Under the pieces are notes generated by a model, which was not told where the DNA came from, made no database searches, and saw nothing but the letters and a program-made list of their open reading frames with translations. This document shows positions 1-35,986 of a stretch of 35,986 nt of DNA, in pieces. Location: assembly GCA_945992255.1 (NCBI GenBank), contig CAMFVQ010000033.1:1-35986 (forward strand). The letters run 5' to 3'. The DNA comes from an uncultured Clostridia bacterium. Its GTDB lineage: Bacteria; Bacillota; Clostridia; Christensenellales; UBA3700. Each line of letters opens with the position of its first letter. Position 1 is the first letter of the stretch. Position numbers and translations under genes: made by a program.

Positions 1-170
1 AGCGCCCCTTATGGTAAGGGGAGCTGAGCGACACAAAGCATTGCGACTGTCGCTCTGAGGGGATAAGAATTGTTGCAAGAAGCAACTTGTGGACAATCCC
101 TATCGTCTAGTTTCCGCCTAAGGCTACAACTAGCCACTTCGCTTGCTTAGGGGCAGTCCTCTATAAGGTT
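1..170. repeat. Structured GC-richer intergenic element (possible dispersed repeat), left edge cut
   Basis: This stretch is rich in short perfect inverted repeats and has no convincing reading frame. CCCCTTA (5-11) pairs with TAAGGGG (15-21), GAGCGACA (26-33) with TGTCGCTC (48-55), and GTTGC (72-76) with GCAAC (82-86). Further on, CCTAAG and CTTAGG bracket positions 117-151. It is GC-richer than the AT-rich sequence after it. A chain of hairpins like this resembles multi-copy intergenic elements in Clostridia, but only one copy lies here, so calling it a repeat is inference. Confidence 0.35.
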
Positions 171-244
171 GGCAAGCCGAAAGGGATTGACAAGCCAAGC
201 CATATTTATAGTCTATAACTATTCCATAGTTCCTTCATATAGTA

Positions 245-274
245 GTGTAGCAAGGGCAAAAGCCCTTGCTACAC
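245..274. other. Perfect 13-bp hairpin ahead of the Cys-rich gene
   Basis: GTGTAGCAAGGGC (245-257) and its exact complement (262-274) are separated by AAAA. No T-run follows on either strand, so it is not a classical terminator. It lies 10 bases before the ribosome binding site (285-293) of the gene at 300. It could be an mRNA 5'-end stabiliser or part of the structured element upstream. Confidence 0.5.
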
Positions 275-299
275 AAATCTCTCCAAAGGTAGGTAATTT

Positions 300-668
300 A
301 TGAAAGCCATAGAAATCATTATCGCAGTTGTCGCAGTTGCCATTGTGGTGGCATCAATCATCGGTGCTATTGTCCGCAAAAAGAAGGGCAAAGTAGGCTG
401 TTGCGGAGATTGTTCGAGTTGCAGCAAATGCCATACTATCCAGTACAAGCTCGACCCAAATGCGAACACTAACCAATCAGAGCAAGACAAAATTCCTTGC
501 AATTGCGACTCGAAAGAAAAAAGTGTCAAGTGTTGTTGTGGAGATTGTTCGAGCTGCAACACAACAAAACAAGCTGTCAATTTGTGCGGTTGTTGTGATT
601 GCTCTTGCGACAGCAGTGTAGCGGACGAAGAAAACAATAAAAACAATGAAGAAAATACAAAAGTATAA
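300..668 (+). CDS. Small Cys-rich membrane protein (FeoB-associated-like)
   Basis: A 122-residue protein with an N-terminal hydrophobic helix (about residues 4-25), a basic stop-transfer patch (RKKKGK) and a Cys-rich remainder with 17 cysteines. The octad CCGDCSSC occurs twice, and the DNA encoding it is also closely repeated (about 400-425 and 535-560), so it arose by internal duplication. One helix followed by a CxxC-rich tail is the plan of FeoB-associated Cys-rich membrane proteins, but no feoA or feoB lies here and the tail is longer than usual. A role in metal or Fe-S handling is inference. The start is supported by AAAGGTAGG at 285-293. The C-terminus is acidic and Asn-rich. It is a single-gene unit with no clear terminator. 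Confidence 0.6.
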   Translation: MKAIEIIIAVVAVAIVVASIIGAIVRKKKGKVGCCGDCSSCSKCHTIQYKLDPNANTNQSEQDKIPCNCDSKEKSVKCCCGDCSSCNTTKQAVNLCGCCDCSCDSSVADEENNKNNEENTKV

Positions 669-760
669 ACAAAATCATAAAATAGTAAATATAATTCACT
701 TCAAATAATGTCTAGCAAACTAACCAATTTTGTAGCCGTGTGCGACATAAGGAGGTTAGT

Positions 761-871
761 TTGTTGCTTATATGCAAGTTTTTTCGGGGAAAAACAACGG
801 CAGAGTTTGGTATACAAGACAGAAAAATATCAACTAAAACAAATATCAATACAACAAAAAAAAGTTGCTAA
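761..871 (+). CDS. Doubtful 36-residue ORF behind a perfect ribosome binding site
   Basis: AAGGAGG at 749-755 lies five bases before a TTG codon that opens a 36-codon frame ending TAA at 869-871. The product would be basic (many Lys, Thr, Asn) and matches nothing I recognise. The Shine-Dalgarno sequence is the only reason to list it. Composition is that of AT-rich spacer, and the frame may be chance. Confidence 0.15.
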   Translation: MLLICKFFRGKTTAEFGIQDRKISTKTNINTTKKSC

Positions 872-897
872 AACTTTAACAATTATTATAAAAATTG

Positions 898-926
898 TTG
901 AAATAGTTGTTTTAGTAGAGTATAAT
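898..926 (+). promoter_or_regulatory. Promoter of the small membrane protein gene
   Basis: TTGAAA (898-903), a 17-base spacer and TATAAT (921-926), 22 bases before the ATG at 949. Transcription should start near 933, giving a very short leader that contains AAGGAG (935-940). Confidence 0.7.
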
Positions 927-948
927 AAAAGAAAAAGGAGTTATAGTT

Positions 949-1167
949 ATGGGAAAGAAAATTGGCGGTGGATACTTTGGAATGGGTAAAATTCTCAGCA
1001 TTATTTTTGCTATTATACCTATCACCAATCTTATTTTTGGTATTGTAATCAGAGCAAAAAGGAAAAACATTTTGGGCATAGTACTCAATATTTTGTTGTT
1101 CCCAATCTTTTGGATTATTGACCTTGTGTCAATCATTGTCAAGAACAGAATTTTCGTTTTGGCATAA
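949..1167 (+). CDS. Small two-helix membrane protein
   Basis: A 72-residue protein starting at ATG 949, eight bases after AAGGAG and downstream of a consensus promoter, so expression is well supported. Two hydrophobic segments (about residues 13-35 and 42-64) are separated by a short basic loop (RAKRKN). Size and layout recall small bacterial membrane proteins such as the Pmp3/YqaE group, but the characteristic residues of that family are not evident, so no function is assigned. A longer frame overlapping its start (from 708) has no ribosome binding site and is not taken as a gene. Confidence 0.65.
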   Translation: MGKKIGGGYFGMGKILSIIFAIIPITNLIFGIVIRAKRKNILGIVLNILLFPIFWIIDLVSIIVKNRIFVLA

Positions 1168-1296
1168 ACGAGGCGTTTATCAGCGACATACAAGCACAAA
1201 TTTGTCACTGCAAGGCAAACATAACTTTGTGGAGAATTTTTGCGATAATCATCTCAAACAAAATATACGCAAGAGAAGTAATCAAGCAAACAACTG

Positions 1297-1322
1297 CAAG
1301 CACCCTCAGGGTGCTTGTTTTT
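1297..1322 (+). terminator. Rho-independent terminator
   Basis: CAAGCACCC (1297-1305) and GGGTGCTTG (1309-1317) form a perfect 9-bp stem with a TCA loop, followed by TTTTT (1318-1322). It ends the transcript of the small membrane protein. The 1168-1296 stretch before it holds no gene I can support. Confidence 0.85.
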
Positions 1323-1331
1323 ATCTCAAAA

Positions 1332-1362
1332 TGCAAAAAGTCGATATGTATTGAGTTTTTGG
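1332..1362 (+). repeat. Dispersed palindromic repeat, copy 1
   Basis: A copy of the window-wide element: TGCAAAAA arm, core TCGATATGTATTGA, then GTTTTTGG. The core differs from the consensus TCGATATGTATCGA by one C-to-T change. It follows the terminator at 1297-1322. Confidence 0.7.
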
Positions 1363-1425
1363 ACAATGTACAAGACAAAATACAAAACTTATACAAAACT
1401 TGTGCAGGAATTTTGTCACAAAAAT

Positions 1426-1454
1426 TTGTATTTGACCAAATGCTATGATATAAT
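1426..1454 (+). promoter_or_regulatory. Promoter of the nrdG-like gene
   Basis: TTGTAT (1426-1431), a 17-base spacer and TATAAT (1449-1454), 16 bases before the ATG at 1471. A TTGACC at 1432 is too close to the -10 to serve. The promoter position excludes upstream in-frame starts such as 1315. Confidence 0.6.
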
Positions 1455-1470
1455 CGGAGTAGGTGAAATT

Positions 1471-2169
1471 ATGGAAATACATGGACTAAACAAACTTACC
1501 CTAGTAGACTATGACAAAAAGACAGCTTGCACGATTTTTACAGGCAGGTGCAATATGCGTTGTCCGTTTTGCCAAAACTCTTCACTCGTGCTTGACCCCC
1601 ATTCCCAACCACTTATCTCGCACGAAGAGATTTTTGACTATCTTGACAAACGCCGTGGCATACTCGACGGAATGTGTATCACAGGAGGCGAACCCACTCT
1701 CCAATCCGACCTTGCCGAGTTTTGCAGTCAAGTCAAATCAAGAGGCTTTTTGGTAAAGCTCGACACCAACGGAACCAATCCAAGCGTAGTCAAAGACCTT
1801 GTTGCCAACAAGCTCGTGGACTATGTTGCAATGGACATCAAGAACAGCCCAGACCACTATGCTCGCACTATTGGACTAGACAAGTTTGATATGTCCAAAG
1901 TGAAAGAAAGCGTAGAGTTTTTGCTCTCAGATGAGGTCGATTATGAATTCCGCACAACGGTAGTATCCCAATTCCATACCGCCGAGGACTTTCACGCAAT
2001 CGCCAAATGGATAAAAGGTGCCAAAAGATACTTTTTGCAAAAGTTCGTGGACAGTGGAAGCCTTATAGCCGACGGCTTGTCCGCTTGCTCAGATGAACAA
2101 ATGAAAATCTTCCAAAAAATCATGAACGACGCAGGCGTTCCAACCAGCCTCAGAGGCGTGGACTACTAG
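1471..2169 (+). CDS. nrdG: Anaerobic ribonucleoside-triphosphate reductase activating protein (radical SAM)
   Basis: A 232-residue radical-SAM protein. The CxxxCxxC cluster-binding motif is C27-C31-C34 within GRCNMRCPFC. The SAM-contacting TGGEP is at 71-75 and a DTNG strand follows. The short N-terminus, the early cluster motif and the length fit the NrdG2-type activase, which uses a [4Fe-4S] cluster and SAM to place the glycyl radical on class III ribonucleotide reductase in anaerobes. ATG 1471 is chosen because AGGTG (1461-1465) precedes it and the -10 hexamer ends at 1454, which rules out the longer frame. The partner reductase nrdD is not in the window. Other glycyl-radical activases share this fold, so the exact partner is inferred. 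Confidence 0.8.
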   Translation: MEIHGLNKLTLVDYDKKTACTIFTGRCNMRCPFCQNSSLVLDPHSQPLISHEEIFDYLDKRRGILDGMCITGGEPTLQSDLAEFCSQVKSRGFLVKLDTNGTNPSVVKDLVANKLVDYVAMDIKNSPDHYARTIGLDKFDMSKVKESVEFLLSDEVDYEFRTTVVSQFHTAEDFHAIAKWIKGAKRYFLQKFVDSGSLIADGLSACSDEQMKIFQKIMNDAGVPTSLRGVDY

Positions 2170-2274
2170 AAGATATTGCAACTTTGAAGTAAATTGCTAG
2201 TGTAGAAAAATATAAAGCATGGCAGAATAAGAGTAAATAGTATAAACAAAGACGGTCGTTTATAGAGAATAAAG

Positions 2275-2304
2275 AAAAGAGCTTGTTTTTAATCAAGCTC
2301 TTTT
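2275..2304. terminator. Bidirectional terminator between convergent genes
   Basis: An 11-bp perfect stem, AAAAGAGCTTG (2275-2285) with CAAGCTCTTTT (2294-2304), eight-base loop. The A and T tracts of the stem serve both strands. It lies between the nrdG-like gene (plus) and the endonuclease gene (minus). Confidence 0.8.
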
Positions 2305-2342
2305 CACTTCTTCAAATCATAAAATCGATAAAGATAAGGTGA

Positions 2343-3920
2343 TTAAGCAAATTTATTATGCATTTGTTCTACTATTGTTTCTTTATATGAACGCATATCA
2401 ATCAAGTTTAAACGCTTTTGTGTTGTATCAACAAAGCTATTTATATCGTAAGCTTTTATATAACAATTATCTTTATCTTGTATTATCATTCCAATGAGAG
2501 CGTTTCGGTAGAATTCCTCTGTATCAAGGCAGACTATTGGTGCGACAAAAGATAAATAGTTTGTTTCGCTTTCGCTTTGTTGCAAGTGTCGAATGCAATT
2601 TGCAGTCTCATTGTTTAATTGTTGAGTTTTATTGCGTATTAAAGTTACCTCAACTAGCCAATTTGTTGTTTTGGAAGTTATATTGATATCTCCAATGTTG
2701 CCCGGAGCATGTTGATATGGAATTCCTTTGTCATCAGCTTTATAATTTGGTTTTACAATGTATTCATCCCCATATTTTAGATAAATTAAAATTGAAACAA
2801 AGAATTCTAGTTTGAGAGGTTTTTGTATATACCAAAACAATTTTTCATTGCTATCGGAAGAAATAGATTTAATCATGTCGATGATTTTTGTCTCTGTTAA
2901 AGAATAATCGCTAATCACTTTATGTAAAACAGCATTATAGTTTGAGAGAACAAAACTTTCTTGTTCTCTATATAATGATATGCTCTCTATCAATTGAGGT
3001 GTGATTTTTCCTATTTCTCTAAAATATTGGAGTTCGTTTTCTTTGGCTTCTTCGGAAATCTTAAAATCTAGATTTAATATGAACAATAAGAAATCTTTTC
3101 TATTTTCATTAATAGAAATAAGTAAATTTCCAGACTTATTTTCAACAGAAATAAGTCCTGTTAGTTGAAGAACTCTAAAGACGGTATTACCATAGTCATT
3201 AACAACTGTTTGTTTCTTATTGACTTTGGGATGCAATTCATCTATATCGCTATAGTTGGAGACTATATAATTATACATTGCATCCATGTTGTTTCCTAGT
3301 TTTGTTCTGGCAATTATGTCTATGAAAGAACTAACATCCCCATTGTCGCTAAATAAAGACAAGATAAATTGAGGGTATGAAAGGCTATGTCCACTTTCTT
3401 TTAATTTTAAAAGGACCTTAAGTATAAAAGAGAAATAATTGAAATCATTTAGAACCCTTCTATAAGGTGACTTTCGCCAAAATCTTAGACATTGTAGTGC
3501 AAATGCCTCTGATACTTCGAGTCTTTTATCTAGTAAAGCTTTTGCTGTGTCAGATATTTCAATTTTATCATTGTATTGAGTATATATAAAACCTAATTCA
3601 GACAGAGTTTTCAAATATCTTGTAAATGCTGCTTGATAGCCAGTAGGGAAGCCCCATTCATTGTTATGACTTAAGGAAGTTCTGATAAAAAGTTTTATTT
3701 CCTCGCAGGACGAATTGTCAACATCTAATTTATTACTTTCAACAGCTTTGCTAGTAAAAAGGTCTTTATATATTTCGAGTATTGTTTCGTCATTAAGAAT
3801 TTCTCCCTCGTGTTTTGCAAAAACAGAAAGGATTTCTGGATAACGCTCTGGGTTGCGAACAGCAACTTCCATTGCCATTTGTTTATATAATCTTTTACCA
3901 TGTTTTACTTTATTTGGCAT
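2343..3920 (-). CDS. AlwI-family type IIS restriction endonuclease
   Basis: A 525-residue protein resembling AlwI-family type II endonucleases, the group that includes MlyI, PleI and BstNBI, which cut a few bases outside short asymmetric sites. The C-terminal nuclease region has APGNIGDI (Asp411) followed by LVEVTL (Glu424) and then the Q...E....RHL pattern, as expected of a PD-(D/E)XK-type centre in this family. The N-terminal half would hold DNA-recognition helices. ATG 3920 is preferred to the GTG at 3932 because GAGG lies six bases before it. It is 20 bases downstream of the methyltransferase gene, in the same operon. The recognition sequence cannot be read from the protein; GGATC and GAGTC are the known family specificities. 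Codon use is AT-rich, as is common for mobile R-M genes. Confidence 0.85.
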   Translation of the reverse strand: MPNKVKHGKRLYKQMAMEVAVRNPERYPEILSVFAKHEGEILNDETILEIYKDLFTSKAVESNKLDVDNSSCEEIKLFIRTSLSHNNEWGFPTGYQAAFTRYLKTLSELGFIYTQYNDKIEISDTAKALLDKRLEVSEAFALQCLRFWRKSPYRRVLNDFNYFSFILKVLLKLKESGHSLSYPQFILSLFSDNGDVSSFIDIIARTKLGNNMDAMYNYIVSNYSDIDELHPKVNKKQTVVNDYGNTVFRVLQLTGLISVENKSGNLLISINENRKDFLLFILNLDFKISEEAKENELQYFREIGKITPQLIESISLYREQESFVLSNYNAVLHKVISDYSLTETKIIDMIKSISSDSNEKLFWYIQKPLKLEFFVSILIYLKYGDEYIVKPNYKADDKGIPYQHAPGNIGDINITSKTTNWLVEVTLIRNKTQQLNNETANCIRHLQQSESETNYLSFVAPIVCLDTEEFYRNALIGMIIQDKDNCYIKAYDINSFVDTTQKRLNLIDMRSYKETIVEQMHNKFA

Positions 3921-3940
3921 ACTTGACCTCACTGAAAATA

Positions 3941-6094
3941 TTAATAATTTGTTACAAGAACTTCGCGATGAGGTTCTTTTTTTGTATTGTTATGATAATC
4001 TAAATAATTGCTTTTGATTTCATGAACATTATATTTTAGAGACCATTTCTCAAAAATTTCATTCTTATTTCCTTTGTCTTCGATAAGATTTGATATGGCA
4101 AACTTAACTTTTTTAGCGTTTAGAGTATCTAGCATATTCAACAAATCAATCTCATCAAACTCTGACCAAATTTTATTATATTCAGACTTTGAAATAAGAT
4201 AAGGAGGGTCTAAATAAATAAAATCATTTTCTGAAAATGTCCACATTTTTAGAAATTCTCTAAAATCAACAGGGTAAAACATTACTTCGTTTTTTCTACA
4301 AAAATCAAAGTAGTGATTAAGTGCAGTTACTACATTAGAATTAAAATCAACATTGCCTACTGGCAAATTGAATTCTCCATTGGAATTGAACCTTAGCATT
4401 CGATTGAAACCATAAATAATCAGCATATAAAGTAGTTCCATATTTTGCTTATTAGTATTAAAACATTTTTTCATTGCGTCATATCCCTCTTTATTAAATT
4501 GGGCAAAATAAGTCTTGACGTATTTAGTTTTTAATTCTTTGGGAATAATAGATTGTCTATAAGATGCACTAAGGGTATATTTGCTTTCTAGTTTTTTTAC
4601 CATATCAAAGAATTGCTGAGGGTTATGAGAATAAGAGTTTAGCATGTTATGCAGTTTTATCATATATTCATCTGAATCACCTAAAACAAACCTTTTGGCG
4701 GTTACATTAAGGAATGAACTTCCCCCACCACAAAAGGGTTCAAAATATGTGCTAATATTTTTTGGGAAAAGTGGTAGTATTTGAGACATTAATTTATATT
4801 TGTCACCAACGTAAAAGAAAGGAGAGCGAATTATTTTTGGGGGTATATATTGAGTATGTGAATTCACTTGAGTTATAAAAATAATTTCCTTATGATTTAC
4901 AATATCAGTTTTACCTGCGTTGAACGCTTTGAACGGCATTTCATATTTTGTAGTTTTTCCTTTTTTTGTAAGTATTGACTCAATTTCTTCTAAGGTCATT
5001 TTGTTTTCGGAAGATGAACTTTTGGAATTGTAGGTGTTGTTATAAGAGACAACGATATATTTACAATTTAAAGTTTCAATTAATTCGGTAAATGCTTCTT
5101 TTGCAGAATTAGAGCAATACTTACTCATATTTTCGGCAGGAGGTTTTAATGCTGTGCCAAACAATTGAGGTTTTTCCCATTTTGTTATGTTTTCTAAAAC
5201 ATGATAAAAACGGCTATATTGTCTCGATGAATATGGTGGGTCTATATATACAATGTCGGCGGTTATTGTTTTTGCTAAAATATTTGAATCTTGTCTAAAT
5301 ATTGATATGTTTTTCCCCATTTCAATTGTGTCATAAGGGGTAATTAAATCGAAAACAAAGCGACGGGGAATAGTTTTACCTTTAAAATATGCTTCATAAT
5401 GTCCGACAGTATTAGCGCATTTGTCAAGAGAATAAAGAAGAGATGCTATCAAAATGCTATATTCTCTTTCAGTCAATGTTTCTTTTTTATCTTCAATATC
5501 TTGTCGGATAAACCCTATAGCTTTGGCATCGCCTTGTTCAAAATATTTGTTTCCATAGTTGAGGGAGGCATAGTTTTCTTGGAGTAAATCATAATCTAAA
5601 GAGCTATAAACTTGTTTAAATGCTAGCAATTTAGATATGTCAAATTCGGCATTCATAAAGAATGCTTTATAAATAATTTCGTTAGAAAACAAAAAATCGT
5701 TCAAAATAAAACTATCAAAAGTTTCAAGCAATGTGTCGGTAATTATTCCTGTTCCTGCGAATATATCGCAAAAAGAATGAGTGTTTGGGCAATTTTGTAA
5801 AATCAACTCTTTAATCCATTCTTTTAATTTTAATTTGCATCCAGTATATCTTCTATTGCCAATATTATATTTTGTTGTTTCATTATTTTTTTTTAGTCCC
5901 AATAAATAATCCGCAGATATTTGGAACTTAATACAAATATCCCTCAATGCTTCAAAGCTGGGTTTGCTTTTACCTGCAATCCAATCACTCACTTGAGATT
6001 GATTTACATTTACTGAATTTGCAAACGAAATTTGAGTTAGGTTGTTTTTTTCCATTAAGTTTGTTATTGTCCTAGAAAAGTTTGCTTTTGTCAT
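3941..6094 (-). CDS. Fused XRE regulator and double DNA adenine methyltransferase
   Basis: A 717-residue modification enzyme with three parts. Residues about 5-68 form a Cro/C1-type helix-turn-helix (SQVSDWIAGKSKPS region), like the controller proteins of R-M systems. Residues about 80-410 form a first adenine methyltransferase (FAGTG about 112-116, DPPY about 285-288). Residues about 424-717 form a second, Dam-like one (FYVGDKY, FEPFCGGG about 451-458, DPPY about 629-632). Two catalytic domains suit an asymmetric site, one per strand, as in the FokI methylase. ATG 6094 is chosen over the codon at 6115 because AAGGCAGG lies about seven bases upstream of it. The fused HTH could autoregulate the operon; this is inferred. 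It matches the AlwI-type endonuclease encoded next. Confidence 0.85.
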   Translation of the reverse strand: MTKANFSRTITNLMEKNNLTQISFANSVNVNQSQVSDWIAGKSKPSFEALRDICIKFQISADYLLGLKKNNETTKYNIGNRRYTGCKLKLKEWIKELILQNCPNTHSFCDIFAGTGIITDTLLETFDSFILNDFLFSNEIIYKAFFMNAEFDISKLLAFKQVYSSLDYDLLQENYASLNYGNKYFEQGDAKAIGFIRQDIEDKKETLTEREYSILIASLLYSLDKCANTVGHYEAYFKGKTIPRRFVFDLITPYDTIEMGKNISIFRQDSNILAKTITADIVYIDPPYSSRQYSRFYHVLENITKWEKPQLFGTALKPPAENMSKYCSNSAKEAFTELIETLNCKYIVVSYNNTYNSKSSSSENKMTLEEIESILTKKGKTTKYEMPFKAFNAGKTDIVNHKEIIFITQVNSHTQYIPPKIIRSPFFYVGDKYKLMSQILPLFPKNISTYFEPFCGGGSSFLNVTAKRFVLGDSDEYMIKLHNMLNSYSHNPQQFFDMVKKLESKYTLSASYRQSIIPKELKTKYVKTYFAQFNKEGYDAMKKCFNTNKQNMELLYMLIIYGFNRMLRFNSNGEFNLPVGNVDFNSNVVTALNHYFDFCRKNEVMFYPVDFREFLKMWTFSENDFIYLDPPYLISKSEYNKIWSEFDEIDLLNMLDTLNAKKVKFAISNLIEDKGNKNEIFEKWSLKYNVHEIKSNYLDYHNNTKKEPHREVLVTNY

Positions 6095-6406
6095 AGTTGT
6101 ACCTGCCTTTCTCATAGTATAGCATACTTTTTAAATCTTTGCACTAAAATTATGGGAATTTCGATAATTAAAAAATTTTCATTATAATTTCCAAAAGTCA
6201 AGCAGATTTTTAAATTTTATATCTTAAAAATATATAAAGACTATTCGATCAACTCTGTTTTTTTGCACCTCTTAAGGTGTAAAATGTATTCGTTTCGTGC
6301 GACAGCCCACTTTACACAAGGCGACCGTTTTTATGGATTTTGCTTCGCAAATGGCGATTGTCAAACTAATGTTTTGCACAATCGACTGCAAGGCTACGCA
6401 TTATCA
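6095..6406. other. Intergenic region upstream of the R-M operon
   Basis: Very AT-rich from 6120 to 6240, presumably holding the minus-strand R-M promoter; TATGCT/TATACT-like -10 sequences lie near 6116-6126 (reverse strand) without a convincing -35, as expected if the fused HTH activates or represses it. Around 6258-6286 an imperfect hairpin (TTTGCACCT / AGGTGTAAA) lacks a usable T-run. CGATTGT and ACAATCG form a loose inverted pair at about 6354-6384. No gene is supported here. Confidence 0.4.
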
Positions 6407-6433
6407 TTTGCTTGATATGTATCGAGTTTTTGG
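6407..6433 (+). repeat. Dispersed palindromic repeat, copy 2
   Basis: TTGATATGTATCGAGTTTTTGG at 6412-6433. The left half is degenerate, but the core matches the consensus in all but one position. It ends three bases from the stop codon (6437-6439) of the ferritin-like gene on the minus strand. Confidence 0.65.
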
Positions 6434-6436
6434 CAG

Positions 6437-6934
6437 CTATTGGGTGTCCAGTTCGCTTAGTAGTTGCTCAAAAACAGCTATATGGCACTCTTCATCTTGG
6501 ACAATTCTTTCGATGAGGGCGACAAGGCTTGGATTGGATATTTGGTGCAAAGAACGGCGATAGTTGGCAATAGCCAGCTTTTCGGCGCATATATTGTTGG
6601 AGAGTATTTGGGGTAGGCTCTTACAATAGTTTAGACTACTGCCTGACCAAAAGCAAGTCCTAGAAGCGATGAGTGGATCGGTGCCTGCTTGGGCAAGCAC
6701 TTTGCCCAACAATTCGTGGTGGCGCATTTCGACAATGGCGACCTGCTCCAAAGCGCGTGCAATATCAGGGTGAGAGCTTGCCAAAATATAGTGTTGGTAT
6801 ATGTATTGGAGTATAGCGGTTGTTTCGCCCATTCTGCCCGAATAGTCGTTGACCAGCGGAGCAATTTCTTTGGGCAGGAGCTTTCCCACCACGGCAGGAT
6901 ATGGGGCAGACAGAGCATATTGGAAGTTTTGCAT
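6437..6934 (-). CDS. Ferritin-like di-iron domain protein
   Basis: A 165-residue four-helix protein with the ligand pattern of the ferritin/rubrerythrin superfamily: Glu in GETTAIL (helix 1), ExxH in EMRHHEL (helix 2), Glu in AEKLAIANY (helix 3) and ExxH in DEECHIAVF (helix 4). All expected carboxylate and His ligands are present, so a di-iron or manganese centre is likely. It lacks a C-terminal rubredoxin domain, so it is not a classical rubrerythrin. It resembles the small bacterioferritin/Mn-catalase-like proteins common in anaerobic Clostridia, where peroxide scavenging is the usual proposal. The start is set by AAGGAG five bases upstream. It is monocistronic and divergent from secG. Confidence 0.75.
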   Translation of the reverse strand: MQNFQYALSAPYPAVVGKLLPKEIAPLVNDYSGRMGETTAILQYIYQHYILASSHPDIARALEQVAIVEMRHHELLGKVLAQAGTDPLIASRTCFWSGSSLNYCKSLPQILSNNICAEKLAIANYRRSLHQISNPSLVALIERIVQDEECHIAVFEQLLSELDTQ

Positions 6935-6959
6935 AATCTCTCCTTATAGCTTTTTGTTT

Positions 6960-6989
6960 ATAATATTCGCCGCAGGATACAAGTGTGAA
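6960..6989 (-). promoter_or_regulatory. Promoter of the ferritin-like gene
   Basis: On the minus strand TTCACA (6989-6984), an 18-base spacer and TATTAT (6965-6960), 26 bases before the start codon. It is a good match, one base off consensus at the -35. Confidence 0.5.
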
Positions 6990-7032
6990 TTGGGATATGT
7001 TGGGCAAAATAATAAAAAATAGCTCAAAACAG

Positions 7033-7061
7033 TTGAAATTTGGATTGCGTTATGTTATTAT
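7033..7061 (+). promoter_or_regulatory. secG promoter
   Basis: TTGAAA (7033-7038), a 17-base spacer and TATTAT (7056-7061). Transcription should begin near 7068, leaving a short leader with GGAGG at 7081-7085. Confidence 0.65.
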
Positions 7062-7095
7062 ATTTGCGCAATCAAAAAATGGAGGATTGTTATAG

Positions 7096-7392
7096 ATGAA
7101 ATTTATGAGTATTCTATCAGCAGCTTTGATACCAGTAGAAGTTACCAACTGGCTCAGACCAACACTACAAATTCTTATGGCTTTGGTGAGTGTAGCTGCT
7201 ATTGTTATAATTATGATGCAAAAAGGAACCAACAACAATATCGGTGTAATCGGTGGACAAGAGACTGATACTTACGCAGGAAAGAACAAGGCAAAGTCCA
7301 AAGAAAGTATTCTTCGCAAGCTTACAATCGTCATGGGAGTTTTGTTCTTGGTAATCTCTATTGTATTCTTCATCACATTCTTGGAGAAATAA
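7096..7392 (+). CDS. secG: Preprotein translocase subunit SecG
   Basis: A 98-residue protein with two membrane helices (about residues 23-43 and 74-96) joined by a polar loop with the family pattern: MMQKG..... GxxGG and then the basic stretch KNKAKSKES before helix 2. SecG is the small accessory subunit of the SecYEG protein-conducting channel. The N-terminal extension before helix 1 is slightly longer than usual. GGAGG at 7081-7085 sets the start. The gene has its own promoter and terminator. It is often found upstream of rnr-smpB in Firmicutes; here rnr is absent and smpB follows directly. Confidence 0.9.
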   Translation: MKFMSILSAALIPVEVTNWLRPTLQILMALVSVAAIVIIMMQKGTNNNIGVIGGQETDTYAGKNKAKSKESILRKLTIVMGVLFLVISIVFFITFLEK

Positions 7393-7417
7393 TATAGAGT
7401 ATCGGCAAACAACTATC

Positions 7418-7446
7418 AGCCCTTTCACCTAGTGGAAGGGCTTTTT
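7418..7446 (+). terminator. secG terminator
   Basis: AGCCCTT..CAC (7418-7427) pairs with GTG.AAGGGCT (7431-7442), with one T-G wobble and a CTA loop, followed by TTTTT. It separates secG from smpB. Confidence 0.85.
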
Positions 7447-7492
7447 ATTTGGGCAAAATGCAAAAAAATCCCAACAAAATATTGAATATATC

Positions 7493-7521
7493 TAGTCAAA
7501 AGACACAAAAAAGTATATAAT
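7493..7521 (+). promoter_or_regulatory. Promoter driving smpB, abutting the start codon
   Basis: TAGTCA (7493-7498), a 17-base spacer and TATAAT (7516-7521). The predicted start point (about 7528) coincides with the smpB ATG at 7529, so the mRNA would be leaderless. No Shine-Dalgarno sequence precedes the ATG. Confidence 0.5.
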
Positions 7522-7528
7522 AAATAAT

Positions 7529-7990
7529 ATGGACAATATAAAGATTATCGAAAACAACAAAAAAGCATACTTTGACTACTTCATCGAAGATACGATTGAG
7601 GCAGGCATTGTTTTGGTTGGCAGCGAGGTCAAGTCCATACGCCAAGGGCATATCAACATCAAAGACAGCTTTTGCACGATTGTTGATGGGGAAATGTGGC
7701 TTGTCAATGCACATATCCGCCCATACGAAAAAGGCAGTTTTTTCAACACCGAAGCCAAGCGCAACCGCAAATTGTTGCTTAGCAAAAAAGAAATCAACAA
7801 GCTCAGAGGCTATGTTACCCAAAAAGGTTTTACATTGGTGCCTACCAAAGTTTACTTCAAACAAGGGCTTGTCAAGGTGGAAGTTGGACTTGCCAAAGGT
7901 AAAGAATTGCACGACAAACGCAATTCTATCGCAGAAAAACAAACCAAGCGTGACTTGGACAGACAAATTAAACAATACAATGCTAGATAG
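7529..7990 (+). CDS. smpB: SsrA-binding protein SmpB
   Basis: A 153-residue protein with the SmpB signature throughout: KKAYFDYFI near the N-terminus, GSEVKSIR, the strand SHF-like region, KLLL, and the C-terminal tail KGKELHDKR followed by a basic helix that enters the ribosomal A site. SmpB binds tmRNA and delivers it to stalled ribosomes for trans-translation. Length is typical (150-160). The tmRNA gene itself is at 10234, in the same direction, after metY and metA. The start codon has no ribosome binding site; the -10 hexamer ends only eight bases before it. metY follows after 12 bases, so this is the first gene of an operon. Confidence 0.95.
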
Positions 7991-8002
7991 AGGAGAACAA
8001 AT

Positions 8003-9271
8003 ATGAAAATAGATACCAATTGTATTCAAGCAGGCTACACTCCAAAGAATGGCGAAGCAAGAATTTTGCCACTCTACCAAAGCACAACATTCGCTTACGA
8101 AACACCTGAGCAACTAGCTGATGTGTTCGACCTAAAAGACCCAGGATTTATGTACACTCGTCTTGGCAACCCAACTGTCAATGCTTTCGAGGACAAGATT
8201 GCCATTTTGGAAGGCGGTGTGGGTGCTCTTGCGACTTCTTCAGGTCAAGCCGCATCACTCCTTGCAATTCTCAATGTTTGCAACGCTGGCGACAACATTA
8301 TTGCAGTCAACAAAATCTATGGCGGTACTTTCAACCTACTCAACGTGACACTTCGCCGTATGGGAATTGACACTCGTTTTGTAGACCCAGAAGCTTCAGC
8401 TGAAGACATCGAAAAGCTTGTCGATGACAAGACCAAGGTTATTTTTGGCGAAACTGTTGCCAACCCAGCTATGTCTATTTTCGACTTTGACAAGTTCGTA
8501 GGCATTGGTAAAAAATACGGCATTTTGGTATATGTTGACAACACTTTGGCAACACCAATTTTGTGCAGACCACTCGATTGGGGTGCCAACATTGTGGTTC
8601 ACTCTACCACCAAATATATCGACGGACACGCAACTTGTGTGGGCGGAATGATTGTCGACGGAGGCAACTTTGACTTCACAGGCAACCCAAGATACCCAAT
8701 GTTCAACGAGCCAGATGAGAGCTATCACGGCATGGTATACCAAAGAGATTGTGGCAACAAGGCTTTTATCATCAAAGCAAGAGTCCAACTTCTCCGTGAC
8801 CTCGGCACAACTATGAGTCCATTCAACGCATTTTTGACCAACCTAGGTTGTGAAACTTTGCACCTCAGAATGGAAAGACACAGCTCCAACGCACTTCAAG
8901 TTGCCCAATTTTTGGAGTCAAATCCAAATGTAGAATGGGTTAGATATTGTGGATTGGAGCCCGACCCAAGCTATGCACTTGCCAGCAAATACTATGTAGG
9001 CAAAGGCTTTGGCGGTATGATTACTTTCGGCGCTAAGGGCGGCAGAGCAGGAGCAAACAAGGTGATGAAGAATCTCCAACTTGCCAAGATTGTTACTCAC
9101 GTAGCCGATGCAAGAACTTGTGTTTTGCACCCAGCCAGCACTACCCACAGACAACTTACCGATGCCCAACTCGTTGATTGTGGTATCAAGGACAACCTCA
9201 TCAGATTGTCGGTAGGTATCGAGGACGTCGAAGACATTATCGCAGACCTCGACCAAGCTTTGAAAGCCTAA
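8003..9271 (+). CDS. metY: O-acetylhomoserine sulfhydrylase (aminocarboxypropyltransferase)
   Basis: A 422-residue fold-type I PLP enzyme of the Cys/Met metabolism family. The N-terminus matches MetY (PLYQSTTFAYE), followed by YTRLGNPT, the SSGQAA segment, the VDNT strand and the PLP lysine in HSTTKYIDGH. The length (about 420-430) and the insert after the lysine distinguish MetY from the shorter MetB/MetC. It joins O-acetylhomoserine and sulfide to give homocysteine. AGAGGAG lies just upstream in the 12-base gap after smpB. metA follows after 21 bases and supplies its substrate, so the pair is a complete sulfhydrylation route. No SAM riboswitch or T-box is seen. Confidence 0.93.
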   Translation: MKIDTNCIQAGYTPKNGEARILPLYQSTTFAYETPEQLADVFDLKDPGFMYTRLGNPTVNAFEDKIAILEGGVGALATSSGQAASLLAILNVCNAGDNIIAVNKIYGGTFNLLNVTLRRMGIDTRFVDPEASAEDIEKLVDDKTKVIFGETVANPAMSIFDFDKFVGIGKKYGILVYVDNTLATPILCRPLDWGANIVVHSTTKYIDGHATCVGGMIVDGGNFDFTGNPRYPMFNEPDESYHGMVYQRDCGNKAFIIKARVQLLRDLGTTMSPFNAFLTNLGCETLHLRMERHSSNALQVAQFLESNPNVEWVRYCGLEPDPSYALASKYYVGKGFGGMITFGAKGGRAGANKVMKNLQLAKIVTHVADARTCVLHPASTTHRQLTDAQLVDCGIKDNLIRLSVGIEDVEDIIADLDQALKA

Positions 9272-9292
9272 ACTAGCACAAAGGAGAAAAAT

Positions 9293-10207
9293 ATGCCAAT
9301 CGTCATTCCAAAATCATTGCCAGCATTCCAAGTGCTGACCAAAGAGCGAATATTCGTTATGCCTGAGACGAGAGCAGCCAAGCAAGACATCAGACCTATC
9401 AAGATAGGCATTGTCAACTTGATGCCAACCAAGATAGACACCGAAACTCAACTCATGCGACTTTTGGGCAATTCTCCACTCCAGATAGAAATCACTTTGG
9501 TGGGTATGGAAAGCTATCAGTCACGCCATACTTCACTAGAACACATGGAAAAATTCTACAAGTCATTCGAGCAAATCAAAGACCAAAAGTTCGACGGAAT
9601 GCTCATCACAGGCGCTCCAGTCGAACAAATGGCTTTCGAGGAAGTTGCTTATTGGCAAGAGTTGACCAAGATTATGGATTTTTGTGAAACCAATGTCACC
9701 TCGACAATATATATATGTTGGGGAGCGCAGGCAGGCTTGTATTATCACTATGGCATAGGCAAGCACGACCTCGACAAAAAGCTGTTCGGCGTATGTAGCA
9801 ACACGGCGTGCGACACCAAAGAATTGTTGCTCAAAGGTATGGACGACACCATTTATATTCCAATGTCACGCCACACTGCTGTAAACGATGAAGAAATCAG
9901 ACAAAATCCACTTCTCAAACCGCTTGCTTATGGCGATGATTGTGGTTATAGCATTGTCAAGAGCCGTGACAACCGCAAATTTTTCTTTATGGGACACAGC
10001 GAGTACGACAGAGAAACACTCCGCAACGAGTACCTCCGTGACAAGGACAAGGGCTTGGACATTGAGCCACCATTCAACTACTTTGTGGGCAGAGATATCC
10101 GCAAAATCGATATGAAATGGAAGTCCACCGCCAACTTGCTGTTCTATAATTGGCTCAACTATTATGTATATCAAGTGACACCATACGATATACTCAAAAT
10201 CAAATAA
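9293..10207 (+). CDS. metA: Homoserine O-acetyltransferase, MetA family
   Basis: A 304-residue MetA-fold acyltransferase. The catalytic Cys142 is in CWGAQAG, with His234 and Glu236 in GHSEYD and the conserved lysine in LMPTK. Residue 111, which sets acyl-donor choice in this family, is Glu (TGAPVEQ) rather than the Gly of succinyl-CoA enzymes, so acetyl-CoA is the predicted donor. This fits the neighbouring MetY, which needs O-acetylhomoserine. AAAGGAG precedes the ATG. It is third in the smpB-metY-metA run. The annotation tradition of calling this protein homoserine O-succinyltransferase would be misleading here. Confidence 0.93.
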   Translation: MPIVIPKSLPAFQVLTKERIFVMPETRAAKQDIRPIKIGIVNLMPTKIDTETQLMRLLGNSPLQIEITLVGMESYQSRHTSLEHMEKFYKSFEQIKDQKFDGMLITGAPVEQMAFEEVAYWQELTKIMDFCETNVTSTIYICWGAQAGLYYHYGIGKHDLDKKLFGVCSNTACDTKELLLKGMDDTIYIPMSRHTAVNDEEIRQNPLLKPLAYGDDCGYSIVKSRDNRKFFFMGHSEYDRETLRNEYLRDKDKGLDIEPPFNYFVGRDIRKIDMKWKSTANLLFYNWLNYYVYQVTPYDILKIK

Positions 10208-10211
10208 AAAC

Positions 10212-10229
10212 ACGCACCAGTTGGTGCGT
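10212..10229 (+). other. Hairpin between metA and ssrA
   Basis: ACGCACC (10212-10218) and GGTGCGT (10223-10229) form a perfect stem five bases after the metA stop. Only two T residues follow before the tmRNA begins at 10234, so it is a poor terminator. It may protect the metA 3' end or guide 5' processing of the tmRNA precursor. Confidence 0.5.
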
Positions 10230-10233
10230 TCGT

Positions 10234-10576
10234 GGGGATGTTTCGGATTCGACAAGGAAACAGACGACACGGTAAGCATACCGAAGGCTCGGCTTCGTAA
10301 AAACGGAAACTAAATTTAAACGCAAAAAATAACACAGTTGCTATTGCTGCTTAATTAGCATAGCTGTCGCCTAAGTTCTCCACGCACTTAGATACGGCAT
10401 CAACCAGTGGAACAGGGCAGTGCGGAGCGTCCCGAACGCATTGCAAGACTAGGGACTTGTTTGTGGAAGCTTTGTTGCTTTGACTCCCCCAAAGACCTAC
10501 CCAAAGTAAACTAAGTATGTAGAAAGCCTTGTAAGAATTTTTTTGGACGCGGGTTCGACTCCCGCCATCTCCACCA
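10234..10576 (+). ncRNA. ssrA: tmRNA (transfer-messenger RNA)
   Basis: A 343-base tmRNA. The 5' end GGGGATG pairs with CATCTCC before the encoded ACCA (10573-10576), and the T-arm GCGGGTTCGACTCCCGC is intact. The tag reading frame runs from the resume codon GCA (10322) to TAA (10352-10354) and encodes AKNNTVAIAA, so the full tag with the charged alanine is 11 residues and ends in the AA expected by ClpXP-type proteases. It tags proteins made on broken mRNAs and frees stalled ribosomes with SmpB. No -35/-10 pair is positioned to start at 10234, so it is probably cut from the smpB-metY-metA transcript or driven from a site inside metA. A predicted protein on the opposite strand here is spurious. 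Confidence 0.95.
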
Positions 10577-10582
10577 TCTGAA

Positions 10583-10641
10583 AACACTATCAACATCTGA
10601 ACCCCTATGGTCCGATTGTTGATAGTGTTGTTTCTTTTTCT
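10583..10641 (+). terminator. ssrA terminator
   Basis: AACACTATCAACA (10583-10595) pairs perfectly with the complement at 10617-10629 across a 21-base loop, followed by a T-rich tail. It begins six bases after the encoded ACCA end. Confidence 0.85.
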
Positions 10642-10669
10642 TCAGTATTTATGCGGTATTTAGTATTTT

Positions 10670-11982
10670 TGTTTGCATTTTAGTTATCGGACTAAAAACT
10701 GTAAAAAGTGAAAAATTGAGAATAAAAACAAAAATATTTTCATTTTCGAATCCCGCTTGTCCGATTGAGTTATGCAAAATCTTCAGATTTTTCTTTATAT
10801 TCACGTTCTTTTTGATTAGGAGTCTTGTATTGCAGTTTTGCATGAGGGCGTCGTTCGTTGTAAAAAGTGATATAGTCGTCAACGGCGTGATAAAATTCTC
10901 TCTCTGAGCGATACTTTTTTCTGTACAATTCTTCCCGTTTGAGCGATGCAAAGAAGGATTCCATAACGGAGTTATCGTATGGAACGTAAGCACGAGAAAA
11001 TGAATGTGTAATTTGCAATGATTTGAGATAATCGTTTAATCCTTTTGAAATATAATTTGCACCTCGATCGGTATGAAAAATAAGAGAGGTAGAGGGTTTT
11101 CGTTCATCATATGCTACCTTAAAAGTCGTTTTCACGAGTTGGGTACTGTTGTTTTTACCTATTTTGTATGCAATAACTTTTCTTGCATACAAATCAATAA
11201 TAGCGCATATGTAGTGATTATTATTGTTACACTTAAAATACGTGACGTCGCTTATCCATACTTGATTAGGAGCATTTGTATGAAATTCTTGATTGATATA
11301 GTTTTTGTGTTGCCGAACATTATCGTTATAATATTTTTTCGCGCCTTGCCGAATGCTTGTAATTCCTATATCGCTCATTAAACTTTGAACCATATTTACT
11401 GATGTTTTTATGCCACGACTACATAATACTGCCGTGATTTTTGCCGCACCAAATATTTGATTGCTATCATCATATATTTCTTGAATTTGGCCTCGCAACA
11501 TTTCTCTGCGTTTTGCGTAGCAAGTATTATCTCTTTTGTTGCGGAAAATATGGTTGTAATACGTTCCTCTTGGAATGTCCAAAGCATCGCATAGCATATG
11601 AACGCTGTATTCATTAGAGAGACGTTCTGCAGCACGCAACTTGTCTTTTAATGGTGAATCTTGCAGTACATTTGCTTTTTTAATAATTTCGATAATGCCT
11701 TCAAGTCGTATTATTTTTGCTTCTAGCAACTTGAAATTGTGTAGAGTTAACTTTTTGCTGTTGGCTTGTTTTTGCTCACTTTGGGATTCGGCTAGCCATT
11801 TATAAAAAGTACTTTTGGAAATTCCAATATCGTTGATGATTTTTAATGGTGATTCACGGTAGTTAGTATATCTTTTTATAGCGTTTTGTTTTTCTTCTGA
11901 CGAATGTTTTCTTGTCATAGCATTATCCCCTTACTGTTTGAATTGATAGAAGTATTATATAGCGTTTTCAAAATATAAAACA
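10670..11982 (-). mobile_element. IS3-family insertion sequence (IS150-like)
   Basis: The element carries the transposase below. Proposed ends are TGTTTGCATTTTAG at 10670 and, on the other strand, TGTTTTATATTTTG starting at 11982. They share TGTTT and ATTTT with a one-base gap, so they are imperfect inverted repeats. I see no clear 3-4 base target duplication, so the borders are approximate. It sits about 30 bases after the ssrA terminator. An apparent tRNA T-loop remnant at 10745 lies inside it. Confidence 0.6.
10770..11918 (-). CDS. IS3-family transposase, single fused ORF
   Basis: A 382-residue transposase. Residues 1-55 form an HTH (KSTFYKWL), followed by a leucine-rich coiled segment (about 60-90), an HTH_21-type region and the rve integrase core. 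The catalytic triad is Asp in WISDVTYF, Asp in HTDRGANY and Glu in VMESFFASLK, with exactly 35 residues between the second Asp and Glu. Most IS3 members split this into OrfA and OrfB joined by a -1 frameshift; here both parts are in one open frame. AAGGGG precedes the ATG. The frame looks intact, so the element may be active. Confidence 0.9.
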   Translation of the reverse strand: MTRKHSSEEKQNAIKRYTNYRESPLKIINDIGISKSTFYKWLAESQSEQKQANSKKLTLHNFKLLEAKIIRLEGIIEIIKKANVLQDSPLKDKLRAAERLSNEYSVHMLCDALDIPRGTYYNHIFRNKRDNTCYAKRREMLRGQIQEIYDDSNQIFGAAKITAVLCSRGIKTSVNMVQSLMSDIGITSIRQGAKKYYNDNVRQHKNYINQEFHTNAPNQVWISDVTYFKCNNNNHYICAIIDLYARKVIAYKIGKNNSTQLVKTTFKVAYDERKPSTSLIFHTDRGANYISKGLNDYLKSLQITHSFSRAYVPYDNSVMESFFASLKREELYRKKYRSEREFYHAVDDYITFYNERRPHAKLQYKTPNQKEREYKEKSEDFA

Positions 11983-12004
11983 AGATGGATATGGTAAAAT
12001 GAAA

Positions 12005-12032
12005 AACAAAAAACTACGGCATATAGCCGTAG
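12005..12032 (-). terminator. Terminator of the ATPase gene
   Basis: CTACGGC (12014-12020) and GCCGTAG (12026-12032) form a perfect stem. Read on the minus strand it is followed by TTTTTTGTTTTTC. It lies 18 bases beyond the ATPase stop codon. Confidence 0.8.
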
Positions 12033-12049
12033 CAGAGAATAATTGTTAT

Positions 12050-13480
12050 TTAAGTTATCGAAACTATATCTTTTGCGCACACCAAAATTGTATTGTCGTG
12101 CAAAGCCGCATACTTTTTTACGGCATCTGTAAAACCGGAAAGAGAAAACAGATAGAAATAGTTGTTGCCTTCAAGGAAAACTTTTGATTGTAGTTTTTTC
12201 AGTTGTTGCATGTCGAAGGCTTCGTTGGTAAATTTGCATTCGCCATAAATGAAGTTTTTCTTTTGGTTGTCGGGAGCCAAAATATCAATTTCGAGATTGA
12301 CAGATTGCTTTTTGCGATCTATTATTTGGGTTGTTTTGCCCCAATACCTCGATGCGTTGTGAATTCTGAACGGCAAACGATTACCCTTGTTTAAGATATA
12401 TAGATAATCTAGACAGACCTTTTCAAACGGTTTGGAGGCAAAATCGTGGAGATTGTTTTTGATAGAATTGTCCCAAATGCCATCGATATCGTCGTTTTCG
12501 AGATCGGTTAGGTTGCGATATGCAAAAGCATACCAAAAGCGGAAGAAATTGTCTGTCAAAACATAATTGCCTTTTGTCGTATTGTTTTTTTCCTTGTCAG
12601 AGGAAAGAGCAGGGGATTCTTTTTCAACAATAGAAATCTCGATTAGGTTTTTGAGATATACACTCAGTTTGCTTTTTTCAAGCTGAGTTTTGCTCAAAAT
12701 GTCGCTGAAAGAGTTGTTGCCAAGGGCAATCGCCTCAACGATTGTGTTGTAGACAGATGTTTCTCTCAGTTCTTGTTTCAAAAGAAATTCCACCTCATTA
12801 TACAGCGAACAACCTTTGCGAAGAATATTTTGTTTCACATTGTCTTCCAAAGAAAGATTGCTGTTAAATTGTCTCAAATAATGCGGCACGCCACCCAGTA
12901 TAGAGTATGCTAAAAGCTTGTCTTCATCAGAAAAGTTAGGAAAGAATTTGATAGCATCGTGGTAAGGCAAAGGCTTGATTTTATAAATACCAGTCGTCCT
13001 ACCATACAGCGGATTTTTTTCGGCAAGCAGTTCTTTTTCAATAAAACTCATTGCACTTCCGCAAAGAATAATCATTACATTTTCGTGACGCAATTTTTCA
13101 TCCCACAAAACTTGCAAAATCGACGGAATGCTCTCATTTGTTTTGCATGCATAAGGGAATTCGTCTATGATAAGCAGTTTCTTTTTGTTTGTATTGAGGT
13201 GCAGACAAGAAGAAAAAGCGGCTTCCCAGCTCGAGAAGCAATCAACATACTCGAATGCGGGAATGTTGTAGGAGTGGATTTTGTTCGTAAACGACTGAAG
13301 CTGTATCTTGTCGGTGTATTCTCGACAAGTGTAAAAAACACAAGGCTTGTCTTTGCAAAATTCGTTCAAAAGTTCGGTTTTGCCAACACGGCGCCTGCCA
13401 TACAACACGACAAATTCTGCACGATCAGATGAGTAAGCATCGTTCAAAAACTTTAATTCGGGTTCTCTTCCTATAAACAT
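12050..13480 (-). CDS. DUF234-type ATP-binding protein (archaeal-ATPase-like)
   Basis: A 476-residue STAND/AAA-like ATPase. The N-terminus FIGREPEL leads to a Walker A (GRRRVGKTELL, about residues 28-38), a Walker B (LLIIDEFPYA) and a sensor (IILCGSAMSF). A winged-helix segment follows. The C-terminal DUF234 region has EIDILAP followed by YGECKF, the D...ExK spacing of a PD-(D/E)XK nuclease fold. Such proteins are abundant in gut bacteria and of unknown function. ATG 13480 is chosen because GGAGG lies five bases upstream; the frame is open further to 13501 without a site. It sits between an IS and a defence cassette, so it may be part of the same accessory region. A defence role is inference only. 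Confidence 0.8.
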   Translation of the reverse strand: MFIGREPELKFLNDAYSSDRAEFVVLYGRRRVGKTELLNEFCKDKPCVFYTCREYTDKIQLQSFTNKIHSYNIPAFEYVDCFSSWEAAFSSCLHLNTNKKKLLIIDEFPYACKTNESIPSILQVLWDEKLRHENVMIILCGSAMSFIEKELLAEKNPLYGRTTGIYKIKPLPYHDAIKFFPNFSDEDKLLAYSILGGVPHYLRQFNSNLSLEDNVKQNILRKGCSLYNEVEFLLKQELRETSVYNTIVEAIALGNNSFSDILSKTQLEKSKLSVYLKNLIEISIVEKESPALSSDKEKNNTTKGNYVLTDNFFRFWYAFAYRNLTDLENDDIDGIWDNSIKNNLHDFASKPFEKVCLDYLYILNKGNRLPFRIHNASRYWGKTTQIIDRKKQSVNLEIDILAPDNQKKNFIYGECKFTNEAFDMQQLKKLQSKVFLEGNNYFYLFSLSGFTDAVKKYAALHDNTILVCAKDIVSIT

Positions 13481-13512
13481 AACGCCCTCCATAGCTAGCA
13501 TAATCTAAAATA

Positions 13513-13530
13513 GTCAAATCACGATTTGAC
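13513..13530. promoter_or_regulatory. Palindromic operator-like site before the ATPase gene
   Basis: GTCAAATC and GATTTGAC form a perfect 8+8 dyad with a two-base centre, 33 bases before the ATPase start codon. On the minus strand a TTGTCA lies at its upstream edge and AT-rich -10 candidates downstream, so the dyad would lie between -35 and -10. A repressor site is the simplest reading. The rest of the 13531-13800 spacer is AT-rich, with a 9-bp hairpin at 13601-13624, and no gene is evident. Confidence 0.4.
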
Positions 13531-13803
13531 AATATTATTATAGCCGACATAATGATTGTTGTCAATATGAAAATGTTAAAAATAAAAGGATTTACATTAT
13601 TTTGTTCAAAAAGCGTTGAACAAACAAAAAACACTCGATTTATCGAATTGTGGTTAAGCGGTGATGTTGAAATTAAGGTTGGTGCGGGGAAATAAACCTA
13701 GTTATTACTTTTTATATTGTGAAAGTAAAAATAATAAAAACTTAAAATGAGAAAAATTGAAAATTCTGTTTTGGGAGTTCTTCTTATGTATTATCAAAAG
13801 ACC

Positions 13804-13831
13804 TTGAAAAACTGACCGGATATGATATAAT
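13804..13831 (+). promoter_or_regulatory. Promoter of the defence cassette
   Basis: TTGAAA (13804-13809), a 16-base spacer and TATAAT (13826-13831), 23 bases before the first ATG. The leader would be about 17 bases and contains AGGGGGAG (13844-13851). This is the only strong promoter seen for the four-gene run. Confidence 0.7.
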
Positions 13832-13854
13832 AATATGGTAGAGAGGGGGAGTAA

Positions 13855-14469
13855 ATGATTAAATTAGTTACAAAGAAAGCAAGTTCAGAAGCAAGACAAA
13901 GGGCAGATAAAATTATTCGTGACGTACATAAGAAGTTAGGTAAAGAATACAAATTTTTTTGTCGTCCGATAGGCTCACAAACAAGAAGGTGTATTGTTCA
14001 AGATAAAAATGGAAAGTATGATTTAGATTATCAAATAGTATTGACTGAAAACTCTAAAGGAAAGATGGACCCCACAAGTATTAAGAAGAAGTTTTTATGG
14101 GCGTTTACATCAGTTAAGAAGAATAATGAAAAGGTTGAAGATTCTACAACTGTTATAACAGTAAGATGCTCGAAAGATGTTAATAATTTTAATGTTAAAA
14201 CAGAGAAGTTTTCTTTTGATTTTGTGATTATAAGTCCGGATGAAACTTGTCGTATCAGAAGAAACGGTAACAATCAATATACGTGGGTTCAACTTCCGAC
14301 GAAACATACGGATATATATAATCGTTATAAAGCAATGAGTTTTGAACAACAAAAAGATTTATTAGAGAACTATTTGTTACCGAAAATTATTAAAGAAAAA
14401 CAAAAAGATGAATCGCAACGTCGTGCTACTATTGACATATTTTTGGAAGAGGTTAATAACTATTTGTGA
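13855..14469 (+). CDS. Pol-beta-like nucleotidyltransferase, defence cassette
   Basis: A 204-residue protein with the hallmarks of a nucleotidyltransferase fold: GS at 40-41 (RPIGSQTRR), DxD at Asp56/Asp58 (KYDLDYQIVL) and a third acidic strand with Asp122 (FSFDFVI). These are the three metal-binding acidic positions of MNT, CD-NTase and related enzymes. The GS-to-DxD gap of 14 residues is a little long, and the protein is shorter than typical CD-NTases (about 300) but longer than MntA antitoxins (about 100-150). The C-terminus is helical and charged. It is followed directly by a HEPN-motif protein, which recalls MNT-HEPN pairs, in which the transferase AMPylates the HEPN toxin. Whether it modifies protein, makes a nucleotide signal or does something else cannot be told. 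Confidence 0.55.
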   Translation: MIKLVTKKASSEARQRADKIIRDVHKKLGKEYKFFCRPIGSQTRRCIVQDKNGKYDLDYQIVLTENSKGKMDPTSIKKKFLWAFTSVKKNNEKVEDSTTVITVRCSKDVNNFNVKTEKFSFDFVIISPDETCRIRRNGNNQYTWVQLPTKHTDIYNRYKAMSFEQQKDLLENYLLPKIIKEKQKDESQRRATIDIFLEEVNNYL

Positions 14470-14483
14470 CGGAGAGAAATGCT

Positions 14484-15158
14484 ATGACGAAAGATGAACT
14501 ACTGTCGTTTATTGAATTTAAAAATGAAAAGGAAAAGGAAGAAGCAGAGTTTTATTTGTCGGTGAAGGGGATTGAGCTTCATCGCAGAGTTCTTGATTTT
14601 TTAGGGTTTTCATTTTCTTCTGATGAAAAAGTTCCATGGCATAAGGTGTCTAAACTTTTAAGAACAGATAAAGCAACAAGAGATGTGATATATATTTATC
14701 TTGCTACTTTAGAAGAGTATATCCGAGCATTTATTTCTAATAAATACGGAAACGATCTACAGCAAAATTTTTGGGTTAACGGTTGGGGAGAAAGAAACCG
14801 GATTAAAGAGAATATTGAGAGAGGGCAAGAATTATTTGAAGTGCTTGAAAATACTGAATTTGGCTGTTTAATTAAACAAGTAGAAAATCTTCCTATTGAA
14901 GATAAAGCTCAACTATTCGGTATTTCTTATTGCAAAAAGAATTTAGATGCCGTGAAAGAGTTAAGGAATGCTGTAAGTCATCATAAATTTTTAGCAAGTT
15001 ATCAACTTAAGGCTTGTATTATTGATGGCGTTGAAGGTTATAGTTTGATAGATAATATAAAGAATTTACGACAACTGTTGCCAGAAAGATATCGTTTCGG
15101 GAATAACGGGCAAGGTGGAATAACAGCAGAGTTAAAGAAAATCGGGATAAATTTATGA
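14484..15158 (+). CDS. HEPN-motif protein, candidate RNase effector
   Basis: A 224-residue mainly helical protein. ELRNAVSHH at 159-167 contains Rx4H (Arg161, His166), the catalytic motif of HEPN ribonucleases, inside a helix near the end of a bundle, as in Abi-like HEPN proteins. ATG 14484 is chosen for GGAGAG seven bases upstream; a GTG at 14466 overlapping the previous stop has no good site. The 14-base gap shows cotranscription with the nucleotidyltransferase. HEPN proteins next to such transferases are usually toxins of toxin-antitoxin or abortive-infection systems. The remaining sequence matches no family I can name, so function rests on the motif and the neighbours. Confidence 0.55.
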   Translation: MTKDELLSFIEFKNEKEKEEAEFYLSVKGIELHRRVLDFLGFSFSSDEKVPWHKVSKLLRTDKATRDVIYIYLATLEEYIRAFISNKYGNDLQQNFWVNGWGERNRIKENIERGQELFEVLENTEFGCLIKQVENLPIEDKAQLFGISYCKKNLDAVKELRNAVSHHKFLASYQLKACIIDGVEGYSLIDNIKNLRQLLPERYRFGNNGQGGITAELKKIGINL

Positions 15159-15225
15159 TTAGATATTGTTTGTCATCGAGAACGCGTTTGATAAGAAAGA
15201 AGTTTGAGACAGAAGGAAGGAAATT

Positions 15226-16149
15226 ATGTTAAGTAATACGGTAAAAAATAGTAAAATAGAATTCGATAAGGTGTTTTTAGAGATAGAACATTCAGAGAAA
15301 CTAGTAGTTGGTAATGAAAATGATTTGAAGTTTTTTATGCTAGATATACAAAATAATAAGTATTGTTACTATAGCATGTTTTCTATACTTAAAAAGAATT
15401 TGGGAAGATATGCATTGTCTAGAAAAGAATTTGATAGAGATCCTGAAATGGCAATATCAAAAGCTATATCTCGATTCCACGAAGTGGTTAATGCAGGCAA
15501 CGGAGCGGGTGGAGAATTGGGAGAACTTTTGTTATATATGTTTTTGGAAACTGTTTTAGGTGCTCCAAAATTGCTTTCAAAAATGGAATTAAAGGGTACG
15601 AGAAACCAATATAATTACAATTCAGATGCAGCGCATTTTTATACGTTTAAAACCGAATCTGGTCAACATAATCAAATAATATTATGCGAATCTAAGCTTA
15701 TGGGAAATTATAAAAATGCCATTAAAAATGCTTTTAAATCTCTTAAAACATCATTAGAGAATCGAGATTACGATTTTTCATTGATCTCTACTGAAATTTT
15801 CAAGGAGACACTTACTGAAGAAGGAGCAGATGAAATAATTAATGCAATTCTTCCAGATGTTACTAATGATTATAAAAATCACATAATCAAAGAAACTGCA
15901 GCAGGAATTTTCATAGGCTATAATCAACCTATTGAAGTAAAAGATGATACGATAAGAACTCGCGAAGAGAATTTGATTAAGATACAAGGGATTATACCTG
16001 AGATTGCTAAATTAATCAATGAGGAAATCGAAATTGCGCAGTTGCAAGGGATGTCATTTTATATTTATTTTTTACCGTTCAATAAGGTTGATGATGATAG
16101 GGTAAGAATAATGGAGCAATTACTAATTAATTCAGAATATAAGGAATAA
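15226..16149 (+). CDS. hamA: Hachiman system protein HamA (DUF1837 nuclease)
   Basis: A 307-residue protein with the DUF1837 pattern of HamA: an acidic helix GELGELLLY at 96-104, then SDAAH (Asp134) and CESK (Glu155, Lys157), the D...ExK order of a PD-(D/E)XK nuclease. In Hachiman, HamA forms a complex with the helicase HamB and degrades DNA when the pair senses damaged or phage DNA. Here the Asp motif reads SDAAH where many members have DGxH. AAGGAAGG six bases upstream sets the start. The gene is 67 bases after the HEPN gene and four bases before hamB, whose ribosome binding site overlaps its 3' end. AT-rich codon use matches the rest of the cassette and differs from the housekeeping genes. 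Confidence 0.8.
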   Translation: MLSNTVKNSKIEFDKVFLEIEHSEKLVVGNENDLKFFMLDIQNNKYCYYSMFSILKKNLGRYALSRKEFDRDPEMAISKAISRFHEVVNAGNGAGGELGELLLYMFLETVLGAPKLLSKMELKGTRNQYNYNSDAAHFYTFKTESGQHNQIILCESKLMGNYKNAIKNAFKSLKTSLENRDYDFSLISTEIFKETLTEEGADEIINAILPDVTNDYKNHIIKETAAGIFIGYNQPIEVKDDTIRTREENLIKIQGIIPEIAKLINEEIEIAQLQGMSFYIYFLPFNKVDDDRVRIMEQLLINSEYKE

Positions 16150-16153
16150 GCAT

Positions 16154-18709
16154 ATGATAAAGGTAGGAGAACGATTATTTAATAATTTGGATAGCAATGA
16201 ATATTTGCATAAACTATTCAGGAAAATTGCATATAACTATTCAAGTCTACTTGTTAATAGTACATTTGTTGTGTCGATTACAGAAAAAGAAAAAATTGAC
16301 GCATTAAGATTTGCTGATATTTTGTCTAAATGTACGATTGAAGCAAAAAAAGACTTATACTTTAATTGGGCGCAAAACATTGTAACTATGTTAAATACAG
16401 TTTATAAAAATGATGACCTTGTGAAATATTGTTTGGGTTCAGTATTAACCAATGTAAACAATTATTTTGGAGTAAGTCAAAATAGCCAAGGTTACATTAA
16501 TCAAGATATTGTAGAAGGAGTGAAAGAACTTGTAGAGCAAGAGGAATACAAAATTCCTTATGAAAATGCTGGCTATTTTATCAATAAGCAAAAGACAGCA
16601 TTTGATTTTTTGAAAAGAAACGATAGTTATAGTTTTTCTGCGCCTACATCATTAGGCAAAACATTCGTTATAAGGATGTTTATAAAAGAAATGATTTTAA
16701 AAGGTGAACGAGCTAATTTTGTTATAGTTGTTCCAACAAATGCACTTATTAATGAATTATATGAGAGATTTGTTGAAGATTTAAATGATAACTTGTGGAA
16801 TAGAAAGTATAAAGTTGTTAAATCGCCCGCTGCTATTATAGACGAAGAAGATTCCTATAATTTCATAATGATATACACGCAAGAAAGATTGTTGTATCAT
16901 TTACTACAGGTGAAAGATCTACCAATTAATTACTTATTTATAGATGAAGCACATAAAATAACTAAAGGTGAGGACCGAAGTGCTTTTTTCTATAAAGTTA
17001 TGTCGATAGTTAATAAAGAGCATAGTGGGGCAAGAGTATATTTTTCTAGCCCCAATATTCCAAACCCGCAAGTGTATTTGGAGTTAGTGAACGACAATCT
17101 AAATAGGGCATCAACAAGAATAAAGTATTCTCCTGTCAATCAAAGTAAAATTCTTATAGATCAAGATTCTGGGAAAGTTAGTTTTTATTCGGATATTGAT
17201 GAGAAGTTCTATGAGTTGGCAGAGAAGAATGATTTAATAGAAGAACGTGAACAAATTATCTCAATTGTTAAAAAGCTGGGAAAAAATAAGAGCAATATTG
17301 TTTTTTGTGAAAGCAAAAAAAATGCTGTCAATTGGGCAAAACAATATGCAGAGAATATGCCATATATTATAAATGAGGAACTCAACGAACTTATAGAAGA
17401 AATATCTGAAGATATACACGCTGACTGTTATTTAGCTGCAACATTAAAAAAAGGGGTGGCGTATCATGTTGCCTACATTCCATCGAGAATAAAGGAAAAA
17501 ATAGAACAACTATTTAAAAAGAATATAATAAAAACCGTATTTTGCACATCGACGTTATTGGAGGGTGTGAATTTTCCTGCGGAAAATTTGTTTTTAATGT
17601 TGGATGCGCGCTCCTATTGGCTCAAAGACGATAATCGAGTTGATTTCAAAAACTTAATTGGAAGAGTCGGTCGGATAGAATTTAATATGTTTGGGAACAT
17701 ATTTTTAATATCAAATACTGAGACGAATGAAAAATATATTAGAGCAATTGAGCGTGATATTGAAGATCAAAGACTTTCTGTAGATTATTATTTGTCGGAA
17801 AACAGAAAAAAAGAAATCGTAGATATGCTGGTACAAGGAAAAACTGTTATAGAAAAAAAGAACTCTGAAACGTATGAGCAATATAATTTTTCTAGGTATG
17901 TTTTAAATATACTCTTGAAAGATATTATTTGTGGACAACGAGGAAAGTTCTACAAGTTGTTTGAGAAATATTTAAACATAACTACTATTGAAGAAATAAA
18001 AAATCAATTTAAGAATAACTCGTATGTTCAAGACGATATAACAACAACACCTGATCAAATACAAACTGTTGACAATGAAATCAAAGTATCGCAAATTACT
18101 TATCCAGATAACATCACTTACAGAAATGTTTTATCGTTTTTGACGAAACTTTTCAGGCTATTTAATTGGAATAGATATGAAAGCAAAAAAGACATAGGAA
18201 AAGAATCTTGCTTAAAGTACTATTCAGTTATTTTGCAACAATGGATGCTTGGACTTGGAGTGAAACAAATTATAGAAGGAACAATAAAATTTCATCAAGA
18301 TAAGCGTGAAATTTTTATTGATGGGAAAAAGGTTCTTTATTTAGATAGTATCGAGCAGCGAAATTACTTGATTAATGACATTTTAGATACTTTGGAAAGA
18401 ATAATTCAATTTAAAATAAAAAATTATTTTTTGAAGTTTACTGAAAGAAAACTAACAAACGGTCAAGAACTTAAAGGGAATGATTGGTATGAATATGTTG
18501 AGTATGGAACGTGTAATAGGGTTGTTGTTTGTTTGCAAAAAATAGGTTTTACGAGAGAAAGTTCAATATATATATACTCTCAACATAAAGATAAAATCGT
18601 TGTTAAGGATAATAAAATAGTAACGATAAAAAATAGTCTCTTGAAATGCCCAAAGGTTTTTGAAGAGGCGCAAAGGGTAAAGTACAATTATCGAGATTTA
18701 TTTAATTAA
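16154..18709 (+). CDS. hamB: Hachiman system helicase HamB
   Basis: An 851-residue superfamily 2 helicase. Motif I is APTSLGKT (163-170), motif II DEAH (264-267), motif III region FSSP (about 298-300), motif V STLLEGVNFPA (466-476) and motif VI GRVGR (503-507), so both RecA lobes are complete. About 160 residues precede motif I and about 340 follow motif VI, as expected for HamB, which carries extra helical domains. Its position four bases after hamA, with AAGGA near the hamA stop codon, fixes the pairing. HamB is thought to patrol DNA and release the HamA nuclease on engaging single-stranded ends. A terminator follows at 18785, so this is the last gene of the cassette. Confidence 0.85.
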   Translation: MIKVGERLFNNLDSNEYLHKLFRKIAYNYSSLLVNSTFVVSITEKEKIDALRFADILSKCTIEAKKDLYFNWAQNIVTMLNTVYKNDDLVKYCLGSVLTNVNNYFGVSQNSQGYINQDIVEGVKELVEQEEYKIPYENAGYFINKQKTAFDFLKRNDSYSFSAPTSLGKTFVIRMFIKEMILKGERANFVIVVPTNALINELYERFVEDLNDNLWNRKYKVVKSPAAIIDEEDSYNFIMIYTQERLLYHLLQVKDLPINYLFIDEAHKITKGEDRSAFFYKVMSIVNKEHSGARVYFSSPNIPNPQVYLELVNDNLNRASTRIKYSPVNQSKILIDQDSGKVSFYSDIDEKFYELAEKNDLIEEREQIISIVKKLGKNKSNIVFCESKKNAVNWAKQYAENMPYIINEELNELIEEISEDIHADCYLAATLKKGVAYHVAYIPSRIKEKIEQLFKKNIIKTVFCTSTLLEGVNFPAENLFLMLDARSYWLKDDNRVDFKNLIGRVGRIEFNMFGNIFLISNTETNEKYIRAIERDIEDQRLSVDYYLSENRKKEIVDMLVQGKTVIEKKNSETYEQYNFSRYVLNILLKDIICGQRGKFYKLFEKYLNITTIEEIKNQFKNNSYVQDDITTTPDQIQTVDNEIKVSQITYPDNITYRNVLSFLTKLFRLFNWNRYESKKDIGKESCLKYYSVILQQWMLGLGVKQIIEGTIKFHQDKREIFIDGKKVLYLDSIEQRNYLINDILDTLERIIQFKIKNYFLKFTERKLTNGQELKGNDWYEYVEYGTCNRVVVCLQKIGFTRESSIYIYSQHKDKIVVKDNKIVTIKNSLLKCPKVFEEAQRVKYNYRDLFN

Positions 18710-18784
18710 AAACAGTAGTAGTGAAGATTTTTTTGATTGTACGAATTATGAACTGTAGCTATTTCGTATTAGAAAGCCAAATAT

Positions 18785-18830
18785 AAAAAGCCGTAAAATT
18801 GTGCATTTTAGCACGCTTTTAGGGCTTTTT
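18785..18830 (+). terminator. Terminator of the defence cassette
   Basis: A three-part stem: AAAAAGCC (18785-18792) with GGCTTTTT (18823-18830), inner TAAAA with TTTTA, and GTGC with GCAC, loop ATTTTA. The final T tract completes it. The spacer that follows (18837-18985) is AT-rich with a TGTTCCA direct repeat 11 bases apart (18868-18885); no gene is supported there. Confidence 0.8.
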
Positions 18831-18985
18831 GTGTCGTTTTTTAATGATTATGTATTTTTACATTTTTTGTTCCAAAAATGTTCCAATATTTCAATAGAGT
18901 TCTTGCTAAAATAAGACCAATTTTTATATCCAAATAGTCCATAATTATTTTCCTCTTTCCATAGCAACCTATCAAAATCCGCATC

Positions 18986-19014
18986 TTGCACATATACAAA
19001 GACTATGTTATACT
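18986..19014 (+). promoter_or_regulatory. Promoter of the APH-family kinase gene
   Basis: TTGCAC (18986-18991), a 17-base spacer and TATACT (19009-19014), 22 bases before ATG 19037. The promoter covers the first codons of the longest open frame, so the later ATG is the real start. Confidence 0.6.
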
Positions 19015-19036
19015 AGAAAAAAGCGTGGGTGCAGTT

Positions 19037-19996
19037 ATGGAGCAAAAAGTTGTCAGAGAAATCACCAAAGAACAAACAAAAGACCTTGTAAAAAGCATCG
19101 TGGCAGAGCATTATGCGTGTGAAATATCGAGCATAAAATATGTCGGCGGTGGCTCTTTTGGCTATGTCTACAAGGTAGAAATGCAAGTTGAGCCTTACAA
19201 ACTTATTGTCAAGGCATGCCGAGTGAGTGGTATGCACCAAAGCGAGGCGACAGCTTTGCGCACTCTTGGAGCGGACAGCTTGATACATATACCCAAGGTG
19301 TATTTTACGGTTGATGCTAGCGATGATATGCCTATGGACTTCATCGTTGAAGAGTATATCGCAGGAACGGATTGCTTTACGGACTTCAAGAAATTGTTTG
19401 TTTGCAAGCGAAAAAAACAGCAGTTTGCTGACCAAATTGTCGATGCCTTAGCGCATTGGCATAGCAAGACCAACGACAAGTTCGGAAGTCTAGACAACCC
19501 CCAATATGACAGCTGGCTAGATTTTTACAAGCCGTTCGTCAAAGATATTTTGGATACTGCCATACAAATGCACAAGGATAGGAAAATCAACAGCAAAACT
19601 ATCCAAACTATGCAGATTGCTTGGGATAATTTTGACAAAATTTTCAGCGAGCCGATTGGCAGGGCATCGCTTATCCACGGCGACTTGAATGTAATGAACG
19701 TTATGAGCGACAGCGACTTGAACATAACTGCAATCATCGATCCGCTCGATTGCAAATGGGCAGACAAGGAGTTCGACTTGTTCCAACTAAGAAATCTTAC
19801 GGGTGATTTTTTCAATCTTTACAACACCTACAAAGCCAAATATCCAGTATCCAAAAACGTTGATATAAAATGCGCTTTCTATGCCGTTTATCATGAAATC
19901 TATTGTTATATATCCTCAGGCTCACATACGGAATTTATCCTAAGAAAGACCGTAAAATGGCTGAGAGCCGAATTGAAAAAAGCGGGTATGATATAA
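19037..19996 (+). CDS. APH-family phosphotransferase (kinase-like)
   Basis: A 319-residue protein with the aminoglycoside phosphotransferase/choline kinase fold. A glycine-rich loop VGGGSFGYVYKV and an invariant Lys (LIVKA) make up the nucleotide lobe. The catalytic loop is LIHGDLNVMNVM, and IIDPLDCKWADKEFDL supplies the metal-binding Asp. Motifs are complete, so it should be active. The substrate is unknown: members phosphorylate antibiotics, choline, homoserine, fructosamines or methylthioribose, and the HGDL..N plus IDP pattern does not decide among them. ATG 19037 is used because the promoter lies just upstream; the ribosome binding site is weak (GGGTG). It stands alone between the defence cassette and a hypothetical gene. 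Confidence 0.75.
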   Translation: MEQKVVREITKEQTKDLVKSIVAEHYACEISSIKYVGGGSFGYVYKVEMQVEPYKLIVKACRVSGMHQSEATALRTLGADSLIHIPKVYFTVDASDDMPMDFIVEEYIAGTDCFTDFKKLFVCKRKKQQFADQIVDALAHWHSKTNDKFGSLDNPQYDSWLDFYKPFVKDILDTAIQMHKDRKINSKTIQTMQIAWDNFDKIFSEPIGRASLIHGDLNVMNVMSDSDLNITAIIDPLDCKWADKEFDLFQLRNLTGDFFNLYNTYKAKYPVSKNVDIKCAFYAVYHEIYCYISSGSHTEFILRKTVKWLRAELKKAGMI

Positions 19997-20198
19997 TCCA
20001 AACGATAGCAGGCAGTATGCAGCAGAAAATATATCAAACCTATTTACACTCAATATTCCATTTTTAGTATTGTCGTACGCAGTCGAAGAAAGCCTATCTG
20101 CAACCTATGCAACATTGTTATTATTATACAAGCCAATGTATTTTCAAAAACACATTCTGTCAGACTATATCTTTACCAAAATTACAACGATTGCTATG

Positions 20199-20227
20199 AA
20201 AAACTCGATACTTATCGACATTTTGCA
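20199..20227 (-). repeat. Dispersed palindromic repeat, copy 3 (inverted)
   Basis: Read on the minus strand this is TGCAAAATGTCGATA then AGTATCGAGTTTTT, the consensus with AG instead of TG at the centre. It lies in the 319-base spacer between the kinase gene and the next promoter. The rest of that spacer (19997-20198) shows no supported gene. Confidence 0.7.
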
Positions 20228-20249
20228 CAATACGATATTTATTTTGGTA

Positions 20250-20278
20250 TTGAAAAAGCAAAATTGTTGTGGTACAAT
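20250..20278 (+). promoter_or_regulatory. Promoter of the gene at 20316
   Basis: TTGAAA (20250-20255), a 17-base spacer and TACAAT (20273-20278). The predicted start near 20285 leaves a leader with GGGAGA at 20303-20308. Confidence 0.65.
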
Positions 20279-20315
20279 AAAAAAGCAAAAACTACAAAAT
20301 ATGGGAGATATCAAT

Positions 20316-20819
20316 ATGAGAATCACATCTGCAGAGGCAGGAAAATTGTTGAAACAACTATATGAAGAAGAAGATTCTATCATTTCTCGAGAAGAAAAAG
20401 GAAGGGAGTTCCTTGCTGCGGTAGGCGAGGACTTGGAGTCTGTCCGCCCACAATATGATTTTGTGGCGACCCAAAAAACTCTTGATGAAGTCAAAGCAAA
20501 GATAAGGAAGCTCAAACACGCTCTCAATGTGTTCAACTCTACCACGATTGTGCCAGAGTTCGGCATCACCATTGATGAAATGCTTGTCTACATTCCACAA
20601 CTAAGTCAAAGCAAAAGCAAGCTGGCTGAGATGAAAGACAAATTGCCAAAAGTGCGTGAGCAGTCTTATTCTAGTTCCTCAATTTTGGATTATCGCTATC
20701 TCAACTATGAGCTTGGCGATGTCGAGAAAGAATTCGAGAAAGTGTCGAATGCTCTTGCCAAAGCGCAAACAGCTTTGGACAACGCCAACATGACACAAAC
20801 TTTCGAGATAGAACTCTAA
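20316..20819 (+). CDS. Conserved hypothetical coiled-coil protein
   Basis: A 167-residue soluble, charged protein rich in Glu, Lys and Leu heptads (about residues 1-30 and 125-160), so probably a helical hairpin or coiled coil. A central block, NSTTIVPEFGITIDEMLVYI, is not coiled and reads like a conserved core. Proteins of this layout occur in Clostridia, but I know no assigned function. ATG 20316 is supported by GGGAGA seven bases upstream and by the promoter at 20250; the open frame to 20070 lies upstream of the promoter and is not coding. Codon use is like the housekeeping genes. Confidence 0.65.
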   Translation: MRITSAEAGKLLKQLYEEEDSIISREEKGREFLAAVGEDLESVRPQYDFVATQKTLDEVKAKIRKLKHALNVFNSTTIVPEFGITIDEMLVYIPQLSQSKSKLAEMKDKLPKVREQSYSSSSILDYRYLNYELGDVEKEFEKVSNALAKAQTALDNANMTQTFEIEL

Positions 20820-20935
20820 AATTTTTCCGTCCGACTTGGCACTTAGGCGAGAGCCTTATTGTTGAAAATGTTTAAGTTCAAAGTTTTGGGTGTCTGTTAT
20901 TTCTTTTGTTATTAAGCATGGTTTTAGTTCAAAGT

Positions 20936-21016
20936 ATGAGTATAAAAGATATAATTGAAGGCTTGGAGGAGAAAACTGGGAGTGAGGATTTTTGTATCAA
21001 AAGTTCTTGCTCCTGA
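20936..21016 (+). CDS. Possible 26-residue peptide ORF
   Basis: ATG 20936 to TGA 21014-21016. The peptide is acidic through its middle (EGLEEKTGSED) and ends in FCIKSSCS with two Cys. The stop codon overlaps the first arm of a terminator hairpin, which is the normal arrangement for a short gene. No ribosome binding site is evident and no modifying enzymes lie nearby, so this may be chance. Confidence 0.2.
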   Translation: MSIKDIIEGLEEKTGSEDFCIKSSCS

Positions 21017-21049
21017 CAGGGGAAGTTTGGTTTCAACCTGTCACTTTTT
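21014..21049 (+). terminator. Terminator in the 20820-21282 spacer
   Basis: TGACAGG (21014-21020) and CCTGTCA (21037-21043) form a perfect stem with a 16-base loop, followed by CTTTTT and further T runs. It implies plus-strand transcription from upstream. Confidence 0.65.
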
Positions 21050-21091
21050 GATTTTTTGGCATACTTTACTATCTTTTAGAATATTGGGTAG

Positions 21092-21190
21092 AGTGTAGTC
21101 ATCGCAGTTATTGTCATCATCGTGCTAGGTGCAAGAGAAAGCACTAATAAAACCACCCGCACAGCACCAATCCAACGCAAAAGAGTCTAA
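21092..21190 (+). pseudogene. Orphan C-terminal remnant of a small membrane protein
   Basis: Codons from 21095 to TAA 21188-21190 encode a hydrophobic helix (VVIAVIVIIVLG) and a basic tail ending QRKRV. No start codon precedes it in frame: a TAG is at 21089-21091. The stop codon overlaps a strong terminator stem, as at a true gene end. It is best read as the decayed end of a one-helix membrane protein. Confidence 0.3.
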
Positions 21191-21211
21191 GAACGCTTAG
21201 GTTCTTTTTTT
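21181..21211 (+). terminator. Terminator
   Basis: AGAGTCTAAG pairs with CTTAGGTTCT (two G-T wobbles) across an AACG loop and is followed by seven T. It terminates plus-strand transcription before the convergent purF-asnA operon. Confidence 0.8.
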
Positions 21212-21222
21212 GTAAACAACAA

Positions 21223-21250
21223 AAAATGCTACAATCTCTTGTAGCATTTT
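21223..21250 (-). terminator. purF-asnA operon terminator
   Basis: AAAATGCTACAA (21223-21234) and its exact complement (21239-21250) form a 12-bp stem with a TCTC loop. On the minus strand it is followed by a T run. It lies 33 bases past the asnA stop codon. Confidence 0.85.
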
Positions 21251-21257
21251 GTTTTGG

Positions 21258-21279
21258 TTGATATGTATCGACTTTTTGG
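21258..21279 (+). repeat. Dispersed palindromic repeat, copy 4
   Basis: TTGATATGTATCGACTTTTTGG. It lies between the asnA stop codon and the operon terminator, so it is transcribed in the 3' untranslated region of asnA. Confidence 0.65.
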
Positions 21280-21282
21280 TAA

Positions 21283-22263
21283 TCAGAGCAAGAAAATATT
21301 CTTTTCTTTGCACTCTTCGACAAGCTCATCTGGCCAAATAGAATTCTGTACTTCACCGATATGAGCTTTGTGGAGCAGTACCATACAAAGTCTTGATTGA
21401 CCGATACCGCCGCCAATGGTGAGTGGCAATTCATCGGAGAGGAGTGCCTTGTGGAATGGTAGGTTGACTCTGTCCATAGCGTTCTTTTTTTCGAGTTGGT
21501 AGAGCATAACTTCTTTGTTGACCCTGATGCCCATAGAAGACAATTCGATAGAGCGGTTGAGCAATGGATACCACACAATCAAGTCGCCGTTGAGTGCCCA
21601 ATCATCATAGTCAGGCGCACGATTGTCGTGGCGTTTGCCTGAGCGGAGTTCATCGCCGATACCAATGATGAAGATTGCACCAAGTTGTTTGGCAAGCTCA
21701 TTTTCTCTTTGGCTTGGCTCGAGGTCAGGGTAAATATCTTCAAGTTCTTGAGATGTCACGAAAGTGAGTTGTTTTGGCAAAAAGTTCTCGATAGCATACA
21801 TACTTTCGATTATTTTGGCAGTGGAATAAATCGCACTATAAATTTTGCCAACGATTTCTTTGAGATAAGATATGTTGTGTTCTTCTTCACTGATGACACG
21901 CTCCCAGTCCCATTGGTCTACATAGATAGAGTGTATCTCATCGCATACTTCATCACGGCGGATTGCGTTCATATCGGTATAGAGTCCGCTGTCCACTCCA
22001 AAACCATAGTAGTGCAAAGCAAATCTCTTCCATTTGGCAAGAGAATGTACAACTTCTGCCACCTTGCCAGTTTGTTTGATATCAAAACTAACAGGACGCT
22101 CTACACCATTTAGGTTGTCATTTAGACCGCTGTCATTGAGTACAAAGAGCGGAGCTGACACACGAGTGAGGTTGAGATTGCCTGCCAAAAACTTCTCGAA
22201 GTTGTCTTTGATAGTCTTGATAGCTATTTCGGTTTGGATAAGGTTTAGCTTGGTTTGATACAT
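21283..22263 (-). CDS. asnA: Aspartate-ammonia ligase (asparagine synthetase A)
   Basis: A 326-residue AsnA, close to the 330 of the E. coli enzyme. It resembles class II aminoacyl-tRNA synthetases: the N-terminal YQTKLNLIQTEIAI, the central RRDE, DQWDWE and HSLAKWKR, and the C-terminal GGGIGQSRLCM signature (motif 3-like) are all present. It makes asparagine from aspartate, ATP and free ammonia, unlike the glutamine-using AsnB. ATG 22263 is chosen for AAAGGAG seven bases upstream; the open frame further back runs into purF. It lies 11 bases after the purF stop, so the two are cotranscribed. A dispersed repeat sits in its 3' untranslated region. Confidence 0.93.
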   Translation of the reverse strand: MYQTKLNLIQTEIAIKTIKDNFEKFLAGNLNLTRVSAPLFVLNDSGLNDNLNGVERPVSFDIKQTGKVAEVVHSLAKWKRFALHYYGFGVDSGLYTDMNAIRRDEVCDEIHSIYVDQWDWERVISEEEHNISYLKEIVGKIYSAIYSTAKIIESMYAIENFLPKQLTFVTSQELEDIYPDLEPSQRENELAKQLGAIFIIGIGDELRSGKRHDNRAPDYDDWALNGDLIVWYPLLNRSIELSSMGIRVNKEVMLYQLEKKNAMDRVNLPFHKALLSDELPLTIGGGIGQSRLCMVLLHKAHIGEVQNSIWPDELVEECKEKNIFLL

Positions 22264-22274
22264 AACGTTCTCCT

Positions 22275-23681
22275 TTATTTTTTGAATAAATCTGTGTCGA
22301 TAGTGTTGCAAATGTCGGTAGGATATTTGCCATCGAAACAAGCCTTGCAGAAGTGTGAAGTGCTGTCTGGGGCAATTTGGTCAATGCTGTCTAGCTTCAA
22401 AAATCCCAATGTATCTGCCCCGATATTTTGGCGGATTTCGTCCAATGTCCACTTGACTGCAGCCAAGCAAGATCTGTCAGGAATATCTGTGCCATAATAG
22501 CAAGGATACAAAAATTCTGGCGAGCTGATACGCACATGCACTTCGGTAGCGCCTGCTGTTTTGAGCAATTTTACGATGTTTTTGAGCGTTGTGCCACGCA
22601 CGATAGAGTCATCTATCATCACCACACGTTTGCCACGCACGTTGCTGTCGAGAGCGTTGAGCTTGAGGGCAACACTTCTCTCACGCATGGCTTGTGTTGG
22701 TTGGATAAATGTTCTGCCGATATATCTGTTCTTGATAAGTCCTGTGCCGTAAGGAATACCGCTTTGGATAGAGTAGCCGATTGCACTACAAAGTCCGCTG
22801 TCTGGTACACCAATAACAAGGTCAGCATCGACAGGGTATTGTTGGGCAAGCAACTTGCCGGCATTCATACGAGCTTCGTTGACACTTTGTCCATCGATAG
22901 TGCTGTCTGGGCGAGCAAAATATACATGCTCAAAAATGCATAGAGCAGACTTGTCACAGCAAAATTGGAGATCGGAGTGCATATCATCTTGGTCAACCAC
23001 CACGATTTCGCCCGGCTTGATATGTCTTTCAAACTTAGCACCAACAGTTTCGAGGGCGCAAGTCTCGCTTGCGAACAAGATGCTGTCATTGATTTTGCCC
23101 ATACAGAGCGGTCTGATGCCGAGTGGGTCACGCAAAGCAATGAGCTTGGTAGGTGACATTATGAGGAGAGAGAAAGAGCCTTTGAGCATAGGAATGACAT
23201 TGGCAACAGCCTCTTCAATATTTTTGCATTTTAGTCTTTCACGAGCGATAAGATAACAAATGATTTCGCTGTCGTTGTTGGAGTGGAAGATAGCGCCTTG
23301 GCTCTCTAGCTCTTTGCGAATGGCTTGAGCGTTGATGATATTGCCGTTGTGTGCAACAGTCAAATTGCCTTTGGCATAGTTGACAGTGATTGGTTGGGCA
23401 TTCTCAACCCCTTTGAATGGACCAGAGCTGTATCTTACGTGACCTATGGCAATCTCGCCTTCCAAGTCGCCCAAATTCTTGTGTTTGAACACATCGCTTA
23501 CCAGTCCCAATCCTTTGATGAGATTGATTTCACGATTGTGATTGATTGCTATGCCTGCTGCCTCTTGACCACGATGTTGGAGAGCGAACAATCCATAGTA
23601 AACTGTGCTAGCTATATTGCCAAGTTTGGACTTGTCATATATACCAAAAATGCCACATTCTTCTTTTAGTATCTCACTCAT
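22275..23681 (-). CDS. purF: Amidophosphoribosyltransferase
   Basis: A 468-residue PurF. The short propeptide MSEILKEE precedes Cys9, which becomes the N-terminal nucleophile of the Ntn glutaminase domain (CGIFGIY, HRGQEAAGI, NGNIINA, all intact). The C-terminal PRTase domain has the PRPP loop VVMIDDSIVRGTT. Cysteines consistent with the Bacillus-type Fe-S cluster occur (CIFEHVYF, SCLAAVK and FCKAC). It makes phosphoribosylamine from PRPP and glutamine, the first step of purine synthesis. GGAGG six bases before ATG 23681 fixes the start. asnA follows. No other pur genes are here and no purine riboswitch is visible. Confidence 0.95.
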   Translation of the reverse strand: MSEILKEECGIFGIYDKSKLGNIASTVYYGLFALQHRGQEAAGIAINHNREINLIKGLGLVSDVFKHKNLGDLEGEIAIGHVRYSSGPFKGVENAQPITVNYAKGNLTVAHNGNIINAQAIRKELESQGAIFHSNNDSEIICYLIARERLKCKNIEEAVANVIPMLKGSFSLLIMSPTKLIALRDPLGIRPLCMGKINDSILFASETCALETVGAKFERHIKPGEIVVVDQDDMHSDLQFCCDKSALCIFEHVYFARPDSTIDGQSVNEARMNAGKLLAQQYPVDADLVIGVPDSGLCSAIGYSIQSGIPYGTGLIKNRYIGRTFIQPTQAMRERSVALKLNALDSNVRGKRVVMIDDSIVRGTTLKNIVKLLKTAGATEVHVRISSPEFLYPCYYGTDIPDRSCLAAVKWTLDEIRQNIGADTLGFLKLDSIDQIAPDSTSHFCKACFDGKYPTDICNTIDTDLFKK

Positions 23682-23712
23682 ACGAGTCCTCCGAAACAAA
23701 AAAACTAATTTA

Positions 23713-23741
23713 ATTATAACAAAATACTGCCGTTATGTCAT
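23713..23741 (-). promoter_or_regulatory. purF-asnA promoter
   Basis: On the minus strand ATGACA (23741-23736), a 17-base spacer and TATAAT (23718-23713), 31 bases before the purF ATG. Confidence 0.65.
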
Positions 23742-23783
23742 TTGTTTACACGCATAAAATATTATTTTTTTACACTTACATTA

Positions 23784-23812
23784 TTGACTTATGAGCCGTT
23801 GTATTATATAAT
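23784..23812 (+). promoter_or_regulatory. carA-carB promoter
   Basis: TTGACT (23784-23789), a 17-base spacer and TATAAT (23807-23812). The start point should be about 23819, giving a leader of about 150 bases before carA that contains the attenuator below. Confidence 0.75.
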
Positions 23813-23819
23813 CTTATAG

Positions 23820-23888
23820 ATGAACAAGGTAAAGAATATGACAAAGCGAACAAGTATAACACAACACACTTTTTCGACAAATATTTAG
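23820..23888 (+). CDS. Candidate leader peptide of the carAB operon
   Basis: A 22-codon frame from ATG 23820, at the predicted transcription start, to TAG 23886-23888. An internal in-frame ATG at 23838 has AAGG eight bases upstream and would give a 16-residue peptide, MTKRTSITQHTFSTNI. It includes one Arg codon (CGA) and several Thr codons. The stop codon touches the first arm of the terminator hairpin, the usual layout of a translated attenuator leader. No run of one amino-acid codon is present, so if it senses translation the effector is unclear. Confidence 0.4.
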   Translation: MNKVKNMTKRTSITQHTFSTNI

Positions 23889-23934
23889 AAGACAATACAA
23901 AGTGAATTTCGCTTTGAGTAGTCTTCTTTTTTTT
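23842..23934 (+). promoter_or_regulatory. Attenuator with competing hairpins upstream of carA
   Basis: The terminator is AGAAGAC (23887-23893) paired with GTCTTCT (23921-23927), with an inner stem CAAAGTGAA (23898-23906) to TTCGCTTTG (23908-23916; effective loop 3 bases) and then eight T (23927-23934). CAAAGCGAA at 23842-23850, inside the leader ORF, is a near copy of the inner left arm and pairs with TTCGCTTTG perfectly over nine bases. That alternative pairing crosses the outer terminator stem, so the two exclude each other. TAGCTTTAC is repeated in tandem just after (23934-23942, 23944-23952). No PyrR-binding consensus is recognised. Confidence 0.55.
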
Positions 23935-23969
23935 AGCTTTACGTAGCTTTACAATAATGCGAGGTGTAT

Positions 23970-25031
23970 ATGGACAAAATTTATTTGGTACTTCAGAATG
24001 GACAAGTCTATGAGGGACAAAGCTTTGGCGCCAAAGCCGAAGTGGTAGGTGAGCTTGTTTTCAACACAGGTATGTGCGGATTTTTGCAAATGCTCACAGA
24101 CAAATGTTATCAAGGACAAATCGTTGTAGACACATTCCCTATGTTGGGTAACTATGGTGTCAACGATGATGCCAAGGACAAACAAAGTGCAGTCAAAGCT
24201 GTGCTTACAAGAGAAGTGTGCGACACTCCTTCCAACTTCCGCAGCAAGGGCAAAATCACAGACCTTATGGCTGATATGGGAGTGGTGGGTATGAGTGGAA
24301 TCGACACTCGTGCGCTCACTCGTTATATCCGTGACAATGGGGCTCAAAAGGCAATTATTTGCTCCAATCCAAACCTAACCGATGCCCAAAAGAAAGCACT
24401 CGAAGAGTATGAGGTCGTAAGACCAATCTCTGAAGTTTGTGCAAACCAAAGCGAGCAAGTGGTAGGCAAGGGAAGCAAGGTGACTCTCATCAACCTAGGC
24501 GAAACCTATGACATTGCCGAAATGTTGGCAAGCAAAGGTTGCGAGGTGACAGTTGTGACTTACAACACCAGTGCAAAAGATATTTTGGAAACCAAACCAC
24601 AAGGCGTTGTGTTGTCTAGCGGTTCGGACTTTGTGAGTGACACAGCCGTGGTAGAAAACACTATCAAAGAGCTTGCAAAAGCAGATGTAAGTATGCTCGG
24701 CATTGGGCTTGGGCACGCGCTACTTGCCAAGGCTATGGGTTGTGCTGTGGAAAAGACTTTGCACGGTCAACACGGCAACCAACCAGTCAAAAAACTCGAT
24801 ACAGGTCGCCTATTTACCACATACCAAAATCACAATATGAACGTTGTGGCTGAGGATAGCGATGATATCCGAGTGGTATATCGCAATGTCAACGACGGCT
24901 CTGTCGAAGGACTTTGTTACAATGCTATCAAGTCAATGGGCGTAGCATTCTTGCCAAGTACCAATGGCGGTCCAAATGCAACTGATTTTGTATACGATGA
25001 ATTTTTAGAACTTACAAAGGAGAATAGATAA
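23970..25031 (+). CDS. carA: Carbamoyl-phosphate synthase small subunit lacking the glutaminase triad
   Basis: A 353-residue CarA. The N-terminal half is normal (NTGMCG, GNYGVND, GIDTRALTRYIRD). The class I amidotransferase half keeps the fold but not the chemistry: the nucleophile Cys of GICLGHQ is Gly246 (GIGLGHA), the HPE that carries catalytic His and Glu is LPS (328-330), and the oxyanion-side GPGDP is replaced by GSDF. All three changes are plain codon substitutions in an open frame, not frameshifts. Glutamine hydrolysis should be impossible, so the complex probably uses free ammonia, as vertebrate CPS I does after losing its Cys. ATG 23970 follows GAGG by five bases. It overlaps carB by one base (TAATG). 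Confidence 0.9.
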   Translation: MDKIYLVLQNGQVYEGQSFGAKAEVVGELVFNTGMCGFLQMLTDKCYQGQIVVDTFPMLGNYGVNDDAKDKQSAVKAVLTREVCDTPSNFRSKGKITDLMADMGVVGMSGIDTRALTRYIRDNGAQKAIICSNPNLTDAQKKALEEYEVVRPISEVCANQSEQVVGKGSKVTLINLGETYDIAEMLASKGCEVTVVTYNTSAKDILETKPQGVVLSSGSDFVSDTAVVENTIKELAKADVSMLGIGLGHALLAKAMGCAVEKTLHGQHGNQPVKKLDTGRLFTTYQNHNMNVVAEDSDDIRVVYRNVNDGSVEGLCYNAIKSMGVAFLPSTNGGPNATDFVYDEFLELTKENR

Positions 25032-28000
25032 TGCCACTCAACAAAGATTTACACAAAGTTATGGTTATTGGCTCTGGTCCTATCATCATTGGACAAGCTG
25101 CCGAATTTGACTATGCAGGAACACAAGCGTGCAGAGCGCTCAAAGAAGACAATCTAGAAGTTGTTTTGGTCAACTCCAACCCTGCAACAATTATGACAGA
25201 CAATGCAGTAGCTGACAGAATTTATATCGAGCCACTCACATTGCCAACAATCAAAAGAATTATCGAAAAAGAGCGTCCAGACAGCTTGCTCTCGACACTT
25301 GGCGGACAGACAGGTCTTACCCTCAGTATGCAACTTGCCAAAGAAGGTTTCCTTGACAAAATGGGCGTAAAGCTTTTGGGTGCTGACCCTGAGGCTATCG
25401 ACAAGGCAGAGGACAGACAAAGCTTTAAAGACACTTTGGCAGAAATCAACGAGCCTGTTATTCCATCAGAGGTTGTGAACACAATGGACGACGGAATTAG
25501 AGTGGCAAGCGAAATTGGCTATCCAGTTATCATTCGCCCTGCATTTACTTTGGGCGGTACTGGTGGCGGTATTGCTCACAATCAAGAAGAATTCGAGGAT
25601 ATTGCCGAGAACGGACTTAGACTTAGTCCAATCCACCAAATCCTTGTAGAAAAATGTATCAGCGGTTGGAAAGAAATCGAGTTCGAAGTTATCCGTGACA
25701 GCAAGGGCAACTGTATCACCGTTTGCAGTATGGAAAACCTCGACCCAGTCGGCGTACACACAGGCGACAGTATCGTAGTTGCTCCAACTGTTACACTTGC
25801 CAATGCAGAATTCCAAATGCTCAGAAGCTCAGCTCTCAAAATCGTAAATGCTCTCGAAGTTGAGGGTGGTTGCAATGTTCAATTCGCTTTGCACCCAGAC
25901 AGCTTTGAATATGCAGTTATCGAAGTAAACCCAAGAGTTAGCCGTAGCTCAGCACTTGCGAGCAAAGCGACAGGCTATCCAATCGCCAAGGTTGCTACCA
26001 AGATTGCAATTGGCTATACACTCGACGAAATCAAGAATGCAGTCACTGGTTGCACCTATGCTTGCAACGAGCCAAGCATCGACTATATCGTTATCAAATT
26101 CCCTAAGTGGCCATTCGACAAATTCTTCTATGCAAGCAGAAAACTTGGCACTCAAATGAAAGCGACTGGCGAAGTTATGTCAATCGGTACAAGTTTCGAG
26201 CAAGCTATTATGAAAGCTGTGCGTGGTGCAGAAATCTCTATGACCACTTTGTACAACAAGAAGATTGCCAAAATGGACGATATGGAGCTAGAAGAAAAGA
26301 TGATGACTTGCGACGACGAAAGACTTTTCGTAATCTATGAACTTCTTCGCCGTGGCGTGACAGTCAACGAAATCCATACCAAGACTCGTATCGACAGATG
26401 GTTCTTGAACAAGCTTGTCAACCTCATTGAAATGGAAAAGAAATTGGCTGAGGGCAATGTAACCAAAGAGACATATCTCCAAGCTAAGAATATGGGCTTC
26501 CTCGACAGCTCAATCGAAGAAATCAGCGGCGAAAAAGTCAAAGAGCCTGTCTTTGCATCATACAAAATGGTTGACACTTGTGCAGCAGAGTTTTCGGCAC
26601 AAACTCCTTACTTCTATTCGACCTATGACAGCGAGAACGAGGCAAGAGAATTTATCGACAACCATAACAGCGGCAAAAAGAAAGTTATCGTATTCGGCTC
26701 AGGTCCTATCCGTATTGGTCAAGGTGTAGAATTCGACTATGCTTCCGTGCATTGTGTATGGGCTTTGAAGAGAAAGGGTTATGAAGTAGTCATTGTCAAC
26801 AACAACCCAGAGACAGTATCTACTGACTTTGACACAGCAGACAGACTTTACTTCGAGCCACTTACCAACGAAGACGTTATGAATATCATTCACACCGAAC
26901 AACCTTACGGCGTAGTAGTTGCGTTTGGTGGTCAAACAGCTATCAAGCTCACCAAGTTGTTCCGCCAAAAGAATATCCGTATCCTCGGCACCCAAGCTGA
27001 GTATATCGATATGGCAGAGGACAGAGAGCTATTCGACGAGTTGCTCGAAAGACTTAATATCAAACGCCCTGAGGGCTATACAATTATGACCAAAGAAGAG
27101 GCTTTGGAAGTGGCAAACAAGATTGGTTATCCAACACTTCTCAGACCTTCTTACGTGCTCGGTGGTCAAAATATGTGCGTATGTCACTCAGATGCCGACG
27201 TCATCGAATATATGGACGTAATCTTGTCCCAAAAGATTGAGAATCCAGTGCTTATCGACAAGTATTTGATGGGTAGAGAAATCGAAATCGATGCAATCTG
27301 TGATGGCAAGGAAATCTTGATTCCGGGCGTTATGCAACATATCGAAAGAACGGGTGTTCACTCAGGTGACTCAATCGCCGTTTATCCATCTTGGAATCTT
27401 AGCGATGAAATGCTTGACCGCATTGTAGAATGCTCGAAACAACTTGCTATCAACTTGCACACAATCGGTTTGGTAAATATCCAATATTTGATTTATGAAG
27501 AAGAGCTTTATGTCATCGAAGTAAACCCACGTAGCTCTCGTACAATTCCTTATATCAGCAAGGTAACAGGCGTGCCAATGGTTGATTTGGCTACAAGATG
27601 TATCTTGGGCGAAAAGCTTGCAGATATGGGTTATGGCACAGGACTATATCCAAAGTCCAACTATGTGGCAGTCAAAGTTCCGGTATTCTCATTCGCAAAG
27701 CTTGTCAATGTAGATACCCAACTCGGACCAGAAATGAAGTCAACAGGTGAGGTACTTGGACTTGCAAGCACTTTGGAAGAGGCTTTGTTCAAGGGACTTG
27801 TTGCAGCAGGCTACAAGATGAAGAAAAAGGGCGGTATCTTTATCACCGTGCGTGACCAAGACAAGAGCGAAATCGGCGAGATTGCCCAAAAGTTTGAAGA
27901 CCTTGGCTACACTTTGTATGCTACCAAGGGTACGGCAAGAGTGCTAAGAGATAGAGGACTCGAGTGTATCACAGTGGACAAAATTCACCAAAATCTCGAA

Positions 28001-29077
28001 CACAACAACTTGACACTTATCGAGAGCGGAAAGATTGACTACATTATATCCACTTCATCTAAGGGTAAGCTCCCTACACGTGACAGCGTGAAAATAAGAA
28101 GAAAAGCAGTAGAGAGATCAATTCCTTGTCTTACATCTATCGATACAGCCAATGCAGTTGCCAATTGCTTGATGAGCAGATACAGCGAATTCAACACAGA
28201 GCTTGTAGATATCAACAGACTTCGCAAATCTAAGCAAACTCACAAGTTCATCAAAATGCACAGCGCAGGCAATGATAGAATATTCTTTGATTGTATGGAC
28301 GGCAACCTCATCGACAACCCAGAGGGCGTGGCAGTGAGAATGTCTGACAGACACTTTGGTGTGGGAGCTGAGGGCATTATCATCATCGAAAAATCTGATA
28401 TTGCAGATGCAAAGATGAGCATTTACAATTGTGACGGCTCTAAGGGTAAAGTGTGCGGAAACGGCTTGTTCGGTGTGGCTAAATATTTGTACGACAACCA
28501 CCTTGTCAACAAGTACGACATCACTATCGAAACTCCAACAGGTGTCAAAGATATCACAATCAAGACCCAAGACGGCGTGGCAACATATCTCAATGTAAAT
28601 ATGGGTATGCCAATCCTCAAACCTAGCCAAATCCCTGTCAAGATTGCTGGCAAAAACGCAATCGGTGTGCCACATTCAGTGTTGGGCAAAGAATATATCT
28701 TCAACATTGTATCAATGGGCGAGCCACATACAGTTTTGTTCACCGACCACCTAGACAATGTTGATATATCCGAGCTTGGCGCACAAATCGAGTATGACAG
28801 CATATTCCCAGAACGCAGCAACGTAGAGTTTGCCAAAGTTATGGATGACCACACAATCAAAGTTCGCACTTGGAGCAAAGGTTGTGGCGAAACATTCGCA
28901 AGCGGCAGTGGTTCTTGTGCAGCAGTGGTGAGTGCAGTTCTCAACGGCTACTTGAAGAAGAATGTGGATATCGATGTCAAACAACGTGGCGGAGATATGG
29001 TAGTAAGATATACCGATGAGGGAGTAATTCTCAAAGGCACTTCAGCTATCGTATTCTCAGGCGAAATTCAATTCTAA
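25031..29077 (+). CDS. carB: Carbamoyl-phosphate synthase large subunit fused to a DapF-like domain
   Basis: A 1348-residue fusion. Residues 1 to about 1065 are a complete CarB: first ATP-grasp half (GSGPIIIGQAAEFDYAG, GGTGGGIA, EVNPRVSRSSALASK), second half (GSGPIRIGQGVEFDYA, EVNPRSSRTIP) and the MGS allosteric domain (about 930-1065). Residues about 1071-1348 form a diaminopimelate-epimerase-like domain (MHSAGND, VCGNG, GCGETFASGSGSC). Its first active-site Cys is kept (Cys1142), but the second is Ser1291, the GNPH asparagine is Glu and the conserved Glu-Arg before GxGET is Ser-Lys, so racemisation of DAP looks unlikely. No stop or ribosome binding site separates the parts. AAAGGAG overlapping the carA end serves translation. 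A regulatory or structural role for the extra domain is inference. Confidence 0.92.
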   Translation: MPLNKDLHKVMVIGSGPIIIGQAAEFDYAGTQACRALKEDNLEVVLVNSNPATIMTDNAVADRIYIEPLTLPTIKRIIEKERPDSLLSTLGGQTGLTLSMQLAKEGFLDKMGVKLLGADPEAIDKAEDRQSFKDTLAEINEPVIPSEVVNTMDDGIRVASEIGYPVIIRPAFTLGGTGGGIAHNQEEFEDIAENGLRLSPIHQILVEKCISGWKEIEFEVIRDSKGNCITVCSMENLDPVGVHTGDSIVVAPTVTLANAEFQMLRSSALKIVNALEVEGGCNVQFALHPDSFEYAVIEVNPRVSRSSALASKATGYPIAKVATKIAIGYTLDEIKNAVTGCTYACNEPSIDYIVIKFPKWPFDKFFYASRKLGTQMKATGEVMSIGTSFEQAIMKAVRGAEISMTTLYNKKIAKMDDMELEEKMMTCDDERLFVIYELLRRGVTVNEIHTKTRIDRWFLNKLVNLIEMEKKLAEGNVTKETYLQAKNMGFLDSSIEEISGEKVKEPVFASYKMVDTCAAEFSAQTPYFYSTYDSENEAREFIDNHNSGKKKVIVFGSGPIRIGQGVEFDYASVHCVWALKRKGYEVVIVNNNPETVSTDFDTADRLYFEPLTNEDVMNIIHTEQPYGVVVAFGGQTAIKLTKLFRQKNIRILGTQAEYIDMAEDRELFDELLERLNIKRPEGYTIMTKEEALEVANKIGYPTLLRPSYVLGGQNMCVCHSDADVIEYMDVILSQKIENPVLIDKYLMGREIEIDAICDGKEILIPGVMQHIERTGVHSGDSIAVYPSWNLSDEMLDRIVECSKQLAINLHTIGLVNIQYLIYEEELYVIEVNPRSSRTIPYISKVTGVPMVDLATRCILGEKLADMGYGTGLYPKSNYVAVKVPVFSFAKLVNVDTQLGPEMKSTGEVLGLASTLEEALFKGLVAAGYKMKKKGGIFITVRDQDKSEIGEIAQKFEDLGYTLYATKGTARVLRDRGLECITVDKIHQNLEHNNLTLIESGKIDYIISTSSKGKLPTRDSVKIRRKAVERSIPCLTSIDTANAVANCLMSRYSEFNTELVDINRLRKSKQTHKFIKMHSAGNDRIFFDCMDGNLIDNPEGVAVRMSDRHFGVGAEGIIIIEKSDIADAKMSIYNCDGSKGKVCGNGLFGVAKYLYDNHLVNKYDITIETPTGVKDITIKTQDGVATYLNVNMGMPILKPSQIPVKIAGKNAIGVPHSVLGKEYIFNIVSMGEPHTVLFTDHLDNVDISELGAQIEYDSIFPERSNVEFAKVMDDHTIKVRTWSKGCGETFASGSGSCAAVVSAVLNGYLKKNVDIDVKQRGGDMVVRYTDEGVILKGTSAIVFSGEIQF

Positions 29078-29095
29078 AAAAAACTAAAACAAACA

Positions 29096-29127
29096 AAAGG
29101 ACTTCCTGCAAAGGGAGTCTTTTTTTT
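29096..29127 (+). terminator. carAB operon terminator
   Basis: GACTTCC (29100-29106) pairs with GGGAGTC (29113-29119) with a T-G wobble, extended by A and T tracts, followed by eight T. Confidence 0.8.
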
Positions 29128-29136
29128 GCGGAAAAA

Positions 29137-29168
29137 TGCAAAATGTCGATATGTATCGAGTTTTTGCA
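29137..29168 (+). repeat. Dispersed palindromic repeat, copy 5 (most complete)
   Basis: TGCAAAA (29137-29143) and TTTTGCA (29162-29168) form outer arms around TCGATA (29146-29151), TG and TATCGA (29154-29159). This is the fullest dyad of the five copies and lies 10 bases after the carAB terminator. Confidence 0.75.
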
Positions 29169-29413
29169 AGTTTTTGGCTTGCAGGGTGATAGGAAATGAT
29201 GAAAAGATTGGGCATTTGCCAATAAAAACTCTTGCCAAAATGTATGATATATAGACAGCAAAATCAAAGTAAAAGAAAAAATACTGAAACATTTTTTGCC
29301 GAATAGCAACACTTAAAATGCCCAAAAGTTCAAAAAAGTTCAAAAATCTTTGGGGGAAAGTTTTGATTTTTGCGGATTTTGGTGGGTGATAATGTAAAAT
29401 TATATTCCAAACA
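29169..29413. other. AT-rich spacer
   Basis: No reading frame with a ribosome binding site is seen. A short GCAAG...CTTGC hairpin lies near 29166-29182, and AAAAGTTCAAAA-type direct repeats occur near 29325-29350. Nothing else can be supported before the promoter at 29414. Confidence 0.4.
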
Positions 29414-29442
29414 TTGAATAAGTAAAATTTTTTTGTTATAAT
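29414..29442 (+). promoter_or_regulatory. Promoter of the giant membrane-anchored protein gene
   Basis: TTGAAT (29414-29419), a 17-base spacer and TATAAT (29437-29442), 28 bases before ATG 29471. Confidence 0.7.
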
Positions 29443-29470
29443 TAAATATATAGAGAGTAGGGGGTGGATT

Positions 29471-32400
29471 ATGTCAAAAAAAGATAAATACGATTTTCTT
29501 GATGACAATGCTCCAAAGAAAAATAAGAAAAAGAAGAAAAGACATGGTTGTCTAAATTGTTTGATAACCTGTCTTGTTTTGCTTGTTATATTTTGTGGTG
29601 CAATAGTCGGCGGTGGCTATTGGGCATGGGGTAAATATGCCGAACCACAGGTAGGACTTACATTTGGAGAAGTATTCAAAGTTTTGTGCGGATTGTACAA
29701 GGCAGATGAGGGTAAGATTGTGACCAATCCTTATTCGCAGGCTGACCTTGATACTTTTTATACCGACTTCAAAGCAAAGACTTATATGCAAGCCGACACG
29801 CAGCTGACCATTGCGGACATTTTGGATTCGACTGTCGGTAAAAAATCAAATAATGATGAGTCCAACGGCTCTTCCGAGCCACCAACTTCTACTGGCAACT
29901 CTGCGCTCGACGGCTTGCTCGACAAAATCAATTTTGATTTTACTCCACTTGCCAACTACAAGGGCGAAGACAACATTATGGAGATCACCGACAAGCAGTT
30001 TGCGTCTATTCTCAACGAGGCGTTGACTTATTTTGCCAACAAATATGCGACAAGTGGACAAAACACGGTGGCGACAGTTGCCGAAGAAAATGTAGGCGAA
30101 CCGCTGCCAAAAGATGATACAACCCCAGCTCCTAGCGAGGGAAACAACCCAACTAACAACATAGAGCAATATGCAAAATATATGAAATATATCGACATTT
30201 GCCAAGTGACAATCGACAGCCCATCGGCTGCCAAGCTTGAAGATGTGTCAATGTCGCTCGTGTTGAAAATCAGCACAAGAGAACTTGTCAAAGAGCTTGT
30301 TGGACAAAGCAAAGTGCCAGCATTTTTGTTCAATCTTTTGCCAAAGCAAACTTTCGCAGGAATGAGAGTATATCCAAACAGCAACAATGCCAATGCAGGT
30401 ATTATTCTCAACCAAATCGACAAAGACCTTATGACCAAGGTTGCGGGAGCTATCGACAAAATATCGGGAGCGGAAACCTCTATCATGCAAACAATCAATA
30501 CGACTGTCAACAATGTGGTGACCAAACTCAACGAAAAACTCCCAATCAGCTTTATTCAATCAGGTTGCAATATCAAACCTGTCCAAGGAATGATGAATGT
30601 CCTCAACATCTCACTAGGCGAAGCCCAATTCTTGGCGATGATAAGAGATATCAAGCTTCCTACCGCTGAGAGCATGGGCGTGGCAGGTTATACCCAAGAA
30701 TTGCGTACCCAAGCAGTGCAAACTTTTATTGGAGAGTTCGCAGGTAAATATGCTTTCGACAACATGGGCGTAGACGGCAATCCTATCATCACACCTGACA
30801 ATGTTTTCCAACAAGTTGGCAGTATGATGCAAGATGAAAATATGCTCAGCAGAATAAACCTTGCGACACTTGACTATGACAGCACGGCTTACAACAAAGA
30901 TACACACAAAGTAAATATGACTTATATGGCTTTGGCAGGGCTACTCAACTCAGAACTCAAAAAGCCAATTATCTCTGTCCAACCAGACGGCACAGAGGTT
31001 GCCAAAGACCCATTGCCAATCACCATTTTGACAATGGAATATGACCAATCGACTCAAATGCTTGGCGTGGTGTTGTCTTTCGATGTCGGCAAATTGTTGG
31101 GACTAGATAGTCAAGAAAATACCAATCAACTTTTCAACAAACTTGTATCGCAGATTTTGCCAAAAGAGATAATCATCAAAGCACAAGTGCCACTTGCGAA
31201 CAATGGACAAAACACAATTATCAAAATCAACAATCTCAACGAGCAAGACTCAGCAGACTTGCTCCAAAATATTACAACACTTGGCACCGATCTTGGCATC
31301 AATATGTCCCAATTCAATATCCAAGAACTCACCGACACTTTGGAGAAGGCTGTCAAAGATAACCTTGACAAAATCAACAAACAAATCGGTGCAGAGATTA
31401 AGTTTGGTGCAGACAAGTGCTTGTTGCCATCTATCTTTGAGGTGGTGGCAGGGCTTGACATGCTAAAAACCGACAATGTGGCAGTAGTCACTGACGAAGA
31501 GCTTCACGATATGTTGCGCAGTGCATACACTTATACGGCAGGCACTCCAAACAAAGCCGACAACGCACTTGCCCTTGTGGGACAAATCGAAAGCAAATAT
31601 TATATCAACGAAGGCGTGCTAAATGGAAGTGACGGCAATGCTTTGCTCAATTCTATCAAGGCTATCAAAGACAACTTCCAAGATGATTTCGACGTGCCAA
31701 GAATGGCAGCGGACACCACTCCACTAGACCAACTCAAACCTATTATAAGTCAAGAAGAGCTTGGCTTTATCTTGCAGTCCAGTGGCAAGCTTGATGACAT
31801 TGTAAGTATCATCGACAAAATCAACATTGTCAGTACAAATATCACCACGGCGGAGATGAAAATGCAAATCGAGGGGGAGATTGCCCTCACAGGCGAAAAT
31901 GCAAAATACTCAGTGCTTTTACCAAAGAAGATATATCTTAACTTGACCGTGGACACCGCTCTATTGATGAGAAGAGTAAATGGCGAAGATGTTGTTTGTA
32001 CCAGTTTTGACATAGACGGAATGAATGCCGAACAAATGACCAACTTCTTTGAAGTAGCCAGCAAATTGGGCGGACAACCACTCAACCAAACAGAGATATG
32101 CAATACTTTGGACACCAAGATAGCTGCCGTGTTGACAGAACTCATCAATGGCGGCAATATGGAACTTGTATTCGTAGAGGGCGGTATCAAGCTCGACAAG
32201 ACCGTGTTTGATATTGCCGCTGACCAAATCTACACCAACCCAGCAACCACCAAGCCAAGTGCCAGCGAGCTTAGACAAGTACTCCAAAAAGTCAATATCA
32301 TACCGGAAGAATACAAGACGAACAACTTGTCACAAGATTTGACCGCTGTGGTAGGGGAAATCAACACCAAGTATTATCTCAACACTCCACTTGAGAAAAA

Positions 32401-33823
32401 CAACACAATTTATGACCAAATCAGTGCTATCAGTGGCAACTATCTCAATATTATCAATGGTAAAACAATGAATGATGAGTATGACAAAAAGACATTGCCA
32501 GAGCTAAGACCTAACATAAGTGGTGGTGAGCTTGGAAGAATTTTCTCCACTCAAGTAGCAATCGGCGGAGCGGGCAAAGGACTTGACAATGCAGAAATGA
32601 CCTCACTTAAAGTTGTATCCGACACAAGCATGGAGATTGTATTTACTGCCAAGATTGCTGTCGAGGAAACCAACAAATACAAAAAATTGTTGCCAAATGC
32701 GGTATCAATCGTGGTAGACTTCGACAAGTCATTGACCAATGACACAACCAAGCCTTGCACAACGTTTACTATCAATGATATGACAACCGAGGACATAAAG
32801 GTATTTACAGGACTTGTCCAAGCAGTGGACAGCACCGCCAACCTAGATATTGATGAACTCAACAAGAGTGCATCTGACCAGCTCAAAGAAAAAATCAAAG
32901 CCCTATCAGGTGAGAGCGAAATCACACTTTCGCCAGCGGATATTGACGGCAATAGAGTAGGCGGTACAATCACCATGTCCAGCATATTCGGACTTGCTCT
33001 CAACAAGATTTATGAAGGCGAAACAACCAAGCCAACCGAGGAAGTCTTGCGAGAAACATTGCACGCATTGTGGACACCAGTCAATGTTGTGGGACAAAGC
33101 GAATTTACGGTTGCTGATGAGATGAAAGAGGGACAAATAAAAATCACTCCATTGTCACTCACACCTCCAATAAAAGGCAAAGTTGAAATCGAAGTGACTG
33201 ACCGCAATATTGGCGCAATCTTGCAAAATAAAGAAAATGAGGGTAAGGGAATAGCTGAGTCGCTTGGCATTACAGACACGTCTGCCGTGACTTACAAACA
33301 AGCGCTTATGTTCTCTCCAACTTATGAGAATAGACAAGCGGTAATAGATGCACTCCACGGAATGACATTCCAAAACAATTCGTATATGATGATAGGAGTC
33401 AATATCAAAACAAGCGCACTCATAACGAGCAGTATGTTACCAGACAACATTGATGTGACAGCTCTACTTGATATTGATACGGCAGGCTATCCGTTCGAGT
33501 TGATGATCAACAATCTAAATGGTGACCAAAAAGCAATCATCAACAAGATTTTGACCAAGAATAGTGGCAACGCAAGTATCTTTGATGAAACCTCCAAAGA
33601 CAACTTGAAGAACAACATTCTAAACACAGAAGTATGCAAAATCAGTGCAGTTGGAGGAGTGAGCTTGCCAACGCCATTCATATTCAGCTTGAGAGATTTG
33701 TTGGGCAAGATAGAGAAAAAAGACGATCACAGTGTGCGTCATACAAGAGATACAAGCACCCTTATACCAGAAGGTACTCCATTCGGTGGATATATCCGAG
33801 TGAGCGACACGGTAGGAGTATAA
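29471..33823 (+). CDS. Giant single-pass membrane protein with five repeated modules
   Basis: A 1450-residue protein. A Lys-rich cytoplasmic head (residues 1-25, with a run of lysines at 16-24) is followed by one membrane helix (about 29-52), leaving about 1400 residues outside the cell. The outer part holds five modules about 250-270 residues apart, each marked by [LIM]LP[KND] near residues 288, 561, 814, 1072 and 1320, followed by an I-N/D-x-L/M-N/D motif (INNLN, IDGMN, INDMT, INNLN; the first copy is weaker). Modules 3 and 4 also share KYYxN and ELRPxIS-like upstream segments. A Pro/Thr/Ser-rich linker lies near 130-145. There is no sortase motif, signal-peptidase site or catalytic signature. 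A surface scaffold or a lipid-binding repeat protein are possible; I do not recognise the family. GGGGGTGG precedes the ATG. Confidence 0.8.
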   Translation: MSKKDKYDFLDDNAPKKNKKKKKRHGCLNCLITCLVLLVIFCGAIVGGGYWAWGKYAEPQVGLTFGEVFKVLCGLYKADEGKIVTNPYSQADLDTFYTDFKAKTYMQADTQLTIADILDSTVGKKSNNDESNGSSEPPTSTGNSALDGLLDKINFDFTPLANYKGEDNIMEITDKQFASILNEALTYFANKYATSGQNTVATVAEENVGEPLPKDDTTPAPSEGNNPTNNIEQYAKYMKYIDICQVTIDSPSAAKLEDVSMSLVLKISTRELVKELVGQSKVPAFLFNLLPKQTFAGMRVYPNSNNANAGIILNQIDKDLMTKVAGAIDKISGAETSIMQTINTTVNNVVTKLNEKLPISFIQSGCNIKPVQGMMNVLNISLGEAQFLAMIRDIKLPTAESMGVAGYTQELRTQAVQTFIGEFAGKYAFDNMGVDGNPIITPDNVFQQVGSMMQDENMLSRINLATLDYDSTAYNKDTHKVNMTYMALAGLLNSELKKPIISVQPDGTEVAKDPLPITILTMEYDQSTQMLGVVLSFDVGKLLGLDSQENTNQLFNKLVSQILPKEIIIKAQVPLANNGQNTIIKINNLNEQDSADLLQNITTLGTDLGINMSQFNIQELTDTLEKAVKDNLDKINKQIGAEIKFGADKCLLPSIFEVVAGLDMLKTDNVAVVTDEELHDMLRSAYTYTAGTPNKADNALALVGQIESKYYINEGVLNGSDGNALLNSIKAIKDNFQDDFDVPRMAADTTPLDQLKPIISQEELGFILQSSGKLDDIVSIIDKINIVSTNITTAEMKMQIEGEIALTGENAKYSVLLPKKIYLNLTVDTALLMRRVNGEDVVCTSFDIDGMNAEQMTNFFEVASKLGGQPLNQTEICNTLDTKIAAVLTELINGGNMELVFVEGGIKLDKTVFDIAADQIYTNPATTKPSASELRQVLQKVNIIPEEYKTNNLSQDLTAVVGEINTKYYLNTPLEKNNTIYDQISAISGNYLNIINGKTMNDEYDKKTLPELRPNISGGELGRIFSTQVAIGGAGKGLDNAEMTSLKVVSDTSMEIVFTAKIAVEETNKYKKLLPNAVSIVVDFDKSLTNDTTKPCTTFTINDMTTEDIKVFTGLVQAVDSTANLDIDELNKSASDQLKEKIKALSGESEITLSPADIDGNRVGGTITMSSIFGLALNKIYEGETTKPTEEVLRETLHALWTPVNVVGQSEFTVADEMKEGQIKITPLSLTPPIKGKVEIEVTDRNIGAILQNKENEGKGIAESLGITDTSAVTYKQALMFSPTYENRQAVIDALHGMTFQNNSYMMIGVNIKTSALITSSMLPDNIDVTALLDIDTAGYPFELMINNLNGDQKAIINKILTKNSGNASIFDETSKDNLKNNILNTEVCKISAVGGVSLPTPFIFSLRDLLGKIEKKDDHSVRHTRDTSTLIPEGTPFGGYIRVSDTVGV

Positions 33824-33831
33824 CACAAAAT

Positions 33832-33860
33832 AAACGACCCCACAGTGGGTCGTTTTTTTT
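33832..33860 (+). terminator. Terminator
   Basis: AAACGACCC (33832-33840) pairs with GGGTCGTTT (33847-33855), followed by further T residues to 33860. It ends the giant-protein transcript. Confidence 0.9.
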
Positions 33861-33913
33861 GGAAAAGACATTTTACAGAAAATAAATGAACAGTGGATAA
33901 TACCCCAACGCTA

Positions 33914-33943
33914 TTGACTTGTATTGTATTATAATGTTATAAT
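33914..33943 (+). promoter_or_regulatory. Promoter of the alpha-galactosidase gene
   Basis: TTGACT (33914-33919), an 18-base spacer and TATAAT (33938-33943). The ATG at 33924 falls inside this promoter, so translation must begin later, at GTG 33969. Confidence 0.65.
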
Positions 33944-33968
33944 TATAAATAAAAGTAAAGGTGAACTT

Positions 33969-35621
33969 GTGGAATACAAACTAAGAATTACATACGAACA
34001 AGATGACAATATATTGATTACCAACAAGCCCAACAAGCATTTGGATATCCAAGTCGGCAGTGAAGACGGCAGACTTAGTATGGTGCTGACGGCTCGTGAG
34101 GATATATCACTTTTGGAGTGTTTTGTGAGTTTCGAGCATTCGTTCGAGGAGCAAGACAAGATTTTTTGCAATGGTTACCAGTCTTGGACAGCCAGTCGAG
34201 AATATGGCGTACACGACAAAGAAAAAGGCTTGGTAGGACTAGGCAGATATTTTCCATTCAACGAATTTACTTCGCTTTTTGGCGACTATACTTTTTACAA
34301 ATATACCAACATTTCAGGCAAATTCCATGGCTACACTTACGGCTACACTCGCCGTGGTGACAATGTGCTTTTGGTTGGCTCGGTGAGCGAAAAGCAAGGC
34401 TTTACTATCATCAGTTTCGAGCCTTACCGAAATCGTATCAAATTGGCTCGAGGTGTCGAGGGCATTTCTTTGAAAGCAGGCGAGAGCTTTGTGGGCATAG
34501 ATGCTGTATGTTATGAGGGCGGATATGATGAGGTGTTCGACAGATATTTTGCCACGATGAACATTCCTAAGCCAAAGCTTGCCAACTTGTGCGGATATAC
34601 CAGTTGGTACAACTATTTTGGCAAAATCGACAGCGAGATTTTGGAGAGAGATTTGGAGAGCTTGTCAGTCTATGGCGACAAGGTAAATATTTTCCAAATA
34701 GATGATGGTTACCAGTCCAAAGTGGGCGATTGGCTCTCTGTCAAGCAAGACAAGTTCCCACAAGGAATGAAGTACCTCGCCGACAAAATCCACGCCAAAG
34801 GATATTTGGCAGGGTTGTGGCTTGCTCCAACGCTTGCCCAAAAGGACAGCGAGATTGTCCGCAATCACCCAGATTGGCTCATCACCAAACCAAACGGCAA
34901 GCCAATGCTCGGCAATGTGGGTTGGGGCGGAGCTTATATCTTGGACACAGAGCTACCAGCTGTGAGAGAATATCTAAGACAAGTTTTTTCGACTATTCTC
35001 GATGATTGGGGCTTTGATATGGTCAAACTTGACTTTTTGTACAGTGCATGCCTTGTGCCTCGTGGCGGTAAGAGCCGTGGGCAAATCATGTGCGAAACTA
35101 TGGAATTTTTGCGAGAGTGTGTGGGCGACAAGCTCATACTTGGTTGCGGAGTGCCACTTGGAGCTAGCTTTGGGTTGGTGGATATGTGCCGTACAGGTTG
35201 TGACGTAGACTTGACCTATCACGCTAAATTGTACAACCGCCACACCAATCAAGAGGTTGTCAGCACGCACAATTCGCTCAAAAATACACTATTCCGCAGA
35301 CATCTCAATGGCAGAGCGTTCGTCAACGACCCAGATGTTTTCTTTGCTCGCAACTCCAACTTGAAGTTTTCTGTGGAACAAAAACAAATCCTTGCCAAGG
35401 TCAACAGCTTGTGTGGGGGAGTGTTGTTCGTGTCCGACAATGTGGCAGAATACGACCAACAAGGCAAAGAGATTTTCGCAGGTGCTATTCAGCCTAAGTC
35501 TACCAAAATCATCAGTGTGGACAAGGATATGGACAATGTGCGTATACAATATACCATTGATGAGAGCCCGCACGAGTTCGAGTTCTGTATGAAGAAAGGA
35601 AAAATTTTGAAAGACAACTGA
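33969..35621 (+). CDS. Alpha-galactosidase, glycoside hydrolase family 36
   Basis: A 550-residue GH36/clan D enzyme. An N-terminal beta-sandwich precedes a TIM barrel with the family landmarks CGYTSWYNYF, IDDGYQ, GLWLAP, the nucleophile Asp355 in VKLDFLY, and the acid/base Asp412 in RTGCDVDL. It hydrolyses alpha-1,6-galactosides such as melibiose or raffinose, or related alpha-glycosides. There is no signal peptide, so it acts in the cytoplasm on imported sugars. GTG 33969 with AAGGTG five bases upstream is chosen because the promoter covers earlier starts. It is shorter than the 700-residue GH36 forms. The P-type ATPase gene begins two bases after its stop codon, so they are cotranscribed. 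No sugar regulator or transporter is in view. Confidence 0.88.
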   Translation: MEYKLRITYEQDDNILITNKPNKHLDIQVGSEDGRLSMVLTAREDISLLECFVSFEHSFEEQDKIFCNGYQSWTASREYGVHDKEKGLVGLGRYFPFNEFTSLFGDYTFYKYTNISGKFHGYTYGYTRRGDNVLLVGSVSEKQGFTIISFEPYRNRIKLARGVEGISLKAGESFVGIDAVCYEGGYDEVFDRYFATMNIPKPKLANLCGYTSWYNYFGKIDSEILERDLESLSVYGDKVNIFQIDDGYQSKVGDWLSVKQDKFPQGMKYLADKIHAKGYLAGLWLAPTLAQKDSEIVRNHPDWLITKPNGKPMLGNVGWGGAYILDTELPAVREYLRQVFSTILDDWGFDMVKLDFLYSACLVPRGGKSRGQIMCETMEFLRECVGDKLILGCGVPLGASFGLVDMCRTGCDVDLTYHAKLYNRHTNQEVVSTHNSLKNTLFRRHLNGRAFVNDPDVFFARNSNLKFSVEQKQILAKVNSLCGGVLFVSDNVAEYDQQGKEIFAGAIQPKSTKIISVDKDMDNVRIQYTIDESPHEFEFCMKKGKILKDN

Positions 35622-35623
35622 TT

Positions 35624-35986
35624 ATGAACGAAAAGATATACAATCGACTCCAAAAGTTTTTGGGCAAGAAAAAAGACAGCCAAAAACTCAAAAAAGCAGA
35701 AAGATTTTCCCCTAGCGTATTGGAGGGGTTGACTCGTGAGCAAGTCGAGTCGAGAAAAGAAGACCATTTGACCAACCAACGCATAGGCAAAGAGAGCAAG
35801 TCCTACTTCAAAATTGTTGTGGACAACTTGTTCAACTTTTGCAATATGGTGTGCATTGCTTTGGTAATATTGCTGTGTAGCATAGGGGCGTGGGATTATA
35901 CATTGTCTACCAGCATAGTTTTCGTCAACGGTGAATTATACTATCAAGTGCAACACCCAATAAAAAAAGTTAGTTCATACAAAATC
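35624..35986 (+). pseudogene. N-terminal part of a cation-transporting P-type ATPase, cut at the window end
   Basis: The frame opens at ATG 35624 and runs off the window. After a basic head, SPSVLEGLTREQVESRK and KSYFKIVVDNLFNF match the actuator-side N-terminus of HAD P-type ATPases (the GLT..EVE.R and SKSY..I..DN.F patterns), followed by the first membrane helix (NMVCIALVILLCSIG) and the start of the second. Similarity stops after IVFVN (about 35929), where GIxQE-type sequence is expected; the remaining 57 bases are unlike the family although the frame stays open. I therefore read the gene as interrupted by an inserted element. If the last bases are an assembly edge artefact, the gene may be intact. 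Ion specificity is unknown. Confidence 0.55.
35929..35986. mobile_element. Possible end of an insertion sequence (partial)
   Basis: From about 35929 the sequence changes character. On the minus strand it includes TTGGGTGTTGCACTTG and TATAATTCACC, which resembles the terminal regions of IS30-like elements. Only one end is visible, no transposase can be read and no target duplication can be tested, so the family is a guess. Confidence 0.3.

Follow-up and report, generated by a model that had tools for sequence, protein, structure and literature searches.

A membrane-anchored clostridial protein with five homologous modules of predicted TULIP-like fold

The DNA analysed here (the window, 35,986 nucleotides from an uncultured Clostridia bacterium) encodes an anchored protein in which profile comparisons indicate five homologous modules, and structure prediction makes a TULIP (tubular lipid-binding) fold likely for these modules. 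Our best reading, in which we place about as much belief as doubt, is that the protein is a wall-spanning tandem-TULIP lipid handler. An earlier sequence-only reading had described a modular, anchored and outward-facing protein, a picture that the models, the profiles and the anchor topology support.

Profile–profile comparison gave probabilities of 93.0–99.5 for all 10 pairs of modules (M1–M5), against 0.1–1.2 for nine unrelated flanking families used as a control. With a stricter set of 10 co-linear relatives, 8 of the 10 pairs reached 66.9–99.1, the weak pairs being M1–M4 (11.9) and M4–M5 (41.6); with the strictest set, the window plus its sister species, M3–M4 alone stood (97.2). Single-sequence phmmer searches gave a clear match for M3–M4 only (E = 1.6e-14), with M1–M2 as runner-up (0.0013). 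Profiles of single module positions, built from 31–38 other proteins with the window and its sister excluded, outscored the best of 1000 shuffled segments on the window's other modules in 13 of 16 cases (by a narrow margin in two of the 13), and each of M1–M5 was reached at least once. Self-BLAST of the protein yielded no off-diagonal match, which decides nothing because 30 shuffles were equally blank. Collectively, these comparisons show that the five modules are homologous, in a way mostly visible to profiles, single sequences clearly linking M3 and M4 alone. The modules of about 250–270 residues described earlier are also evident in the landmarks: LP positions (P291, P564, P818, P1075 and P1324; spacing 273, 254, 257 and 249) and IN-like positions (N314, N587, D849, N1102 and N1347) recur with a period of ~250–275 residues. 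In an alignment of 107 modules drawn from 179, the P and N landmark columns are conserved in at least 90% of modules, and mean column identity is 9%.

The coordinates of the gene and its parts are listed in Table 1. The anchor, proposed earlier as the single one, is indeed the only hydrophobic segment of the protein (residues 26–46; mean Kyte–Doolittle 2.6), all 19-residue windows beyond the anchor region scoring 1.6 or less. Residues 1–26 contain 11 Lys/Arg and 4 Asp/Glu, so an N-in/C-out topology is predicted.

Table 1 Features of the five-module gene and protein (positions in the window)
Feature	Position	Strand	Basis
Sigma-70-like promoter: TTGAAT, 17 nt, TATAAT, with TG ahead of TATAAT	29414..29442	+	10/12 score
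Ribosome-binding-site-like G-rich stretch ahead of ATG	29460..29467	+	sequence reading
Five-module protein ORF, 1450 aa, ATG start	29471..33823	+	ORF list/translation
Single transmembrane anchor, aa 26-46, behind lysine-rich cytoplasmic tail (predicted)	29546..29608	+	hydrophobicity
Conserved membrane-proximal segment, aa 62-140	29654..29890	+	alignment of relatives
Module 1, aa 161-390, lowest model confidence	29951..30640	+	AlphaFold2 + profiles
Module 2, aa 469-682	30875..31516	+	AlphaFold2 + profiles
Module 3, aa 745-934	31703..32272	+	AlphaFold2 + structural alignment + profiles
Module 4, aa 1004-1197	32480..33061	+	AlphaFold2 + structural alignment + profiles
Module 5, aa 1228-1407	33152..33691	+	AlphaFold2 + structural alignment + profiles
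Intrinsic terminator, stem 9 bp + T run	33832..33855	+	shuffle comparison

AlphaFold2 modeling of residues 60–1215 gave a mean pLDDT of 78.6, mostly 80–93 in modules 3 and 4, with a pTM of 0.54 that leaves the placement of the modules relative to each other uncertain; residues 1190–1450 were modeled with a pLDDT of 91.0 and a pTM of 0.88. DSSP analysis of these predicted, not solved, structures showed the core order helix, four strands, helix in all five modules. Short extra helices are inserted in the module cores, module 2 also has two extra short strands, and module 1 was modeled with lower confidence and a short fourth strand. Modules 1, 3, 4 and 5 have one strand before the core and two after it; module 2 has one before and one called after. 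This predicted order of elements matches the published plan of bacterial TULIPs, in which a helix–four strands–helix core is preceded by one extra strand and followed by two (relevant parts of PMC6791001; bacterial TULIPs are also described in parts of PMC5507252). Unrelated folds in the five segments, which would have spoken against a repeated module, were not seen. Hydrophobic/polar alternation over the 19 core strands was 3.59 versus 2.01 in shuffles (sd 0.29; 0 of 5000), a pattern common in sheets generally and nearly lacking in five of the 19.

The comparison with TULIP, AsmA-like and adhesin folds that had been suggested at the outset points to TULIPs when the models are aligned to solved structures with VIA-align. 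For the first model, the evidence for modules 3 and 4, proteins that we take to be TULIPs fill 14 of the top 16 rows, SPLUNC1 being counted four times and the mite group 7 allergen three times. Mdm12 (Z 7.1, rmsd 4.7, 129 aligned), YceB (3l6i; Z 6.8, rmsd 3.8, 124 aligned) and BPIFA1 (Z 6.8, rmsd 5.7, 139 aligned) are accompanied by LBP, SPLUNC1, CETP, BPI and the mite allergen; the LBP, CETP and BPI rows have an rmsd of 17.7–27.5 because these alignments span two modules. For module 5 alone, all of the top 8 rows are TULIPs of three protein kinds: the mite allergen (Z 5.9, rmsd 4.1, 112 aligned), SPLUNC1/BPIFA1 and Mdm12. The top Z scores of both models (7.1 and 5.9) lie below 8, the range in which the tool warns that a match may reflect just a common arrangement. 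The TULIPs of the first model are interspersed with Aha1 rows (Z 6.1 and 6.0), and CapZ (Z 4.7) directly follows the TULIPs in the module 5 list. Foldseek returned nothing at E ≤ 0.001 for both models, its top rows not being TULIPs, and no match at that threshold among viral structures.

By sequence, the earlier description of an unknown family without an apparent known domain was right: Pfam, NCBIfam, PHROGs, PADLOC and the PDB gave no significant match. A Pfam scan of 32 relatives produced 39 scattered weak names (best E = 0.00049, FliG_C in one member; the commonest in 4 of 32), which we attribute to chance because they share no common theme. DUF2140 (PF09911; YpmS) was rejected as the family: there was no Pfam match, and the five modules scored profile–profile probabilities of 0.1–2.6 against a DUF2140 profile (33 sequences from 36 loci) to which an unrelated control reached 16.5, above all five modules, and the positive control LmeA 92.9. 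PF09911 was above the cut-off in none of 59 relatives, one weak match lying elsewhere in that relative's genome. The idea of a TULIP fold survives this rejection. DUF2140 of Bacilli is described as a single TULIP outside the membrane behind an N-terminal membrane helix in monoderm hosts (PMC6791001, in part). The present protein resembles it in having one N-terminal anchor, an outside domain and a monoderm host, the last two indicated indirectly by the positive-inside rule and the lack of Omp85; single-module relatives have the same layout, whereas the present family has up to seven modules. LmeA/DUF2993 (PF11209) was likewise rejected (no Pfam match; profile probability 0.1–0.4). LmeA is also a bacterial envelope TULIP and binds phospholipids (parts of PMC7643837), but consists of a single TULIP and a Chorein-N-like part (parts of PMC6791001). 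DUF4403 and YceB/DUF1439 gave no Pfam match at E ≤ 1, and a DUF4403 search of the genomes gave none.

Several TULIP-like domains per clostridial chain are known from OrfX2, OrfX3 and P47; OrfX2 has three, one in OrfX2-N and two in OrfX2-C, and the portions of PMC13030710 and PMC12845932 consulted describe no membrane anchor for this group. In these proteins, two TULIPs flank a central sheet, unlike the five near-equal modules here and up to seven in relatives; PDB searches with the five-module protein found no sequence match to them, and P47 (Z 4.4) and OrfX2 (Z 4.0) occur in the first model's structural list. YceB, BPI/LBP/CETP, SPLUNC1 and Mdm12, the best structural matches, differ in having one or two TULIPs per chain and no detectable sequence similarity. 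The RBG superfamily (AsmA/TamB, VPS13) also comprises long serial proteins that have one membrane anchor and could carry lipid over a distance, but theirs is a repeating beta-groove, whereas helices and strands alternate in the helix-rich modules here; an RBG bridge-like protein was rejected, with no AsmA, TamB or Chorein match in Pfam. The bridge-like protein across the envelope suggested earlier is not supported as a link between two membranes either. No Omp85 turned up in the protein's own genome or in 48 relatives (49/49), in a search of draft genomes that was positive in 7 of 14 control genomes, which argues indirectly against a second membrane.

The family is present in 44 of 46 genomes of the same taxonomic family and was found in none of 397 further genomes sampled from the phylum; among the genomes sampled, matches are confined to one order. 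Within that order, module number varies from one to seven: 40 proteins have 2–7 modules, and four anchored relatives of 281–331 residues have one. The relatives are metagenome-assembled genomes titled Christensenellaceae, Christensenella, Clostridia and Candidatus Ornithoclostridium. A contig search with the single protein found 0 loci, and one with the relatives' alignment 24; two such alignments keep 32 and 34 of the 40 proteins. Flanks were taken from 39 of 52 other matching genomes, and neighbours were counted in 39 loci, the window included and locus L055 left out. A PfkB-like kinase gene, its domain confirmed in one example, is the neighbour seen most often, lying downstream in 23 of 39 loci; L050 and L056 may add to this count, as an antisense ORF possibly masks a kinase there. 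PlsY is immediately upstream in 3 of 39 loci, and a divergent SGNH/GDSL esterase is upstream in 13 of 39; at locus L043, a small ORF lies between the esterase and the family gene. In five loci, all from one other taxonomic family, dnaA comes next after the family gene, and nearby genes of seven loci putatively encode Trk-like potassium uptake. The window shows no evident enzyme or substrate partner for the protein, and its copy of the gene adjoins neither PlsY nor the esterase. These neighbourhoods provide a weak operon logic for function.

In the favored reading, the product is a cell-surface protein: one N-terminal helix would hold it in the cytoplasmic membrane, and its five tandem TULIP-like domains would extend outward within the wall. 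Each module, predicted to form a curved four-stranded sheet with helices at both core ends, would, we infer, bind lipid or another hydrophobic molecule. More speculatively, the modules would act in series, with the ligand moving outward or inward through the wall thickness. We prefer this reading because of the five homologous modules, the AlphaFold2 core order and the TULIP-led VIA-align rows, together with the amphipathic strands, the varying module number, the lipid-related neighbours in some relatives and phospholipid binding by LmeA. It is weakened by the Z scores below 8, the Aha1 and CapZ rows, the blank Foldseek searches, the two-module LBP/CETP/BPI alignments, the missing profile link to DUF2140 or LmeA, the pTM of 0.54, a commonest neighbour that is not lipid-related and a window gene with neither PlsY nor the esterase alongside.

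The low Z scores, the lack of a Foldseek match and the Aha1, CapZ and NTF2-like rows among or after the TULIPs would also fit modules of another, unrelated alpha/beta type that likewise has a curved sheet of four strands (for instance Aha1-like or NTF2-like), the TULIP rows reflecting a common arrangement. We consider this highly improbable: TULIPs ranked first for two models from separate parts of the protein, and an extra strand ahead of the core and one or two behind it occur in all five modules. Alternatively, the modules may have a TULIP-like shape without a ligand, the chain being a structural spacer or adhesin that displays a binding surface or ties the membrane to the wall. Variation from one to seven modules, as in length-tuned stalks, the high variability of residues (9% mean column identity over the 107 modules) and the lack of an evident partner in the window are consistent with this. 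However, the last module is of the same kind as the others, with no distinct tip domain, a common core would account for the amphipathic strands and the conserved LP/IN positions, and Pfam and NCBIfam scans contained no known adhesin or wall-binding domain; this alternative is unlikely in our view. Slightly less plausible is a scavenger or buffer whose modules bind hydrophobic compounds independently and in parallel, so that compounds such as host or dietary lipids in the gut are taken up or detoxified. Levine proposed environmental lipid capture or detoxification for monoderm TULIPs (PMC6791001, in part), and both the titles of the relatives and the lack of Omp85 accord with such a role, but the genes nearby include no recognised importer of hydrophobic compounds; they are the start of a cation-ATPase gene in the window and putative Trk-like potassium uptake genes in the seven loci.

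As far as the consulted parts of PMC6791001, PMC5507252, PMC13030710 and PMC12845932 describe, the number of TULIPs per chain in known proteins is one or two, and three in OrfX2. Whether several lipid-transfer domains of one protein work in series is treated as an open question, with no TULIP evidence, in section 4.7 of PMC5507252 (seen in part); a natural series running from 1 to 7 units among related bacteria would open it to direct testing. The analysis also offers a predicted fold and a candidate role for a family unnamed in the libraries searched and widespread in its taxonomic family. A bolder proposal, which we regard as unlikely, is that these proteins are serial TULIP conduits of one to seven units, grown by module duplication to the thickness of the wall, through which monoderm gut bacteria transport lipids, or precursors linked to lipids, between the membrane and the outer face of the wall, as a convergent counterpart, of another fold, of bridge-like lipid transfer proteins. 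If true, this would be a new architecture for lipid traffic.

The start of the cation-ATPase gene (35624–35986) lies two genes downstream of the five-module gene. The promoter call is weak on its own because three promoter-like sites occur near the gene versus a mean of 1.5 in shuffles. Terminator-like sites number two, one stem being counted on both strands, versus a shuffle mean of 0.1.

The sequence-only reading had placed an open reading frame (ORF) of 1450 residues at 29471–33823 on the plus strand, and ORF calling recovered exactly this five-module gene, which is present in a single copy in its own genome (1.48 Mb, 62 contigs). It is flanked by a carB-dapF gene upstream and a melibiase-like gene downstream and is followed by a terminator. 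The 393-base gap ahead of it contains a promoter-like site at 29414–29442, and a scan of 29050–29500 revealed no upstream terminator-like site. The single membrane anchor that had been proposed corresponds to one hydrophobic helix (residues 26–46) after a lysine-rich N-terminus, and residues 53–1450 are acidic (183 Asp/Glu vs 120 Lys/Arg).

Coordinates of features (nt, nucleotide positions; aa, residues of the five-module protein)
Feature	Position	Strand
carB-dapF gene, upstream flank	nt 25031-29077	+
Terminator after five-module gene	nt 33832-33855	
Melibiase-like gene, downstream flank	nt 33924-35621	
M3 model strands	aa 758-760, 781-791, 795-804, 820-828, 844-848, 899-902, 905-908	
M3 model helices	aa 761-770, 853-867, 873-895; short: 809-816, 829-836	
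M5 model strands	aa 1235-1243, 1273-1281, 1305-1313, 1326-1334, 1342-1346, 1387-1394, 1397-1406	
M5 model helices	aa 1244-1256, 1351-1365, 1373-1384; short ones in between	
Single-module relatives (loci in other genomes)	L151:428-1423, L152:7327-8277, L153:6802-7647, L154:7381-8226	
Restriction-modification ORFs	nt 2343-6115	-
Transposase and ATPase_2/DUF234 ORFs	nt 10770-13501	-
Two small ORFs ahead of Hachiman	nt 13855-15158	+
Hachiman-type pair	nt 15226-18709	+
asnA and amidophosphoribosyltransferase-like ORFs	nt 21283-23699	-

A first profile self-comparison gave neighboring-module offsets of mostly 250–290 residues, with probabilities up to 99.7, and further tests were meant to rule out misaligned repeats. 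Profile–profile probabilities were 93.0–99.5 in all 10 pairs of modules 1 to 5 (M1–M5) and ≤1.2 for nine unrelated flanking families against the modules. With profiles restricted to 10 co-linear relatives, two pairs dropped (M1–M4 to 11.9, M4–M5 to 41.6); with profiles from the window and its sister species only, M3–M4 was the sole surviving pair (97.2). Cross-module profiles were built from the first, second, third, and last modules of other proteins (n = 38, 38, 31, and 38; window and sister omitted), a pass meaning that another module of the window outscored the best of 1000 shuffles. Passes numbered 2/4, 3/4, 4/4, and 4/4, respectively (13/16 in total), including two narrow ones (M5 from the first-module profile and M1 from the last-module profile); the failures were M3 and M4 from the first-module profile and M5 from the second-module profile. 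The five recurring modules seen by the earlier reading are thus confirmed. Because profile tests succeed while single-sequence comparison yields M3–M4 as the only clear pair, the repeat, as judged by sequence, is real but old.

Two AlphaFold2 models were obtained from alignments of 32 and 34 family sequences, one covering M1–M4 (protein numbering = model residue +59) and one covering M5 (+1189). The M4 model has the element order of M3, minus the two short M3 helices. The core of the tubular lipid-binding (TULIP) fold is described as an antiparallel meander of six elements (PMC5507252), to which bacterial TULIPs, according to PMC6791001, add one strand ahead and two behind. In the module models, the conserved LP landmark sits directly ahead of core strand 3, whereas that of IN is located at the end of core strand 4. 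Comparison with TULIPs had been suggested from the sequence; in VIA-align, proteins that we took to be TULIPs by recognition top the lists for both models, several rows repeating one protein. Several results weigh against this fold: Z reached at most 7.1 (first model) and 5.9 (M5 model), Aha1 and CapZ were also among the rows, and Foldseek searches with the module models gave no significant match. On balance, the modules quite probably adopt a TULIP fold.

Two bacterial TULIP families, DUF2140 (PF09911) and LmeA (DUF2993, PF11209), were considered as homes for the modules. Module probabilities were ≤2.6 with DUF2140 and ≤0.4 with LmeA, vs 92.9 between LmeA and DUF2140 by the same method, which agrees with the link already reported by Levine (PMC6791001); the value of 2.6 is noise, since an unrelated control family reached 16.5 against DUF2140. 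Membership in either family was therefore rejected on sequence grounds. Given this missing link and the absence of a Pfam match, in keeping with the initial impression of no known domain, the protein represents a separate family with a predicted TULIP-like fold, outside any named family.

A homologue turned up in 53 of the 149 genomes examined, among them 44 of the 46 within the same family, the two genomes without one being incomplete (86% and 83%). A module profile matched 65/297 genomes of the order and, among 398 genomes sampled from the phylum, the window's own genome only; 24 public sequence records match the family. Forty proteins (787 to 2254 residues) carry 2 to 7 modules, a count that is partly by construction because most counted modules trained the profile. 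In four further genomes the profile matched a single module (E = 1.4e-10 to 1.6e-7), in ORFs of 281–331 residues with an N-terminal hydrophobic helix; their profile probability was 96.1 with M2 and 25.5–59.2 with the other window modules. Such anchored single-module forms are possible ancestors of the multi-module arrays. At five loci from another family of the order (L061, L063, L065, L067, and L069), dnaA comes immediately after the multi-TULIP gene, followed at most of these loci by dnaN and recF, with domains confirmed in L063 only.

We propose that the anchor would keep the module chain on the outer face of the membrane. An outer membrane is unlikely as its target, because Omp85 was not found in 49/49 genomes by a search that was positive in 7/14 control genomes. 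The monoderm wall is ~20–30 nm thick. Since a TULIP pair measures 13 nm in BPI/CETP and <10 nm in E-Syt2 (PMC5507252), five shorter modules arranged end to end might, by analogy, reach roughly 20–30 nm. This match to wall thickness suggests serial passage, in which lipids or lipid-linked precursors would move through the wall from module to module. Section 4.7 of PMC5507252 states that, for TULIPs, evidence of several domains acting in series is lacking. Among the matches listed from open-licence literature on TULIP domains in tandem or in bacteria, no protein exceeded three TULIPs per chain, the number present in OrfX2.

The predicted fold implies that the modules may bind lipid, as the bacterial TULIP LmeA binds phospholipids (PMC7643837). 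Neighborhoods offer partial hints of a lipid context: PlsY lies immediately upstream of the family gene in 3/39 loci (all Pfam-confirmed), and a divergent SGNH/GDSL esterase lies upstream in 13/39 (one example domain-confirmed); in the window, neither adjoins the five-module gene. In a recent survey, an SGNH lipase likewise adjoins TULIP-bearing ClaspCone-1 genes (PMC12419801).

Elsewhere in the window, the carB-dapF gene is one 1348-residue ORF with CarB (carbamoyl-phosphate synthase large chain) in frame with DapF (diaminopimelate epimerase); no report of it appeared among the literature matches listed, and a related ORF of equal length lies upstream of the homologue of the five-module gene in the sister species (L031). 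The asnA and amidophosphoribosyltransferase-like ORFs share a 67-base overlap on the same strand, which may not be real since both TTG starts are mechanical. An AlwI-type restriction enzyme adjoins a methyltransferase ORF, which carries two methyltransferase stretches as well as an HTH domain. A transposase with an integrase core, presumably IS3-like, adjoins an ATPase_2/DUF234 protein matching the PDC-S27 candidate defence model. Of the two small ORFs, one encodes an Abi_2/PDC-M34B-like protein and the other weakly resembles an oligonucleotide cyclase (E = 3.6e-07); both precede the Hachiman-type defence pair HamA and HamB (PADLOC E = 4.5e-66 and 7.6e-253).
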